DNA from: Bacteriovorax stolpii
GTDB taxonomy: Bacteria; Bdellovibrionota; Bacteriovoracia; Bacteriovoracales; Bacteriovoracaceae
NCBI GenBank assembly: GCA_945905815.1
Contig: CAMDQH010000010.1
Coordinates: 1 to 63,065 of the forward strand
Reading direction: 5' to 3'
DNA: 63,065 nt
Shown one piece after another: positions 1-63,065 of the stretch; position 1 is the stretch's first letter, and each line of letters opens with the position of its first letter. Position numbers and translations under genes: made by a program. The notes below the pieces were generated by a model. It had not been told where the DNA came from and searched no databases. It worked only from the letters and a program-made list of their open reading frames with translations.

Positions 1-414
1 TAAGTCATCAGGGCATACCCGTTCCCGTTCAGGGTGAGGTCCATTCGCACATTCAAATGCTTCAATAATATTCAATGTCCCATAATCATTAGTCATTTCA
101 TCGCCAGGAAATATATCTCTAATAGCAATTTCAAAACCCATTGCCGTAAGCATGGAGTTGGGTTCATAACTGTGATTTACATAACGAGTTAGATCCCAAC
201 AAAAAACATAATCACCTAGTGAGTTACGATATGAATACTTTAAAAGGTTTTCAAGGTTTGCCTTAGTCAATTGATTCAAATTATCTTTTGGAATAACGCG
301 ATCTAATTCATCTTTGACCCAAGTGATAGTGCCCTTTGGTATAAATGAACTTGCAAAAACCCCATAACCGATATCAGGTGAAACAAACTTAAGCTCTGTG
401 TGTGGATGAAGCAT
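1..414 (-). CDS. SET-domain protein, probable protein-lysine methyltransferase (3' end outside window)
   Basis: The reading frame starts at an ATG at 414 and is open for 138 codons to the left edge, so only the N-terminal part is present. It shows the SET-domain landmarks: a GYGVFA start motif near residue 17 (SAM-binding strand), RYVNHSYEPNS near residue 80 (the NHS/CxPN-type motif), and an IRDIFPGDEMTNDYG block near residue 100 (the pseudoknot and catalytic tyrosine region). SET proteins transfer methyl groups from SAM to lysine side chains; bacterial ones are uncommon and their targets are mostly unknown. An in-frame stop lies two codons upstream of this ATG, which fixes the start, although the ribosome binding site is weak. 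The post-SET cysteine region would lie outside the window. Confidence 0.8.
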   Translation of the reverse strand, partial: MLHPHTELKFVSPDIGYGVFASSFIPKGTITWVKDELDRVIPKDNLNQLTKANLENLLKYSYRNSLGDYVFCWDLTRYVNHSYEPNSMLTAMGFEIAIRDIFPGDEMTNDYGTLNIIEAFECANGPHPERERVCPDDL

Positions 415-467
415 GTGTCATCTTAGACTTTCATATAAAGAAAATAAAGATATTCTTCATAAAGAAT

Positions 468-770
468 TTAGATCCTAGTGGTGTTGCCGTTCTCGTCCTT
501 AGGAGTCAAAGGATTTCTTCTATAAGAACTTTCGCCATCATTTAATTTAAGGCTTTTGTCCGTTTCATTATCAAAACTTTCCATTAAAACCTCCAATTTT
601 TTTAAAATGGACTCTTTTCTTTCCCCGTATTTGTTTTCCACAATTCGATCAATAGATTGCAGATTATCTTTAACCGACTCAATTTCATCATCAGTAATTT
701 CACCCCAAAGATTTTTTAAACCGGACTTAATTTCTAACCATTTTCCTTGGAATTGTTCTTTGCTAAGCAT
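468..770 (-). CDS. CsbD-family stress protein
   Basis: A 100-residue hydrophilic protein. The N-terminal 50 residues follow the CsbD pattern: a KW..IK..L...WGEITDDE stretch, then a central KDNLQSIDRIVENKYG stretch like the typical QLVGKIQERYG. CsbD proteins are small, abundant general-stress proteins of unknown mechanism. The C-terminal half (about 55-100) is extra, charged and probably disordered. The start is supported by a strong GGGGGA ribosome binding site just upstream. It is transcribed away from the small gene at 910, so the 139 bp between them probably carries two promoters. Confidence 0.8.
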   Translation of the reverse strand: MLSKEQFQGKWLEIKSGLKNLWGEITDDEIESVKDNLQSIDRIVENKYGERKESILKKLEVLMESFDNETDKSLKLNDGESSYRRNPLTPKDENGNTTRI

Positions 771-909
771 GAAATCCCCCTTGGCGTTATTTGGATATCA
801 ATAAATAATTTGCATAAACTATGCCGGTATTTATGGAGCTATAAAGATCCGCTTATTGGTCTGAAGTTTGCAGCAAATTTTTAACGGCTAAAAAAAGAAG
901 GAGTCATAA

Positions 910-1134
910 ATGAATACAACAAATTTAATCAGTAAAAAAGCTAAAACAAAGATTATGAAAAACGGAATTCTTTCAAACCAAAGAAGTGGCAATTCTGTGG
1001 CACTAAATGGTCAATATAAAATTATTCGCAAGGATGTTTTAAAATTAGGAAAGGATCTTGCACGTGGTTATGAATTACTGAGAGGCTTAGTGGAGACGAA
1101 AATAAGTAGAAGAAGTCTGAGTAGGGCAAAATAA
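910..1134 (+). CDS. Small basic protein, unknown function
   Basis: A 74-residue protein rich in Lys and Arg, with no membrane segment and no motif I recognise. It is believed because a good ribosome binding site (AAGGAG) sits at the right distance from the ATG and because it lies among other very small genes with strong ribosome binding sites (CsbD, DUF1328). Its high positive charge would fit nucleic-acid or ribosome binding, but that is only inference. A six-pair inverted repeat (1165-1184) follows the stop codon without a clear T-run. Confidence 0.55.
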   Translation: MNTTNLISKKAKTKIMKNGILSNQRSGNSVALNGQYKIIRKDVLKLGKDLARGYELLRGLVETKISRRSLSRAK

Positions 1135-1283
1135 GATGAGACATATTACGAAAAAAAACGGAGTAATGCCCCATTAATGGCATTAACAAAATTCTAAGTC
1201 ATGAATTTATATTGTTTTTTATGTGGCACCATAAATGCCTTTTGATTTTGAAAGTTTGTCTTTGCTAAACAAGGAGAAAGATC

Positions 1284-1466
1284 ATGTTAAGAGCAGCAAT
1301 TGCATTTTTTGTATTAGGATTGATTGCAATTTTATTAGGGGCAAATGGTGTTGGGGGGCTATCCCTTGATATTGGCAAAACACTATTATTTGTCTTCTTA
1401 ATCTTGGCCGTGATTAGCTTTATAGCCAGTATGGTATCTGGAAGAAAAATGATTAATAAGCATTAA
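1284..1466 (+). CDS. DUF1328 / YtjA-family small membrane protein
   Basis: 60 residues with two hydrophobic segments (about 3-22 and 31-51), a Gly-rich turn between them and a short basic tail (GRKMINKH). Length, topology and the MLRAAIAFFVLGLIA start match the DUF1328/YtjA family, found across proteobacteria and often near other stress genes such as CsbD. Function is unknown. A clear AAGGAG ribosome binding site precedes the ATG. The next small gene starts 18 bp downstream, so the two are probably co-transcribed. Confidence 0.8.
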   Translation: MLRAAIAFFVLGLIAILLGANGVGGLSLDIGKTLLFVFLILAVISFIASMVSGRKMINKH

Positions 1467-1484
1467 TATAACTTCAGGAGCTCT

Positions 1485-1688
1485 ATGAATGTTCAGGTTC
1501 ACTATATTGTTACGTTTTGTGCTCTCGTTACTCTTGGCTTTATAATTAAGAAACCTGGCCTTGATCAACGAATTATGACCGGTGAGCACGTCTGTAAAAT
1601 GGTGAAAGGCAAGATGGATTGCTTTAACAGAGATTGGGATGATCGGATTAATAAAAAGAATATCGTTTTGTATCGACACGATGAATAA
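1485..1688 (+). CDS. Small membrane-anchored protein, unknown function
   Basis: 67 residues: an N-terminal hydrophobic stretch (about 5-21) followed by a polar tail with two cysteines (in EHVCKM and MDCFNR), so the tail would face the periplasm if the helix acts as an anchor. The ATG is preceded by a strong CAGGAG ribosome binding site. It follows the DUF1328 gene closely and ends 8 bp before the convergent methyltransferase gene. I recognise no family. Confidence 0.55.
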   Translation: MNVQVHYIVTFCALVTLGFIIKKPGLDQRIMTGEHVCKMVKGKMDCFNRDWDDRINKKNIVLYRHDE

Positions 1689-1696
1689 TGTTTTTA

Positions 1697-2518
1697 TTAG
1701 TTTAAAAATCTGCTTGTTAAATCATTCAAGCCTAATTCATCGATTAGGGCCGTTAGTCTTTCTTGCGCATGTTTACGTGGCAGATCTTTATACTGGGCTA
1801 CAATGAGCTCATTTTTCATAGAGTGCTCCCATCCGACAAGTTCTGTTACGGTTACTTGGTATCCATGGGCTTCTAGTTTAAGGCAGCGTAAAACGTTTGT
1901 GATATGGCTCCCAAATTCTCGAGTATGAATTGGGTGGCGCCACATTTCAGTAAAAAAACTCTTTCCAATCATTTTAGATTTTGTCTTTCTAAGTTCAGCG
2001 GCGACTTCTGCCTGGCAACAAGGGACAAGAACAAAATATTTAACATTCTTTTTAAGACCAAAATCAATAGCATCATCGGTTGCAGTGTTACAGGCGTGGA
2101 GCGCGGTTACCATTCCGACTTGTGCTGGAAGAAGTGGTGAACAAATAGATTCTTCAACCGACAGATTTAAAAAAGACATTCGTGGAAAAGAAAGCTTTTT
2201 AGCAAGATCTTGTGATTTTCTAACAAGTTCGTCTCTAGTTTCAATACCGTAGATCGTCCCTTCAGTTATTTTTTTGAAAAATAAATCATAAATAATAAAT
2301 CCAAGATAAGATTTTCCCGCACCATGATCTACCACGGACAAATCGGTTCCCTCAACCTTAAGCTCATTCAAAAGAGGCTCAATAAATTGATATAAGTGAT
2401 AAACTTGCTTTAATTTTCTTCGACTATCCTGATTTATCTTCCCATCCCTGGTTAAGATGTGAAGCTCTTTGAGAAGTTCTAGCGACTGACCAGGTTTGAT
2501 TTCAGGAATTAGATTCAT
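1697..2518 (-). CDS. Class I SAM-dependent methyltransferase, Methyltransf_32-like
   Basis: About 273 residues. The SAM-binding motif I is DHGAGKSYLGFIIYD near residue 65, followed by a TALHACNTATDDAI block near 145 and VPCCQAE near 165. This order (GxGKGxL, LHxCG/N-type, CCQ) resembles the PF13679 methyltransferase group related to METTL25/RRNAD1, whose substrates are not well defined. The ATG at 2518 is preferred over an in-frame TTG three codons upstream. It stands alone, convergent with the small membrane gene at 1485. Confidence 0.7.
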   Translation of the reverse strand: MNLIPEIKPGQSLELLKELHILTRDGKINQDSRRKLKQVYHLYQFIEPLLNELKVEGTDLSVVDHGAGKSYLGFIIYDLFFKKITEGTIYGIETRDELVRKSQDLAKKLSFPRMSFLNLSVEESICSPLLPAQVGMVTALHACNTATDDAIDFGLKKNVKYFVLVPCCQAEVAAELRKTKSKMIGKSFFTEMWRHPIHTREFGSHITNVLRCLKLEAHGYQVTVTELVGWEHSMKNELIVAQYKDLPRKHAQERLTALIDELGLNDLTSRFLN

Positions 2519-2832
2519 AATCCGCAATCTAGCATAACCTTAAGATTTGACCACCTTGCTTTGCGCAGGGTGATCATTTCTAGCGAGAAAGGTGAAAAAA
2601 ATACAGAGAATGCCAAAATTTGCGCGCAGGTAAGGACTAATTAATAAAAATCTGGATTTGCGTTGATCAATTTTGACCCAACGGTGTTGGCGCACCTGAT
2701 TCAGTTAGCACAATGGGTGCCAAAAAAATAAATCAAGAAAATTAGAACGTTATGAATCCTTGAGGTAAAAGTAGAGAGAAAAAAACCCCGTTTTATGTAT
2801 CACCCCATATGGTGCGCCTAGAATAATTTAGA
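2519..2832. other. Intergenic region with several imperfect inverted repeats
   Basis: No convincing gene. An 11-pair hairpin with G-T wobbles lies at 2549-2575. A bulged stem pairs TTGGCGCACC (2687-2696) with GGGTGCCAA (2715-2723). A GGTGCGCC at 2811-2818 is the reverse complement of the GGCGCACC at 2689-2696. On the minus strand a run of seven T follows GGGG just after the regulator gene, suggesting a terminator without a clean stem. These could be terminators or a structured RNA; I cannot decide. Confidence 0.4.
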
Positions 2833-4236
2833 TTAATTCAAATTCATTTCTTTTAATTTTCGGTACAGAGTTTTTCGATCAATTCCTAAATCGTTTGCCG
2901 TTTGTTCTTTTGCCCCATCATTTTTTTCGAAAACATACTGGATATATTTTTTTGAAAGTTGATCAAGGGTTACAGGCTTTTCATCTTCAAAATGCAAATA
3001 TGGTTTTTTGATTTCATTATTAGTTAATAATAAATCATCTTTTACAATGTCCTCAATTGGTAAATCATCTGGCTGAAGGATGTCAGAATTAGAAAGTACA
3101 ACTGCTCTTTCAATTGCATTTTCAAGTTCTCGAACATTTCCCTTCCATACATGGCCTTCTAATTTCTGAATGGCTTCTTTCGAAAACCCCTTGATTTGGA
3201 TATTGTTCATTAGAGCGAATTTTTTTAAAAAATAATCACTCAATGGAAGAATGTCATCTTTTCTTTCGCGAAGAGGAGGCATAAAAATTGGAATAACATT
3301 AAGGCGAAAATATAAATCTTCTCTAAAGCGTCCCTCTAAAACTTCTTTACGGAGGTCTTTGTGCGTGGCGCAAATAATTCGTGCAGATATATCTCGGTAT
3401 TGATTCTCACCAAGCCGTTTAATTTTTCTTTCTTGTAAAACTCTTAAAAGTTTTGCCTGCAGGGATAGTGTTAAGTCACCAATTTCATCTAAAAAAAGTG
3501 TACCTTTATTGGCCTCTTCGAATAAACCTATCTTCTTATCATTGGCACCAGTAAATGCTCCTTTTGTATGACCAAATAATTCAGACTCAAGAAGGTTCTC
3601 GGGAATTGCGGAACAGTTAATAGCAATGAATGGCCCGGTATTTTTATCGCCTAGTTCATGAACTGCCTTGGCAATGACTTCTTTGCCTGAACCACTTTCG
3701 CCACTTATTAGAATATTTGCCTGACTTGATGAGACTCTTTTGGCCAAATCGATTGCCTTTCTAAATCCCTGGCTTTTTCCAATGACGCCTTTTAGACCCA
3801 TAAAATCTTGGCCTTGAAACATGTCCTTTAAGTTTGAATTTTCCGCTTGAACATCATTGAGATGTAGAGCGCGTTGAACTGATATAATGAGCTGGGGAAT
3901 ATGAAGTGGCTTAAGCACAAAGTCATAAGCGCCAGATTCAATTGCCTCAACTGCAGTCTCTACACTGCCTTCGGCGGTCATAAGGATGATGGGTAATCGT
4001 GTATTTTGTTTTTTGATTCTTTTAATGAAATCCATACCTGACATAACAGGAAGTTTTAAATCAGAAATTACTACATCTGCCTCAATTCTTTTATTTTCAA
4101 TTTCAATCAACGCTTCTTCGGCATTACTAAAGGCCAATACCTTGTATCCCCTTTGTCTAAAAAAACTAGCAAGAAGATCGAGAAGGTCCAGGTCATCATC
4201 TATCAAAGCGATTGTTGGAATATTTTTTGGTTTCAC
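2833..4236 (-). CDS. Sigma-54-dependent response regulator, NtrC family
   Basis: Receiver, AAA+ and Fis-type HTH domains in order, about 467 residues. The receiver has the acidic pair IDDD at 12-15 and the phospho-acceptor in SDLKLP (D59). The AAA+ domain shows Walker A GESGSGKE, the sigma-54 contact loop GAFTGA and Walker B LFLDEIGDL. The C-terminal HTH ends DLGIDRKTLYRKLKE. A longer frame opens upstream at 4551, but the extra 105 residues look non-coding. The GTG at 4236 sits just before the receiver and has AAAGGA upstream, so I chose it. No kinase is adjacent, so its signal is unknown. It activates RNA polymerase carrying sigma-54 (family knowledge). Confidence 0.93.
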   Translation of the reverse strand: MKPKNIPTIALIDDDLDLLDLLASFFRQRGYKVLAFSNAEEALIEIENKRIEADVVISDLKLPVMSGMDFIKRIKKQNTRLPIILMTAEGSVETAVEAIESGAYDFVLKPLHIPQLIISVQRALHLNDVQAENSNLKDMFQGQDFMGLKGVIGKSQGFRKAIDLAKRVSSSQANILISGESGSGKEVIAKAVHELGDKNTGPFIAINCSAIPENLLESELFGHTKGAFTGANDKKIGLFEEANKGTLFLDEIGDLTLSLQAKLLRVLQERKIKRLGENQYRDISARIICATHKDLRKEVLEGRFREDLYFRLNVIPIFMPPLRERKDDILPLSDYFLKKFALMNNIQIKGFSKEAIQKLEGHVWKGNVRELENAIERAVVLSNSDILQPDDLPIEDIVKDDLLLTNNEIKKPYLHFEDEKPVTLDQLSKKYIQYVFEKNDGAKEQTANDLGIDRKTLYRKLKEMNLN

Positions 4237-4590
4237 GGGGCTAAAATCCTTTGAAGGGTATTTTTGCCGAAATATAGAGGCAAAATTACCCGAATACAAG
4301 CCTCGAGTGGCAATAAATACCTGAAATATAATACTCAAACTATGGCACTTTTCACGCACTTGTACTCTCAAGGTTAAGGCAAACATAACAACTAAAGGAA
4401 TATTATGATTCATTCGCCTAAAACAATTTTTTTTACGCCACGATCTCATTATTTCTAGCAGTATGTGTTCTATTAAATACAGAAGAAGAAAATCTCGAAG
4501 GTTTTTAAATATTAATTTTCCTGTTTTGGGCAGGTACCTTGTAAATGGCACAAATCATCCTGTAAGATACTGAGTATTTAAAGGAAAGTG
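4237..4590. other. Divergent intergenic region, possible weak sigma-54-like site
   Basis: 354 bp between the regulator and the unknown gene at 4591. I see no gene. On the plus strand TGGCAC at 4343-4348 is followed by CGCA with the GG-to-GC spacing of a -24/-12 promoter, but the -12 half reads ACGCA instead of TTGCA. If real it would point at the gene at 4591 and could be a target of the neighbouring NtrC-type regulator. Weak evidence only. Confidence 0.3.
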
Positions 4591-5262
4591 ATGAACCTTG
4601 CTGATTCAATGAAACATGTCTTGAAAAATAAAAGTCAGAATATATTTGGGTTAATCATAAAAGAGGATTTTACAAGAATTGTAAAAGATTTTGCTGTTGG
4701 TGTATTAGATATAAATAATAGAAGTAAAAACGCATATAAAAAATTTTCTTTAAAAGAATCATTTGTTAATGGCAAAGATTCAATCCAGAGTTCCATATTA
4801 TTAGTTAAGGCAATCCCTCAAAGAGTTAGTGATGGATTTAAAATATTTGGTGATGAATTTATAACCGAAATGGAGAAGTTTTCTGATCCAAAACAGAAAA
4901 CAGTTTTTTGCATGAAGGTCTTAGCGGGCTTAAGTAAATTTGCATTCTCCTCTGCTTATGACGTAGGGATTGGGGATGGGAAAATACTTCGTTTAGGTAA
5001 AAATAAAAATATTATCCCGAGTATTGTAATTTCAAAATTGATGTTCAAAACGATTCAATCATTTCTTGTAAGATTAATTGAGGAGATGGAAAAAGAAATT
5101 TCAGACTCTGGAGAATTGAAAAATCTACAAAATTACAAAAATATCATTCAAGACGATTCGGCTAATGCAATTGATAAATTTTTTCAAGGTGTAACTGATC
5201 CGAATGATCGAGCCTTTATTATTGTTGATAACTTCAAAAAATATATTTTAACTGGCGACTAG
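4591..5262 (+). CDS. Hypothetical cytoplasmic protein, 223 aa
   Basis: I do not recognise this protein. It has no signal peptide and looks mainly alpha-helical, with amphipathic stretches and a moderately hydrophobic centre near residue 105-120 (KVLAGLSKFAFSSAYDVG). An ATG at 4591 with AAAGGAAAG upstream is preferred over the GTG one codon earlier. Base composition matches the neighbours. It is divergent from the sigma-54 regulator and is followed by pdxH after about 35 bp, so it may share a transcript with pdxH. Confidence 0.65.
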   Translation: MNLADSMKHVLKNKSQNIFGLIIKEDFTRIVKDFAVGVLDINNRSKNAYKKFSLKESFVNGKDSIQSSILLVKAIPQRVSDGFKIFGDEFITEMEKFSDPKQKTVFCMKVLAGLSKFAFSSAYDVGIGDGKILRLGKNKNIIPSIVISKLMFKTIQSFLVRLIEEMEKEISDSGELKNLQNYKNIIQDDSANAIDKFFQGVTDPNDRAFIIVDNFKKYILTGD

Positions 5263-5297
5263 GTGACAGATGCATCTAAATGACATACTGTCTCAGT

Positions 5298-5945
5298 ATG
5301 AACATAAATGAAACATTGGAAAATACCAGGGTGAGTTATCGGAATGCCGATTTCGATATCAATACATGTAATCCTAACCCCCAAACTCAGTTTGATAAAT
5401 GGTTTAAAGATGCAGTTAATAGTAATTGTGATGAACCCAATGCTTTTGTATTATCCACGATTGAACAAAATAAACCACGTGCAAGAGTGGTCCTTTTAAA
5501 GGGTATCCATCAGGGGTGTTTTGCTTTTTATACAAATTACAATAGCTCGAAAGGAAAAGAGGTCACTGATAACTGCCACGTTTCAATGACTTTTCTTTGG
5601 CTACCTTTGCAGCGTCAGGTAAGAATTGAAGGCACTCTTGGAAAAATAGGGGCCAGCTTTTCAGATGAATATTTTCAAAAAAGACCCAGAGGTAGCCAAA
5701 TCGGTGCCATTGCGTCACCTCAAAGTCAAAAAGTTTCTTCACGACAAGAATTAGAAAAATTATTCAATGATACAGAAGTAAAATATTCGGGACAGTCTGA
5801 GCTGGAGAGGCCTTTGCATTGGGGTGGATATTTAATTAAACCAAGTTATTTTGAGTTTTGGCAAGGCAGAGAGAATAGAATGCATGACAGAATCATATAT
5901 GAAAATCATGCAGGTGGTTGGATGCTAAGTCGTCTTGCTCCTTAA
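5298..5945 (+). CDS. pdxH: Pyridoxamine 5'-phosphate oxidase
   Basis: Oxidises pyridoxamine/pyridoxine 5'-phosphate to pyridoxal 5'-phosphate using FMN, the last step of PLP synthesis and salvage. About 215 residues, close to the E. coli length of 218. Recognisable family blocks are RVVLLK, FYTNYNSSKGKEV, RQVRIEG, the RPRGSQIGAIASPQS segment, EFWQGRENRMHDR and the C-terminal RLAP. The ATG at 5298 gives the normal N-terminus; an in-frame ATG six codons upstream is an alternative, and neither has a strong ribosome binding site. The 3' end overlaps the convergent PAP2 gene by 21 bp. Confidence 0.95.
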   Translation: MNINETLENTRVSYRNADFDINTCNPNPQTQFDKWFKDAVNSNCDEPNAFVLSTIEQNKPRARVVLLKGIHQGCFAFYTNYNSSKGKEVTDNCHVSMTFLWLPLQRQVRIEGTLGKIGASFSDEYFQKRPRGSQIGAIASPQSQKVSSRQELEKLFNDTEVKYSGQSELERPLHWGGYLIKPSYFEFWQGRENRMHDRIIYENHAGGWMLSRLAP

Positions 5946-6494
5946 TTGGTAACTTTTAAATATCACCGCTAAAGTTGAAGCCCATATTGCCCCAACTATG
6001 AATCCTCCTAATATGTCGCCGGGGTAATGCACGCCAAGGTAAATGCGACTAAAACCTACGAAAATTGGCAGAATCCACAAAAGATAAAATTTCTTAGATT
6101 TGAATTTTAACAAAATTAATGAAAATGCAATAATGCAAATCGAGTTTGCAGCATGGGAAGAAACAAAACCAAATCGTCCCCCACATTTCTGTCCGAAATT
6201 ATTTATAAAGTCTTTTATCTCGGGAACTCGACAGGGTCTCAACCTTTCAAAAATATTTTTTAAAATATAAGAAGACGTTACGTCTGAGGCAATTATTGCC
6301 AATGTTAAAAACAGTATGAATATGAAAAAATCTTTTCGCGCCAGTTGTTTTGTCGCCATAAAAAAAATGATAGCAATTAAAGGCAGCCAAATAAGCTGAC
6401 TTGAAAAAAAAACCATAATCGAATTAAGCCATGGAGTATGCCAGGAATTTAACTCTAAAAATAACTCGAGATCAAGTGAGGAAAGGTTATCCAT
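5925..6494 (-). CDS. PAP2-family membrane phosphatase
   Basis: 189 residues with about five membrane segments. All three motifs of the PAP2 superfamily are present: K79-x6-RP (KNIFERLRP), SSH at 112-114 (in place of PSGH) and SR-x5-H-x3-D at 149-160. Such enzymes remove phosphate from lipids; members include undecaprenyl-diphosphate phosphatases and the lipid A phosphatases LpxE and LpxF. It starts in a 1-bp overlap with the stop of the dolichol-phosphate-mannose-synthase-like gene, so the two are translationally coupled. That context favours a substrate in lipid or lipid-linked sugar metabolism. Which lipid it acts on cannot be read from the sequence. Confidence 0.88.
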   Translation of the reverse strand: MDNLSSLDLELFLELNSWHTPWLNSIMVFFSSQLIWLPLIAIIFFMATKQLARKDFFIFILFLTLAIIASDVTSSYILKNIFERLRPCRVPEIKDFINNFGQKCGGRFGFVSSHAANSICIIAFSLILLKFKSKKFYLLWILPIFVGFSRIYLGVHYPGDILGGFIVGAIWASTLAVIFKSYQLRSKTT

Positions 6495-7222
6495 TAGTGA
6501 AGGGTTCCAAATATTTTCTTGATCCGCAACCTGAAAACATTAACTACCGCTTCTAAAATTATTTTTCGACTCATCTTAGAATTCCCAACAGTCCTCTCAA
6601 AGAAAGTAATTGGATTTTCAAAACTCGGAAGACCTAGTGACCAGATTTTATATTTCAGCTCTATTTGAAACGCATATCCAATTGAGAATATTTTATCGAG
6701 GTTAATAGAAGTAAGGGCCTTGCGACTATAGCAATTAAAGCCACCTGTTGAGTCTGAAAAGGGTATTCCTGTTATAGTTCGTGCGTAAATTGATGCAAAA
6801 TAAGACAGAAGAAGTCGTTGCATTGGCCAGTTCATGATTCTTATTCCACCAATATATCGTGACCCAACAACTAGGTCATATTTACCAATTCTTTCCGTAA
6901 AAGTGGGAATAGCTTCTGGTTCGTGAGAAAAATCGCAATCCATGGTTATGAAAGCATCATAACCATTTTCTAAAGCCCATTTGAATCCTTTTATATAGGC
7001 AGTCCCTAAACCGAGCTTACCTTTTCTTTCTAAAATATGAAGGTTTTGTTTTTTAGACTGAAAAGACTTAACAACCTGTGCAGTACCATCGGGTGAACCG
7101 TCATCGATAATGAGAACGTTCAGGGTTGGATGCAAAGTATTAAGCGTAATTAGCATTTTCTCAATATTTGAGATTTCGTTGTATGTCGGAATGATAACGA
7201 CAGCTTTATCTAAGCTTATCAC
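6494..7222 (-). CDS. Polyprenyl-phosphate mannose synthase-like GT2 glycosyltransferase
   Basis: 242 residues, GT-A fold. Visible are VIIPTYNE at the N-terminus, IIDDGSPDGTA, the DCDFSH acidic metal site and a C-terminal block (GYAFQIELKYK...PITFFERTVGNSKM) very like eukaryotic DPM1 and bacterial Ppm1. These enzymes move a sugar, usually mannose, from a nucleotide onto polyprenyl phosphate at the inner membrane. There are no C-terminal membrane helices, as in the soluble DPM1 type. The GTG start has AAGGA seven bases upstream. It is coupled to the PAP2 gene and divergent, by 48 bp, from a GT-C enzyme that would use such a lipid-linked sugar. Confidence 0.9.
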   Translation of the reverse strand: MISLDKAVVIIPTYNEISNIEKMLITLNTLHPTLNVLIIDDGSPDGTAQVVKSFQSKKQNLHILERKGKLGLGTAYIKGFKWALENGYDAFITMDCDFSHEPEAIPTFTERIGKYDLVVGSRYIGGIRIMNWPMQRLLLSYFASIYARTITGIPFSDSTGGFNCYSRKALTSINLDKIFSIGYAFQIELKYKIWSLGLPSFENPITFFERTVGNSKMSRKIILEAVVNVFRLRIKKIFGTLH

Positions 7223-7270
7223 CGGAATATCCTTGGCTTATGTTATAGATTCTTTATACCATAAAATTGC

Positions 7271-8587
7271 ATGACGAAAATCTTAAAATTATCACTTCTT
7301 GTACTACTGATTATCCATTTATGGTTAGCGAGTAGTTTCGAGCTTTCTCACGATGAAGCTTACTATTGGTTATATTCTCAACGATTAGATTGGGGCTTTT
7401 TTGACCACCCTCCTATGGTTGGTATTATTATCAAGGCTTTCTCATTTCTTCCTCATTCTGAATTGACCGTCAGATTTGGCTTTATTATTATGCAATTGGC
7501 TTCAGCACTCATGTTGATGAGTCTAGCCCCTAAGCCTCGACAATGGCTGGCACTTGTTTTATTTTTTGCCTTTCCACTAGCTTCTTTTTCAGGTTTATTT
7601 GCACTTCCTGACATGCCGCTCTTATTTATGACAACCTTATATTGTGTGCTGCTAAAACGTTATCTTGAAAAATATGACGCTCTTTCAGTTTTAGGTTTGG
7701 GCGCTGTCACTGCGCTCCTTCTTTATTCTAAATACCATGGAATATTGGTAATTTTCTTTACACTAGTCGCTCTCCCTAAATTATTAAAAAGAAAAGACTT
7801 CTATGTAATTACATCTTTGGCATTGCTGTTTTTCTTGCCACATATCATTTGGCAATATGATCATGACTTCTCGACCCTTCGTTACCATTTTTTTGAACGG
7901 CCTAAAGCTGATTTTAGCCTCAAGAGACTTATTGAATATTCAGGGACTCAAGTTTTCTTAGCAGGGCTTTTTGTAGGCCCATTATTATGGTTGGAAATCA
8001 TAAGAAATAAATCGGAAAACGATTTCCAGAGAGCGTTAAAATTTATTTGCATTGGAACTTTTTTATTTTTTTTCTTTTCAACTATTTCCAAAAAATACGA
8101 AGCAAATTGGACCATATTTTTAACGGCACCACTTATCATTTTAGCAACACAAACAGTTGTTTGGGACAAAAAATGGGTCAGAATCCTTTTGCTGTTTTCA
8201 ATCACTCCTGTTTTCTTCGCGCGTTTTCTTTTGGCGGTGAATCCGAATGAAATTAAAATAAAACGTCTTACTGAATTTCATGACTGGGAAAATTGGGCCC
8301 TAAGTATTGAAAAAAAATGTACTAAGCCAGTTTTAGCAAATACGTACCAAATAGCTTCCAAGCTTTCTTTCTATTTAAACAAACCTATTCATGCGCTGAA
8401 TATTGGATCCAGAAAAAATCAGTTCGATTACTGGCATCCAGATTCTAAATATTACACGAGCATCATGGTCTGTTATTTAACAGATAAAAAACAATTTGAG
8501 GGTGAAATAGTTACAACACCTGATGGAAAGAAGCTTAAGGTAGTACAGAGCTTTATACCTGCTAAATTACAGGATAATAATCCTTGA
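7271..8587 (+). CDS. ArnT/PMT-like GT-C membrane glycosyltransferase
   Basis: 438 residues with roughly ten membrane helices. The first periplasmic loop has the acidic SHDEAYYW motif and DWGFFDHPP, diagnostic of the PMT_2/GT39-GT83 families that take a sugar from a polyprenyl-phosphate donor on the periplasmic side. ArnT moves aminoarabinose onto lipid A phosphate; PMT relatives mannosylate proteins. A soluble C-terminal region of about 90 residues follows the last helix. The gene is divergent from the DPM-synthase-like gene by 48 bp, so promoters must share that gap. The acceptor is unknown. It is shorter than ArnT (about 550), lacking much of the periplasmic C-terminal domain. Confidence 0.88.
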   Translation: MTKILKLSLLVLLIIHLWLASSFELSHDEAYYWLYSQRLDWGFFDHPPMVGIIIKAFSFLPHSELTVRFGFIIMQLASALMLMSLAPKPRQWLALVLFFAFPLASFSGLFALPDMPLLFMTTLYCVLLKRYLEKYDALSVLGLGAVTALLLYSKYHGILVIFFTLVALPKLLKRKDFYVITSLALLFFLPHIIWQYDHDFSTLRYHFFERPKADFSLKRLIEYSGTQVFLAGLFVGPLLWLEIIRNKSENDFQRALKFICIGTFLFFFFSTISKKYEANWTIFLTAPLIILATQTVVWDKKWVRILLLFSITPVFFARFLLAVNPNEIKIKRLTEFHDWENWALSIEKKCTKPVLANTYQIASKLSFYLNKPIHALNIGSRKNQFDYWHPDSKYYTSIMVCYLTDKKQFEGEIVTTPDGKKLKVVQSFIPAKLQDNNP

Positions 8588-8597
8588 AAAAGATTTT

Positions 8598-8622
8598 AAC
8601 ATGCCGTTAAGTAAGGCATGTT
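8598..8622 (+). promoter_or_regulatory. Hairpin enclosing the ribosome binding site and start codon of the PilZ gene
   Basis: A perfect 8-pair inverted repeat: AACATGCC at 8598-8605 and GGCATGTT at 8615-8622, with a 9-nt loop that contains part of the TAAGG ribosome binding site. The ATG at 8618 is inside the 3' arm. Folding would hide the start of translation. It could instead be a weak terminator of the upstream gene, although no T-run follows. Confidence 0.5.
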
Positions 8623-9346
8623 CATCAAATACAATCTTCAAAACTCATACGACAAGGTCAAGTTTTTAACTTTGCTTCAATTCCTTTTTGCTTTAGTTGC
8701 TTTCGTTGCAGAAGCTCTGGTTACTCAGTCAGTGTTAAATTTTTCATTTATTTTTCAGTTCATTTTACTTTTGGCTTCGTATAATTTTTATTACAACGCT
8801 TTATCTCACCTCTTTTACTCCTATTGGAACATCTCCGTTGTCCTGATTATTTATTATCTCGTTTCATTAACAAGAAACTTTTTAGTACTAGATCAGCACA
8901 TAATTGGTTTATTGTTTTTATGTTGCTTTACGTTTTTAATTGCTGCCTGCTATATCATTTCATCACCACTTTATTATCCAAGAGTACACTGGTGGGAATA
9001 CGACTTTAGATTCAGGGCCGACATACGGTGCTCAGCTGAGATTGATGGGCATCAATATAAAGGACGTCTCTCGGATTTAAGAAGAGGGGCTGCTTGCCTT
9101 GAACTCTTTAATCATGCTCACGTAGGGCAAGCAATTCAGATTAATCTTGAGATCCTTAACCAGAATTTTACACTGTTTGCTGAAATACGGTCCAAGCGAG
9201 AGCCTATTATTGGACGATCTATTATTTATGGAATTAAGTTTTTGAACAATGATCTTGAACAAAAGCAGCGCCTTCGCCTGTTGACCAATTATTGGCATGA
9301 GAGTAAAAAGATTAAAATACGAAACAAGTTTGCAGCTCAAAAGTAA
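8618..9346 (+). CDS. Membrane protein with C-terminal PilZ-like domain
   Basis: 242 residues. The first 110 residues hold about four hydrophobic segments. The C-terminal half has a PilZ-like pattern: RADIR near 130 (RxxxR-type), then GRLSDLRRGAACLEL near 150 in place of the canonical D/NxSxxG, and a closing YGIKFLN strand. PilZ domains bind cyclic-di-GMP; the changed second motif makes nucleotide binding uncertain. Such TM-PilZ proteins also resemble the tail of cellulose-synthase-type proteins, but no glycosyltransferase domain is present. It lies 30 bp after the GT-C gene and 3 bp before tadA. Confidence 0.65.
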   Translation: MFIKYNLQNSYDKVKFLTLLQFLFALVAFVAEALVTQSVLNFSFIFQFILLLASYNFYYNALSHLFYSYWNISVVLIIYYLVSLTRNFLVLDQHIIGLLFLCCFTFLIAACYIISSPLYYPRVHWWEYDFRFRADIRCSAEIDGHQYKGRLSDLRRGAACLELFNHAHVGQAIQINLEILNQNFTLFAEIRSKREPIIGRSIIYGIKFLNNDLEQKQRLRLLTNYWHESKKIKIRNKFAAQK

Positions 9347-9349
9347 TCT

Positions 9350-9838
9350 ATGCTTAAAACTGAACTTCAAGACCATATGTGGTTTATGAATCTTGCCTTA
9401 GAGCAAGCAGATCTTGCTTATAAGGCCAGCGAAGTTCCTGTTGGAGCGGTACTGGTCTCTCCTGCGGGCGAAGTTTTATCTAAGAAATTTAATACCAAAG
9501 AAATTCATTTTAATCCTACCGGCCATGCTGAGATTTTATGTTTGGAAGCCGCTGGAAAAAAAATTAAAAATTGGCGGCTTTCTGATTGCACCCTTTATGT
9601 AACCCTCGAGCCTTGCCCTATGTGCCTAAGTGCTATGGTACAGTCACGAATTAAGCGGTGTATTTTTGGTGCATACGACCCCAAGGGCGGTGCACTTAGT
9701 CTTGGTTATCATTTTCACCAGGACAAGCGTCTTAATCATCAGTTTTCAATTCTGGGTGGAATGAAACATTTCGAGTGCTCAAAAATCCTCTCTCAGTTCT
9801 TTAAAGAACGTCGTGGGAATTACATACCCAAGAACTAG
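9350..9838 (+). CDS. tadA: tRNA-specific adenosine deaminase
   Basis: Converts the wobble adenosine of tRNA-Arg(ACG) to inosine. 162 residues with the zinc deaminase motifs HAE (in GHAEIL near 66) and PCPMC (LEPCPMCLSAM near 96) plus the conserved GAYDPKGGA block. The ATG follows the PilZ stop after 3 bp; no clear ribosome binding site, so translation is probably coupled. A tRNA-Ser gene follows 53 bp downstream. Confidence 0.95.
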   Translation: MLKTELQDHMWFMNLALEQADLAYKASEVPVGAVLVSPAGEVLSKKFNTKEIHFNPTGHAEILCLEAAGKKIKNWRLSDCTLYVTLEPCPMCLSAMVQSRIKRCIFGAYDPKGGALSLGYHFHQDKRLNHQFSILGGMKHFECSKILSQFFKERRGNYIPKN

Positions 9839-10208
9839 TTGTTTGACGCGATATGCATGTGCTAAAACACTTGCTCGCAACTTTTAAATGCGGAGATGTG
9901 TCAGAGCGGTCGAATGAGCACGCTTGGAAAGCGTGTAATGGTGAAAGCCATTCGAGAGTTCGAATCTCTCCATCTCCGCCATTGATAAGAGTTATTTTTT
10001 GTTTTTTCTGAAACGAGAAAAGCGATTGAATTTGTTCGGCCATCTTTAAGAGTATATAAACTTTTAAAGTAAGTATTTCTTCTTCTTTGATACTTTGTTT
10101 AACGAGTTCAGACAGGTGATCAAGCTGGATATTTTCGGAATCAAATACTTGTTCTAGTCTTGTATTGTCTTCAGACATACTTTCAATATCCGTAATTAGT
10201 TTACTCAC
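9801..10208 (-). CDS. Possible small helical protein reading antisense through tRNA-Ser
   Basis: An open frame of 135 codons starting at a GTG (10208), or at an ATG ten codons later. Residues 1-70 look like a real hydrophilic helical protein (acidic, coiled-coil-like, no shadow of another gene). Beyond that the frame reads antisense across the whole tRNA-Ser gene and into tadA, giving the GGDGEIRTLE artefact often annotated opposite tRNA-Ser. Either a genuine short gene has lost its stop into the tRNA, or the frame is chance. No function assigned. Confidence 0.3.
   Translation of the reverse strand: MSKLITDIESMSEDNTRLEQVFDSENIQLDHLSELVKQSIKEEEILTLKVYILLKMAEQIQSLFSFQKKQKITLINGGDGEIRTLEWLSPLHAFQACSFDRSDTSPHLKVASKCFSTCISRQTTSSWVCNSHDVL
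9892..9981 (+). tRNA. tRNA-Ser (anticodon GGA)
   Basis: The acceptor stem GGAGATG pairs with CATCTCC. The anticodon arm is CACGC-TTGGAAA-GCGTG with anticodon GGA, which reads UCC and UCU. A long variable arm typical of class II tRNAs is followed by the T arm with GTTCGAATC. A G discriminator and encoded CCA end the gene. All these parts are visible, so identity is secure. Confidence 0.97.
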
Positions 10209-10289
10209 CGTTTCATTAATACGTTATGTAATAGCAATTTAAACTGGTTTGAATTCAAACTCTTTACATAATTTTCTTGAAGGATTAGG

Positions 10290-10400
10290 ATGCTCGACGG
10301 CAGTCTGTCTTAGATGAGCATTTCGCCGCCAACCCCGCCAGGCCAGGAATGGAGCAACGGTAGTGGATTGGGATGTTGTGTTTGAGTTCAGGCTGCTGCT
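10290..10400 (+). ncRNA. ffs: Signal recognition particle RNA (small bacterial 4.5S type)
   Basis: The Ffh-binding tip is clear: CAGGCCAGGAATGGAGCAACGG at 10338-10359 fits the consensus CAGG...GGAA..GAGCA with its symmetric and asymmetric loops. Flanking arms pair loosely (CCAACCCCGCC with GGTAGTGGATTGGG; GCAGTCTG near 10300 with CAGGCTGC near 10390), making the long hairpin of a ~100-nt SRP RNA. The exact ends are estimates. It guides membrane proteins to the translocon with Ffh and FtsY. It lies upstream of dnaX; 10401-10640 holds no gene I can see, only a short GGGG-GAACT-CCCC stem at about 10592-10604 shortly before dnaX. Confidence 0.88.
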
Positions 10401-10640
10401 AAATTTTCATACATAGAATTTTCAACTAATAAACAAATTTACTCTTCGAATCAAACAAAATTAATCAAATTGAGTCTTGCGTAAATACTTGTTTTTCCCT
10501 CTGTAAACCAGATATAGCCAGCTTGATCTTAAATCTTCTTACACTTAATTTTTTATCACTTTTTCGAAGCAGTTGCGCCATGACTTCAAGGGGGAACTCC
10601 CCTATTTTCCGACTTTCAAAACCAAAATTTCTGGAGTGTT

Positions 10641-12245
10641 ATGGCCTATCAAGTCCTGGCCAGAAAATGGCGACCTAAACAATTCGAAGAAGTTGTTGGG
10701 CAAGCTCATGTTACGCGAACTCTGCAAAATGCTATCAAGCAGGAGAAGCTTGCGCATGCTTATTTATTCACCGGAACTCGTGGTGTAGGAAAAACTTCAA
10801 TTGCCCGTTTATTTGCAAAAGCGATCCGTTGTGAAAATCGCAAGGCAGATTTTAATCCATGCTTAGTCTGTGCTTCTTGTCGTGATATTGATGCCAGTAA
10901 TTCTATGGACTACATAGAAATAGATGGTGCCTCAAATAATAGTGTTGATGATGTTAGGGCACTAATTGAAAACGTTAATTACCTACCAACTCGCGGGAAA
11001 TACAAAGTCTACGTTATTGATGAAGTGCACATGCTTTCAATTAGTGCATTTAATGCGCTACTTAAAACTTTAGAAGAGCCACCTGCACACGTTCTTTTTA
11101 TTTTAGCGACAACCGATCCACATAAACTTTTAGGAACGGTAATTTCTCGATGTCAGCGATATGACTTTAAAAATGTTCCTATTGAAATTCTTAAAGAGCA
11201 TGTATTGAAAATAGCTAACGCGGAGGGGATTAAATTCTCAACGCCAAAAATTGCGGAGAAATTAGCAGAGCTTGGCAAGGGTTCAGTACGGGATACATTA
11301 TCAATTTTTGATCAGGTTCTCGGGCTATCCGCCACCCAAAATATAAATGAAGACTTGTTAACGAGTGCACTTGGGCTTGCAGGAACATCTGCTATGAAAG
11401 AACTCCTTTCTGGCATCCTAACGTCTCAGCCTAAAAAATGTAGTATTATTTTCACCCAACTAATTGAAGAGAACATTGATTTAAAAAAACTTTGCGACCA
11501 GATTCTAGATGGGTTTTATAAAATAATTAATTCAATTGATGATCAAAAATCTCTCTATACCCAAGAATTGATTAATGAGAAATCCCTTGAGGGAATCTCA
11601 ATTGCTGAAATCTTTTGGATTTACGAGTCATTAGTTAAAGATTTTCAATGGGCATTAACAAGCATGAACCCTGAAAAGGTTGTACTGATTTTGCTCCAGA
11701 AAATATGCTTACGCAGAACTATATTGAAAGGGGAGGACGTTAAGGTTGAGGAAATTATCCAGCTGGGAAAGTCTGAAGCCGGAGCAAAAATAAAAATAGA
11801 AGCTCCGGTCAAATTCGCCAAAACATGGAATGATTTTCTTGGTTATCTTTTAACGGCGGCTCCTGCAACAGCAGCAAATCTTGAGCACGGTAATTTAATT
11901 GAAGAATTTGATATCAATATCGTACCGCTTACGATTCAAGTCGCTTTCCCTGAAAATGCATCTGTTTTTAAAGAGTTTCTGGAAGATAAAGAAATTTACG
12001 CCAGGTTAAAAAATCACTTGGCCGACTTCTTCGAAGTTGATATTGAGAAGTTGCACTTTAAGACGCAACTTTTGAGTGCGGAAGAAAAGAAAGATAAAAA
12101 TTTCAAAACAACAGTTGAAATTGGTGATGAGACTAGAAAGAACATAGAAGAAGAGAGAAAGCAGAAAATACTAAACGATCCATATGTTAAAGAGGCCGAA
12201 AAGCTTTTTAATAGCAAGATTGATAAAATTATATTGAATGAATAG
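10641..12245 (+). CDS. dnaX: DNA polymerase III subunit gamma/tau
   Basis: Clamp-loader ATPase. It starts MAYQVLARKWRP like the family; Walker A GTRGVGKTS, a zinc module (C-x8-type CLVCASC), Walker B VIDEVHML and the SRC sensor (ISRCQRYDF) are all present in the first 180 residues. The length of 534 covers the three clamp-loader domains plus a short C-terminal tail, less than the 643 of E. coli tau. The ATG has GGAG upstream. It leads a run of tightly packed genes: dnaX-ybaB-recR-roadblock-mglA. Confidence 0.97.
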   Translation: MAYQVLARKWRPKQFEEVVGQAHVTRTLQNAIKQEKLAHAYLFTGTRGVGKTSIARLFAKAIRCENRKADFNPCLVCASCRDIDASNSMDYIEIDGASNNSVDDVRALIENVNYLPTRGKYKVYVIDEVHMLSISAFNALLKTLEEPPAHVLFILATTDPHKLLGTVISRCQRYDFKNVPIEILKEHVLKIANAEGIKFSTPKIAEKLAELGKGSVRDTLSIFDQVLGLSATQNINEDLLTSALGLAGTSAMKELLSGILTSQPKKCSIIFTQLIEENIDLKKLCDQILDGFYKIINSIDDQKSLYTQELINEKSLEGISIAEIFWIYESLVKDFQWALTSMNPEKVVLILLQKICLRRTILKGEDVKVEEIIQLGKSEAGAKIKIEAPVKFAKTWNDFLGYLLTAAPATAANLEHGNLIEEFDINIVPLTIQVAFPENASVFKEFLEDKEIYARLKNHLADFFEVDIEKLHFKTQLLSAEEKKDKNFKTTVEIGDETRKNIEEERKQKILNDPYVKEAEKLFNSKIDKIILNE

Positions 12246-12253
12246 GAGTTCTT

Positions 12254-12562
12254 ATGAACATGAATAACTTAATGAAACAAGCACAACAAATGCAGGCTAA
12301 ACTTGCCATGCTACAAAATGAACTTAACGATAGGGAAGTAGAGGCAGCTGCTGGCGGCGGAATGGTTAAAGTTAAGGTTAATGGAAAGCAACAATTGTTA
12401 AGCATCACAATCAACAAAGAGTGCGTTGATCCTAATGATGTTTCAACCCTTGAAGAACTAGTTTTCACAGCTGTAAATCAAGCTATGAAACAGTCTCAAG
12501 ATATGGTCCAGCAAGCGATGGCTAAAGTTACTGGTGGAATGAATATCCCAGGAATGTTTTAG
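12254..12562 (+). CDS. ybaB: YbaB/EbfC nucleoid-associated protein
   Basis: 102 residues, starting NMNNLMKQAQQMQAKL and containing the Gly-rich AAAGGGMVKVKVNG block that defines the family. These dimeric proteins bind DNA and are almost always found between dnaX and recR, as here. A strong AGGAG ribosome binding site lies 8 bp after the dnaX stop. The stop overlaps the recR start. Confidence 0.95.
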   Translation: MNMNNLMKQAQQMQAKLAMLQNELNDREVEAAAGGGMVKVKVNGKQQLLSITINKECVDPNDVSTLEELVFTAVNQAMKQSQDMVQQAMAKVTGGMNIPGMF

Positions 12563-13158
12563 TGATTCAATTACCTGAAGTTATAAAAAATGCGGTAGAA
12601 GCTCTCACTCGTTTACCGGGTGTTGGTGAGAAAACTGCCTTCAGGATGGTCATGAATATGACTAATTGGAAATCTGTTGAACTTACAAGTGTAAGTACTG
12701 CACTGGCATCACTTCAGCATCTTAAACTTTGTCTCGAGTGTGGAATGTTTGCCGATGAAAATCAATGTAGCATTTGTGCTAATGACTCTCGAGTAAGTAC
12801 TCAAATTCTTTGCGTCGTTGAAAATGCTTCAGATCTAATGGCCATTGAAAAGAGTGGTACCTTTAAAGGTGTGTATCATATTCTGGGCGGAGTTTTAAAT
12901 CCTCTACTTGGTGTTGGGCCAGATGAATTGAAAATGGATGATCTTCGCCAAAAAATTATTAAAAAAGAGATACAAGAAATTATTCTAGCTGTGAATCCTT
13001 CAGTTGAGGGGGATGCAACTTGTTCATATTTAAAATCAATCCTTCCTGTCTCTGTCCAAGTGGACAGAATTGGTTTTGGCGTTCCAATTGGTGGAAGCTT
13101 GGAATATCTGGATCCTATGACTATAACGAAAGCATTAGAAAATCGTAAAAGGTTTTAA
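12562..13158 (+). CDS. recR: Recombination mediator RecR
   Basis: 198 residues. The N-terminal helix-hairpin-helix is LTRLPGVGEKTAFR (about 15-28), followed by a four-cysteine zinc motif (CLECG...CSIC at about 56-71) and a Toprim domain (ILCVVENASDL...). It works with RecF/RecO to load RecA at gaps. The start is a GTG whose G is the last base of the ybaB stop, and the stop overlaps the next ATG by 1 bp, so ybaB, recR and the roadblock gene are translationally coupled. Confidence 0.96.
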   Translation: MIQLPEVIKNAVEALTRLPGVGEKTAFRMVMNMTNWKSVELTSVSTALASLQHLKLCLECGMFADENQCSICANDSRVSTQILCVVENASDLMAIEKSGTFKGVYHILGGVLNPLLGVGPDELKMDDLRQKIIKKEIQEIILAVNPSVEGDATCSYLKSILPVSVQVDRIGFGVPIGGSLEYLDPMTITKALENRKRF

Positions 13159-13649
13159 TGAAAGCATTATCTGTAACAGAGAAAGTTAAATTAATTCTGG
13201 AGCCCAAACTTGATGGGATCAATGCTCGACTTTTTGTCACGCGAGAAGATGGAATTACTATTTATGATTCCATTCAAAACAATACAACGACTTCTGTTGC
13301 AGCTTTAGTTAGTGGAGTCTGGCAGGCTTCGGAAGCCCTGATGGGTTTGGTATATAAACAAAATGATGTGATGGATTTTCGCCTTGGCTTTGATACATCG
13401 TCACAAGGTATTTTCTTATTTCCGTTTAGCTTGTCTGGAAAAAGATATTTTCTAGGGGCAATTTATAATGATTGTCTTAATCCTGGTCAACTGAAGAGAC
13501 ATATAGCACTAATTAAAGAAGAAATGGAGAGACTGTTTATAAATGAGCCAATACCTAAAAAGATCGTGATTTCTAAGCGTCAAGACTTTCTTTTTCAAGA
13601 TATCTCAGATGCTGAGATAGATAGACTTTTCTCTTTAGGCGGTTTGTAA
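13158..13649 (+). CDS. Roadblock/LC7-domain protein, probable MglB-type partner of MglA
   Basis: 163 residues. The first 120 have the Roadblock/LC7 layout: an opening helix, a GITIYDSI strand, a helix with a [18 protein letters not shown] run, and paired strands ending FLGAIYND. MglB proteins of this fold act as GTPase-activating partners of MglA and fix its pole. The gene is coupled to recR and lies 1 bp before mglA, which supports an MglB role. Sequence similarity to M. xanthus MglB is not obvious to me by eye, so the call rests on fold pattern and context. Confidence 0.72.
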
Positions 13650-13650
13650 T

Positions 13651-14241
13651 ATGTCATTTGTAAATTATCATACTAAAGAAATTAACTGTAAGATTGTTTA
13701 TTATGGTCCTGGCCTTGGCGGGAAAACAACTAATATTCAGTATATCTATCAAAAGACAAGTTCCCAAAATAAAGGCCAAATGATTACGCTTAATACAGAG
13801 AATGAGCGTACATTATTTTTTGATTTCCTTCCGCTTGATTTGGGCGAGATAAGAGGGTTTAAAACTCGTTTTCATCTTTACACCGTTCCAGGGCAAGTTT
13901 TTTATGAAGCAAGCCGTAAACTCATTTTACGCGGTGTGGATGGATTAGTATTCGTTGCAGACTCACAAGTAGAACGAATGGAGGCCAACCTTGAATCGTT
14001 TCAGGGTCTAGAAAGAAATCTTATTGATCAAGGTTATGATTTGGCGAAAGTGCCAATGGTTATGCAGTGGAACAAAAGAGACTTACCTAATATAGTTCCC
14101 GTTGAAGATCTTCAGATGCAATTAAATAAAAGAAAAAATCCATCCTTTGAAGCTATCGCAAGTCAGGGGCATGGTGTATTTGAAACCTTAAAAATGATAT
14201 CGAAATCAGTTTTGCTTAATATTAAGGGCGGACTGGAATAG
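13651..14241 (+). CDS. mglA: MglA, Ras-like polarity GTPase
   Basis: 196 residues, closely like Myxococcus MglA: an N-terminal [20 protein letters not shown]-loop [17 protein letters not shown] as PM3 (Thr in place of Asp of DxxG, typical of MglA), the [13 protein letters not shown] block and the QWNKRDLP guanine motif. MglA sets cell polarity for gliding and type IV pili in Myxococcus. In Bdellovibrio bacteriovorus it is needed for prey invasion (established knowledge). The roadblock gene sits just upstream. The ribosome binding site lies in the end of that gene. Confidence 0.95.
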
Positions 14242-14263
14242 TTTAATTAGAGGAGTTATCCCC

Positions 14264-14701
14264 ATGGCTGAAAAAGTTAGAGCACTTACTAAAAGACAAA
14301 TTGAAACTCTTAAGCAAAAACTTATAGAGGAAAAAAATAGTCTTGTTTTTAGTGATCAGGTTAATGCATCAAATATTGAACTATCTAAACCTGAGGGTGG
14401 TGATGAGGTTGAGCAGTCAATTACTGACTATATTAACTCGCATTTACTTCGTTTTAGAAATCGTGAAGTTTTCTATGTTAAAAAAATAGAGAAAGCTTTG
14501 AAGAAATTTGACATGGATGAATATGGTCTATGCAGTGACTGTGGTGAAGGAATTCGTTTTGAACGTTTATTGGCGAGACCAACAGCAGAAATGTGTATCC
14601 AGTGCAAAGAAGAATCTGAAAGAGATGAATCCAACAGTTTTATAGGCCGTCAGTCTAAATCACTTGGTAAAGTTTCGGATTTAACTGGAATGATGGCTTA
14701 A
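14264..14701 (+). CDS. dksA: DksA/TraR-family zinc-finger transcription regulator
   Basis: 145 residues with a coiled-coil N-terminal half and the C4 zinc finger CSDCGEGI...MCIQC. DksA binds the secondary channel of RNA polymerase and works with ppGpp. The coiled-coil tip lies in the region around EQSITDYINSHLLRFRNRE. A good AGGAG ribosome binding site precedes the ATG. It lies 22 bp after mglA and 7 bp before mtnP. Confidence 0.88.
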   Translation: MAEKVRALTKRQIETLKQKLIEEKNSLVFSDQVNASNIELSKPEGGDEVEQSITDYINSHLLRFRNREVFYVKKIEKALKKFDMDEYGLCSDCGEGIRFERLLARPTAEMCIQCKEESERDESNSFIGRQSKSLGKVSDLTGMMA

Positions 14702-14708
14702 GGAATTT

Positions 14709-15554
14709 ATGGCCAATATTAAGGTTGCAGTTATTGGTGGATCAGGAATTTATAAACTTGATGCCATTAAAGTAAAAAACCAAATCAAGGTTAATACTCC
14801 TTTTGGAGATCCAAGTGCTGACATTATGGAATGCGAAGTAGAAGGTGCGTCCTTTTATTTTCTTCCACGTCATGGTCTTGGCCATAAATTTACTCCCTCT
14901 GAAGTAAATTATCGCGCAAATATTTATGCTTTAAAAAAGCTTGGTGTAAATACAATAGTTAGTATCTCAGCTGTTGGTTCGCTCCAGGAAGAATACGCGC
15001 CCAAGCATTTTGTCTTAGTTGATCAGTTTGTTGATTGGACAAAAGGTTTACGTAAGCGAACTTTTTTTGATGATGGTATTGTTGGGCACGTTTCAGCTGC
15101 TAATCCGGTTGAAGCGAGTCTCCAGAAGCGTCTGTTTGAAGCTTGCCAAAAAGCTGGAGTTATTTCTCACCTAGGTGGAACATATATCTGCATTGAAGGT
15201 CCACAGTTTTCAACTCGAGCAGAATCTAAAATTTATCGTGGATTTGGAGCTTCAGTTATAGGAATGACAAACGTGCCGGAAGCTTTCTTAGCTAAGGAAG
15301 CTGGCATGGCCTATGCAACTGTTGCTATGGTTACTGATTACGATTGCTGGAAAGAAGAGCATTGCACTGTTCAAGAGATAATGGATGTCATGAAATCAAA
15401 CTATATCTCGGCCCAAAAATTTGTCATCGAAGCAATTCCGAGCTTAGTAAATAATCCGGTAAATTTTACTGCAGAAAATCAATATGCAGTTATGACAGAT
15501 CCAACCCTTCACCGGTCATCTCATAAAGAAATTTTAGAAACTATCTTAAAATAA
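14709..15554 (+). CDS. mtnP: S-methyl-5'-thioadenosine phosphorylase
   Basis: Cleaves methylthioadenosine to adenine and methylthioribose 1-phosphate, clearing the by-product of polyamine synthesis. 281 residues: IGGSGIY at the N-terminus, FLPRHGLGH, VNYRANIYALK, ISAVGSL, EGPQFSTRAES and GMTNVPEAFLAKEAG (substrate-site segment) all match the family. The ribosome binding site AAGGAA is close to the ATG. Its stop overlaps the rsmH start (ATGA), tying it to the dcw cluster. This is unusual, since mraZ normally precedes rsmH. Confidence 0.95.
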   Translation: MANIKVAVIGGSGIYKLDAIKVKNQIKVNTPFGDPSADIMECEVEGASFYFLPRHGLGHKFTPSEVNYRANIYALKKLGVNTIVSISAVGSLQEEYAPKHFVLVDQFVDWTKGLRKRTFFDDGIVGHVSAANPVEASLQKRLFEACQKAGVISHLGGTYICIEGPQFSTRAESKIYRGFGASVIGMTNVPEAFLAKEAGMAYATVAMVTDYDCWKEEHCTVQEIMDVMKSNYISAQKFVIEAIPSLVNNPVNFTAENQYAVMTDPTLHRSSHKEILETILK

Positions 15555-16528
15555 TGACCGAATATCTTAAGCACTATTCAGTAATGTTAAAAGAATGTCT
15601 TGAAGCTTTAGAATTAGGTTCTAAAGCTTCAGGCTCGTTATTGTTAGGCGACCTAACTTTTGGGGCCGGTGGACATACCTTCGCGCTGTCGGACCATATC
15701 GCTGGTTCTATGGTTTATTCCGTAGATCAGGATCCGGATGCATTAAAAAATGGTGAGGAAAATATTATTCATAGGGGCAAAGTAGGAATTGTAAAACTTC
15801 TTCCGATGAACTTTGTGGAATTTCCAGATTGGTGCGAACAGAATCAAATGCAGCAAAAATTTGCCGGAATTTTGATGGATCTTGGGGTCTCATCCCATCA
15901 ATTTGATAAGATGGAACGAGGCTTTAGCTTTCGTGCTGATGCACCACTTGATATGCGGATGAACCATGGTGATAATTCTAAGCCCACTGCCGCCGATTTG
16001 CTCAATACTCTCTCTGAAAAAGAGATTTCCGACCTTCTTTTTACCTATGGAGAGGAGAGGCTTTCCCGGAGAATTGCTGCCAAGATTTGTGAACTCCGCA
16101 TGACCAAGAAAATTGAAACAACGAGTGAATTGGAAGACATTTGTTTTCACGCTTATCCGGCCAAAGATCGTCATCAAAAAACTCATCCGGCCACTCGATC
16201 TTTTCAAGCATTAAGGATTGCAGTAAATGATGAATTAAGAGTACTGGAAAATACTATACCAAAACTGTTGCCTTATTTGTCAGAGGGAGGAGTTCTTGCA
16301 ATCATCAGTTTCCATTCTCTCGAAGATCGAATTGTAAAACACACATTCAAAGAAATACTGGAGAAACAAGATTTTCCTGTTACAATTTTAACTAAGAAGC
16401 CACTCACAGCTACGGAAGAAGAGCTGTCTATAAATTCTCGTTCACGAAGTGCAAAACTTCGAATACTACAACGAGAATCTCAACTAGGGAGGGTTGATGG
16501 CACTAAGAAAAAAAGGTTCAAAACTTAA
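15554..16528 (+). CDS. rsmH: 16S rRNA (cytosine1402-N4)-methyltransferase
   Basis: First gene of the dcw cluster here. 324 residues: HYSVMLKECLEAL at the start, GDLTFGAGGHT SAM motif, LMDLGVSSHQFD, RGFSFRADAPLDMRM and the ATRSFQALRIAVNDEL block, plus IISFHSLEDRIVK near the C-terminus. It methylates C1402 in the ribosomal P site. The start overlaps the mtnP stop by 1 bp, and the 3' end overlaps ftsL. Confidence 0.97.
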   Translation: MTEYLKHYSVMLKECLEALELGSKASGSLLLGDLTFGAGGHTFALSDHIAGSMVYSVDQDPDALKNGEENIIHRGKVGIVKLLPMNFVEFPDWCEQNQMQQKFAGILMDLGVSSHQFDKMERGFSFRADAPLDMRMNHGDNSKPTAADLLNTLSEKEISDLLFTYGEERLSRRIAAKICELRMTKKIETTSELEDICFHAYPAKDRHQKTHPATRSFQALRIAVNDELRVLENTIPKLLPYLSEGGVLAIISFHSLEDRIVKHTFKEILEKQDFPVTILTKKPLTATEEELSINSRSRSAKLRILQRESQLGRVDGTKKKRFKT

Positions 16529-16811
16529 ATTCAATAATCGTTTGATGGATTTTCTCTTCAATCCTCAAGCCTTGCCTTTTACACTTACTTTCACAACGCT
16601 TGCTGTATTGTTTGTTGCATTTCGAATGAAGGGAATTGAGCAAGCTTATTCACTTAATAATCTCAAAATTAATATCGATAAAGCAGTTATTAATAATAAA
16701 GAATTAAAAGCCCAGCGAGCGCGTGAAATGTCTGTACCAAAGCTGCGCGAATTTGCAGCGACATATGGTCTAAAAGAACCAGGTCCTGAACAAATAATAC
16801 TCATACCCTAG
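16497..16811 (+). CDS. ftsL: FtsL-like cell division protein
   Basis: 104 residues: a short basic cytoplasmic tail, one membrane helix (about 24-41), then a short periplasmic coiled-coil-like helix (KINIDKAVINNKELKAQRAR). FtsL sequences are poorly conserved; the call rests on this topology and on its place between rsmH and ftsI. The ATG at 16497 follows AGGGAGGG; the gene overlaps the last 32 bp of rsmH. FtsL forms the FtsQLB complex that activates septal synthesis; no ftsB is visible here. Confidence 0.75.
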   Translation: MALRKKGSKLKFNNRLMDFLFNPQALPFTLTFTTLAVLFVAFRMKGIEQAYSLNNLKINIDKAVINNKELKAQRAREMSVPKLREFAATYGLKEPGPEQIILIP

Positions 16812-16822
16812 GTTGTACATCT

Positions 16823-18742
16823 GTGAAAAATAGGATTTTTTTCAGTTTTATTGTCTTTTGTTTTCTTTTTGCAACTGTGATCAGTAAAGCTTTTTATATT
16901 CAGGTCATTAATAAAGAAAGACTTCTGTCGTACGCAAAAAGCCAGTTTATTCGGGAAGTAAAAGCCTTTCCTAATCGTGGAAATATTCTTGATCGTAACG
17001 GAAGCCCCCTTGCCATCAATGTTCACGTTTATAATCTCTTTACGATTCCTAAGGATAAAGATGCTACCTTTTATAATAAACTAAAAAACCTTTCACAAGT
17101 TGTCCCTGAACTTACCTATCCAAAACTCAAGTCACTTGTTCAAAAAAGAACAAAATATACTTGGCTTGCAAAAAAAGTATTTCTTTCAGAATCTCAACTA
17201 CAGAAAATAAAAAAGCTAGAGGGAATATTTGTAGAATCATATTCTCATAGGGTTTATCCAAACCGTGAACTAATGGCACAAACTCTCGGGTTTGTAGGGA
17301 TTGATAATACTGGTTTAGCTGGTATTGAATTCAGTATGAATAAAGAGCTCAAGGGTACACATCAGGTTATAAAATATATTCATGATGCCAAAGGGCGTCC
17401 AATAAAATTTGAATCCAAATCTTCAGAAGCTTACGCTGCAGATATTCAACTCTCGCTGGATAAAGATATTCAGGGTGCCCTCGAAAGCTACTTGCAGGAA
17501 GCAGTGGTTCACCATAAGGCCCACAGAGGTGGAGCTGCAGTTATGGATGCTGAAACAGGAGAGATTTTAGCAATAGGGAACTATCCTACTTTTGATCCAA
17601 ACAAACATGGGGCTTATCCTCAAGAACAAAGAAAAATGGCTTTTGTAACAGATCCATTTGAGCCAGGTTCAATTTTTAAAACAATTACTGTTGCATCTGC
17701 TCTTGAGCATAAAGTCGCTCGGCCGGAGACAAAATTTTTCTGTGAAGGTGGAAAAATGAAAGTCCAGAATCATTGGATATCAGAAGCAGAAACACACGAG
17801 AAATTCGAATGGCTTACAGTTGGAGATATTTTAAAATTTAGCTCTAACGTAGGTATTACGAAAATAGCTTTCAATTTGAAATACCCCAAGCTACGTCAAA
17901 CCATGGATAAATTTCAGCTCGGCCAAAAAACAGGATTGGAAATCGGTGGAGAATCTAAGGGTATTGTTAGCTACAAAGCTACTGATAAAGTTCGACCACT
18001 TAGTCTAAGTAATATAAGTTTTGGACAAGGAATCGCAACTACAGCAATTCAAATGCTTCGGACTTACGCTGCTATAGCCAATGGTGGATATTTGGTTAAA
18101 CCAACTCTTTTAAAAAATGAAGTCAGTCAAATTAAACCTGAGAATAAAATTTTATCTGAGAAAACGGCTAATAATGTTACAAAAATGCTGGTGAATGCAG
18201 TTAATGAGGGAACTGGTAACGATGCAATCATTCCTCATTACGATATTGCCGGTAAGACAGGTACGGCCCAGCGAGTTTCTCCACGTGGTGGGTATGAAGG
18301 CTATATAGGAAGCTTTATTGGTTTTCCTGTTAATGTTAATAAAAAATTTGTTGTTATGGCATATATCGATCATCCAACAGCAAACGGATACTACGGTGGA
18401 GCAACTGCGGCACCTGTTGTTAAAAAAATTACCCAATACATTCTTTATAAGAAAAAAGATTTTGCTCAGTTTGCAAAGTATGATGAAAAATCTAATAAAG
18501 ATAATATGGACACTGTTCAATCACAACAGGCTTCGGCGCAGAGAGTGTTTGCTCCAGGCTTTATGCCGAGCTTTGCAGGATTGGACAAATCAAGTGCCAT
18601 GCAATTAGCTCAAGATCGGTCAATTCAAATTGAAATAAATGGCTTCGGAGTTGTAACAAAACAATCTATTCCATCTGGTACGGCTTTTACTGGTAAAACA
18701 AACTTGCGTCTTGAATTTGAAGCACCGACATATGCTGAATAA
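16823..18742 (+). CDS. ftsI: Septal peptidoglycan transpeptidase (PBP3-type) with PASTA-like tail
   Basis: 639 residues. One N-terminal membrane helix, a PBP dimerisation domain (FPNRGNILDRNG near 52), then the transpeptidase domain with S283-x-x-K (SIFK), S340-S-N and K478-TG. The last 60 residues, after a linker, look like one PASTA domain (FMPSFAGLDKSSAMQLAQ). This makes it more like SpoVD/PBP2x than E. coli FtsI, a pattern common in deltaproteobacterial lineages. The start is GTG. It overlaps murE by 11 bp. Confidence 0.95.
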   Translation: MKNRIFFSFIVFCFLFATVISKAFYIQVINKERLLSYAKSQFIREVKAFPNRGNILDRNGSPLAINVHVYNLFTIPKDKDATFYNKLKNLSQVVPELTYPKLKSLVQKRTKYTWLAKKVFLSESQLQKIKKLEGIFVESYSHRVYPNRELMAQTLGFVGIDNTGLAGIEFSMNKELKGTHQVIKYIHDAKGRPIKFESKSSEAYAADIQLSLDKDIQGALESYLQEAVVHHKAHRGGAAVMDAETGEILAIGNYPTFDPNKHGAYPQEQRKMAFVTDPFEPGSIFKTITVASALEHKVARPETKFFCEGGKMKVQNHWISEAETHEKFEWLTVGDILKFSSNVGITKIAFNLKYPKLRQTMDKFQLGQKTGLEIGGESKGIVSYKATDKVRPLSLSNISFGQGIATTAIQMLRTYAAIANGGYLVKPTLLKNEVSQIKPENKILSEKTANNVTKMLVNAVNEGTGNDAIIPHYDIAGKTGTAQRVSPRGGYEGYIGSFIGFPVNVNKKFVVMAYIDHPTANGYYGGATAAPVVKKITQYILYKKKDFAQFAKYDEKSNKDNMDTVQSQQASAQRVFAPGFMPSFAGLDKSSAMQLAQDRSIQIEINGFGVVTKQSIPSGTAFTGKTNLRLEFEAPTYAE

Positions 18743-20093
18743 TGATGAACTTGGAAAAATTTTAAATGAATCAATTCCTCATGTTTTAATTAATGATATT
18801 CATTGGCGGACACAGGATTCGACTTCTGAAAGCATTCTTTTTTATAAACTAACCGATGATGTCAAAAGTGAGCAGATTTTTTTAGATAGAATAAAAGACT
18901 CGAAATATGCATGGTTAGTTATAAATAGAAACATGCAAAACAATCCTCGTAATGTAAGCATAATTAATGAGGCAATCTGGCCCCACATTCAGAAAAAAAT
19001 TTTAGACAATATTTTTCCTCAACCAAAAATTAAAATGATTGGTATAACTGGGACAAATGGAAAAACGACTACAGCGGATTTGGTTTTACAAATTGGACAT
19101 CTGATTGAGAAAAAAGGGTTTAGTATTGGTACGCTTGGAGTGCGTGAGTACAATAAAACAATGCTAGATTTTGGCCTTACTTCTCCAAGTTTTATAGATT
19201 TTAGAAAGTATTTGTTCAAGTATGGAATGGATAAGGATTTTTGTGTAACGGAAGTCAGTTCTCATGCATTGGTTCAGGATCGATTGTATGACATAGGTTT
19301 TGATGCGGCTGGATGGTTATCTTTCTCACAAGATCATCTTGATTATCATCAGACGATGGATAAATACTTTGATGCAAAAAGTCTTATATTAAAAAAACTG
19401 TTACCTAATAAAAAGTTGTTTATTCCGTCAGAACAGAAGGATCTTTTTGAAAAATTAAAACGAACATCAATTAAAGTAACGATGGCGCCTGAAATTGAAG
19501 GTGAGCTGCCATTATTTTTCAGAACTCAGTTTAATAAAAACAATTTAGAAGTAGCTCAAGCCTTAATTGAAAGTACATTCAATGAATCTGTCACAATCAA
19601 TTATAACTCCTTAGTACCACCAGATGGTCGCTTTTATATTCGGGCCTTTAAAAGTAGCTATATTGTAGTAGATTACGCGCATACTCCAGACGCATTAAAA
19701 AATATTTGTCAGGGAATAAAAAAAGCATTTCCAAATTATAAGCTGAAAGTTCTTTTTGGATGTGGTGGTGATCGTGATCGTTTGAAGCGCCCAATAATGG
19801 CTTCTGTGGTTTCAGACTGGGCCGATGAAATATATGTTACCAGCGATAATCCACGTTCAGAAAAACCTGAACAAATTATTTCAGATATATTGTCGGGTAT
19901 TAAAGGCAAAAATTTTCAATCAATTACAGAACGTCCTGAAGCTGTTAATATTGCTTTTTCTGAATTAAAGGATCATGAGGTTCTGTTACTTGCCGGAAAA
20001 GGTCATGAAGATTATATTCTCATTAATGGAGTGAAACATCCATATAGTGATATACGTGAAGTTGAAGAGTTTATTTCAAGGAAAAAAACATGA
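18732..20093 (+). CDS. murE: UDP-MurNAc-tripeptide synthetase (meso-DAP-adding type)
   Basis: Mur ligase with P-loop GTNGKTTT, DHLDYH, a YFDAKS segment containing the usual carbamylated lysine, DYAHTPDAL and the SDNPRSE motif; DNPR marks the meso-diaminopimelate-specific enzymes of Gram-negatives. 453 residues from the ATG at 18732, which overlaps the ftsI end by 11 bp. The N-terminal substrate domain is somewhat short and divergent. It adds the third amino acid of the peptide stem in the cytoplasm. Confidence 0.95.
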   Translation: MLNNDELGKILNESIPHVLINDIHWRTQDSTSESILFYKLTDDVKSEQIFLDRIKDSKYAWLVINRNMQNNPRNVSIINEAIWPHIQKKILDNIFPQPKIKMIGITGTNGKTTTADLVLQIGHLIEKKGFSIGTLGVREYNKTMLDFGLTSPSFIDFRKYLFKYGMDKDFCVTEVSSHALVQDRLYDIGFDAAGWLSFSQDHLDYHQTMDKYFDAKSLILKKLLPNKKLFIPSEQKDLFEKLKRTSIKVTMAPEIEGELPLFFRTQFNKNNLEVAQALIESTFNESVTINYNSLVPPDGRFYIRAFKSSYIVVDYAHTPDALKNICQGIKKAFPNYKLKVLFGCGGDRDRLKRPIMASVVSDWADEIYVTSDNPRSEKPEQIISDILSGIKGKNFQSITERPEAVNIAFSELKDHEVLLLAGKGHEDYILINGVKHPYSDIREVEEFISRKKT

Positions 20094-21496
20094 TTGCTTT
20101 AGCACATTTTAAAAAATGTCCTTCGATTCTATCTATACCTAAAGATATTGATTTAAATTCAAGCCTAAATTTCTGCACTGATACTAGGAAATATCATCAC
20201 CCTTCATTTTTTGTAGCCATACCTGGAATTAAAGTAAACCCTTTGGATGTACTTGAAAACTTGCTCTCTCAGAAATGCCCTCTCATTGTTTTTCAAGATG
20301 ATCTTATTAATCAATCAAAAGTAAATATTCTTCAAGCTAAATTTCCTAAAACTTCTTTTTTGCCAGTTTCAGATTCAGTAACATTTTTACAGGAACTTTC
20401 ACATCAACACATTATTAATTGGAAAAAGCTTAATTCGAAGAATACGGTTTTTGCGATATCAGGATCTAATGGAAAAACGACTCACAAAGAAATGTTGTCG
20501 CATATTTTGAAAACAATTAAGCCTAACAAAATAGTTGCGACAGAGAAAAACAACAACAACCATTTGGGTGTTCCTCTGACTCTTTTACAAGTGAATGATC
20601 AGACTGAAATGGTAGTTCTAGAATTGGGAAGTAATCATCCTGGTGAAATAAAAGTCCTTTGTGATATCGCTTCTCCTAACGCAGGTCTTACTACGAATAT
20701 TGGTGCAACTCATCTTGAATTTTTCGAAACAGAAGAAAAAGTATTTGATGAAGAGGGCCATCTTTACCATGCAGTTAAAGAATTCTCTCATGGAAAAGGT
20801 TTTTATCTTATAAATAAAGATGACAATTTTTTGAAGATTTTTTCATCTTTTGACGGTGCTGTTACTTTCGGTACATCGGTTGACGCTGAAGCCAAGGTTG
20901 CCTTTTTAGAAAATGGGGCCCAAATTGAATACAAACATCAAAGTTTAGTTGCAACGAATAATCAAATTACTGGACGCCATAATAAATTAAATCTCGTAAC
21001 ATGTGTTTTTATTGCGAGTCATTTTTATCCTGAATCACGTGAAGAAATACTTATTGCAGCTTCAAATTTTCGCCCAACAAAAAATCGCTCGGAATGGATT
21101 GAGTTTGATGGTCGCCCTGTTTTTCTTGACGCGTACAATGCTAATCCATCTTCTATGAAAGCAGCGTTAGAAGGTTTTAAAGAGAGCGTTCTAAGCCAAG
21201 GTTTTACGTTGGATCAGGCCTGCGTCGTTTTGGGTGATATGAACGAGTTGGGAAATTCTTCAGCTCAATATCATAAGGATGTAGGTGGTTTTATTAAACT
21301 ACTTGGATTTAATCAGGTTTATTTTATTGGTCGATTCAGCGGAGATTACCTTAAAGGCCATCCTCAAGCCACGGGAAGACAAAGTGCTGCAGAATTTAAG
21401 CAAGATTTTCGTAATGTCGTTTTAAAGAAATATCAAATTCACTTTATTAAAGGATCTCGCTCTTTACAATTGGAGTCACTCTTCGATATAACTTAA
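20090..21496 (+). CDS. murF: UDP-MurNAc-tripeptide-D-Ala-D-Ala ligase
   Basis: 468 residues. P-loop SGSNGKTT at 124-131, LELGSNHPGEI, NIGATHLEFF, then the Mur C-terminal domain with DAYNANPSSM (DxYNANPxSM is diagnostic of MurF) and LGDMNELG. It adds D-Ala-D-Ala to finish the UDP-MurNAc-pentapeptide. One oddity: the usual AKGEL segment carrying the carbamylated lysine reads DEEGHL here, so Lys is replaced by Glu at about residue 222. The start overlaps murE by 4 bp (ATGA). Confidence 0.94.
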   Translation: MIALAHFKKCPSILSIPKDIDLNSSLNFCTDTRKYHHPSFFVAIPGIKVNPLDVLENLLSQKCPLIVFQDDLINQSKVNILQAKFPKTSFLPVSDSVTFLQELSHQHIINWKKLNSKNTVFAISGSNGKTTHKEMLSHILKTIKPNKIVATEKNNNNHLGVPLTLLQVNDQTEMVVLELGSNHPGEIKVLCDIASPNAGLTTNIGATHLEFFETEEKVFDEEGHLYHAVKEFSHGKGFYLINKDDNFLKIFSSFDGAVTFGTSVDAEAKVAFLENGAQIEYKHQSLVATNNQITGRHNKLNLVTCVFIASHFYPESREEILIAASNFRPTKNRSEWIEFDGRPVFLDAYNANPSSMKAALEGFKESVLSQGFTLDQACVVLGDMNELGNSSAQYHKDVGGFIKLLGFNQVYFIGRFSGDYLKGHPQATGRQSAAEFKQDFRNVVLKKYQIHFIKGSRSLQLESLFDIT

Positions 21497-21521
21497 GTTT
21501 ATCTTTTTTAAAGGGATAAAC

Positions 21522-22598
21522 ATGCTTTATTATTGGCTTTACCCACTAAGTCAATCTAGTCATTTGTTCAATGTATTCAAATACATTACTTTTAGGTCGT
21601 TTCTTGCGTTTATCATTGCCACGGTAGTTTCAATTGTTTGGGGCAAAAGATTTATTGCACTAATGAAATTAAAGCAATTTGGGCAAACGATTCGTGACGA
21701 GGGACCAGCATCTCACAAGAAAAAGCAGGGAACTCCTACTTTTGGCGGTGTGTTTATTTTGGGCAGTGCCGTCATTGCCTGCGCCGTTTGCGGTAACTTT
21801 GTGTCATTTCCCTTTTTAATCACTCTTTTTGTGACAGTTTCTTATTTCCTGTTGGGGGGTCTTGATGACTACCTAAAAGTTCTTAAGAAAAATACAAAAG
21901 GCGTTAGCGCACGTCAAAAGCTAGCTTGGCAGTTTCTAACTGCACTCTTGGCAGCTTTTGTTATGATTAAATATGGTATAACTGACTCACAAGTTTACGT
22001 CCCATTTTTAAAAGATCCGGTGGTTGACCTTGGTTGGTGGTATGTTCCTTTTGCGGCTTTCGTAATTGTGGGTTCCTCAAATGCTTTAAACTTAACAGAT
22101 GGATTAGATGGGTTAGCGATTGGACCTACTATAACTTCTGCAGCAACGCTGGGTTTACTTTCTTATTTGGCCGGGCACGTTGAATTATCAAACTATTTAC
22201 TCATTCCTTATGTCCCAGATGTGGGAGAGCTACTTGTTTTAGTGGCCGCCATAATTGGGGCAAGTGTGGGATTTTTGTGGTATAACGCTTATCCTGCTGA
22301 GATTTTCATGGGAGACGTCGGGTCTCTCTCTCTTGGTGGATGTCTCGGAACGATTGCGGTTTTAACTAAAAACGAAATCTTGTTTGTCCTAATCGGTGGG
22401 ATATTTGTCATCGAAGCACTGTCCGTGATTTTACAAGTGGCATCTTTTAAAACGAGAGGAAAAAGAATTTTTAAAATGGCACCTATTCATCATCATTTTG
22501 AATTGAAAGGTTGGCCAGAAACCAAGGTTATTGTTCGCTTCTGGATTGTGAGTCTGGTTTTTGCCATTCTTGCACTTGCAACACTGAAACTAAGATAA
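21522..22598 (+). CDS. mraY: Phospho-MurNAc-pentapeptide translocase
   Basis: Makes lipid I on the inner membrane from UDP-MurNAc-pentapeptide and undecaprenyl phosphate. 358 residues, about ten membrane helices. GTPTFGG near 68, LDDYLK near 110, NALNLTDGLDGLA near 185, EIFMGDVGS near 250 and the HHHFELKGWPE block near 317 are all family signatures. The ribosome binding site AAAGGGA precedes the ATG. Confidence 0.97.
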   Translation: MLYYWLYPLSQSSHLFNVFKYITFRSFLAFIIATVVSIVWGKRFIALMKLKQFGQTIRDEGPASHKKKQGTPTFGGVFILGSAVIACAVCGNFVSFPFLITLFVTVSYFLLGGLDDYLKVLKKNTKGVSARQKLAWQFLTALLAAFVMIKYGITDSQVYVPFLKDPVVDLGWWYVPFAAFVIVGSSNALNLTDGLDGLAIGPTITSAATLGLLSYLAGHVELSNYLLIPYVPDVGELLVLVAAIIGASVGFLWYNAYPAEIFMGDVGSLSLGGCLGTIAVLTKNEILFVLIGGIFVIEALSVILQVASFKTRGKRIFKMAPIHHHFELKGWPETKVIVRFWIVSLVFAILALATLKLR

Positions 22599-22614
22599 AT
22601 TTTAAGGAGTTCTC

Positions 22615-23997
22615 ATGGAAAAATATAAAGGCAAAAAAGTCTTGGTCGTTGGTCTTGGAAAGACTGGGTTTGCACTCATTCATCTTTTTACTCAATTAGG
22701 TTGTGAAATTAAAGTTACGGATATTAAGCCGATCTTTGATTTGAATAAACAGGTTAAGCGTTTAAGAAAAATTACACCTGTGCCCACAATGACACTTGGT
22801 GAACATAAAGATGAAGATTTTATTGATGCGGATATGGTGGTTTACTCTTCATCGGTTGATCCACAACTTCCACAATTAAAAGTTGCACGTGAACACGGTA
22901 GAGCTGTGTTTTCCGATTTTGCTTTTGCCTATGAAAACTGCAAAAGACCAATAGTTGCTGTATGTGGAAGCCATGGAAGAACTATTACGGCGCACATGAT
23001 CGGTTACACCCTTAAAGTTGATAAAAAGAACGTTTTTGTTGGTGGAACTTCTGAAGAGCCTTTCATTAATTTTCTTTCGTTACCTAATAAAGAAGAAATT
23101 GATTACTGTGTAATTGAAGTCTCACCCTTGCAGCTTCAAACTGTTGAGAATTTTAAACCTATTATGGCCGTCTATCCTAATCTTGAAGAAAAGAATCTTC
23201 AAGGCCGCTTTAAAACGTCAGCTGAATATCTTGATACGGCCCTTAAGGTTGCAAGAAACCTTGGTCCAGAAAGTTATCTCGTAGTGAATTTTGATAAACT
23301 GGCATCAAACTCAGTTCTAAGATCTTCTCAAGCTCAAACATTTTGGTATTCAAGAAAATCATTTGTTACAATGGGCGTGATTTCTGAAATTCAAGGAACA
23401 CATTTTCACGATAAACGCATTCATTCCAATATTCATTATCATTCAGAATTCAAAGTGACCGATATGCGAATTGTTGGTGTGAATAACCGTGAAAACATGA
23501 TGGCCGCTATAACAGCTTGTAAAGCTCTTAAAGTATCTGATCTTTCAATTCAGCATTGTATTGAGAAGTTTCCTGGTATTCCTCACCGGCTTGAATTTGT
23601 CATTGAAAAGAACGGTGTTCGTTTTTATAACGACTCTAAGTCTGAAACGATGGACGAACTTAAAGTTTCTCTTGAGGCCTTTAAGGATCCCGTTATTTTA
23701 ATTGCCGGCGGTAAAGAAGTCGAAGGTGTTACTTACGATAAATATGCCGGAATTATGAAAGAAAAAGTTCGCGTTCTGGTTTTGGTTGGTGAAGTTAAAG
23801 AAGCCATGAACCGTGTTTTAGGTGATTCAACTCAAACCTACCTTGTAGGCTCTTTTGATGAGTCAGTTTTACTGGCCTATCAAAAGTCCCGAACTGGTGA
23901 CACGATTTTATTGTGTCCGGGCAATGACAGTACTGACGTTTTTCGTGATTTTGAAGAAAAAGGTAACTACTACAAAAAACTCATCTTCCAACTTTAA
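22615..23997 (+). CDS. murD: MurD-type ligase (UDP-MurNAc-L-Ala:D-Glu) with a degenerate ATPase centre
   Basis: 460 residues. The N-terminal UDP-binding Rossmann fold (VLVVGLGKTGFA), GIPHRLE and NDSK in the linker, and the D-Glu-binding C-terminal region (LLCPGNDSTDVF...FEEKGN) are MurD-like, and so is the position between mraY and ftsW. The ATPase centre is not: the P-loop reads GSHGRTI (118-124) with Arg122 in place of the universal Lys; the usual N-x-DH-x-D segment reads PNLEEKNLQG; the lysine normally carbamylated (YxxAK) is absent. So this may be an unusual or catalytically altered MurD. No frameshift is visible, and codon use matches the neighbours. Confidence 0.85.
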   Translation: MEKYKGKKVLVVGLGKTGFALIHLFTQLGCEIKVTDIKPIFDLNKQVKRLRKITPVPTMTLGEHKDEDFIDADMVVYSSSVDPQLPQLKVAREHGRAVFSDFAFAYENCKRPIVAVCGSHGRTITAHMIGYTLKVDKKNVFVGGTSEEPFINFLSLPNKEEIDYCVIEVSPLQLQTVENFKPIMAVYPNLEEKNLQGRFKTSAEYLDTALKVARNLGPESYLVVNFDKLASNSVLRSSQAQTFWYSRKSFVTMGVISEIQGTHFHDKRIHSNIHYHSEFKVTDMRIVGVNNRENMMAAITACKALKVSDLSIQHCIEKFPGIPHRLEFVIEKNGVRFYNDSKSETMDELKVSLEAFKDPVILIAGGKEVEGVTYDKYAGIMKEKVRVLVLVGEVKEAMNRVLGDSTQTYLVGSFDESVLLAYQKSRTGDTILLCPGNDSTDVFRDFEEKGNYYKKLIFQL

Positions 23998-24045
23998 TGT
24001 CCTATGTTACACTGGAGATGAAACAACTCATTTCCGGTGTAACAC

Positions 24046-25212
24046 ATGCAAGACGCAAATAACCGACTAGAAAAGTTAACTAATTACTTCCTAATCAATG
24101 TCTTTTTTCTGACACTCTTTGGTGTCATCATGGTGTTCTCTGCCAGCTACATGTATGCAACTGAGAATATGGGTAACAGCTATTTCTTTTTATATAAGCA
24201 ATTAATCTTCGTTGCCCTTGGCTTAACTTTGGCCTTGGTCTTTTCGAAATTTAAAATTATTTATCTTTATAAACAGGCCTACAAGATTAATGCTCTTTTT
24301 AGCTTTGTCATCACTCTGACTCTGGTACCAGGAATTGGTGTCATGATGAAGGGTTCAAAACGCTGGTTAAACCTAGGTTTTATGAATCTTCAGCCCGGTG
24401 AGTTTATTAAATACACACTTATGTTGGCAGCGATCCGGTATTTTGAAAATTTTAATAACTACGATTCGAAACAAAAAGTTCTTTATGCTTCTGGATTGGT
24501 ATATCCGTTGGCGGTTTTTGTTCTACAACCAGACTTTGGAACATTTTTTATTGCTTCAATGATAATTGGATTTATTGCATTTTTGAGTTCATTTCCACGT
24601 AAATATTTATATGGAACTATGGTGGTTGGTTTTATAGGTGCCTTTGGAATTTTGATCTCTGCACCATATAGAGTTAAGCGTCTGCTTGCCTTTTTAGATC
24701 CATGGGCCGACCCAAGAGGAAGTGGCTTTCAGGTTATTCAATCATTTTTAGCTTTTGCGCATGGTTCTTTTTTTGGGCAAGGACTGGGAAATAGTAACGA
24801 AAAATTATTTTATCTGCCTGAAGCATATAACGATTTTATATTTTCAGTTGTTGGAGAAGAGTTAGGTTTTGTCGGTGTTATTACCACTGCCATTATGTTC
24901 GTATGCTTCATATTTATAGGTTTTAAAATGGCGATTTCGCTTAAGTCCCGCGTCGGAAGCATAATGGTTGCAAGCATAATTTTTTCAATTGGTTTTCAAG
25001 CTTTTCTGAACATGGGCGTAGTCTTAGGTGTCCTTCCAACTAAAGGACTAAATCTTCCCTTTATCAGTTATGGAGGGTCATCTATGGTGGCGAACCTGGC
25101 GGCACTCGGATTGGTTTTTGCATGCATTAAAATCCAGCCTAGCGATGTGAAGGATGTTAAGGCAAAGGGAAAACAATCTCCAATTGGTGCTCTTAAAAGT
25201 GTTTTTAATTAA
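24046..25212 (+). CDS. ftsW: Septal peptidoglycan glycosyltransferase FtsW
   Basis: SEDS-family protein of 388 residues with about ten membrane helices. Visible are VFSASYMYA in helix 1, the MMKGSKRWLNLGFMNLQPGE loop, FGTFF and the C-terminal PTKGLNLPFISYGGSSM signature. SEDS proteins polymerise lipid II together with a class B PBP, here FtsI. The start ATG lies 48 bp after murD. Confidence 0.96.
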   Translation: MQDANNRLEKLTNYFLINVFFLTLFGVIMVFSASYMYATENMGNSYFFLYKQLIFVALGLTLALVFSKFKIIYLYKQAYKINALFSFVITLTLVPGIGVMMKGSKRWLNLGFMNLQPGEFIKYTLMLAAIRYFENFNNYDSKQKVLYASGLVYPLAVFVLQPDFGTFFIASMIIGFIAFLSSFPRKYLYGTMVVGFIGAFGILISAPYRVKRLLAFLDPWADPRGSGFQVIQSFLAFAHGSFFGQGLGNSNEKLFYLPEAYNDFIFSVVGEELGFVGVITTAIMFVCFIFIGFKMAISLKSRVGSIMVASIIFSIGFQAFLNMGVVLGVLPTKGLNLPFISYGGSSMVANLAALGLVFACIKIQPSDVKDVKAKGKQSPIGALKSVFN

Positions 25213-25215
25213 CCC

Positions 25216-26271
25216 ATGAAATATGCAGTACTTGTTGCAGGTGGAACCGGCGGACATATCAATGCAGCTTTGGCCGTTGGTGAAGCGCTTAAAGATCAGG
25301 GCTATGAGATTATTTATCTCACTGGCAAAAGACCTCTAGATTACAAATTGTTTAAAGGGCAAAATGTCCGGCATCTTAATTCAAAACCATTAAGAACAAA
25401 CAATCCATTTATACTTATTAAAAATATAATTTTAAATTTTATTGGTTTTGTTTCGATTTTCTTTTTATACGTAACTAAACGACCAAAATTTATTGTTGGT
25501 GCCGGAGGATATGTTTGCGGACCAACGCTTTTGGCCGGTTTTTTACAAGGTGTTCCAGTATTTATCATTGAGCAAAACGCAGTAATGGGACTGACTAATA
25601 AAATTCTTGGATGGATTTCTGATCGAATATTTGTTCATTTTACCAAAACCAAAGGCCTATATTCAGTTCTGGCTAAAAAAGTGCGAGTTGTGGGAAATCC
25701 TACCCGTAAATCTATTCAGCCTGTACCCAATAAAAAAATAGATACAAATTTAAAAGTCCTTGTCTTTGGTGGAAGCCTTGGTGCAACTCAAATAAATAAA
25801 GTGATTTTTGATATTTTAAAAAAACCTTCTGTTCAAAACATGAGTATTCATCACCAACTTGGCAGTGGCCAAAAAGTTCCAGAAATTTCCAGTGTGGTTG
25901 AATACCAACCAATGGAATACATCGATAATATTCAGGCCGAATATCAGTGGTGCGACGTTATAATTGCTCGAGCTGGAGCAAGTACTGTATCAGAATTGGC
26001 CATCATAAAAAAACCAGTTCTTATTTTTCCTTACCCTCAAGCTACTGATAATCATCAGTTATATAATGCACTAATATTTAAAGAAGAATCTGACTTTACT
26101 GTTGAGGTTCTTGACCCGAAAAGCCCGCATGATGTGTGCCTTAAACATGCACAAGAATTCCTAGTCAAGGCTTCAAAGGAAGCGTTAAAGTACTCTCAGA
26201 CACCTCATACAGGTAATCACACCTGCGCTGAGATATTAAAAGAGATACAAGACCATGTTGGGATTTCTTAA
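25216..26271 (+). CDS. murG: Lipid II synthase (UDP-GlcNAc transferase)
   Basis: Adds GlcNAc to lipid I at the inner membrane. 351 residues, GT28 GT-B fold: VAGGTGGH near residue 7, the VGAGGYVCGP segment near 95, EQNAVMGLTNK near 118, FGGSLGA near 188 and ARAGASTVSEL near 257, then PYPQATDNHQ. It starts 3 bp after ftsW and overlaps murC by 17 bp. Confidence 0.97.
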   Translation: MKYAVLVAGGTGGHINAALAVGEALKDQGYEIIYLTGKRPLDYKLFKGQNVRHLNSKPLRTNNPFILIKNIILNFIGFVSIFFLYVTKRPKFIVGAGGYVCGPTLLAGFLQGVPVFIIEQNAVMGLTNKILGWISDRIFVHFTKTKGLYSVLAKKVRVVGNPTRKSIQPVPNKKIDTNLKVLVFGGSLGATQINKVIFDILKKPSVQNMSIHHQLGSGQKVPEISSVVEYQPMEYIDNIQAEYQWCDVIIARAGASTVSELAIIKKPVLIFPYPQATDNHQLYNALIFKEESDFTVEVLDPKSPHDVCLKHAQEFLVKASKEALKYSQTPHTGNHTCAEILKEIQDHVGIS

Positions 26272-27631
26272 AACTACAAAATTACATTTTATTGGTATTG
26301 GCGGAATCGGTATGAGTGGTATTGCCGAAGTTCTCTTAGATTTAGGTTACCTCGTTTCAGGTTCAGATTTAAATTCATCTTCCGTAACTGAAAACCTTCG
26401 AAAAAAAGGTGCTAGCATCTTTTTAGGTCACTTATCATCGAATGTTGAAGATGCAACACTGATTGTCTACAGCTCAGCGATTGATGCTAAAAACCCAGAA
26501 TTTTCTCGTGCCCAGGAATTAAAAATTCCCATGATTAGACGGGCAGAAATGTTGGCCGAACTTATGCGGCTTAAATTTGGGATTGCAGTTGCTGGTTCGC
26601 ATGGAAAAACAACAACCACAAGTTTAATAGCCACCATTTTTCAAGAAGCTAAGCTTGATGCGACACATATTATTGGTGGGATTGTCAGCAACCTTGGCGG
26701 AAATGCACAAAAGGGTGATGGAGAATTCCTGATTGCTGAAGCTGATGAATCAGATGGGTCATTTCTTCTTCTTAATCCAATCATGGCAGTCATTACAAAT
26801 ATTGATGATGATCATTTAGATTTTTACGGTACGAAAGAAAAAGTTGTGGAAGCTTTTGTAGAATTTGTTAACAAGCTTCCTTTTTACGGGAGAATTGCAC
26901 TCAATGCTAACGATGCTTCAAGTGTTGCGATTAAAAGCCGAATAAAAAGACCGATGGTTTGGTATGGTATTGAAACAAAAGACGAGGATGTTGAATACCT
27001 TGCAAAGAATATTCAGTTGTCAGCAAGCGGAACGACATTTGATCTTTATTATAAAAACGAAAAAATAGTTGAAATTAAAACCCATCTTTTGGGCATGCAT
27101 AACGTTTCAAATACTCTCGCTGCGATTTCAATTTCTCGTGAAGCAGGGCTTGAATGGAATTTTATTCAGATTGGTCTTCTGAAATTCCTTGGAGTAGGAA
27201 GAAGATTAGAAAAACTTTTCGATAAAAATGATTTCTTAGTAATAGATGATTATGGTCACCACCCAACAGAAGTTCGCGCAACTATAACGGCACTTAAAAA
27301 TGTAGACAAACGATCACTCTGTGTTGTTTTTGAACCCCACCGCTACAGCCGAACTCAAAATTTCTGGAAAGAATTTCAGGAATGTTTTGAAGGGAGTGAT
27401 GAATTATTTTTACTCCCAATATATGCCGCCAGTGAAAATCCAATCGAAGGTATATCTAGTGAGGCGTTAGTTTTGGCAATGAGGGCCAATGGTAAACAGG
27501 TCGTATTCTTACCTTCGCTTAAAGAAATGGGACCAGTTCTTAAAAGTCATCATCGTCCAGGGAAAATATTTTTAACCTTGGGCGCAGGCTCAATTTCAAA
27601 AAATATACGAGAAATGGTAAAAGAATTATGA
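26255..27631 (+). CDS. murC: UDP-MurNAc:L-alanine ligase
   Basis: 458 residues. FIGIGGIGMSGIAEVL at the N-terminus, P-loop GSHGKTTTT near 112, EADESDGSFL, NIDDDHLDFYG, the DDYGHHPTEV motif and FEPHRYSRT mark MurC. It adds L-Ala to UDP-MurNAc. Start and stop overlap murG (17 bp) and murB (4 bp), indicating tight coupling. Confidence 0.97.
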   Translation: MLGFLKTTKLHFIGIGGIGMSGIAEVLLDLGYLVSGSDLNSSSVTENLRKKGASIFLGHLSSNVEDATLIVYSSAIDAKNPEFSRAQELKIPMIRRAEMLAELMRLKFGIAVAGSHGKTTTTSLIATIFQEAKLDATHIIGGIVSNLGGNAQKGDGEFLIAEADESDGSFLLLNPIMAVITNIDDDHLDFYGTKEKVVEAFVEFVNKLPFYGRIALNANDASSVAIKSRIKRPMVWYGIETKDEDVEYLAKNIQLSASGTTFDLYYKNEKIVEIKTHLLGMHNVSNTLAAISISREAGLEWNFIQIGLLKFLGVGRRLEKLFDKNDFLVIDDYGHHPTEVRATITALKNVDKRSLCVVFEPHRYSRTQNFWKEFQECFEGSDELFLLPIYAASENPIEGISSEALVLAMRANGKQVVFLPSLKEMGPVLKSHHRPGKIFLTLGAGSISKNIREMVKEL

Positions 27632-28527
27632 AGTTAAAAGAGAAACTAAACTCTCTTAATGATGTTGAGTTCTTAGAAAATGAAAACCTAACTAGTTATA
27701 CTACATTTAAATTGAATTCTGAGGGCGACCTATTAAAAATTAAAAGCATAGAAGCCTTACAAAAGACTCTATCTATTTTAAACGCTGAAAATAAATCATA
27801 TTTAATTGTGGGCTGGGGTGCGAATCAGATTTTGCCGGCCAAATGTGAAGAATTCATAATTTATTTAGAACTACCTTTTGATTCACAAATTCTTCAATCT
27901 GTTAAAGATGAATATTTAATTCCTGCTTCATTAGGAATTAATTATCTAACAGCCCATGCAGTTAAATTTGGGCTTAAAGGCTGGGAAGTTTTCACGGGAA
28001 TTCCAGCATCATTCGGTGGCGCTATATATATGAATGCAGGTACTAATTTAGGAGAAATCGGATCACTTGTAAAAAAAGTTCAACTGATAACTCCTGAAGG
28101 AAAACTGAGGGAGGAAGTAATCTCTAGCGAAAGTTTCTCGTACCGCAAAAATAATTTTGTGAAACCTGGAGAGGTTATTGTTTCAGCTGTCATTACACAT
28201 CTGGGTCTAGATGAAACCATTCCGCAAAAAATCCGAGATTATTTAGAATACCGTAAGAAAACCCAACCGCTATCGACAAAAAATTGTGGGTGTGTTTTTA
28301 AAAATCCACTCAAAGAGTTACCGGCCGGAAAACTGATTGATCTACTCCAGCTTAAAGGAGTAGGAGTAGGTGATTTACGAATAAGCCCAAGGCACGGAAA
28401 TTTTATGGAGAACTCTGGAAAGGCCTCTTGGGATCAATTCCAGTCGCTAGTTAATCTTATAAATTTTGAAATGGATCACTTCTACGGAATAGAGTTTGAA
28501 TTGGAAGTAAAAATCCCTTATCATTAA
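27628..28527 (+). CDS. murB: UDP-N-acetylenolpyruvoylglucosamine reductase
   Basis: FAD enzyme making UDP-MurNAc. 299 residues: the SYTTFKLN opening, GWGANQI (FAD site), GIPASFGGAIYMNAGT near 133, SYRKNNF near 170, and the NCGCVFKNP...PAGKLID block, plus a glutamate near the C-terminus (ELEVKIPYH). The insertion pattern is that of the short (type II-like) MurB. It overlaps murC by 4 bp. Confidence 0.96.
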   Translation: MKLKEKLNSLNDVEFLENENLTSYTTFKLNSEGDLLKIKSIEALQKTLSILNAENKSYLIVGWGANQILPAKCEEFIIYLELPFDSQILQSVKDEYLIPASLGINYLTAHAVKFGLKGWEVFTGIPASFGGAIYMNAGTNLGEIGSLVKKVQLITPEGKLREEVISSESFSYRKNNFVKPGEVIVSAVITHLGLDETIPQKIRDYLEYRKKTQPLSTKNCGCVFKNPLKELPAGKLIDLLQLKGVGVGDLRISPRHGNFMENSGKASWDQFQSLVNLINFEMDHFYGIEFELEVKIPYH

Positions 28528-28530
28528 TTC

Positions 28531-29283
28531 ATGTGGTCACTTCTTTTAGTATCAATCTTGAGCTTCACCATGCTAACTGCTTTTGCGGCGGTACCTGATT
28601 CATTTACTCAGAGAAATATTAACTACCGTACTTACATAGGCGAATGCCCTTCAAAATCTTCGGTTAGTTTCGCCATGCTTGTCATGCGTGAGTTTGAAAA
28701 AAATCACTCACTAAAAAACGTGAAAGAAAAAATAATAAACGAGAAGCTAGACGAAAAGCATTTCCTGTCTGATTACCGTATAAGCTACAACCCGATTACT
28801 AAAAAACTTAAAATTAATTTAGAGTGCCCACAACCTTTGGTGAAGGTACAAGTTTATAAGACTAATGGTGAAGAGCACTATTCGGCGATACTTGGTGATA
28901 ATGGTAAAATGTATGATCCGGGTTATGAAAACCTTATGAAAGCCGAGAAAAAACTCACTGGTAACCTTCCTCTTTTGGCAATTTCGATGCAGCAATTAGA
29001 AGGCGATGCCCCTAGGGATTTAGCTAATTATATCAAGCTTATGGATCAGGTTATGCGTAACCAGGTTTCTGAAATAATAATGAATAAAACTAGCGAATTA
29101 ACAATTGTTTTTGCTCTTGGTGGAAAGGCAACGAGTGTGTTCATGGGGGCAGATTTGTGGGAAGAAAAACTACCAAAACTTTCTAAAATTATTGGTTATG
29201 TTCAAAAAAACAAGCGTTACCCAAGTAGTATCAATCTGGTTAATTCTAAAAAGGTTGTTGTCAAGTTTTCGGACAATCTTTAG
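28531..29283 (+). CDS. ftsQ: Divergent FtsQ-like division protein
   Basis: 250 residues, one N-terminal hydrophobic segment (about 3-20) that could be an anchor or signal, then an exported region. The last 60 residues show the FtsQ end pattern: LTIVFALGGKATSVFMGADLW, then KLPKLSKIIGYV and INLVNSKKVVVKF. It lies between murB and ftsA, exactly where ftsQ belongs. The usual cytoplasmic tail is absent, and two cysteines (about 39 and 100) could form a disulfide. FtsQ links the early ring to FtsLB, so I infer the same role. Confidence 0.68.
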   Translation: MWSLLLVSILSFTMLTAFAAVPDSFTQRNINYRTYIGECPSKSSVSFAMLVMREFEKNHSLKNVKEKIINEKLDEKHFLSDYRISYNPITKKLKINLECPQPLVKVQVYKTNGEEHYSAILGDNGKMYDPGYENLMKAEKKLTGNLPLLAISMQQLEGDAPRDLANYIKLMDQVMRNQVSEIIMNKTSELTIVFALGGKATSVFMGADLWEEKLPKLSKIIGYVQKNKRYPSSINLVNSKKVVVKFSDNL

Positions 29284-29327
29284 AATTAAATAGAGGCATG
29301 AAGCCTCAATATCGAGAAGGGAATCTC

Positions 29328-30563
29328 ATGAGTACCAAAAGTGTAATTGTTGCTTTGGATATCGGAACCACTAAAGTGTGCACCCTTATCGCAAATAAAA
29401 CTTCAAAAAATATTGAAATCCTGGGCGTTGGATCTCACCCTAGTAATGGCCTGAAAAAAGGCTCGGTGGTAAACATTGAAAAAACTGTTGAATCAATACG
29501 TGCATCAATACAAGAAGCTAAGCTCATGGCTGGAATCGAAGAACTTGAATCCGCGACTGTTGGTATTGCTGGTAATCACATTTACTGTTTTAATTCTTCT
29601 GGGGTTGTACCTGTCAAAAACAAAGAGATTACCCAGAGCGATGTTGACCGAGTAATTGAAGCAGCTAAAGCCGTTTTAATTCCTTCTGATCGTGAAATTC
29701 TTCACGTTATTCCACAAGAATTTAAAGTTGATAACACTGTAGGAATAAAAGATCCTGTCGGAATGTGTGGTTCGCGACTAGAAGTAAACGTCCACATAGT
29801 AACTGGTAAAACACCTCTCATTCATAATCTCATAAAGTGTGTTGAACAAGCCGGGTTGAGTGCAAATTCAATTATACTTCAGCCAATTGCTTCTTCTCGT
29901 TCAGTTCTCTCAATGGAAGAAAAAGAGCTCGGTGTTGTTCTTATAGATATTGGTGGTGGTACGACCGACATTGCTGTCTGGAAGGATGGAAGTCTTATTC
30001 ATTCCGAAATTATTCCTTTAGGTGGAAACCATTTCACTAATGACCTCGCAGTCGCCTTAAAAATTCCTCACAACGAAGCTGAAAGAATCAAGTTATCGCA
30101 CGGATCGGTGCTAAATCAGGTCCAGTTTAATGAAACATATCTAACCATTCAGGGACTATCTGGCACCAGAGCAAGAGAAGTCTCAATTGGCTATATAGCT
30201 GAAGTTTTAGGCGCCAGAGCAGAAGAATTGTTCAATGTGATCAAAGAAATGATCTTGGAAAAGAATTTGCAAGTAGAGGTCACTGGGGGCTTTGTGCTCA
30301 CAGGTGGAGGATCTTTAATGCGTAACCTTCCAGAAATGGCAGAATATATTTTGGAAAAGCCAGTTAAGGTGGGATATCCACAAGCTTTCGGTGGAATGAC
30401 TTCGGCCATGCAACATCCAAAATTTTCTACAGTACTTGGTCTTCTTCAAGAGTCTAGCAAGTTCTCTGAAGCCATGACTCGTGTTGAAAAAAAACAAGAC
30501 GAATCAGATATGTTTGATAAACTAGGTAAATCTTTAAAAAACGTTTTCAAAGAGATTTTTTAA
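29328..30563 (+). CDS. ftsA: Actin-like division protein FtsA
   Basis: 411 residues with the actin-ATPase phosphate loops [14 protein letters not shown] and [14 protein letters not shown], the adenosine motif LTGGGSLM, and a C-terminal amphipathic membrane-targeting helix ([17 protein letters not shown]). The ATG at 29328 follows AAGGGA and gives the usual N-terminus; an in-frame ATG ten codons earlier is less likely. It anchors FtsZ to the inner membrane. Confidence 0.96.
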
Positions 30564-30577
30564 TTTCGGAGGCTTTT

Positions 30578-32062
30578 ATGTTCGATATCACTGACAACGC
30601 TAAATCATCAAATGGCGCTCGTATCAAAGTAATTGGTGTAGGCGGAGGCGGATGTAACGCTGTTAATACTATGATTCGTTCAGGTTTAACTGGTGTTGAG
30701 TACATTGTTGCTAATACTGATTCTCAAGCACTTAATGCAAATATGGCCGGAATTAAAATTCAATTGGGCGGAAATGTTACTAAAGGTTTAGGCGCTGGTG
30801 CTAACCCTGAAGTTGGACGTAAAGCCGCTATTGAAGATTATGAAAAACTTTCTGAAGCTCTTCAGGGAGCTGATATGGTTTTTATTACTGCTGGAATGGG
30901 CGGTGGAACAGGAACTGGCGCAGCCCCAGTAATTGCTAAATTGGCCCGCGAAATGGGAGCCTTAACAGTTGGTGTTGTAACAAAGCCATTTATGTTTGAG
31001 GGTAAAAAAAGATCACGTCAGGCCGAAGAAGGGATTCTAGACCTCGAGCAATCTGTAGATTCTTTGATTTGTATTCCGAATCAACGTCTTCTTCAGCTGG
31101 CCGGTGAAAACTTGTCTTTGGTAGATACTTTTAAAGCTGCTGATGAAGTCCTACTAAATGCAGTTCAGGGTATTTCTGATCTCATTAATAATACAGGTCT
31201 TATCAACGCTGACTTTGCGGACGTTTCAACTGTAATGACAAATAAAGGTCTTTCCTTAATGGGAACGGGCATGGCATCTGGTTCTGAACGTGCTCTTAAA
31301 GCAGCTAAACATGCGATTAGCTCACCACTTTTGGAAGATGTTTCCATTGATGGAGCGACTGGTATTATAATAAACATTACTGGTAGCTCATCACTTACAA
31401 CTTTTGAAACAAATCAAGCCGTAACTTTAATTATGGAAGCAGCTGATGAAGATGCTGAAATTATTTTTGGAACTGTTATCGATGATTCAATGGGCGAAAA
31501 TATAAAAGTGACAGTTATCGCAACTGGACTCAGAGTGTTGCGCAAAGAAACTAATAATTTTGCCAGTCGTACGGTTCCTGCGCCAGTATATGAAGCACCT
31601 GTTGCTGTTGCAGCTCCGGTAAATGTGAATCCTTCTAAAATAGAATCACGTTATGAAGCTCCGTTGCGTGCCAATGATTATGCCGCTAAATCAGAGATCA
31701 CTTTTGATTTTGAAGAAACTAAAATTGTACCATTGGAAAATAAGCCAAAGATCAACTGGTCTGAAAAACTTCAGAATGCAGCTTCAAAATATGAATCTCA
31801 AAAGAATTTTGAAGCTCCTATAGTCAGACCAGCTGTCCAAGCAGCTCCAAAGCTAGAGACTCGCCCTGATTATTCGCACTTTGATAATTCAGCTCCACAA
31901 GAAACATCTAAAAATGAAAATAATTTACAGGCTTCTCAAAACCGTGAGAGTAGAATTAAGTCTATTGCTGAAAAATTGGGATTCTTTAATTTTGATGAAG
32001 ATGAATTTGATACTCCATCATTCATGAAGAAAAACGAAAAAAATCACGATTCACAAGTTTAA
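30578..32062 (+). CDS. ftsZ: Tubulin-like division protein FtsZ
   Basis: 494 residues, longer than E. coli FtsZ (383) because of a roughly 170-residue linker. The GTP site [12 protein letters not shown], the GGGGCNAVN start, NTDSQAL and the T7 loop (NADFADV) are intact. The C-terminal peptide that binds FtsA reads [17 protein letters not shown] ribosome binding site precedes the ATG, and a strong terminator directly follows the stop, ending the dcw cluster. Confidence 0.98.
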
Positions 32063-32092
32063 AAAAAAGCCCTCGTAAGAGGGCTTTTTTTA
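32061..32092. terminator. Bidirectional Rho-independent terminator
   Basis: GCCCTC-GTAA-GAGGGC stem with eight A before and seven T after, so it works on both strands. It ends the ftsZ transcript on the plus strand and overlaps the 3' end of the convergent zinc-finger gene on the minus strand. Confidence 0.95.
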
Positions 32093-32698
32093 AACTTTGT
32101 TTTTAATTTTTTCTCTAATTGTTTGAATTGATTCTTTTTGAGCAAATAATACGAGATATGTTTCGATATAATCTTGGTCCACATTGATTTTATAATGAGT
32201 TTCTACGTAAGTGGGAAGGTCATCATTCTCAAAAATTTCCTTTTTAACATCATAAAGCCTCACACCTTGTTCTGGGTCATGTGTGGAAGTTTTTATAGTT
32301 ATCACTTCTTCCCAGTCAAATCTCATAATAAGGGGCAGATGCTCCTTACAAAAGTGCAGGCTCTTAAATGGTTTGATACATGATCGGCAGTAAATCTTGT
32401 CACAAATTGCGCACATAGTTTCACCGGGTTCTTCCGTATGGTTTGGACAAAAAAGATGTGCTCTTTTTGGCTTAACTTTTTCCATGCCCTTAATTCGCTC
32501 AATTATTTCAGGATGGAATTCAGATTTTGAAATATCTGGGTGTAGGGCATCGTCAGTTTTAGAAATCGCAGGATTAGTGAAAGATTTATCTTTGCCGAAC
32601 AGTTTAAAAATAAGAAGAGTGAGAATCCCAACAATAACGACGAGAAGGAAAAGGGTAACTATAATCAAAATTAATGTGGTTTGTTCCATTTGTTCCAT
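32090..32698 (-). CDS. Membrane-anchored protein with B-box-like zinc-binding domain
   Basis: 202 residues. One strong N-terminal membrane helix (about 9-33), a flexible linker, then a Cys/His-rich block at about 83-120: CPNH, CAIC, CRSC and FCKEH in order, spaced like a B-box-type zinc finger. A mixed alpha/beta C-terminal region follows. The cytoplasmic or periplasmic side is unclear, but zinc-binding cysteines suggest cytoplasm. It lies 69 bp downstream of the RNase J gene on the same strand. I know no function. Confidence 0.65.
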   Translation of the reverse strand: MEQMEQTTLILIIVTLFLLVVIVGILTLLIFKLFGKDKSFTNPAISKTDDALHPDISKSEFHPEIIERIKGMEKVKPKRAHLFCPNHTEEPGETMCAICDKIYCRSCIKPFKSLHFCKEHLPLIMRFDWEEVITIKTSTHDPEQGVRLYDVKKEIFENDDLPTYVETHYKINVDQDYIETYLVLFAQKESIQTIREKIKNKV

Positions 32699-32767
32699 TG
32701 TAGTTCAACTAGTAGAAACTTCAATATGTCACTCAGGTTTCCGTGCGAAAAAGTATAGTAATTAGTA

Positions 32768-34384
32768 CTAATGCAAATGAACTTCAGTTACAGGCTTATA
32801 GCCAAGAAGATGGTTGTAAAACTGACGGGTTGAAATTTTTAACTGGTCTTTAAAATAGGCTTCATCACGGTTTGCAAGGTCTGATTGAATTTGCTTAAGA
32901 AGCCTTTTTTTAAGCGGTTCCATGTGTTCTTGTGCCATACGAGGTAGACCGACTGTAGAAACTTCCATGTGGCCAACAGTTCTATGGTAACTGACAAAAA
33001 CAGCTCCCTGTGTTGCCAATTTACGTCGCTGTGAAATCTGAGTTTTTTCAATTTCAATATTCTTGCCATGAATAAGCCTTGGCTCTTTTACTTCATGGTC
33101 TTCAACTTTAATCGTGCCTTCACCTAACACAACTTCTTGGTAGTTATGAATGACGTGTGCTGAAATCTTAGGGAAATCTTTTCTTATGAATTCAGCATGC
33201 TTTCTTAACATGTAGCTTTCACCATGAATTGGAAAATAAAAATTTGGTTCAAAATTATTCAAGAGAAGTCTCAGATCTTCTTTACCGGGATGTCCGGAAG
33301 CATGAATTAAATAATCATGGGCCGTAACAATCTCAACACCAAACTGAGTTAGCTTATTATAAATACGAAATAGCTTCTTTTCATTTCCTGGAATAACTTT
33401 AGAACTGAAAATAATGACATCACCAGGCGTCGGTTTAAAGCTGCCATCTTCCCCAAAACTGAAACGTCTCAAAGCACTTAAGAAATCGCCCTGACAACCA
33501 GACAGGAAAATGAGCATCTTACCAGATTGTCCCTTTACCTGGTCGGCTAGAAAAAGCTCATCGGCCCCTATTTCGGTTTGCCCTGATTCCCGAGCTGCCT
33601 CCATGTATGTCCAGAGAGAACGCCCCATCACAACAATTTTTCGTCCCGAATTTTTTGCCATTTTAGCGATGGTATTCATCCTATGAACGTTAGATGCAAA
33701 CAAGGTAATGAATAAACGCTTTTCGGGCCTATTTAATAAATATTCTAGATCAGCATGCAATTCATTTTCGGAGGTCGTTTTTCCGTCGTACATAACATTT
33801 GTGCTGTCAATAAAGTATGCCGTTTGAACACACTCAGAAAGTTTTTGCTTTATCGTTTTGAAGTCAATTGGAAGTTCATGCTTTGAAGCAAGGTCAACTT
33901 TAAAATCAGAAATATAAAGCGCACCCCATTTACGATCTTTGCTACGAATGATCATTCCACTTGTCTCAGGAATCGAATGATTTACGTGAACGGGGGTAAT
34001 ATCGATATTCCTAAATGCTAATTCCTGCCCGGGTTGATACACTTGATAATTCATGCTGATTTTATGTTCTTCAAGCTTTTTTTGAATCAGATGCAAGGTA
34101 AATGGAGTAACCCAAACGGTTAAATCAGGAAATGCTTTTAATAAGTGCCCTAGAGCTCCAATGTGATCTTCGTGTCCGTGGGTAATAATGATATTTTTTG
34201 CTCGAGAAGGATCAACTAGTGAAAAATCGGGAATAAGATAATTGATATCGAAAGAATCTTCATACGGAAAAAGCATTCCACAATCAATGATAACATCCTC
34301 ATCAATTGAACGAATCATTGTCATGTTAGAGCCAATTTCTTCGACTCCACCTATGGGCAAAACTGAAAAGTATTTATTTTTCAA
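32768..34384 (-). CDS. rnj: Ribonuclease J
   Basis: 538 residues. Metallo-beta-lactamase/beta-CASP RNase: VLPIGGVEEIGSNMT opening, HGHEDHIGA metal motif, VNHSIPE, then ASGHPGKEDL and IHGESYMLRKHA in the C-terminal part. RNase J has 5' exonuclease and endonuclease activity and governs mRNA turnover. The start is a TTG directly after the udk stop codon, with no gap, which suggests coupling; the next ATG would remove the conserved N-terminal strand. Confidence 0.93.
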   Translation of the reverse strand: MKNKYFSVLPIGGVEEIGSNMTMIRSIDEDVIIDCGMLFPYEDSFDINYLIPDFSLVDPSRAKNIIITHGHEDHIGALGHLLKAFPDLTVWVTPFTLHLIQKKLEEHKISMNYQVYQPGQELAFRNIDITPVHVNHSIPETSGMIIRSKDRKWGALYISDFKVDLASKHELPIDFKTIKQKLSECVQTAYFIDSTNVMYDGKTTSENELHADLEYLLNRPEKRLFITLFASNVHRMNTIAKMAKNSGRKIVVMGRSLWTYMEAARESGQTEIGADELFLADQVKGQSGKMLIFLSGCQGDFLSALRRFSFGEDGSFKPTPGDVIIFSSKVIPGNEKKLFRIYNKLTQFGVEIVTAHDYLIHASGHPGKEDLRLLLNNFEPNFYFPIHGESYMLRKHAEFIRKDFPKISAHVIHNYQEVVLGEGTIKVEDHEVKEPRLIHGKNIEIEKTQISQRRKLATQGAVFVSYHRTVGHMEVSTVGLPRMAQEHMEPLKKRLLKQIQSDLANRDEAYFKDQLKISTRQFYNHLLGYKPVTEVHLH

Positions 34385-35032
34385 CTACGTTGCCTCGTGT
34401 GCTTTTTTCTCAAAAGATGTGAATAACATTTCTTTAATCCTAGCAGACAAAATAAGTGAGGCGACATCGGTTTCTTCGCCAACTGTGAAATCAGCATACT
34501 GACGTTGAGGGTCAAGATACTTTAAATACATGGGTCTTACTGTATCATAGTATTGAGCAATGACGGATTCAAGTGACCTGCCCCGTTCTTTAACGTCTCT
34601 GTGTAGACGTCGGGTAAACCGAATATCTGAATCTACATGGAGGTAGCATTTAATATCCAAGAGATCGCGAATTTCTTGATCGTAAAGAGCAAAAATACCT
34701 TCGAATAAAACAACTTTGCAAGGTCCAACAGATTCATATTCTTCGGTACGGCTTGAATTCTTAAAGTCATAGATAGGGCATTTTATTGAACCACCATTTT
34801 TAAGGTCGGTTAGATGCTGGCGCAGAAGATCCCAGTCAAATGCATTGGGATGATCAAAATTGGCCTTGCCGCTTGATGTATAATTTGTTTTGGGCTGAGA
34901 AGGCAGGTAGTAAGAATCCATATGAAGCATTGAAGAATCAAGGTTAGTGATACCTTTCATGACCTTTTTTGCAAAAGTTGTTTTACCCGAACCCGAGCCG
35001 CCGGCGATGCCAATTAGAAAAATTTTTCCCAT
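34385..35032 (-). CDS. udk: Uridine kinase
   Basis: Phosphorylates uridine and cytidine in pyrimidine salvage. 215 residues with P-loop AGGSGSGKTTFA, HMDSYY, FDHPNAFDWDLL and the RRLHRDVKERGRS lid region typical of Udk. It is divergent from prmA; the 121-bp gap holds both promoters. It ends directly at the RNase J start codon. Confidence 0.95.
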   Translation of the reverse strand: MGKIFLIGIAGGSGSGKTTFAKKVMKGITNLDSSMLHMDSYYLPSQPKTNYTSSGKANFDHPNAFDWDLLRQHLTDLKNGGSIKCPIYDFKNSSRTEEYESVGPCKVVLFEGIFALYDQEIRDLLDIKCYLHVDSDIRFTRRLHRDVKERGRSLESVIAQYYDTVRPMYLKYLDPQRQYADFTVGEETDVASLILSARIKEMLFTSFEKKAHEAT

Positions 35033-35153
35033 ACGGATTCGTTTTCTAACAAAAAAAGAACCTTAAGACTAAGAAAACCTCACCTTATGTAAAATTTTTA
35101 TCCTCACAAAAGCTTTTTCATGAGCTATAAAGCAGGGCAATTAAAGGATATTT

Positions 35154-36113
35154 ATGGATAAGTTCTGGGTCGTTACGCTCTTTCATTTTCAACCTACTGA
35201 TAATGAAAGGACTAATTTAGAAGGCATAGCAATAAATGAGTGCAGTTCATTAGGAATTGAGGAGTTCTCATTAAGTGAGGCCGAGGTCGACGCTATCCTT
35301 GGTGAGCGTGCTTATTCCGGTGGAGATATTCCTGAGACAGTACTAGATGAAGTTGAAAGTACTGTTTTAGGGCGTCCTGCTAATTATCGATTTTTCTTTG
35401 GAACTGCAGATAATGCACAAAAATTTAAAATTCATTGTCAAAAACAAGTTTTGGCCGAAGTTCAGGTTGAAGAACACGAATCACAAGACTGGAATGCTGA
35501 GTGGAAGAAACACTATGCTCCCATTTTAGTGAACGATTCTTTTGAGATTATTCCTTCATGGATGACTGATTATAAATCTAAAACTAAGCAGAATATTTAT
35601 ATTTATCCAGGGATGGGATTCGGTACGGGAAGTCATGAAACGACTTTTTTATGTTTAAAGCTTTTAACTGAAGAAGTTAATTTCTCATTGAATAGTGTTT
35701 TAGATTTCGGATCTGGCTCAGGAATTTTAGGTTTAGCCACTTTTAAGTTATACCCAGAAGCTCAAGTAGATTTTTATGATATTGATCCAGAGGCGAATAA
35801 AAACTGTTATCAAAATGCGGAAATAAATAAATTAGAAAAATATGCTTTCCGTTTATTGCTTCCAGAAGTGAGAGAAAAATTAAAGCCTCAGTATGACTTA
35901 GTCTTTGCGAATATTTTAGAAAGCATTTTAATGTTGGAAAAAGATTATTTGGTCAATGCCACTCGACCAAATGGGGGCTTGATCTTGTCTGGTTTATTAA
36001 GACCACAGGTTTCAGGTATTATTCAAGCTTATACTGCCAAAGGCATGACTCTTAAGCGGCAGCTTGAGAAAGGCGATTGGGCTGCACTTTATTTTACTAA
36101 AGGACCCGCATGA
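35154..36113 (+). CDS. prmA: Ribosomal protein L11 methyltransferase
   Basis: 319 residues. An N-terminal L11-recognition domain is followed by a linker and a class I methyltransferase domain with FGTGSHETT, VLDFGSGSGILGLA, DIDPEA and the FANILESIL motif (in place of NPPY). It trimethylates lysines of L11. A good AAAGGA ribosome binding site precedes the ATG. It overlaps rsmE by 4 bp. Confidence 0.94.
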   Translation: MDKFWVVTLFHFQPTDNERTNLEGIAINECSSLGIEEFSLSEAEVDAILGERAYSGGDIPETVLDEVESTVLGRPANYRFFFGTADNAQKFKIHCQKQVLAEVQVEEHESQDWNAEWKKHYAPILVNDSFEIIPSWMTDYKSKTKQNIYIYPGMGFGTGSHETTFLCLKLLTEEVNFSLNSVLDFGSGSGILGLATFKLYPEAQVDFYDIDPEANKNCYQNAEINKLEKYAFRLLLPEVREKLKPQYDLVFANILESILMLEKDYLVNATRPNGGLILSGLLRPQVSGIIQAYTAKGMTLKRQLEKGDWAALYFTKGPA

Positions 36114-36799
36114 GGGCCATCTTTCAGAAGCATTTAATTCTGAACGAGAGCTATGAACTAAAAGGTGATGCCGCTCATCACTTAATAAATGTTCTGCGAG
36201 TAGAGTTGAATGATGAGATTCTTTTATTAAATGGCGCAGGACTAACTATTAAAACTAAGATCAGCTCACTTACCAAACGGGAAGTTACCCTGGTCTTAAT
36301 TGAATCTGCTCAAGTTACACGAAGCTATTTATTGGATCTAGCAATTGGGATACCCAAAAAAGAAGCTCTTGAATTATCTTTAAAGCAAGCCGTGGAGCTA
36401 GGCTTTAGTAAGATCTACCTTGTACGTGGTGAATATTCACAAACTCGCCTGCCAGAACCTGAGCGCTTAGATAGCTTGCTCATTAGCGCTCTTGAACAGT
36501 CGAACGCGGCTTATTTGCCAGAAATCATTCAAGCAAATTGGGATGAAATTCCAGTATCAAGATATAGTGAAATAATTATGATGGACTCCCAAAATAAGAC
36601 TCAAGATATAAAACTTGGTAAAGGATCAGGGTCAAGGCTTCTGATTGTTGGGCCTGAAGGTGGATTTTCACCTATGGAATCTGAGCTTTTGCATAAAATA
36701 CCAAAAATTTGGATTCTTAATTTACCAACACCCATTTTAAGGACACCAACCGCAGTATCGGTAGGTGCCGGAATTCTTCTCAGGTCATTGCTGGATTAA
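36110..36799 (+). CDS. rsmE: 16S rRNA (uracil1498-N3)-methyltransferase
   Basis: 229 residues, SPOUT fold. An N-terminal PUA-like domain with HHLINVLRVELNDEI, then the knot region IVGPEGGFSPMESELL and LPTPILRTPTAVSVGAG, which are the family signatures. Its start overlaps prmA (ATGA), a common pairing of two ribosome-modifying enzymes. Confidence 0.96.
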   Translation: MRAIFQKHLILNESYELKGDAAHHLINVLRVELNDEILLLNGAGLTIKTKISSLTKREVTLVLIESAQVTRSYLLDLAIGIPKKEALELSLKQAVELGFSKIYLVRGEYSQTRLPEPERLDSLLISALEQSNAAYLPEIIQANWDEIPVSRYSEIIMMDSQNKTQDIKLGKGSGSRLLIVGPEGGFSPMESELLHKIPKIWILNLPTPILRTPTAVSVGAGILLRSLLD

Positions 36800-36843
36800 A
36801 ATTTGTATGCCAATCTTAAAGAAAGAATGAAAAGGATAAAATC

Positions 36844-37548
36844 ATGAATTTAGAGTCAAATTCTTCAAAAAAGCCTGCAGTGATCGTGGCAACCGATGAT
36901 TTTGATTTTGATTTCAAACCAATTAATTCTGGTCTTGGTTTTCACAATAGTAAAACGACTGAAGTTAAGCCTGTTTTTAGTGAGTCTCAAACACTAAGCA
37001 TTAATTCTATTTCAACGCCTACGCCCTCACCAAGAGTAATGCCTCGCAAAGAAAATCAAATATACCAAAATGAGCTTTCTGCTTTTTACGGACGTGAAAC
37101 ACAAACACACGCTCCGGTTGCAAATTTAAGAGCGGAACGAGTTGTTAGACGGGCAACAAAATCGCAAAGAGTACTCGCATACGGCTTGGATTTAGGTCTT
37201 GTATTATCTAGTGTCTCTGTTGTTTTAACTATTATGTCCCGACTAATTGAAAAAGACTTAATCGAAATTTGGTCGACTTACCCGAATCAAATTACTCCGC
37301 TTGTGTTGGTCCTGTTCGCGGGATTTTATCTAATGTATTTTTCAATATTTGAAAAAACATCTCAATCCACACTAGGGAAAAATCTTTTAGGTATTACCGT
37401 TGTTGATCTAGATAATAAATCTCAGTCATTCACCTTGCTTATGTTTCGTTCTTTTGTGTCGTTAATGAATTTTGTTAGTTTGGGACTTTTTTCTTATTTT
37501 GATTTGCAAAATAAAGTTTCAAATACAAAAGTGATAAGGGTTGATTAA
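36844..37548 (+). CDS. RDD-family membrane protein with long disordered N-terminus
   Basis: 234 residues. The first 105 are polar, Ser/Thr/Pro-rich and probably disordered. An RDD domain follows: RVLAYGLDLGL, two or three membrane helices, then STLGKNLLGITVVD and a last hydrophobic block. RDD proteins are inner-membrane proteins of uncertain, possibly transport-related, role. It ends in a 1-bp overlap with rfaE2, so it probably shares the prmA-rsmE transcript. Confidence 0.78.
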   Translation: MNLESNSSKKPAVIVATDDFDFDFKPINSGLGFHNSKTTEVKPVFSESQTLSINSISTPTPSPRVMPRKENQIYQNELSAFYGRETQTHAPVANLRAERVVRRATKSQRVLAYGLDLGLVLSSVSVVLTIMSRLIEKDLIEIWSTYPNQITPLVLVLFAGFYLMYFSIFEKTSQSTLGKNLLGITVVDLDNKSQSFTLLMFRSFVSLMNFVSLGLFSYFDLQNKVSNTKVIRVD

Positions 37549-38000
37549 TGTTCTCTAAGGGACTAGAAAATTTTCTTTCTGAAAATAAAAACAAAAAAAT
37601 AGTTTTTACCAACGGTTGCTTCGATATAATTCATAAAGGCCACGTTGCCTATTTATCTGAGGCAAAAAACCTGGGCGATTTACTTGTTATAGGCCTTAAT
37701 TCTGATGCTAGTGTAAAACGCCTTAAAGGACCAGAGCGTCCTATTAACAATGAGCTTGATCGTCAGTATGTGATGTCTCAGCTTAAGCCAGTTGATTTTG
37801 TTGAAATCTTTACTGAGGACACCCCTCTCAATCTAATCTTAGAGGTAAAACCCCAAGTCTTAGTTAAAGGCGGTGACTGGGAAATTGATCAGATTGTAGG
37901 TGGAAAAGAGGTTATACAGTCTGGCGGTGAAGTTTATTCATTAAACTTTATTGACGGCTATTCTACGACTGCACTTATTAATAAAATTCAAGCTACGTGA
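37548..38000 (+). CDS. rfaE2: D-glycero-beta-D-manno-heptose 1-phosphate adenylyltransferase
   Basis: 150 residues, nucleotidyltransferase fold with FTNGCFDIIHKGHVAYL, GLNSDASVKRLKGPERP and VKGGDWEIDQIVGG. It makes ADP-heptose for the LPS inner core, evidence for a Gram-negative outer membrane. It corresponds to the C-terminal half of E. coli HldE; the kinase half must be elsewhere. Coupled to the RDD gene (1-bp overlap) and to the next frame (4 bp). Confidence 0.94.
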   Translation: MFSKGLENFLSENKNKKIVFTNGCFDIIHKGHVAYLSEAKNLGDLLVIGLNSDASVKRLKGPERPINNELDRQYVMSQLKPVDFVEIFTEDTPLNLILEVKPQVLVKGGDWEIDQIVGGKEVIQSGGEVYSLNFIDGYSTTALINKIQAT

Positions 38001-38332
38001 TTTTTTCTTTTTCTAACTCTTCTATTCAAAAAATAAATATCGAAATAAATCAAACGGATATTTTTTGTTTTTTTTATTTGGAAAATGCAATTTTTGTCCC
38101 AGAGAAACTCCTTTTGCAGGCAGTTGTTGCCTCTTTAAAAATGAAGAAGAATGTTCTTATTCTTGAAGAGCATTTTGGGGATATTTCAGCTCTCGATACA
38201 TCAAAAAGATGGCAAGCTGAGGGCGAATTCCTGTGGCTGGCCCCTCGTTCACTCAGTGTCCTTTTAGAGGCACGTCATGAAATATCAGATAGTTATAAAT
38301 GCATGAAGAATTACCTTTTTAGTCGCAAGTAG
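37997..38332 (+). CDS. Hypothetical small protein, 111 aa
   Basis: It starts at a GTG overlapping the rfaE2 stop (GTGA), so it is likely translated by coupling. No signal peptide, no membrane helix and no motif I recognise. Its middle (about 30-60) looks like one alpha/beta unit. It ends 52 bp before the flagellin promoter and is the last gene of the prmA operon. Confidence 0.55.
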   Translation: MIFSFSNSSIQKINIEINQTDIFCFFYLENAIFVPEKLLLQAVVASLKMKKNVLILEEHFGDISALDTSKRWQAEGEFLWLAPRSLSVLLEARHEISDSYKCMKNYLFSRK

Positions 38333-38383
38333 CTGTTATTTTATAAATTTTTTAACTTTTTTTATTTTAAACCCACAATAGGC

Positions 38384-38410
38384 TAAATAATTACCCGAGT
38401 CTTTCGATAA
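38384..38410 (+). promoter_or_regulatory. FliA (sigma-28) promoter of flagellin
   Basis: TAAA at 38384-38387, exactly 15 bases, then TTCGATAA at 38403-38410. This matches the flagellar consensus TAAA-N15-GCCGATAA in six of the eight -10 positions, with perfect spacing. It lies about 70 bp upstream of the flagellin start codon. Confidence 0.85.
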
Positions 38411-38417
38411 GGAATTA

Positions 38418-38460
38418 GGTTGACTGGCTTAGTCAACTATACTTAACCGAAACACCGGTT
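38418..38460 (+). promoter_or_regulatory. Two stem-loops in the flagellin mRNA leader
   Basis: GTTGACT-GGCTT-AGTCAAC (38419-38437) is a perfect 7-pair hairpin. AACCG-AAACAC-CGGTT (38445-38460) is a second one with five pairs. Both lie between the FliA promoter and the AAGGAG ribosome binding site (38467-38472). They may stabilise the abundant mRNA or bind a regulator. Confidence 0.6.
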
Positions 38461-38479
38461 CTTATTAAGGAGTACGTAG

Positions 38480-39310
38480 ATGGGATTAAGAATCAACACG
38501 AACATCGCCTCGCAAGAGGTGCAAAAAAACCTGAGGGCTTCATCGCTCCAGACCGAGTCAGAGTTCTCCAAACTATCATCAGGTAAGCGGATTACAAAAT
38601 CTGCTGATGATGCAGCTGGTTTGGCGATCGCCAAAAAACTTGAGGCTGAAACGCGCGGTCTGCGTATGGCATCAAGAAATGCTAACGATGCAATCTCGTT
38701 AGTGCAAGTTGCAGAAGGTGGTCTGAATGAAACTCAGAACATTCTAACGCGCTTGCGGGAACTTTCCATTCAGGCAGGCTCAGATACGGTAGGAGATGTC
38801 GAGCGCGGCTATCTATCGCTAGAGTACGAACAACTTGTTCAGGAAGCCGACCGTATTTCTAAGACAACAAACTTTAACGGAAGATCACTTCTACAAGGTG
38901 AAGGTGCAGTTCTCCAGTTCCAAGTTGGATCTCAGGGAAATGAACATAACCGAATAGAATATGATGCTGGTGTTGCAGATGCTTCATCAGAAAACTTAGG
39001 GATAGGTGGTTCCAATTTAAGAGATAAATCAAGTGCTATCGATAACCTGAGTAGTATTGATGTTGCCATTGAAAAAGTGAGTGGGTTTCGGGCAACTTTT
39101 GGTGCGGTTCAATCAAGACTACAGACAAGTATCAATACCCTTGACGTGTCAGTGGTAAATCAAGAATCGGCACGTTCACGAATTGAGGATGTTGACGTGG
39201 CAGATTCTACTGCTAAGTTAGCTTCTTCACAGATAAAAAGTGCAGCAGGTACTGCATCCTTAGCACAGGCGAATCAACTTGGATCAGCTGCGCTAAGATT
39301 GATCGGATAA
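38480..39310 (+). CDS. fliC: Flagellin
   Basis: 276 residues, consisting almost only of the conserved D0/D1 helices; the outer D2/D3 domains are lacking. N-terminal GLRINTNIASQEVQKNLR, SKLSSGKRITKSADDAAGLAI and the C-terminal SRIEDVDVADSTAKLASSQI plus QANQLGSAALRLIG are typical. The start is set by AAGGAG. It is expressed from its own FliA promoter and ends in a hairpin terminator. It is the only flagellin in this window; species of this group often have several. Confidence 0.97.
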   Translation: MGLRINTNIASQEVQKNLRASSLQTESEFSKLSSGKRITKSADDAAGLAIAKKLEAETRGLRMASRNANDAISLVQVAEGGLNETQNILTRLRELSIQAGSDTVGDVERGYLSLEYEQLVQEADRISKTTNFNGRSLLQGEGAVLQFQVGSQGNEHNRIEYDAGVADASSENLGIGGSNLRDKSSAIDNLSSIDVAIEKVSGFRATFGAVQSRLQTSINTLDVSVVNQESARSRIEDVDVADSTAKLASSQIKSAAGTASLAQANQLGSAALRLIG

Positions 39311-39352
39311 ATAAGGACCACTTCGGTGTTAGTTTAGTTATCTAAGCCTAAA

Positions 39353-39378
39353 GCCTCTCGGATGCAAATCCGGGAGGC
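39353..39378 (+). terminator. Hairpin terminator after flagellin
   Basis: GCCTCTCGGA at 39353-39362 pairs with TCCGGGAGGC at 39369-39378 (ten pairs, one wobble) around a TGCAAA loop. No strong T-run follows, so it may be leaky or protect the 3' end of the flagellin mRNA. Confidence 0.7.
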
Positions 39379-39397
39379 TCGTTTGGAGAAAATATTT

Positions 39398-40147
39398 TTG
39401 AATAATGATAATAATCTTAAAAAAATCGAAGATGAATCTATTATCCATTGCCTCGTATCAGGAGCGAAACAATCCGAACTAGAAGTTTTTATTTGGCGAC
39501 TACTAGGTGGATCTAAACACTTAGCAAGTGTTAGGATTGAATCCATTAGAAAACAGAAAAAGCAATTTTGTATTATCCCGATCCCTGGTCATGAAAACCA
39601 AGTCCAGGAATTAATGATTGGACAAAGCTACATTGATATTTATGTCCCGGAATCTGCACTTCTAATGAGATGTAATATTAACCATACAGATGCTCCAATC
39701 AGATATTATTTAGAAATCCCTGCTTTTGTTGCCCAAGTAGAAAGAAGAAAAAGCTTTCGGATTAATGTTTATGATTCAGAAGATGTCAAAATTAATTTTG
39801 GTAAATCAGTTTCAGTTCCTCGTGCAATGACCCAGCAATTTGGGAAGAGTTGTTTTGATATTTCAACAGGCGGTTTTTCCTTTTTAGTATCTCGAATGGA
39901 ATCCAAATTCTTTCAGATAAATGACCCAATTAGAATGCTTGAAATCAAGATAAGTGATTGGTCAACTATAGTGAATGTTGAAATTGCTCTTATCAAAGAA
40001 GTTGAGCCCGATGAGTACAACGGTCTAACTTATAAAGTATGGAGAATTTGTTGCCGATTCTCCCTGATCGACCAAATAAGTAAAAAGTATCTTGAAAAGT
40101 ATATTTTTGAGAGGATTAAAGATGAGCTGCATGCTATAAGTGTTTAG
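39398..40147 (+). CDS. YcgR-like PilZ protein (probable flagellar brake)
   Basis: About 249 residues. The first 110 look like the YcgR N-terminal beta domain. A PilZ domain follows with RRKSFRI near 125 (RxxxR) and DISTGGFSF near 160 (DxSxGG), both good cyclic-di-GMP-binding motifs. YcgR slows the flagellar motor when c-di-GMP is high. I place the start at a TTG (39398) with GGAG nine bases upstream, because the longer frame would begin inside the flagellin terminator. The next gene follows without a gap. Confidence 0.78.
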   Translation: MNNDNNLKKIEDESIIHCLVSGAKQSELEVFIWRLLGGSKHLASVRIESIRKQKKQFCIIPIPGHENQVQELMIGQSYIDIYVPESALLMRCNINHTDAPIRYYLEIPAFVAQVERRKSFRINVYDSEDVKINFGKSVSVPRAMTQQFGKSCFDISTGGFSFLVSRMESKFFQINDPIRMLEIKISDWSTIVNVEIALIKEVEPDEYNGLTYKVWRICCRFSLIDQISKKYLEKYIFERIKDELHAISV

Positions 40148-40879
40148 ATGAAGATAGTTGCAATTTCTGATGTCCACGTTAAAACTCCACATGATGATGC
40201 TGATCGTGTTCTTTGTAATTTTTTAACAAATCCTACTGTTACTACATCAGATTACGTTTTGCTTTTAGGTGATATCTTTGACTTGATGTGTGGACCACAT
40301 AAAGAATACCTTGAAAAATTTGGTCACATCTTTGATCTAATCGATAATTTAATTAAGAAAGGAAAAAAAGTTTTGTTCTTTGAGGGTAACCATGATGTTC
40401 ATTTAGCTAAATTATTTAAATTACGGTGGCCTAATGGGGAATTAAAAATTAGTCAACTTCCAGTGGTGGAAAATATTGATGGAAAAACTTATTATTTATC
40501 ACATGGTGATGAGCATGAAGTAGAAAATATTGCTTACCAACGTTATAAGTCATTTATTCTTTCCCCGCCCTTGAAGTTTATTGCAAATTACATGATGCCA
40601 TATAGTGTCTTAGTATTATTGGGTGAAAGTGCTTCAAAAAATTCACGTAAAAGAGGATCCAAAACTTACAATCAAGATTTAGTTAAACAAAGTTTTCGTG
40701 ACGGAGTTCTAAAAACAACATCAGGAAAATATAATTTCATTTTAGGTGGCCACAGCCATGTAAAAGATGTTTTTCATATGAATGAAAATTCAACCTACAT
40801 AAATAATGGATATGCCTTAAAGTCGAAAACATTCCTACTCATTGAAGATCATCAGATATCATTTCCTGAATTAACATAA
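40148..40879 (+). CDS. LpxH-like metallophosphoesterase (UDP-2,3-diacylglucosamine hydrolase family)
   Basis: 243 residues with the calcineurin-type metal motifs in order: SDVH near 8, LLGDIFD near 43, GNHD near 81, HGDEHE near 117 and GGHSHV near 200. Spacing resembles LpxH, which makes lipid X in lipid A synthesis, but a relative with another substrate is possible. It starts immediately after the YcgR-like stop. The 3' end overlaps the convergent recN by 9 bp. Confidence 0.85.
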   Translation: MKIVAISDVHVKTPHDDADRVLCNFLTNPTVTTSDYVLLLGDIFDLMCGPHKEYLEKFGHIFDLIDNLIKKGKKVLFFEGNHDVHLAKLFKLRWPNGELKISQLPVVENIDGKTYYLSHGDEHEVENIAYQRYKSFILSPPLKFIANYMMPYSVLVLLGESASKNSRKRGSKTYNQDLVKQSFRDGVLKTTSGKYNFILGGHSHVKDVFHMNENSTYINNGYALKSKTFLLIEDHQISFPELT

Positions 40880-42499
40880 TTGGGCCATTGCCCGAACTTC
40901 TTTTAAAACCATCTTTCCAACAATCTCCTTAATGGATGATTCAGTCCTGGATGATTTTGCAGAACCTTGAATATCTTTTTGAACTAAAATTAGGACTTCA
41001 GCAAATTGAGCAATCTGAGGTAAATGGGTAATAGCAATCACTTGACCATTGATAGCAACCTGACAAAGAGCTTTACCAATGCAATTGGCAGTTTCACCGC
41101 CGATTCCTGTATCTATTTCATCAAAAAGAAAAATACTGATTGAGTCATAAGTTGAGAGTATTTGCCTAACGGCCAAAAGAATTCGCGAAAGTTCCCCTCC
41201 TGAAGCAATATCTTTTACTTTGAAAAATCCTTCACCAGGATTTGTTTCTGCCACAAAAACTGCCCGCGTAACGCCGTAATCATTGAAATCCTGAAGTTCT
41301 TCAACGAGAAGTCTAATTGTGGCACCTGTCATTTTTAAGTTCTGGACTCTTGTCGTTAGTTCTTTAGATAGAGTTATAGCGTGCTGAGACCGTTTCTTAT
41401 GCAGTGACTGAGACTGAAAGGTTAGATCAGTCCTGAGGTTTGAAATTTGTACTTTAATATCTTCCATATTAAAGTCGAGAGACTGAAGTTGGTCCCTTTC
41501 TATTAAAAAATCAACTTGTGTTTGAATAATAGTTTCAGAGCTACCACCAAATTTTTTCTTTAACTTTTGGTAGCTATCTAGTCGTTCTATAACTCCTTCG
41601 AGTTCCTGTGGATCCAAATCAAAATTAAATTTTTTATCAATATTATCAACAAGAAGATGAAGTTTATCATCGATTTCAGAGGCTTCTGCGATTTGAGATT
41701 CATAAAAATCCTTGTTTTTGATAAGGACTGAGCTAAGCTTTTTCATTTCAGAAAGGAGACCAGGGTGACCCTCGTCTCCTTCGAAAATGTCCTTAAGTTG
41801 AAAAGAAATCTTTTGAATCTTTTCAATATTTGCCAAAAGGTTTTTCTTCTTGAGAAGGTCTTCTTCGTCCTGGGAGGATGGATTAAGCTTTTCAATCTCT
41901 TGAAGCTGGAAATTTAAATAATCTAATCGTTGTTCTCTATGCATTTTTGAAAGATTTAGCTCTGATAAGCGGGCCTGGAGGTCTTTGTATAAAGATAGCG
42001 TCTTCTGATATTTTACCAAATCAGTTGATAACTTTCCGTAATGGTCTAAAAGATGAAGTTGATAGCTTTCTGATAACAATTTTTGGTTTTCGAATTGACC
42101 AACAAGATCAATGTATCTTTTTGAAAAGGTAGCAAGAAATGTTACTGAACAGGAAAGATGATTTATATATGTCTTAGTCGTTCCATTTTTATATATCAGG
42201 CGCTTAATAATAAGCTCTTTACCTTGAATGGGATAACCTTCTACCTCTAAAAAAGCGGCAACTCCTTGATCTTCACATTGAAACGATGCTTCTATCAGAG
42301 AGTAGTCTGTATCCTTTCTAACAACTTTCTTGTCGGCCCTAGAGCCTAAAATAAGCTGAAGCGCATCTAGGACTAAACTTTTACCAGATCCAGTTTCACC
42401 AATAATGGCATTAAAACCCGGCCTAAAGTGAATAGACTGGTTTTTGAAAGTAGCAAAATTTTGAATAATCAGTTTTCTTAAATAGAAATTAGTTTCCAT
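40871..42499 (-). CDS. recN: DNA repair ATPase RecN
   Basis: About 542 residues, SMC-like. N-terminal LIIQNFATFK and P-loop GETGSGKS, a central coiled-coil, and the C-terminal signature ASGGELSRILLAV with Walker B FLFDEIDTGIGGETA. It acts in double-strand break repair. The ATG at 42499 follows GAGGA. It ends the nine-gene minus-strand run that begins with fliD, 71 bp after nadK. Confidence 0.95.
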   Translation of the reverse strand: METNFYLRKLIIQNFATFKNQSIHFRPGFNAIIGETGSGKSLVLDALQLILGSRADKKVVRKDTDYSLIEASFQCEDQGVAAFLEVEGYPIQGKELIIKRLIYKNGTTKTYINHLSCSVTFLATFSKRYIDLVGQFENQKLLSESYQLHLLDHYGKLSTDLVKYQKTLSLYKDLQARLSELNLSKMHREQRLDYLNFQLQEIEKLNPSSQDEEDLLKKKNLLANIEKIQKISFQLKDIFEGDEGHPGLLSEMKKLSSVLIKNKDFYESQIAEASEIDDKLHLLVDNIDKKFNFDLDPQELEGVIERLDSYQKLKKKFGGSSETIIQTQVDFLIERDQLQSLDFNMEDIKVQISNLRTDLTFQSQSLHKKRSQHAITLSKELTTRVQNLKMTGATIRLLVEELQDFNDYGVTRAVFVAETNPGEGFFKVKDIASGGELSRILLAVRQILSTYDSISIFLFDEIDTGIGGETANCIGKALCQVAINGQVIAITHLPQIAQFAEVLILVQKDIQGSAKSSRTESSIKEIVGKMVLKEVRAMAQLC

Positions 42500-42570
42500 A
42501 AATATCCTCACTACCATCTTATTATTACGGATAATTTACGGAAGTCAAGATAAAGCGTATCTTTTACGTA

Positions 42571-43473
42571 TTATTCCTTTTTCGAAAAAATGAACTTTTC
42601 TCTTATGGTCTCGAAGTAGCCACGGTCTGGGTTTTTGATGAGAAGGACTTTTTTGAGCTTGCTTGAATTGATCATGACTGTATCTTGTTCATCGATATTA
42701 AGGGCGACCTGACCATCTAGAGTCAAGGTCACGGAATGGTGTGGGGGCAATATTTTAAGACACATCTCGGCCGAATCTGGTACCACAAAAGGGCGGTGTA
42801 TTAACGAATGGGGGCAAATTGGTGTTACGACAAAGGCTTTTACATCCGGATGAACAATTGGTCCACCAGCTGCCATTGAATAGGCCGTTGAGCCCAGAGG
42901 TGTGGAGATAATAATCCCATCACCCGATATATTATAGACATGCTCATTACCTAGCTCTAAGCGAAGGTTAATCATCCGAGCGATATCATTTTTTGCTAAG
43001 ACAGCATCATTTAAAAAATAATCTCTGTAATGAATTTTATTTTTTCTTGATACTGAAACATGGAATAATGACTTAGTGGTTACTTCATATTTCCCATCAA
43101 GAATATTGCCTAATCGATCAAAATATTCATTTTTATTAAATTCAGTAATGAACCCTAATCGGCCTAGGTTGACACCCAGAACTGGTATTTTTGAATTAAT
43201 TCTACGACAAACACCAATGAGGGTTCCATCTCCTCCAAGTGATAGCATAATATGAACTTTTTCATGAAATGCCTTAGTGTTCCAAAATTCAAGATGATCT
43301 GTATTTTTGCTTCGAAAAAATTTTATAACTCGTTCTTTGTCTTCTTCGCGGAATACAACAGTACGCTTTCTTCTGATTAACCAAGAACATAAATTTGGAA
43401 GAATATTATAGAATTCGGGAGTCGTATTTGGCTTAAGAGTTATTGCTACAATATTTAGAGAAGCTTGCTTCAT
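42571..43473 (-). CDS. nadK: NAD kinase
   Basis: Phosphorylates NAD to NADP. 300 residues: SLGGDGTLIGVCR near 75, NLGRLGFITEF near 100, NDAVLAKND, and GDGIIISTPLGSTAYSMAAGGPIV near 185. It starts 2 bp after the response-regulator stop, with GGAG upstream, so it belongs to the same transcript. Confidence 0.95.
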   Translation of the reverse strand: MKQASLNIVAITLKPNTTPEFYNILPNLCSWLIRRKRTVVFREEDKERVIKFFRSKNTDHLEFWNTKAFHEKVHIMLSLGGDGTLIGVCRRINSKIPVLGVNLGRLGFITEFNKNEYFDRLGNILDGKYEVTTKSLFHVSVSRKNKIHYRDYFLNDAVLAKNDIARMINLRLELGNEHVYNISGDGIIISTPLGSTAYSMAAGGPIVHPDVKAFVVTPICPHSLIHRPFVVPDSAEMCLKILPPHHSVTLTLDGQVALNIDEQDTVMINSSKLKKVLLIKNPDRGYFETIREKFIFSKKE

Positions 43474-43475
43474 AT

Positions 43476-43835
43476 TTACTCCGTCATTATTCTTAAAGCT
43501 TCGTCGAGATTATCAAAGGGCTTATTTAACAGTTTACACTGATATGAGTTTGCGCGGGAAAGAACTTGCGGGGAATTATAGGCTGTCATTATGACGAACT
43601 TTTGTCCAATTTGTTCAAGAGTATAGCGTTGCTTAGACTCTTCGATTACATCAAATCCAGATATGTCCTGGAGCATCAGATCACAAATAATGCGGTCATA
43701 GTTGTGGGCCAAGATTAGGTCAATGGCAATTTTACCACTGGCGGATACATCAACCTTAAGACCCTTTCTTTCGAAAAGTTTCTTGAGCGATTGTTGAATC
43801 AATATTTCATCTTCAATAATAAGAATGTGTTTCAT
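43476..43835 (-). CDS. Single-domain response regulator
   Basis: 119 residues, one receiver domain: IIEDE near 6-10, phospho-acceptor Asp52 in CDLMLQDISG, T84 in VIMTAYN and K105 in LNKPF. No output domain, so it acts by protein-protein contact or phospho-relay, like CheY/Spo0F. The start overlaps the kinase stop (ATGA). Confidence 0.92.
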   Translation of the reverse strand: MKHILIIEDEILIQQSLKKLFERKGLKVDVSASGKIAIDLILAHNYDRIICDLMLQDISGFDVIEESKQRYTLEQIGQKFVIMTAYNSPQVLSRANSYQCKLLNKPFDNLDEALRIMTE

Positions 43836-45550
43836 GTAATTGGTAGAATCACCCTAAAACAGGCGCCTTTTTTGTATTGATTTGGAATATATTCAAGATT
43901 GCCACCCATTTTTAAAGCTAGGTTTCGCGATAAAACAAGCCCTAGCCCTGTTCCTTGGGACTTTGTTGTGAAGAATGGTTTAAAAAGATTTACGATTTTA
44001 TCATCTTGAATGCCAAGGCCATTATCAGAAATATCAATGTGCACATTTGATTCATTAATTGAAACTTGTATGGTCAATTCACCACGTTCAGATTGTGAGC
44101 GCATTGCTTGGGCAGCATTAACAATTAAATTAAAAAAAACTTGAACAACAAAGATAAGTGGAACGTTGAGCTGAATATTTTCTGTACCAACAGCATAAGA
44201 AATCTTTTTGGAAATTTCTCTGATTTCGCTTTTTGCTAAAACAAGTGATTCATTAATCATTTTATTTAGAAAAACTGGCTCGTTTCCTGGTTGGATTTGA
44301 TATAAGTTGGAGAAGTTTTCTATGATTGACTGGCATCGGTCCACATTCTTTTCAATCTCACGCATTATGTCTTTATCATCTGCTGGAACTTCGATTGTCG
44401 TGAAAATCTGTGAACCAAGTTTTAAGCCAAAAAGAGGATTACTTAGTTCATGCCTTAATGTGTTTAAGAGCTCACCGAGCAAGGATATCCTTTGAAAGTG
44501 AAATAAATCAAAAGCGTAATGACGGAGTTCATCGCTATCGTAAAGATCTAAGCTAAATGCACCTTTAATTTTTTTATTAAAAAAAATATCTTGATCCTGC
44601 AGTTCATTTCTATAAAGATCGTTCATAAATGAAGAACCGGACTGCCCGTCTCTGATCCTTAATGGCAGCGGGAAATCTTTCAGGCAAATTCGAAGTTCAG
44701 AGATATTTTTATCTGAGAACTCTTGATCAATTAATCTTTCAAAATGAGGCTGTAGTAAATCGATGCAAGTTTCAAATAATTCAATTTCCTCGTTACTGTA
44801 GTTTAAAAAATCATGACGAGAGACAATTGCAATTAAACTATATTTTTTACTAGTGACTTCTTTAGAAAGAAAGTTCCCATTAAATGGTAAATTAACTTTT
44901 GGGAAAGATTCAGTTGAAAAAGATTTTATTTTTGATTTTCGTATAGAATTAAAGAACATATTAAAGTCTTTAACGCCCACGAGAGAATGAACATGCTCGT
45001 TTCTCCACATTGTTCCCATAAGTTCGGCTTTGGTCTGACCTTTAAGATGTAATATTATTAGAGAAGTTTGAAAGTTTTTTAAAAAAGGAACTTCAAGGAT
45101 TTTTTCAACCAGACCCTTTAAGGTGTGGGATTCCGTAGATATGATATTAACTTTCTTAATTATTTCATCCCAGAGGTCTTTTACGTTTTCCCCTGGAGTC
45201 ATCGAAACATTCGAGAAAATTTTCTTTTCAATCGCCTGTGTTGATTTAATGAATGATTGAAAAGTGTCCACTGGGTAAACAAGAGTCTGTGAATACGATT
45301 TAAAACTCTGAAGTAGACTTATTATATTCTTAATATAATAAGGAAAATCGCAAAACTCCCCATCGGGAAATTGCGCCCAAAGCCGTGAATTTTTTTTCAA
45401 CAAATTGAATTGGGCTTCGCTAGGCAAAACACAGCAAAATACGTCTGGATCAATACTTAATGTGGGAAGATCAACGAGAATCTGCGGATCTATATGAATC
45501 GCTAGAAGTTTAGTTGGCGCTTGATTAGGGGAATTATATCTATTTTCCAC
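43832..45550 (-). CDS. Soluble sensor histidine kinase
   Basis: 572 residues, no membrane segment. The N-terminal 130 residues are unrecognised, 140-280 looks like a GAF-type sensor domain, then an H-box with His367 (TLRHELSNPL), N-box NLIVNAAQAM, and G-boxes DNGLGIQ and TGLGLVL. It is therefore a cytoplasmic kinase. Its GTG start overlaps the previous gene by 49 bp, and its stop overlaps the response-regulator start. The flagellar setting suggests a role in motility timing; the ligand is unknown. Confidence 0.9.
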   Translation of the reverse strand: MENRYNSPNQAPTKLLAIHIDPQILVDLPTLSIDPDVFCCVLPSEAQFNLLKKNSRLWAQFPDGEFCDFPYYIKNIISLLQSFKSYSQTLVYPVDTFQSFIKSTQAIEKKIFSNVSMTPGENVKDLWDEIIKKVNIISTESHTLKGLVEKILEVPFLKNFQTSLIILHLKGQTKAELMGTMWRNEHVHSLVGVKDFNMFFNSIRKSKIKSFSTESFPKVNLPFNGNFLSKEVTSKKYSLIAIVSRHDFLNYSNEEIELFETCIDLLQPHFERLIDQEFSDKNISELRICLKDFPLPLRIRDGQSGSSFMNDLYRNELQDQDIFFNKKIKGAFSLDLYDSDELRHYAFDLFHFQRISLLGELLNTLRHELSNPLFGLKLGSQIFTTIEVPADDKDIMREIEKNVDRCQSIIENFSNLYQIQPGNEPVFLNKMINESLVLAKSEIREISKKISYAVGTENIQLNVPLIFVVQVFFNLIVNAAQAMRSQSERGELTIQVSINESNVHIDISDNGLGIQDDKIVNLFKPFFTTKSQGTGLGLVLSRNLALKMGGNLEYIPNQYKKGACFRVILPIT

Positions 45551-45921
45551 TGAGTTAAATTATCTTTTAATTCATACTTAATCAAATCTTCCAGCACAAC
45601 GGAGTCATGTTTTTGCTGGGCCTGATTAATGCCTTTAAGGACAAATAAGAGATGAATATGTGACTGTTTTATTTCTGGTACATTAATTTTCTTTTTCGTA
45701 ACAAGAATTTTCGAAAGCAAAGTGGTTAATTCGACGAATTTGGTAATATCGGCCGACATACTAGATAATTGAAGGTTTCTAAAATACTCTTTATCACTTG
45801 AAAAGCTTTCAATATAATTTATTTGCTGAATAATATCGTTCAAAAGATCCTGGCCGATAACAATTGTATCAGTCAAAATGACATCAAATTCTTTGAAGGC
45901 TTCAACAGTCATCCCTGACAT
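45502..45921 (-). CDS. Hypothetical helical protein in the flagellar operon, 139 aa
   Basis: All-helical by appearance, no membrane helix, ending in an acidic/basic amphipathic run (LLFVLKGINQAQQKHD...). A good AAGGAA ribosome binding site precedes the ATG, and its 3' end overlaps the kinase gene by 49 bp. Small helical proteins in this position downstream of fliD/fliS can be chaperones or checkpoint proteins, but I do not recognise a family. Confidence 0.62.
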   Translation of the reverse strand: MSGMTVEAFKEFDVILTDTIVIGQDLLNDIIQQINYIESFSSDKEYFRNLQLSSMSADITKFVELTTLLSKILVTKKKINVPEIKQSHIHLLFVLKGINQAQQKHDSVVLEDLIKYELKDNLTQWKIDIIPLIKRQLNF

Positions 45922-45938
45922 GATTTCTTCCTTGATAC

Positions 45939-47285
45939 TTAAATGGTAACTTCGTTTTTACGCAATGTCACAGTAAATAATTCTAACATCGCCTTCAAGG
46001 CCTGCTGCTCTTCCGCATATGTTAAGAAGCTATGCTGAGACTGATCTAGTAAAGTTTTACCTGCATTTTGTCCTCTACGAATTCGATAGAAATCCAGAAT
46101 CGGTCTTAAAAAAGAATTAGATTGAGAGATTTTGTCAGTTATTACTTCCATCTCTTGCAAATTTTTTATGTGGCCCTGAATTTTATTATTATCTGCCGAA
46201 ATTGATTTTGCTTCTTGGTATATTGTATCTACAGAGCTCATAACGTAGTCATATAAGCGAACGAGCTTATTTAAAACTTCCACCTGGTTTTTTAGAAGTT
46301 GAATTTGACCTGACTGACAGCTAATTATTTCCAGATTTATATCAAAAAGATTTAAAAGATAATTCCAGAGAATTACATGTGCTTGGTAAAATGGATAATT
46401 ATCATCGCTGGAGTTGAGGCTCTTTAAAAAGCTCCCAAAAAGATTTTCTTCATCAATTTGATAAACTGCATATGGAAAGTTAAGGGGAATATCTTTATTC
46501 TGAATTTCGTTAGTTATAAATGGCAGAAGTTTTTCGGAATTAATATGTGTATTTTTTGAACTTACAACATAATGACCTTCGTCATGTGGAATAAGGTTAA
46601 ATCCTTGAAATTGACTGCAAAGGAAAATCCCTGTTGCCCCGCCATTGCAAATTTTCAAGGACTCAAAATTGGCCGGACCAATGTATAAAACTTGGGATAG
46701 ATTAGAAACCGGATCAATTTCAGATATGTCTCTTATTTTTATATGAGGGTAGTGCAAATTTATTAGTGTGATGAGATTTTCTTGTTCGTTGGCTAAAAAA
46801 AAACTAGTATTACATAGACCAATAACAACTTGTTGATAATTTTTATGATTTTTTTTCGGTCTAAATATTTTCTTAATTCCCAGAATATTTTTGTAAATAT
46901 CCTGCATATGAAAAGTTAGAAATGGTGCTCGTGCCTTAAGTGTCAATAAATATGAGGACCAAGCGTCAGGTACAATTAATTGACTGCTCTCTTCGTAGGG
47001 GCCAAGCTTTTGTTTTGATTTAATTAGGTTATGAATTGGCCAAGTATTTTCTTCCATTGAGAAGTTAACACTAATATCAAACTCTTTATCGACGACATCT
47101 GATATTTGGGTTGTAATGCCATTTATAATTGGTTTAGAACCATCTTGGATTTGTGCTAGCGATTTAGGATTGGCAAGAAGAGTTATTTCAAAATCTTTCA
47201 GTGAATCACGGTGACGTTCCAGCATTGTTAGTGTTTCAAATAGAAAATAAGCTTCATCCATTTGGATGATGATTAGTTTCTTCAC
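45939..47285 (-). CDS. Unknown protein with glycosyltransferase-like (GT9-type) N-terminus
   Basis: 448 residues. The first 160 residues look like a Rossmann half of a GT-B enzyme (KKLIIIQMDEAYFLF..., FEITLLANP, then a second strand-helix set), like heptosyltransferases but without clear catalytic motifs. The last 150 residues are helical and may form coiled coils. It starts at a GTG 2 bp after the FliT-like gene. Glycosyltransferases beside fliD/fliS often modify flagellin, so that is a plausible but unproven role. Confidence 0.5.
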   Translation of the reverse strand: MKKLIIIQMDEAYFLFETLTMLERHRDSLKDFEITLLANPKSLAQIQDGSKPIINGITTQISDVVDKEFDISVNFSMEENTWPIHNLIKSKQKLGPYEESSQLIVPDAWSSYLLTLKARAPFLTFHMQDIYKNILGIKKIFRPKKNHKNYQQVVIGLCNTSFFLANEQENLITLINLHYPHIKIRDISEIDPVSNLSQVLYIGPANFESLKICNGGATGIFLCSQFQGFNLIPHDEGHYVVSSKNTHINSEKLLPFITNEIQNKDIPLNFPYAVYQIDEENLFGSFLKSLNSSDDNYPFYQAHVILWNYLLNLFDINLEIISCQSGQIQLLKNQVEVLNKLVRLYDYVMSSVDTIYQEAKSISADNNKIQGHIKNLQEMEVITDKISQSNSFLRPILDFYRIRRGQNAGKTLLDQSQHSFLTYAEEQQALKAMLELFTVTLRKNEVTI

Positions 47286-47287
47286 AC

Positions 47288-47635
47288 TTACTTCACATCA
47301 GATAGGTTGTAGCCCTTAACATTTTCTTTTTGCTTGTAAGTTTGTTCGATTTCTTTTTTAACTTCTTCCCTATGACCCTGGAGTTTCGTTAAAAGTTTTA
47401 CATCTAGATTTTTAATGTATTCTATTTTTCTATTCAGTTCGTTTCGTGAATCAATAGATATTGCTTCCCAATCAATTTTTTGTGAAATCTGGTCCAATAC
47501 CGAAAGAAGGCGTTCTCTATTTTGTGTAAAATCTTCAAGTTTGTTAGTCTCGCTATAATCAGACTCTAACATTGACTCAGTCATAGTCACGGCCTTCATG
47601 ATAAATTCATCAAAAAGGCTAATCATTTTATCCAT
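47288..47635 (-). CDS. FliT-like flagellar export chaperone
   Basis: 115 residues, highly charged and helical, ending in a long coiled-coil-like run with many Lys/Glu. FliT proteins (about 110-120 residues) follow fliS and bind the cap protein FliD and the export ATPase. The start overlaps the fliS stop (TAATG), so the order fliD-fliS-fliT is as in enterics. Sequence alone is too generic to prove it. Confidence 0.6.
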   Translation of the reverse strand: MDKMISLFDEFIMKAVTMTESMLESDYSETNKLEDFTQNRERLLSVLDQISQKIDWEAISIDSRNELNRKIEYIKNLDVKLLTKLQGHREEVKKEIEQTYKQKENVKGYNLSDVK

Positions 47636-48033
47636 TATGCACTCTTAGTGTTGGTCGATTGAGTTTTTATCTGCTTAATGGCTTCTGTCCATCCATCATA
47701 AAGTGTGTTGAGAACCCTTAAACATCCTTCAAGATGAGTTTTATCAATCTTGATATTTGCCTGTGTGCTCGAATAAAGAATGTAGTCATAGAGTGATGCT
47801 AATTCTTTAGCAACATCTCCACCGACTTCGAAGTCCAGGCTATTTGAAAGCTCAACGATTATATCTTGCATCTTGCCGATATATTCGCCTTTTTTAGCGA
47901 TATTTTTATTCTCGATAGCTTCAATACCTTTTTTACAATTTTTAATTGCTGCCTGATAAAGCATCAGAAGGATTTGCTCCTTACTAGCAGTTTCAACAGA
48001 TGTTTTTTTGTAAGCGCCTAAACCATAACTCAT
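47635..48033 (-). CDS. fliS: Flagellin export chaperone FliS
   Basis: 132 residues. The N-terminal YKKTSVETASKEQILLMLYQAAIKN is characteristic, followed by the helical bundle with a SLDFEVGGDVAKELASLYDY segment. FliS binds the flagellin C-terminus and prevents early assembly. GGAGGA precedes the ATG; the gene lies 28 bp after fliD. Confidence 0.94.
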   Translation of the reverse strand: MSYGLGAYKKTSVETASKEQILLMLYQAAIKNCKKGIEAIENKNIAKKGEYIGKMQDIIVELSNSLDFEVGGDVAKELASLYDYILYSSTQANIKIDKTHLEGCLRVLNTLYDGWTEAIKQIKTQSTNTKSA

Positions 48034-48061
48034 AAGATCCTCCTTCTATATCACCATTATT

Positions 48062-49453
48062 CTACCCTAATTGTTGAACAGGATTCATTGGCCCTGCTAA
48101 ACCGGCAAGTCCTGCCCCCTGACCTCTGATTTTAGACATTGTCTCTTCTAGTCTGGCAAATTTGGCTTTTAATATTTCTTCTTTTGACGCGAGCATTCTT
48201 TGTCTTGTAACGATCTGTCGGTCAATATTTACAATCTGGCTTTGTAGTCCAGATTTTCTAGTTTGAAGGGCACCACTTGGTGTATTCAATAATGTTTTAG
48301 CTGTATCTTCTAAAAGATCTATAAAACCATTACTTTTACCTTTTTCAACTGAATACATCCCAGTTAAAGTTTGAGCTACGGCTTTATAATCTTTCGAAAT
48401 GGCAGCTTCAAATTTAGGTGAATCAAATTTTAATAAACCGCTCCTCTCAAATGTTATCCCAAAATCACCAACACGGTGAGGACCACTTTCTGTCATGATA
48501 GGAGTAAAAACAGCAGCTCTTACTTTACTTTCAATTGTCGTCAGAGTGAGATCACCACCGAGACTTCGAGAAGTATCAGTTTTTTCGTCAAGCGTATTTT
48601 GATCCTTAATAAATTTAAGTACGTTGTTAATATTATCAACAAGACCGGTAATCTTAACTCCGATTTTCTCTACGTCTTCAGTAATATCAATATTAATTTC
48701 TTCGCCAATTTTTGCTTTTTTTAGATCAATCGTCACTCCGGGAATAAGATCTGTTACCTTATTGGTTGGGATCTCTATCTCAAAACCATCAAGTTTTACC
48801 TTGGCATCTTGCGAAGGCTTTTCTTGGTCAAAGTATAAATCGACCTCTCCATCTACGAGGTAAAGGTAAGGGAATTCAGCATTGTTTCCATCACCGGTTT
48901 CTTGCATGGCAATCATGATTCGATAAGGCTCATCTTCACCTTTGCCATCGTTAACGACAGTGGCTTTAAGGCCAAGGTTAGTATCTGCGTTTATAAGTTT
49001 TGCAATGCCGGTCAGGTTTGCATTTTCTTCATCGACATAAATTTCTTTGGTTTCGCCGTTGGGAAGAACGGCTTTTATGTAGCCTACCCCAAGATAGGTT
49101 TTATCTTTGTCTTCTACGCCATTACTAATTGCTGAAGACTTACTGGCAAGTTGTATAACTTCTAGATTATATTTTCCTGGGTCTGCTACGTTCTTATCGG
49201 CCGATACCGCGATATTTGGATTATCACCCGTATTAACCTTCATTTCACGTAAACTACGAGCACCCTTATTCTTAAGAATCTCACCGCGCATACTTTCGAC
49301 GAGTGTAATTAGCTGACCAACGAGAGCTTTCTTGTCTTCGATTTTACCCTTGCGAGCTTCCATTTGTTTTAAAGGAATTTTCTCTGCCTCAACAATCTGT
49401 TGAACAATGTCTTTGGGTAGTCCTGAATTGATAGAACCAAAGGAAATCCCCAA
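48062..49453 (-). CDS. fliD: Flagellar filament cap protein FliD
   Basis: 463 residues, about the E. coli length. The N-terminal SGLPKDIVQQIVEAEKIPL and early coiled-coil, the central domains with VSADKNVADPGKYNLEVIQLA, and C-terminal helices match FliD (HAP2). The start is TTG, set by GGAGG six bases upstream. It begins the operon that continues to recN. Confidence 0.93.
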   Translation of the reverse strand: MGISFGSINSGLPKDIVQQIVEAEKIPLKQMEARKGKIEDKKALVGQLITLVESMRGEILKNKGARSLREMKVNTGDNPNIAVSADKNVADPGKYNLEVIQLASKSSAISNGVEDKDKTYLGVGYIKAVLPNGETKEIYVDEENANLTGIAKLINADTNLGLKATVVNDGKGEDEPYRIMIAMQETGDGNNAEFPYLYLVDGEVDLYFDQEKPSQDAKVKLDGFEIEIPTNKVTDLIPGVTIDLKKAKIGEEINIDITEDVEKIGVKITGLVDNINNVLKFIKDQNTLDEKTDTSRSLGGDLTLTTIESKVRAAVFTPIMTESGPHRVGDFGITFERSGLLKFDSPKFEAAISKDYKAVAQTLTGMYSVEKGKSNGFIDLLEDTAKTLLNTPSGALQTRKSGLQSQIVNIDRQIVTRQRMLASKEEILKAKFARLEETMSKIRGQGAGLAGLAGPMNPVQQLG

Positions 49454-49520
49454 TTCTTTCCTCCATGAAACAGCTTGGGATAATCAGGCATCATGCCTTC
49501 AATCACACTTTAATGTAGCA

Positions 49521-49586
49521 TGGGACATAGTTGATGCAAGTGGGAAGAAAGTGAGCTACGATTTAAAGTAAATGGGAGATAGTTGA
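49521..49586 (+). repeat. Imperfect direct repeat pair between fliD and the divergent membrane gene
   Basis: TGGGACATAGTTGA at 49521-49534 and TGGGAGATAGTTGA at 49573-49586 differ at one base and start 52 bp apart. The second copy is also one arm of a stem with TATCCCCC at about 49598. The whole 209-bp gap (49454-49662) holds no gene; the repeats could be an operator. Confidence 0.45.
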
Positions 49587-49662
49587 ACAGTCTATCCCCC
49601 ATTTTGAGAATTAGGTCTAAGGTTTGGACTAACATAATAGTCCACTATTCTGATCGGATATT

Positions 49663-51198
49663 ATGAAAAATACTTTAGCAAAGAACTCAAATATTATTTG
49701 GGAAAAGTCCAAATTCTTTATAAATCGAGCAGTTATTTACTTCTCGTTCCTGCTTTTGCCCGTATGGATACCAAAATCCCTAGAAATTAACATGTTCGTT
49801 CAATCCATGATGATGCTGGCCTATCTCATGTTTATGGGAAGCCAATGGTACCTACTTGGGAAGGAGATCGATCACCGGTTTAAAATCTATTTTAGGGCAA
49901 ATTCCAGTATTGACCGCGTTCTTTATAGAGTCATTATTGGCAATGCCGCGATGTTAATTATCTTTAATTTGATGTCCTTTATTCCCGAATCAATCGTCAG
50001 GCACTTTTTTTGGGGATTCTTTGTGGTCATAGGATTATTTTATTCTTGGCCGACACGGGGAAAAATTATCCAAGAATCAGTTTCAACACAATTCACTGAA
50101 TACAAATATCTTGATGCTTTTGAAAAGACTGTTTTGTTTCTTACAATCGCAATGTTCGTAACATCCATGCCGAGTTTTCCATTCATCAGTAATCTGGAAA
50201 CGTTTAAATTAATTGTAGATCCAGAAGAAAAAATGAATGGTCAGTTGTGGAGTTATCTTCATATGAATTTTTTTCCATTCCGCCGTTTTCCTCACTTGAT
50301 GAATCTTGGTTGGAGTATGCACTTTTATTTTGTCAGCTTCAGTATTTATCTTTTAGCTTTTTATGGGATATTACGTTTTTTTATTTCTAGGCGACTTTCA
50401 ATTTTAGGACTTTTTGCCCTTGTTTCCACTTGGAGTTTTCCACTTTTTTTAAGAAAAGATATTTATACATGTGCCTCAACCACGTTTTCAGTTTTATGGG
50501 TATGGTCAATTCTATGGTGCGTGAAGAGTTCCACTTATAGAGCTGGACTTATGTATGGTCTTCTTTGCTATGCCGGGGTAACTCTCAATTATAACAATTT
50601 CTTTCTATTTCCTGTTGGTCTTGGCCTTCTCTATTTTTATTTTTTGAGAGAAAATACTGACTGGTATCGAAGCCAATTTGTGAAATACACTTCCTTAGGA
50701 ATGTTCCTGATTCTAATAACTTTAGTTACACATATTGACTTGAGATTTTTTGAACATGCCATGACTTTTCACCAGTTTAATAATTATTTAAGCATGTTAA
50801 TAAAGAGAAAAGCATTTTATTCCATATCCTTTATAGGGCTAATTGCATTTATCGTTATGATCATAAAGCCAAAAATTAAACTTATGGCGACTTTGACGAT
50901 TGATTATAAACGGCTCGGTGAACTTGGAATTCTGGTTATTTGTGTAGTTACTCTCAGTCTTATTGTTGATAAAGATCTAGTTAAAAACTTTGGCATGTTG
51001 TGGTTTGTGGTTTTTCTCTCAATTCTTCCTCTGGAATGGATTTTTCAAAGTATCAGTCGACTACGTTCAAGAAGAAATTTTATATATGCGATTTACATTC
51101 TGGTCTGCTTATTGGATTCCCATTTTGAAGGAAGAGTTAGAATGCTTTACAATTTTTATCAGTCTCCCCCAGATATAGTTGAGTTTTTGAATCGTTAA
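49663..51198 (+). CDS. Polytopic membrane protein, possible GT-C-like, unknown function
   Basis: 511 residues with about eleven or twelve hydrophobic segments and a basic N-terminus. A larger extracytoplasmic loop at about 180-210 (FKLIVDPEEKMNGQLW and MNFFPFRRFPH) recalls GT-C glycosyltransferase loops, but no clear acidic catalytic motif can be named. It stands alone, divergent from fliD. Codon use matches neighbours. Family not recognised. Confidence 0.68.
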   Translation: MKNTLAKNSNIIWEKSKFFINRAVIYFSFLLLPVWIPKSLEINMFVQSMMMLAYLMFMGSQWYLLGKEIDHRFKIYFRANSSIDRVLYRVIIGNAAMLIIFNLMSFIPESIVRHFFWGFFVVIGLFYSWPTRGKIIQESVSTQFTEYKYLDAFEKTVLFLTIAMFVTSMPSFPFISNLETFKLIVDPEEKMNGQLWSYLHMNFFPFRRFPHLMNLGWSMHFYFVSFSIYLLAFYGILRFFISRRLSILGLFALVSTWSFPLFLRKDIYTCASTTFSVLWVWSILWCVKSSTYRAGLMYGLLCYAGVTLNYNNFFLFPVGLGLLYFYFLRENTDWYRSQFVKYTSLGMFLILITLVTHIDLRFFEHAMTFHQFNNYLSMLIKRKAFYSISFIGLIAFIVMIIKPKIKLMATLTIDYKRLGELGILVICVVTLSLIVDKDLVKNFGMLWFVVFLSILPLEWIFQSISRLRSRRNFIYAIYILVCLLDSHFEGRVRMLYNFYQSPPDIVEFLNR

Positions 51199-51243
51199 CG
51201 TTGTGTTAAGTTACGATTTTTCTTGAATTTATCTACTTTTCTT

Positions 51244-51273
51244 TTGCACCCTATCCAAAAATATTGCTACAAT
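51244..51273 (+). promoter_or_regulatory. Sigma-70-type promoter for the small gene at 51329
   Basis: TTGCAC (51244-51249), an 18-bp spacer, then TACAAT (51268-51273), close to the TTGACA/TATAAT consensus. It would give a leader of about 50 nt before the TTG start. Confidence 0.6.
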
Positions 51274-51289
51274 TTTACTAATCAAGCAG

Positions 51290-51308
51290 GAAGAGAATGG
51301 ATCTCTTC
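51290..51308 (+). promoter_or_regulatory. Leader stem-loop of the small gene at 51329
   Basis: GAAGAGA (51290-51296) and TCTCTTC (51302-51308) form a perfect 7-pair hairpin with an ATGGA loop, ten bases before the AAGGAGG ribosome binding site. It may protect the mRNA 5' end or regulate translation. Confidence 0.5.
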
Positions 51309-51328
51309 TTAGGCATCAAGGAGGACTT

Positions 51329-51565
51329 TTGTACAAGACTCACTTAACGGCCACTGTTTTCAAAGATTTCTCTTCTTGTTATCAACATTTCACGTCTCAG
51401 CCACCAAAAAGTCCTGACCAAGCATTCGTCTACGTAGATGCTGATGGTGTGAAATTACTGACCAGTGTAGTGGATGACTTAAGTGCGGCAAACGACGGAA
51501 TTTTTGCACTTTCTGTGGCGCAAGATGGTTTTGTCGAAATGCTAACGCTCCATGAATCAGTTTGA
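51329..51565 (+). CDS. Small orphan protein, 78 aa
   Basis: I recognise no family. The start is a TTG with a full AAGGAGG ribosome binding site. The protein is neutral to acidic, with no membrane helix; the strand-rich middle (QAFVYVDADGVKLLTS) followed by another strand set could form a compact beta domain. It has a promoter, leader hairpin and strong terminator of its own, so it is probably a separately regulated and well-expressed transcript. Confidence 0.65.
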   Translation: MYKTHLTATVFKDFSSCYQHFTSQPPKSPDQAFVYVDADGVKLLTSVVDDLSAANDGIFALSVAQDGFVEMLTLHESV

Positions 51566-51615
51566 AAATTTTGGGGGAAACTGAATCGCTCAACAATTGT
51601 TAATTACACAAATGT

Positions 51616-51642
51616 AAGGGGAACCTAGTGTTCCCCTTTTTT
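51616..51642 (+). terminator. Strong Rho-independent terminator
   Basis: AAGGGGAAC (51616-51624), loop CTAGT, GTTCCCCTT (51630-51638) and a run of six T. It ends the small-gene transcript about 50 bp after its stop codon. Confidence 0.95.
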
Positions 51643-51734
51643 ATGAGCTTGATTTTACAGTAAATGACTGAACGCAAAAGACAGGTGTTAGGTTAAGTCA
51701 AACAAAAATAATTGTGGAAAACTAGGGATATTTT

Positions 51735-52469
51735 GTGGATAAAAAAATATTGTTGAGATCAAATTTGGCTAAAATAATGGTTGAAATAATTGGACAGATT
51801 GACCAAGTCACTCAGTTACACTCAATACCGGAGTCCAGTGTAAAACTAGATGGGACTCCAGTAACTCTTCTTGATTTGGCCTTATCTAATCTACTGGAAA
51901 AGATGTCGAAACAGCATTTTCCGGATGTTACCTTTTACTCCGAAGAAAATTATACCACTTTAGATTTTCCTCTTCTGGCAATTGATCCCTTAGACGGCAC
52001 TAGGGAATATATTAAGAATCGGCCGGAGTGGGCAATCTCGATTGGATTGTTTGCATCACAAAACTTTGTCGGTGAAGGTTGGGTCTATAATCCAGTTAAA
52101 AAAGAGTTATTTAACAGTGAAATAAGTTGTGTGGCACATGTGGATAAACCTGAATATTACGGAGAAGTTTCTCATTCGGAGTGGGATAAAGGTTTATTTA
52201 AGCTGTTTATAAGTGAAAGATTTAAACTCAAGCCTATGGGCAGTATCGCTTATAAACTAGGCCGACTTGCAGCTGGAAAATTAGACTTTGTTGTTAGTTT
52301 GGCCCCTAAAAATATATGGGATATTGCAGGTGGGACACTGCTATGTCACCAATCTGATATCAAGTTTTATTCACAGGGGAAAGAAGTCCTAGAAGTTAAA
52401 CAACAGTATTTGCCCCCTCTTATTTGGTGTCGCGAGGAACTTTTTGAAGAACTTTCTTCTCTCTTATAA
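51735..52469 (+). CDS. Inositol monophosphatase-family protein, CysQ-like
   Basis: 244 residues. Family motifs: KLDGTPVTLLDLALS near 35, SEEN near 73, DPLDGTREYIKNRPEWAISIGL near 88 and WDIAGG near 196, the lithium-sensitive phosphatase metal site. The GTREY spacing resembles CysQ (3'(2'),5'-bisphosphate nucleotidase), which recycles PAP from sulfate assimilation, but other substrates in the family cannot be excluded. GTG start. It overlaps the convergent nth by 50 bp. Confidence 0.88.
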   Translation: MDKKILLRSNLAKIMVEIIGQIDQVTQLHSIPESSVKLDGTPVTLLDLALSNLLEKMSKQHFPDVTFYSEENYTTLDFPLLAIDPLDGTREYIKNRPEWAISIGLFASQNFVGEGWVYNPVKKELFNSEISCVAHVDKPEYYGEVSHSEWDKGLFKLFISERFKLKPMGSIAYKLGRLAAGKLDFVVSLAPKNIWDIAGGTLLCHQSDIKFYSQGKEVLEVKQQYLPPLIWCREELFEELSSLL

Positions 52470-53091
52470 CTGACGGACAGACGTCTTTTAGTACACAAAG
52501 ATCGCACTGGGGTCTTCTTGCAATGCAGGTTCTTCTTCCTAAAAAAATAAGTAAGTGGGACAAATCCGTCCACGTTTCATTGGGAAATAGCTTGATGAGA
52601 TCTTTTTCTACTTTTTCAGGATCCATATTCTTTGTAAGGCCTAACAACAGGGTTGTTCGCTTAACATGAGTATCGACTACAATACCTGTATTAATATTGA
52701 AGGCATTACCTAAAACAACGTTTGCTGTTTTTCTTCCCACTCCAGGCAATTCAGTAAGTTCTTCAACTGTTTTTGGAACTTGGCCAGCATATTTATCAAC
52801 CAGTAACTGAGAACAACCAAGTAATGCCTTACTTTTATTATTAAAGAAATTAATAGATTTTATAGCTTCTTGAATGTCTTCTAGCTTCGCCCTGGCCATC
52901 TTTTGAGGAGTGGGGAATTTTTTGAATAAGTTTGGGGTTACTAGGTTTACCCTTACATCAGTACATTGTGCAGAGAGGATAGTAGCAATAAGAAGCTCGA
53001 ATGGGTTTGAGTGGTTTAACTCACAATGAGCGTCAGGATAGAGGCTTTTTAAGCGACTAAATACTACAAGTGCTAGATCATTTTTTTTCAT
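52420..53091 (-). CDS. nth: Endonuclease III
   Basis: Base-excision-repair glycosylase/AP lyase for oxidised pyrimidines. 223 residues: helix-hairpin-helix LPGVGRKTANVVL with the catalytic Lys, VVDTHVKR with the catalytic Asp, and a C-terminal 4Fe-4S cluster C-x6-C-x2-C-x5-C (CIARRPQCDLCVLKDVC). The ATG at 53091 is chosen over an upstream TTG. It is divergent from rlmE by about 33 bp. Confidence 0.96.
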   Translation of the reverse strand: MKKNDLALVVFSRLKSLYPDAHCELNHSNPFELLIATILSAQCTDVRVNLVTPNLFKKFPTPQKMARAKLEDIQEAIKSINFFNNKSKALLGCSQLLVDKYAGQVPKTVEELTELPGVGRKTANVVLGNAFNINTGIVVDTHVKRTTLLLGLTKNMDPEKVEKDLIKLFPNETWTDLSHLLIFLGRRTCIARRPQCDLCVLKDVCPSVIREKKVLQKVPRDTK

Positions 53092-53098
53092 GGCCCAT

Positions 53099-53117
53099 TT
53101 TAGCAAAGCTTGCTAAA
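53099..53117. promoter_or_regulatory. Palindrome between nth and rlmE
   Basis: TTTAGCAA-AGC-TTGCTAAA, perfect 8-pair arms, centred in the 33-bp gap between divergent start codons. It is likely an operator or shared promoter element for both genes. No T-run or other terminator feature is present. Confidence 0.5.
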
Positions 53118-53124
53118 GAACGGC

Positions 53125-53721
53125 ATGGGTAATTTTAAAGTTAAAGACCACTATTTTGATAAGGCAAAGCAAGAAAACTACGTTGCCCGCAGTGTTTATA
53201 AGCTAGAGGAAATTGACCAACGTTATAAAATTCTTGGCCCGGGCATGCTAGTTGTAGATTTTGGATACTTTCCTGGCTCTTGGGTTCAGTACACGAGTAA
53301 GGTCATTGGGGAAGAAGGCCAAGTCGTTGGTATCGATATTCAAGAGGTAAACAAAAAACTTACGGGCATTAAGAACGTTAGGATTTTTCAAAAAGACATT
53401 TTCGACATAGCGGATCTATCACAATTGGATGTGAACCAGCAGTTTGATGTTGTTCTTTCAGATATGGCGCCAAGCACTACAGGAATGCAGTCATTGGATC
53501 AAATTCGTAGTCTTAACTTGGTTGAATCCGTTTTTGGACTCCTTCCGAAATTTCTCAGACCAGGGGGAAATTTTGTGATTAAGGTGTTTGATTCACAAGA
53601 TGCACAGAATTACCTTAAAGAGCAGAAAAATCGCTTTAATGAATTCCATTATTTGAAGCCCAAATCCACCAGAAGTGTCAGTAAAGAATTTTTTGTCATT
53701 GGAAAGAAGTTTAAGGCATAA
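53125..53721 (+). CDS. rlmE: 23S rRNA (uridine2552-2'-O)-methyltransferase
   Basis: 198 residues. FtsJ/RrmJ fold: DHYFDKAKQENYVARSVYKL near 7 (first catalytic Lys), SAM motif VVDFGYFPGSW, LSDMAPSTTG (catalytic Asp), VIKVF (catalytic Lys) and a final Glu in SKEFFVIG. The ATG at 53125 is preferred over a TTG five codons earlier. Motif I has Tyr-Phe where Ala-Ala is usual. Its stop lies 8 bp before the transpeptidase gene. Confidence 0.92.
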   Translation: MGNFKVKDHYFDKAKQENYVARSVYKLEEIDQRYKILGPGMLVVDFGYFPGSWVQYTSKVIGEEGQVVGIDIQEVNKKLTGIKNVRIFQKDIFDIADLSQLDVNQQFDVVLSDMAPSTTGMQSLDQIRSLNLVESVFGLLPKFLRPGGNFVIKVFDSQDAQNYLKEQKNRFNEFHYLKPKSTRSVSKEFFVIGKKFKA

Positions 53722-53728
53722 TGCTAAG

Positions 53729-54982
53729 ATGGTTTTCAAGGATTTAAACCGCCTCTCTTTATTGTGCTTATTTGGTCTTCTAGGCTCTTTTCCCGTATGG
53801 GCAAATCTCAATTTTATAAAAGACAATTCTCTTTTTCAAACTCCTGCTGATCTTCAAGCTATAAAGGCTGCACCATCAACAGCACCAGATGAGTGGAAAA
53901 AAATAATTGGCAAACATCAATCTTGGGATGAATTGATTGATTATGATTCAGCAAAATATAAAACAAATTATACTTTTAATTCCGAAATAGAAGAATTTGT
54001 TAAAAAACAGCTGGCCTTGTATAGACCTGACTTTACATCAGTTGTGGTTTTAGATAACGATACGGGTCATATTTTGGCGGCAGTTGATTACGCTAGAAAG
54101 GCAAATATCTTTGGGCGAGACCTGGCGTTCACAACAACACATCCATCTGCAAGTATTTTTAAAATAATAACAGCAGCAGACCTTTTAGAAAATACTCATA
54201 TTAAAACGGATACAGAGTTCAGCTTTACAGGCAGATCAACGACTCTTTACCGTTCCCAACTTAAAGAACCACCAAATCGTCGTTGGATTAGAAGCCTTGA
54301 TTTACAGAAAGCTTTTGCTACATCTAATAATGTTATTTTTGGAAGAACAGCAATCGAGAATCTGACTCCGGCCGGCTTGAAGCGCATGGCGGAGAAATTT
54401 GGTTTTAATAAAAAGATTCTTGAGGGTATTAACCTTGCCCCATCAGTTTTTAATATGGCCCAGGACCAATACAATCTTGCAGAATTCTCTTCAGGCTTAA
54501 ATACTCAGACCGTAATGAGTCCAGTTCATGGGGCAGTGATCGCTTCGGTAATTGCTAACGGAGGCCTTTTCCGTTATCCGGTAGTTATAAAATCAGTGCA
54601 AGGATTGCAGGATAAAAAAATAATCTATCCGCCAATTCAAAAAGATGAGCAGGTGCTCACAGCTCAATCTGCTGAGGACTTAAGAACATTGGCAATGGCC
54701 ACAATTACGCAGGGAACAGCACGATCATCATTTCGCAGAAGTCTTTATTTATTAAATAAGCTAGAAATAGGTGGAAAGACAGGAAGTATCACCGGTGGTG
54801 AGCCTTACGGGAAAAGAGACTGGTTTGTTAGCTACGCAAAATCCAATGAAGATAAGAGCGACAAGGGCATATCTATTTGTGTCATGATTGTTAATCAGAA
54901 AAAGTGGTATATAAAAGCACCACTACTTGCTAAAAATATTATGGAATATTACTACTCAACAGTATATCCGTTAAAAAAATAA
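53729..54982 (+). CDS. Secreted penicillin-binding transpeptidase without dimer domain
   Basis: 417 residues. A signal peptide (LSLLCLFGLLGSFPVWA, cleavage after VWA) replaces a membrane anchor. Transpeptidase motifs: S142-I-F-K, S-N-N near 212 and K350-TG (GGKTGS). The N-terminal PBP dimer domain of class B PBPs is missing, so it resembles a stand-alone transpeptidase or a class D beta-lactamase-like enzyme. Position between rlmE and lepB. It may be a peptidoglycan-modifying enzyme, perhaps for predator wall or prey wall, though that is speculation. Confidence 0.85.
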   Translation: MVFKDLNRLSLLCLFGLLGSFPVWANLNFIKDNSLFQTPADLQAIKAAPSTAPDEWKKIIGKHQSWDELIDYDSAKYKTNYTFNSEIEEFVKKQLALYRPDFTSVVVLDNDTGHILAAVDYARKANIFGRDLAFTTTHPSASIFKIITAADLLENTHIKTDTEFSFTGRSTTLYRSQLKEPPNRRWIRSLDLQKAFATSNNVIFGRTAIENLTPAGLKRMAEKFGFNKKILEGINLAPSVFNMAQDQYNLAEFSSGLNTQTVMSPVHGAVIASVIANGGLFRYPVVIKSVQGLQDKKIIYPPIQKDEQVLTAQSAEDLRTLAMATITQGTARSSFRRSLYLLNKLEIGGKTGSITGGEPYGKRDWFVSYAKSNEDKSDKGISICVMIVNQKKWYIKAPLLAKNIMEYYYSTVYPLKK

Positions 54983-54994
54983 AAGGTATCTATT

Positions 54995-55789
54995 ATGGAA
55001 GACAATCAAACGCCAGAAGTTGCCATTAATCCTGAACCGCTAGTGGTTCCAGTTGTAGGAATTTCCAGAAAAGATAAGTTTATTAAAGAAGCTAAATCTT
55101 TTACGATGATAATTTTGTCTGTTTTGATTTTTCGCTCGGTTCTTTTTGAACCATTTAAAATCCCTTCAGGTTCAATGATTCCTACGTTGCTCATAGGAGA
55201 CTTTATTCTTGTGAACAAGTTTGCTTACGGTTTCAAGATTCCTTTCAGTGATTGGTTTTCTGATCCTGTTTACGTAACAGGACCTAAATCACCTGAACGA
55301 GGTGACGTAATTGTTTTCAAATATCCAAAAGATACAAGTCTTAATTATATCAAGCGAGTTATTGGTCTGCCGGGCGACACGATAGAAGTTATCGACAAGG
55401 TGGTTTACGTAAATAACAAGCCAATTGAAACCAAAGAGATTGATGGCAAAAAGATCATTGAAGATATGGATGATCGCTATAAAACATACCAGTTTAAATT
55501 TATGGAAACTAAAACTGGTAATGCAACTCATACGACACAGATTGATGTTGGGAATGATTACTTTGCCAATTATTATAAGTTTACCGTTCCTAAAGAGCAC
55601 TATTTTGTAATGGGCGATAATCGGGACTTCTCGGCCGATTCGCGTCGCTGGGGCACAGTGCCTTTCGGTCACATAAAAGGTAAAGCAATTGCTATTTGGT
55701 TTTCACTTTCTGTACCATGGCCAGGAAGTGAGGATGAGCAGGAAACGTTAAAGTTTAGACCATGGAGAATTGGAACCATAATTGATTAA
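54995..55789 (+). CDS. lepB: Signal peptidase I
   Basis: 264 residues, one N-terminal membrane helix. Catalytic Ser60 in PSGSMIPT and Lys120 in YIKRVIGLPGD, then GDNRDFSADSRRWG near 210. It removes signal peptides at the periplasmic face. A 60-residue insertion between the Lys block and GDNR is present. A terminator follows the stop. Confidence 0.96.
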   Translation: MEDNQTPEVAINPEPLVVPVVGISRKDKFIKEAKSFTMIILSVLIFRSVLFEPFKIPSGSMIPTLLIGDFILVNKFAYGFKIPFSDWFSDPVYVTGPKSPERGDVIVFKYPKDTSLNYIKRVIGLPGDTIEVIDKVVYVNNKPIETKEIDGKKIIEDMDDRYKTYQFKFMETKTGNATHTTQIDVGNDYFANYYKFTVPKEHYFVMGDNRDFSADSRRWGTVPFGHIKGKAIAIWFSLSVPWPGSEDEQETLKFRPWRIGTIID

Positions 55790-55794
55790 ATATT

Positions 55795-55820
55795 AACCCG
55801 CTTCGGCGGGTTTTTTATTT
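55795..55820. terminator. Rho-independent terminator shared by lepB and mutS2
   Basis: AACCCGC, UUCG tetraloop, GCGGGTT, then a T-run. It ends the plus-strand lepB transcript and overlaps the 3' end of mutS2 on the minus strand. Confidence 0.95.
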
Positions 55821-58181
55821 TAGTATGATACGTGTTTCACCATCATTGCCATTTTCGGACAAGTCTTGCTGAAATTCTTTAGATTTTTTTACATAGCCCC
55901 GCAGCCAGTTTTTAAGAATCCCATCACCATGTCCATGTATGACATTCATAAATGGAATGTCATCAGTTAACAGGTCACCTAAAGCATTTTCTATGAGGTT
56001 CTGGCATTCGGAAAGTCTCATCCCACGTACGTCATATTCAAATCGAGCATCCGTGTTTTTTGAAAAAGAAACACTTATTTTAGGCTGAAGCGAGGCACGT
56101 TTAGAATTGGCAAGACTAGTAATAGGTACATTTATTTTAATAGGGCCTTTACCAATGAGTACTTCATTTTTTCTGGTATCAAGATTGAGAACGGTAAATT
56201 CTTTTTTGAAAGTTATGGAGTAAACAGTATCCCCTAAATTTAGGTCGTTTAATAAAAGGTCCCCATTAAGTTCAATTGGTTCTGGCTCTTCAGTTTCTTC
56301 CTTGAGTGCTCGTAATTTCACATTAAGTTGATGTGATTTTTCATCGACACGTTTAACTTTTGTGATTTCTTTCCTGCGTGCATCTTCTACTAAGTCTCTG
56401 GCTTCCTGAAGGATTTTTTCCACTTCTTTTTTGGCTTTTGAAAGTTCGTCATTAAGTTTTAGATTTAAAACACCCTCCATTGCCCCTTTTTGATTTTTCA
56501 TCTCCATTTCAAGTTGATGATTTGAGCTCAAAAGTTGATCAAGTTCAATTTGCTTTTGAGATACTCTTTGAAGGAGTGTTTCGTAACTTACATTTTTAGC
56601 ACTCAAATGAGTAAGGGCCTTGTCCGGGATATCTATCACGTCTGGATTATTGCGTGCAAGGATGCGGAATATATCGATCGCCATTGAGGCTCCAGGAGTG
56701 CCCCATTGAATTTTATATGTAGGTCTCATTGCCTTAGTATCAAATCCAACGTGACAGGAAATGTAGTTTCGATCTTGGTGGATCAGAGTTTTAAACATCT
56801 GGTGATGGGTTGAAACAACAATGTGACAAATGGCCCGTTTATGTAGTTCGTCAAAATAAGAAAGCGAAAGTGCTGAAGCTTCATCGGATGATGTGGAATT
56901 AAATATTTCATCAATTAAAATTAAATTGGATGGAAGTATATTTTCCATTAGCTCGATATAGTTCTTAACTTCTCCTGAGAAGGAGCTGAGACCAGTTTGA
57001 AGATTTTGTAAATCATTGCCAAAATAAAATAATCCTTCATAGGGATACATTTCGGCTTCTGCTGCCGGTACAAAAAATCCGTGATAGAAAAGTAAATAAG
57101 AGATGGTAAGTGATTTCAAGAAAACAGTTTTACCACCTGTGTTCGGCCCAGAAATAACGATGCCATGTTCTTTAGAGTTGCAATCAGCATTGTTCTTGAC
57201 CGCATTTTTTAATAGAGGATGGAAAAGTTGAGTAAACTTAAAACCGGGAGTTGATCTAATACTGGGACACTCTAAGGCATATTGATTAGCGAAATCAGAT
57301 TTTGCTAAATAAAAGTCAATTTTCAAGAATAAATGATAAGTAGAACCCAATAGGTCTGAGAAATCATAAAGCGCATGAGAAAACTTCATTGCTAGCTGGT
57401 TAATTATTTCGTCAATTTTAGCGATAGTTTCCATGCGGCGGTTACACAGCTCCCGTACTTGATTTGGTTCCACGAAAAGCGTTTGACCTGATTCAGATCT
57501 TGAAACAATCATTCCAATTTCAGAACGGTAAGAATCTGATCTTACCGGAACCACGTAACGGTCATGATGAACATCATAACTACTATATTGGAGGATCTTT
57601 TGATTACTTGGATCAGTAATCCATTCCTGAACTGATTTTCGGATTTTTTCCTCGAGGTCTCTTAAGCGTCGGTTTAAATCAGCAAGTTCTGGATGCCGTT
57701 CAAAATGTACTTCGCCTGTATCATCTACTAAATGCCGAAATTCTTTTAAGAATTTGCGTTGTACGGGCTGAAAATCGACTTCTGACAGATTTTGAAACTC
57801 GGCCAATTTGAATAATGGAAAATCTTTTTTTATAAAAAACCCACACTCAATAAGAATGCTCAGCTTGTTCAATTCAGAAAAGCTTAAGACTCCTTTTTTG
57901 CTGATATGTGCCCTAAAACGTTCCAAAGATCTATCTGCTGGTAGCTTAGAAAAAATCTGCCCAAGAACCTGACGGTACTCATCCTTAATTTCTTTAAAAT
58001 AACTCTGTGTTCTAATAAACTCAGTGGAAAGCTGATCTAGCTGTCCTAAATATATCTTCCCAACCAGTTCTTCCTTATTGCGTTCAAAATAAGCAAACTG
58101 GGCTATAATTCTAGTAATCACGTCCCATTCAACTTGCGAATGGTGTATGGAGTGATTGGTGTTAATGAGATTTATAGTCAT
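55815..58181 (-). CDS. mutS2: MutS2 / RqcU, ribosome-collision ATPase with Smr domain
   Basis: 788 residues, close to B. subtilis MutS2 (785). P-loop GPNTGGKT near 325, Walker B LILIDEIFNSTSSDEAS near 420, long coiled coil at about 515-620, and a C-terminal Smr domain with DVRGMRL and VIHGHGDGIL. MutS2 senses stalled, collided ribosomes in B. subtilis and splits them, feeding ribosome quality control (established knowledge). The ATG at 58181 abuts the ATG of the RqcH-like gene on the other strand; an in-frame TTG lies three codons upstream. Confidence 0.9.
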   Translation of the reverse strand: MTINLINTNHSIHHSQVEWDVITRIIAQFAYFERNKEELVGKIYLGQLDQLSTEFIRTQSYFKEIKDEYRQVLGQIFSKLPADRSLERFRAHISKKGVLSFSELNKLSILIECGFFIKKDFPLFKLAEFQNLSEVDFQPVQRKFLKEFRHLVDDTGEVHFERHPELADLNRRLRDLEEKIRKSVQEWITDPSNQKILQYSSYDVHHDRYVVPVRSDSYRSEIGMIVSRSESGQTLFVEPNQVRELCNRRMETIAKIDEIINQLAMKFSHALYDFSDLLGSTYHLFLKIDFYLAKSDFANQYALECPSIRSTPGFKFTQLFHPLLKNAVKNNADCNSKEHGIVISGPNTGGKTVFLKSLTISYLLFYHGFFVPAAEAEMYPYEGLFYFGNDLQNLQTGLSSFSGEVKNYIELMENILPSNLILIDEIFNSTSSDEASALSLSYFDELHKRAICHIVVSTHHQMFKTLIHQDRNYISCHVGFDTKAMRPTYKIQWGTPGASMAIDIFRILARNNPDVIDIPDKALTHLSAKNVSYETLLQRVSQKQIELDQLLSSNHQLEMEMKNQKGAMEGVLNLKLNDELSKAKKEVEKILQEARDLVEDARRKEITKVKRVDEKSHQLNVKLRALKEETEEPEPIELNGDLLLNDLNLGDTVYSITFKKEFTVLNLDTRKNEVLIGKGPIKINVPITSLANSKRASLQPKISVSFSKNTDARFEYDVRGMRLSECQNLIENALGDLLTDDIPFMNVIHGHGDGILKNWLRGYVKKSKEFQQDLSENGNDGETRIILK

Positions 58182-59519
58182 ATGATTCAATACTATCTAG
58201 ATTTACAAAAACAGGTTAAAGATATTAGTGAGCATAACCTTGCTTATGGTCAAATTCAAAAGATTTATAGCACTTCATTTTTTATCTCATTTTCTATTCG
58301 TTCTCCCGGTAAGACTTGGCACCTCTATTTAGGCCGCGGCGCTGGTCAAGAAGGGGCCTGGTTACATGATGAGGCGCCACTTCCTGCATTGAGGCGCAAG
58401 GATACTTTCCTCGAATACCTTAGGAAACATATCAGTTCTTGCAGTTTTGTTTCAATGGAAGTGGATCAGTTTGACCGAATTTTGAAACTTTCCTACCAAA
58501 AATACGGGCAACTTCAAACGATACTCTTTTTTTGGAAGGCCAGAAAGTTGTATTTTCTGCATCACTACCAAGAGGCACCTGAAACCCCATTTAAAATCCT
58601 TATGAGCTGGCATGGAAAAGCGTTTGTCCCAAATGCTGACTTAGCAAGTTTTTATGATTTTTTTAACGAGGTTGGACGCCGTACAGATATGGACCATGAC
58701 CTACGTTCCTCATCATCATCAACTATTTCACAACTTCTCCAAGATGAAATGATCGCGGCAAAGCTCAAAGGTATGAATTCTGCACCGACATTTTTACAAA
58801 GAAAAATTACTAATATTGAAGAGGATTTAAATCGTACAAAACAGTGGGATCAAATGCAGGAAATGTTGGATAAAGATGAATCTCTACAAATGTACGAACT
58901 GAAAGTTGGAGCGCATAAAATTAAATTTGAAGGTGATCTAAATGCCTTTGAGAGAAGAAATTTGTTATTTGAGAAAATAAAGAAACTAAAGCGCGGCGAA
59001 GGAATTCTGAATCAGCGATTATTAGATGCGAAGGATCTCCTCGCTGGAAAAAAAGTAGAATCTAAATCAGCGTCTACACTGGCAATTACAAAGCCGATCT
59101 GGGGCAAGGAAGTTCAAAAAGAAGGTACGGTAAAAGTAAAGACACCAGAAAAAGAGGATTACAGGGTTTTTAAGTTTGATAATTTCACAATTGGGGTGGG
59201 ACTGAGTTCATTTGGAAACGATCAACTCAGGAACAAATGGGCGAACAAGGAAGATGTGTGGATTCATCTTGATGGGCAAAAAAGCGCCCATGCCATAATA
59301 AAACTGCAGACTTCCCAAGCAATTACTCCAGACATAATTAATCTAGGTGCTACAATAGTTGCCCATTTCTCTCACTTTAATGACGACTGGATCGCAATTG
59401 TCCATACCCTGGTAAAAAATTTGAAAGGTGTGACTGGCTCACCAGGTATGGTAATATACAAAAAAGAAAAACACCTTAGGTGTCCTCGAATTGATTCAAA
59501 TATATGGTTAAAGGAATAA
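58182..59519 (+). CDS. RqcH-like NFACT protein (ribosome quality control tailing factor)
   Basis: 445 residues. NFACT-N at about 1-160 with the Asp98-Arg99 pair (QFDRILKL) that binds tRNA for Ala-tailing in RqcH, a coiled-coil region at about 200-290 and an NFACT-R domain (FDNFTIGVGLSSFGNDQL...DVWIHLDG, then VTGSPGMVIYKKEK). RqcH adds C-terminal alanine tails to stalled nascent chains on the 50S subunit (family knowledge). It is shorter than B. subtilis RqcH (570), mainly in the middle. Its start codon abuts that of mutS2, so both leaders lie inside the other gene. Confidence 0.85.
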   Translation: MIQYYLDLQKQVKDISEHNLAYGQIQKIYSTSFFISFSIRSPGKTWHLYLGRGAGQEGAWLHDEAPLPALRRKDTFLEYLRKHISSCSFVSMEVDQFDRILKLSYQKYGQLQTILFFWKARKLYFLHHYQEAPETPFKILMSWHGKAFVPNADLASFYDFFNEVGRRTDMDHDLRSSSSSTISQLLQDEMIAAKLKGMNSAPTFLQRKITNIEEDLNRTKQWDQMQEMLDKDESLQMYELKVGAHKIKFEGDLNAFERRNLLFEKIKKLKRGEGILNQRLLDAKDLLAGKKVESKSASTLAITKPIWGKEVQKEGTVKVKTPEKEDYRVFKFDNFTIGVGLSSFGNDQLRNKWANKEDVWIHLDGQKSAHAIIKLQTSQAITPDIINLGATIVAHFSHFNDDWIAIVHTLVKNLKGVTGSPGMVIYKKEKHLRCPRIDSNIWLKE

Positions 59520-59521
59520 TC

Positions 59522-60325
59522 ATGAAAGTTGTTTTGCTAATTCTTGCTCTTATATCTCTCAATGCACTTGCTCAAGACCCCCTCATGTATCTAACGAGTT
59601 TTGATTCTAAAATATATTCTTTAAAGACAAAAGGGATTAAAGAATTTGTTGTTGATATTGAAAATCCAAAAATCACCAAACAAATAAATGATCAAATTAT
59701 ATTTGGAAATGTTAAGGAAGTTATCTTTAGGACTTATTGGACTTCAAGTCCCGAGAGAATTGCTATTGAAGTGATTGGACTTCCGGAGGGCTTCAGAGAA
59801 ATAAAAGAAGAACTAAAAGTTGCTATATTAGGCCTTATTGATAATTTGCTTCCTTTGACGACGGCTCAGCGCTTCGCAGGATATAAGTTCCACTCCGGCG
59901 CAAATCCAAAAGAATTTGTTGCTCAGGACTCGACAGGAATAGCTAACATTCAATCGTTTGTTCTTAAATTCAATAATGAGGATTGCTTGACTGAGGTTAT
60001 TGGAAAAAAAACCATTGGAACTCTTGTTGCCATTCCTAGATATGAAAAAGCCAGTTTTTCAGCAGGTAAATGGGTGCTTAAATCTTTATCTACTACAAAC
60101 TCTGAAAATGGCCAATCCATGGTCGTCAAAAAGGACCTTAAATATGGAACATCTCAAGGCATTGGTGTACTAACAGAAGTCACAGTAACCACTGAACAAA
60201 GATCAGAAAACACTGCGGCCAAGCCTCTGATTTCAGGAGAAACGGTTAATTTTAAGAATTATAAAATTAATGCCGGCTACGCCATGAAATATTTCTTAGG
60301 GGAATCCTCTAAAACTTCCCCTTAA
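59522..60325 (+). CDS. Secreted protein of unknown function, 267 aa
   Basis: A signal peptide (MKVVLLILALISLNALA, cleavage before QD) is followed by a mostly beta-strand region with no cysteine pair and no known motif; the end contains many Thr/Lys strands. The ATG at 59522 follows AAGGAA. It lies 2 bp after the RqcH-like gene, so it may share its transcript. Likely periplasmic; I cannot assign a family. Confidence 0.62.
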   Translation: MKVVLLILALISLNALAQDPLMYLTSFDSKIYSLKTKGIKEFVVDIENPKITKQINDQIIFGNVKEVIFRTYWTSSPERIAIEVIGLPEGFREIKEELKVAILGLIDNLLPLTTAQRFAGYKFHSGANPKEFVAQDSTGIANIQSFVLKFNNEDCLTEVIGKKTIGTLVAIPRYEKASFSAGKWVLKSLSTTNSENGQSMVVKKDLKYGTSQGIGVLTEVTVTTEQRSENTAAKPLISGETVNFKNYKINAGYAMKYFLGESSKTSP

Positions 60326-60395
60326 AAGCATGTTATTTATACACAGTTAACCCTCATATTTTCTGTAAAATCATACTGAGTGTTAAATTTAGGGC

Positions 60396-63065
60396 ATGAA
60401 GCTTTTCTTGCCTTTTATTCTGGGATTATGTGTCCTGGTACAATCATGTACTGGTCAAAAACCTGCGGACTTAAAAAATTCTACTACATCTCGCCGTGCC
60501 GTAAAGGGGTCATGTTCATCAATGGTTTTTGAAGGGCAGGTATTGAGTAAGAAGAATATTTTAAATATTTTTGACTGCTCAGGGTGGGAAAAAAAATATC
60601 CTGACTTGAATCTTGCCATCAAGAATTCGGATGAGAAATCAATTGATCATGTCTTTAAAGTTTTTAATGATAATTTTTTTAGTACCAAGGAAAAAAGAAA
60701 GGCATCGTTTGAGCTTGTTGCGAATGCGGAAGCGCGTGGGGAAATGAACACATTATCCCATGTTTTGGAAAAGAGTTTGGCCGATCATGAGATCTTAACT
60801 CAAATAACTAAAGTGCTAAATACTGATAAACTTAAGAGCAATGAGAAATCTGCTTTTATGAAAGTATTCTCAATTACGAATGACGAGAATATTAAGATCG
60901 TCAGCGCATTTAAAAACATAATTAAAGCTTACGAATTGAATAAGTCTTCACTCAATAACTTATTAACCAATGAAGATAAAAATAAGCTTATTGAAAAGGC
61001 CAGCGCCTTAATGGGTGATATTTCCCAAAATATGGATAACCAAAGCTGGAAACAGCTTTCTAGCATTGTTCACAGTGACGAGTCTCCCATTCAGAAATGG
61101 GCAATTGGTAGCGCCAATGGTGATGTGAATACTCTTTTGGATATAATTGAAGAGCCGAATTTTTATAACGATATTTCTTTTTTAAGTAGCAGTTTAGAAA
61201 CGGGAGTAAGGTGCGGAAATCGAGCGAGTACTAAAGATTTTTATATTAATGTGGGTCAAGAGCTAAAACATATCATCGAAGGTCTCAAGTTTGATGACAA
61301 GGAAAGCTTTGAGAGGATTCTTCTTCATGGACTAACGAAGTTTTTGGCCTTTCAAGAGTTTTGCGAAGAAAAAGAGCAACAGCAAGGGATTAACTCTTTC
61401 TACGCAATTATAAAACATGCCTTTAATGTCCTTCCTTCTGCTCACGATTTTAATTTTCTAAAAAAAATACACGTAGTCTTTGGAGAGGACAGATTTAGAT
61501 TTTTATCTTTTCTTAAGTCTAAAAGTTTTTCTGGTTTACGTGATCTGATGATTGATATGAATGCCGACGGTAGAGATGAACAAATTGCCAAAATACTTTT
61601 TGAGGTCTTAGCCGAAGTCTCTAGCGAGGACTTAATTACAGTTTCAGAGATGTTAAATGAGTTGGCCACCAATGATAGCAAAACGAAGTTATGGTACGGT
61701 TCATGGGGCACTCTTTGGAATGGCCTGAGTGAAAAAGAGAAAGATGATTTTATTACATTTACAGGAATATTTTTATCAGAAGGTGTTCGTACTTCTGACG
61801 TGCTTAATTTTCTAGAATCCACTTTTGTAGCGTTTCCTCTGCTGTCACCTGATATCGCTAGAAATCTTAGTGATCATATTTACCAAAAAGATCTCAGATA
61901 TGCCATTAAAGTCCTTGCGCAGGAGAAAGTTCAAGAACAGCTATCTGTATTTTTATCAAATAAAGGTCTATTTGAGTTCATAGAAATAATGACTCAAGAA
62001 TACGTAGCTCCAACTACGATAATTCAACCTATAATTCATAATAAAAAAATTCATTCTTCATATGTTGAAAAATCTCAGACAAATGAATCGGTGCAGACTA
62101 GAACTTGTTTTAAGCTTCTGACGGAAAACTATGAGAGGGATACTAACTATTATAATCTTGTAAATACTTTACCTGAATCATGCTTGAACGTATTAGGAAG
62201 CGCTGGATTTGTAGGCCAAATATTTTTATGGATGAATTCTTCAGAAGCCTATTTTAAAGAGCACTATCAAGTTAATGACTTTCATTCGGCTACAGGAGTT
62301 TGGTCCCCAGGAATGTTGCAGTTCATTTTCACCGCAGCTGTTAAGGCAAACTTTGTGCTCTCGAGCAATGATGGCAAATTAGGAATTAAACAAAACCTGG
62401 ACGAGATTCACCGTGTAATGACAGATGCTCGTCTCCTCGAAACATTTCATCAGTTTTCAAAAGTATATACTTCTCTTGATCGAAATTTAGGCTTAGATTA
62501 TCGCTTGCTTAAATTTGTTAACAGCAAGAACGACGCTGAGCTGAATCAAATAACCTCGGATAGTTTTAAGTTATTAGGAAAGTCAGATTCATTGGTTAAC
62601 GTATCTATTAAACCAAACCATTGTTCTGAATTTGATGCTAATTTGGGCGCAAAACCATGTCAGTCAAATGCTTCCAAAGTGGAAGGTTTTTTAAAAATAC
62701 TTCGCATTCTTAAACGTAAAAACGAAAATGAGAATAGCTTAATCAAAGAGTTAGTAAATTGGGTTCATCCTTCAGGGGGAGTTGAACTCCCCTTTAAAAA
62801 ACCAACAACTAGGAAGCATCAAGCATCAATTGATGAAATGATACGCTTTCTTTACGATTTATCCTCCAAAGAAACGATGAAGTCTTTCAAGTATCATACT
62901 GAAAATAATGTCGAAACTGTTCAAGGAACAGTGATAGATCGCCTAGAAGTAATTATTCGTGACATTGGATTTTCTAATAATTTTTATGGAGCATACTTTA
63001 AAAACCAAGTCGCATCTTCGACCGATTATCGACAAAATCTAATTGATTCAGAAAAGCTCCTTAAA
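60396..63065 (+). CDS. Very large lipoprotein, unknown function (3' end outside window)
   Basis: Open from an ATG at 60396 to the right edge, 890 codons without a stop; I checked the middle and last parts of the frame. The signal peptide ends in a lipobox-like VQSC at residues 15-18, so it is probably anchored by lipid to a membrane. The visible part is largely helical, with scattered cysteines (about five after the lipobox region in the first 750 residues). No domain that I recognise. AGGG precedes the start. Confidence 0.75.
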   Translation, partial: MKLFLPFILGLCVLVQSCTGQKPADLKNSTTSRRAVKGSCSSMVFEGQVLSKKNILNIFDCSGWEKKYPDLNLAIKNSDEKSIDHVFKVFNDNFFSTKEKRKASFELVANAEARGEMNTLSHVLEKSLADHEILTQITKVLNTDKLKSNEKSAFMKVFSITNDENIKIVSAFKNIIKAYELNKSSLNNLLTNEDKNKLIEKASALMGDISQNMDNQSWKQLSSIVHSDESPIQKWAIGSANGDVNTLLDIIEEPNFYNDISFLSSSLETGVRCGNRASTKDFYINVGQELKHIIEGLKFDDKESFERILLHGLTKFLAFQEFCEEKEQQQGINSFYAIIKHAFNVLPSAHDFNFLKKIHVVFGEDRFRFLSFLKSKSFSGLRDLMIDMNADGRDEQIAKILFEVLAEVSSEDLITVSEMLNELATNDSKTKLWYGSWGTLWNGLSEKEKDDFITFTGIFLSEGVRTSDVLNFLESTFVAFPLLSPDIARNLSDHIYQKDLRYAIKVLAQEKVQEQLSVFLSNKGLFEFIEIMTQEYVAPTTIIQPIIHNKKIHSSYVEKSQTNESVQTRTCFKLLTENYERDTNYYNLVNTLPESCLNVLGSAGFVGQIFLWMNSSEAYFKEHYQVNDFHSATGVWSPGMLQFIFTAAVKANFVLSSNDGKLGIKQNLDEIHRVMTDARLLETFHQFSKVYTSLDRNLGLDYRLLKFVNSKNDAELNQITSDSFKLLGKSDSLVNVSIKPNHCSEFDANLGAKPCQSNASKVEGFLKILRILKRKNENENSLIKELVNWVHPSGGVELPFKKPTTRKHQASIDEMIRFLYDLSSKETMKSFKYHTENNVETVQGTVIDRLEVIIRDIGFSNNFYGAYFKNQVASSTDYRQNLIDSEKLLK

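Follow-up and report, generated by a model that had tools for sequence, protein, structure and literature searches.

A three-gene candidate module for the exchange of an envelope-lipid phosphate for a sugar in Bacteriovoracaceae

Introduction

Systems in which a sugar takes the place of a lipid A phosphate have been described, and the closest to the present case is that of rhizobia, where LpxE, RgtE, and RgtF are, respectively, the lipid A 1-phosphatase, the undecaprenyl phosphate (Und-P)-GalA synthase, and the alpha-(1,1)-GalA transferase, with the Rgt enzymes belonging to the GT2 and GT-C classes. In M. loti, lpxE and rgtF bear consecutive locus tags, and the phosphate is replaced by the sugar (PMC7795004). 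Francisella follows a comparable order of events, in that dephosphorylation comes first and a sugar is then added by an ArnC/ArnT-type pair (PMC8149597, PMC4688374). A Bacteroides example of the phosphatase step is BT1854, a proven LpxF (PMC5850320). Among predatory bacteria, Bdellovibrio bacteriovorus HD100 has a neutral lipid A that bears mannose, according to the title under which PMC12228718 cites Schwudke et al. (2003); the genes for the mannose-bearing lipid A of such bacteria appear to be unassigned in the literature that we searched. For Bacteriovorax stolpii, the same kind of search for a lipid A structure found none beyond a mention, in a passage of PMC8036547, that the backbone contains GlcN3N.

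Here we describe a locus of B. stolpii that combines the same three classes of enzymes. A first-pass annotation, made from the DNA letters and their open reading frames (ORFs), had proposed that it specifies a phosphate-free, mannose-decorated lipid A like that of HD100. We find that the three genes likely form one functional module and that their most likely role is to put a sugar in place of a single phosphate on a lipid of the envelope, probably lipid A.

Results

Layout of the locus

The window, i.e., the whole 63,065-nucleotide stretch of contig CAMDQH010000010.1 that was analyzed, comes from a Bacteriovoracaceae genome of 3.01 Mb in 141 contigs. The three genes (Table 1) lie exactly as first annotated with respect to coordinates, strands, coupling, and spacing: the TAA stop of the GT2 gene and the ATG start of the PAP2 gene have an A in common, giving a 1-base overlap (CACTAATGG), and the GT-C gene is divergent from this pair across a gap of 48 bp. 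The PAP2 gene also shares 21 bases with pdxH, at the 3' end of the latter. Conservation of counterparts of all three genes in other genomes rules out chance ORFs.

Table 1. Genes of the candidate module, with positions in the window
Predicted product	Length (aa)	Position	Strand	Basis
PAP2 integral-membrane lipid phosphatase	189	5925..6494	-	Pfam PAP2, invariant active site, AlphaFold model
DPM1-like GT2 and candidate synthase for polyprenyl-phosphate hexose (mannose?); GTG start	242	6494..7222	-	Pfam, P. furiosus DPMS match
ArnT-like GT-C (PMT_2/GT39 type)	438	7271..8587	+	Pfam PMT_2, AlphaFold model

The two glycosyltransferases

The GT2 protein matches Pfam Glycos_transf_2 above the curated cutoff (E = 1e-26), has the fold, the DXD residues, and the core typical of dolichol-phosphate mannose synthases (DPMS), with an invariant D-C-D motif, and stays below the cutoff of every curated equivalog model. 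Its best solved relative is the DPMS of Pyrococcus furiosus (105 bits, E = 3e-29, residues 6 to 232), far above other GT2s, the next best of which reaches only 37.5 bits; this upholds its initial designation as DPM1-like and leaves mannose as the best guess for the sugar that it loads. A GT2 orthologue, practically always in single copy, is present in 79 of 95 family genomes and is thus widespread where the GT-C is absent, which implies that its product has other uses.

The GT-C protein is likewise recovered above the curated cutoff, by Pfam PMT_2 (E = 2e-11), a family that covers other GT-Cs besides the protein mannosyltransferases (PMTs). Searches against PDB sequences (single or profile), curated ArnT models, and plasmid records gave no match. 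In the DE-x-YYW motif, the D-E (D28-E29) and Y-Y residues are invariant among 18 relatives, and the catalytic D-E is placed in the first periplasmic loop, as is characteristic of ArnT/RgtF-type enzymes. Its AlphaFold model (pLDDT 89) has ArnT as its best PDB match (5f15; E = 5e-7, TM 0.68 by query length, 13% identity), followed by ALG12 (5.5e-4) and the fungal PMTs (1e-3 or weaker), so that the fold is closer to ArnT than to the PMTs. The earlier description of this protein as an ArnT/PMT-like GT-C with a DE-x-YYW-type motif is thereby confirmed in its motif residues and sharpened in its affinity: judged by the model, it is ArnT-like, with ArnT fitting best.

These matches also bear on protein O-mannosylation, in which the GT2 would make Und-P-Man, the GT-C would be a protein mannosyltransferase, and the PAP2 protein would be unrelated or serve carrier recycling. 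The Pfam PMT_2 and DPMS matches and the spread of the GT2 through family genomes lacking the GT-C are all consistent with it, but the weaker structural match of the fungal PMTs than of ArnT and the co-inheritance of a phosphatase that would be left unexplained make it improbable in our estimation.

A gene for a PilZ protein lies downstream. We rejected the idea that it encodes a dedicated GT-C regulator, since PilZ occurs in 86 of the 95 family genomes regardless of the GT-C; the GT-C/PilZ neighborhood is probably inherited.

The phosphatase and its substrate class

The PAP2 protein (Pfam PAP2, E = 3e-22, above the curated cutoff) was initially credited with all three motifs of its superfamily. 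This is a slight overstatement: KX6RP, SRX5HX3D, and the catalytic residues are in place, with K79, R86, S113, H114, R150, H156, and D160 invariant among 21 relatives, but the second motif reads VSSH instead of PSGH. Aquifex LpxE also departs from PSGH, having PSGD (PMC6581854). The AlphaFold model (pLDDT 88) is closest in the PDB to Bacillus subtilis YodM/PgpB (5jki; E = 5e-6) and to Aquifex LpxE (6ebu; E = 1.3e-4), and the membrane fold, like the catalytic residues, fits the LpxE/LpxF class.

Curated models favor a different member of the superfamily, though at scores far below their cutoffs. The protein obtains 57 bits with the undecaprenyl-diphosphatase model SepP (cutoff, 250) and 48 with BcrC (cutoff, 229), as opposed to 16 with LpxE (cutoff, 177), and it likewise falls below the PgpB cutoff; the SepP and BcrC models match 21 of 21 module PAP2s, and the LpxE model matches 9 of 21. 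Because known LpxEs are only about 15% identical to one another (PMC6581854), the shortfall against the LpxE model does not settle the function, and since LpxE enzymes dephosphorylate C55-PP as well as lipid A (PMC6581854), sequence does not separate these two roles.

It is accordingly possible, if rather doubtful, that the PAP2 protein is a C55-PP phosphatase feeding the GT2, with the GT-C glycosylating the lipopolysaccharide core, O antigen, capsule, or another glycolipid and the lipid A phosphates left untouched. The higher SepP and BcrC scores and the YodM/PgpB-like fold speak for this role. So do two contextual observations: BacA was not found in the source assembly, which would make PAP2 the only membrane candidate, and related PAP2s in Bdellovibrio-type genomes adjoin, besides an epimerase gene, one for a peptidoglycan transglycosylase. 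Against it, BacA may have fallen into a gap of the 141-contig assembly, and BacA is present in all four congeners examined, which retain PAP2; it is on the latter ground that a simple replacement of BacA by PAP2 was rejected. Moreover, LpxE enzymes perform both reactions, so both readings may coexist. The related PAP2s of other families have two further settings, one with heptosyltransferase and Alg9-like mannosyltransferase genes and one following a squalene-synthase-like gene (named by eye). Separately, a PAP2 gene of Bacteroides finegoldii that adjoins leuB was considered as a possible orthologue of BT1854.

The number of phosphatases limits what the module might do. LpxK is present in the source genome and in 11 others tested, including HD100, meaning that a 4'-phosphate is installed on lipid A during its synthesis and is available for removal. 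The source genome encodes two PAP2 proteins, the second of which is apparently secreted and has no membrane helices. Only one is thus an integral-membrane protein, which makes the stripping of both phosphates, and with it the phosphate-free lipid A proposed at first, unlikely; a single PAP2 may act at both sites, or a second phosphatase gene may be missing from the assembly.

Conservation and codistribution

Among 95 Bacteriovoracaceae genomes surveyed, 21 have a strong match to the GT-C, three more weak matches being other GT-Cs. In all but one of these 21, i.e., in 20, the gene immediately after GT2 is PAP2, and in the exception (G013) PAP2 lies beside the GT-C; in the 58 genomes with GT2 and no GT-C, PAP2 follows GT2 once (G018). 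This pairing is kept in 10 genomes where the GT-C occupies another locus, which points to more than shared position. When only family genomes that are at least 95% complete are considered, the PAP2 subfamily is found in 8 of 8 with the GT-C versus 0 of 39 without it. The presence of PAP2 tracks the GT-C and not the absence of BacA, a further argument against the C55-PP role. At the level of the phylum, among its 157 genomes of highest completeness, which are not independent of each other, 73 have both the PAP2 subfamily and the GT-C, 6 the GT-C only, 12 PAP2 only, and 66 neither (thresholds of 120 and 70 bits). On the GT2 tree, the GT-C requires two changes, i.e., two independent gains in two clades; with two independent pairs, the association cannot reach significance after correction for ancestry. 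Outside the phylum, a GT-C of the same clade lies near a GT2 orthologue in six loci of Alistipes (Bacteroidota). Gene order and codistribution (20/21 versus 1/58) in these genome sequences thus support well the suggestion that the three genes act together, though in two clades only, and we regard them as likely to form one functional module.

Origin of the module and comparison with B. bacteriovorus

In a quick-search, midpoint-rooted tree, the module GT-C groups with those of Alistipes and other Bacteroidota (SH-aLRT 99), and the GT-Cs of HD100 and other Bdellovibrio form a separate clade (SH-aLRT 100). A profile of the module PAP2s similarly recovers three Bacteroidota PAP2s at 150 to 186 bits, with Bdellovibrionota PAP2s from outside the family at 129 bits or less. 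Genes may have passed between Bacteroidota and Bacteriovoracaceae. A module with a Bacteroidota-like PAP2 and GT-C might have been gained in two Bacteriovoracaceae clades and yield a hexose-bearing, partly dephosphorylated lipid A by a route separate from the one that gives Bdellovibrio its neutral lipid A, a scenario that as a whole we rate as unlikely.

When the GT2 family was searched for in named genomes, the records that came nearest were those of Bacteriovoracaceae, so the window is not Bdellovibrio DNA. The source genome and B. bacteriovorus HD100 fall in different families of the phylum and, by current taxonomy, Bacteriovoracaceae and B. bacteriovorus belong to different classes. HD100 does combine homologs of all three genes with a known mannose-bearing lipid A: one GT2 (272 bits; at 1,487,559), two PAP2s (109 and 98 bits; at 127,680 and 2,341,205), and two GT-Cs (167 and 83 bits; at 3,698,609 and 2,766,907). 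In contrast to the module, none of these are linked, the GT-Cs belong to other clades, the PAP2s are distant (98 to 109 bits versus 243 to 266 for module members), and one of the PAP2s sits in a transglycosylase cluster. The source genome, for its part, has a single membrane PAP2 for the two lipid A phosphates and a single GT-C of the module type. We therefore consider it very improbable that the trio removes the two phosphates and attaches mannose in the way proposed for HD100-type lipid A, and the analogy with that organism on which the first-pass annotation leaned does not hold. In HD100, the two PAP2s and two GT-Cs would match a lipid A that loses two phosphates and receives two mannoses, but this is a lead only.

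Discussion

Our best reading, held tentatively and at a little under even chances, is that the trio exchanges one lipid A phosphate for one hexose in the manner of LpxE/RgtE/RgtF. The GT2 would load a hexose from a nucleotide sugar onto Und-P, and a putative flippase would turn the loaded carrier to the periplasmic side. There, PAP2 would take one phosphate off a lipid, most likely off position 1 or 4' of lipid A, and the ArnT-like GT-C would then add the hexose to the hydroxyl left behind or to one close by. The predicted product is a lipid A in which one phosphate has been exchanged for one hexose and which is not fully free of phosphate. The folds and families, intact active sites, gene arrangement, and codistribution are computed observations; the sequence of the reactions, their substrates, and the identities of the sugar and of the acceptor are what we infer.

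Several considerations favor this exchange. A GT-C that uses an Und-P-sugar, as in protein or O-antigen glycosylation, releases Und-P and requires no phosphatase or diphosphatase at that step, which argues against the C55-PP role and makes a dephosphorylated lipid acceptor the simplest use of PAP2. Lipid A is favored as that acceptor because the known combination of a PAP2, a GT2, and a GT-C is one in which a lipid A phosphate is replaced by a sugar, and because the closest structural relative of the GT-C is a lipid A sugar transferase and LpxE is among the near structural matches of PAP2. Weighing against it are the higher SepP and BcrC scores, all far below cutoffs; the related PAP2s that adjoin transglycosylase or squalene-synthase-like genes, where others adjoin heptosyltransferase and Alg9-like genes; the occurrence of only two independent gains of the GT-C; and the lack of any lipid A gene adjoining the module.

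The module offers a testable three-gene candidate in Bacteriovoracaceae for a sugar-modified lipid A. Its distribution in this one family is sharply divided, in that certain genera carry it and others lack the GT-C and PAP2. The set of unlinked HD100 homologs makes the question in that organism directly testable as well, and the HD100 lipid A structure should not be carried over to B. stolpii.

When set beside the described systems, the module resembles each in part. ArnT, the aminoarabinose transferase to lipid A, is the best structural match of the GT-C; it differs in its low identity and in yielding no match through PDB sequences or curated models. Francisella, with LpxE/LpxF, the ArnC-like FlmF2, and the ArnT-like FlmK, likewise has a GT2/ArnT-like pair with neighboring locus tags, but its phosphatases are at distant locus tags and FlmK is longer (about 587 aa versus 438). 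The rhizobial LpxE/RgtE/RgtF system comprises the same three enzyme classes as the module, the difference being that the module GT2 is DPM1-like and shorter than RgtE (242 aa versus 338).

Undecaprenyl-diphosphate phosphatases

No BacA/UppP, the undecaprenyl-diphosphate (C55-PP) phosphatase, was found in the 3.01-Mb genome that contains the window, and the enzyme is present in congeners of this organism; here it may fall in a gap of the assembly or have been genuinely lost. Were the loss real, the PAP2 protein of the module would be the sole membrane C55-PP phosphatase candidate in this genome.

Gene neighborhood of the module

Because the PilZ protein encoded beside the GT-C occurs family-wide (86 of the 95 Bacteriovoracaceae genomes), we do not regard it as specific to the module. 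The 224-aa protein, which recovered no match in Pfam or NCBIfam, adjoins pdxH (the gene overlapping PAP2 at its 3' end) in congeners too and is less conserved than the neighboring genes.

Features of the window
Feature	Position (nt)	Context
224-aa protein	4588-5262	
PAP2	5925-6494	
Membrane PilZ-domain protein	8618-9346	Between GT-C and tadA, directly after GT-C
Cluster of division and cell wall genes (PBP transpeptidase, Mur ligase, MraY-type, FtsA, FtsZ)	16823-32062	Downstream of dnaX

Related loci in other genomes

In one other family of Bdellovibrionota, a related PAP2 adjoins a GT9 heptosyltransferase at six loci (L375, L376, L377, L379, L384, and L359), half of which additionally carry an Alg9-like GT22 gene; these possibly constitute a second LPS-related phosphatase/mannosyltransferase cluster. 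A conserved PAP2-epimerase-peptidoglycan transglycosylase cluster (L346, L352, L355, L358, L360, and L389) is found in Bdellovibrio bacteriovorus HD100 and several relatives.

Homologous GT-Cs lie within 10 kb of an orthologue of the module's GT2 at the Alistipes/Rikenellaceae loci L220, L225, L228, L230, L231, and L238. The main GT-C of HD100 (locus L294; HD100 positions 3,690,000 to 3,708,000) follows genes that, as named by sequence reading, encode nucleoside diphosphate kinase-like, rRNA methyltransferase-like, TPR, and RodZ-like HTH proteins, in that order, and this gene order recurs in other Bdellovibrionota.
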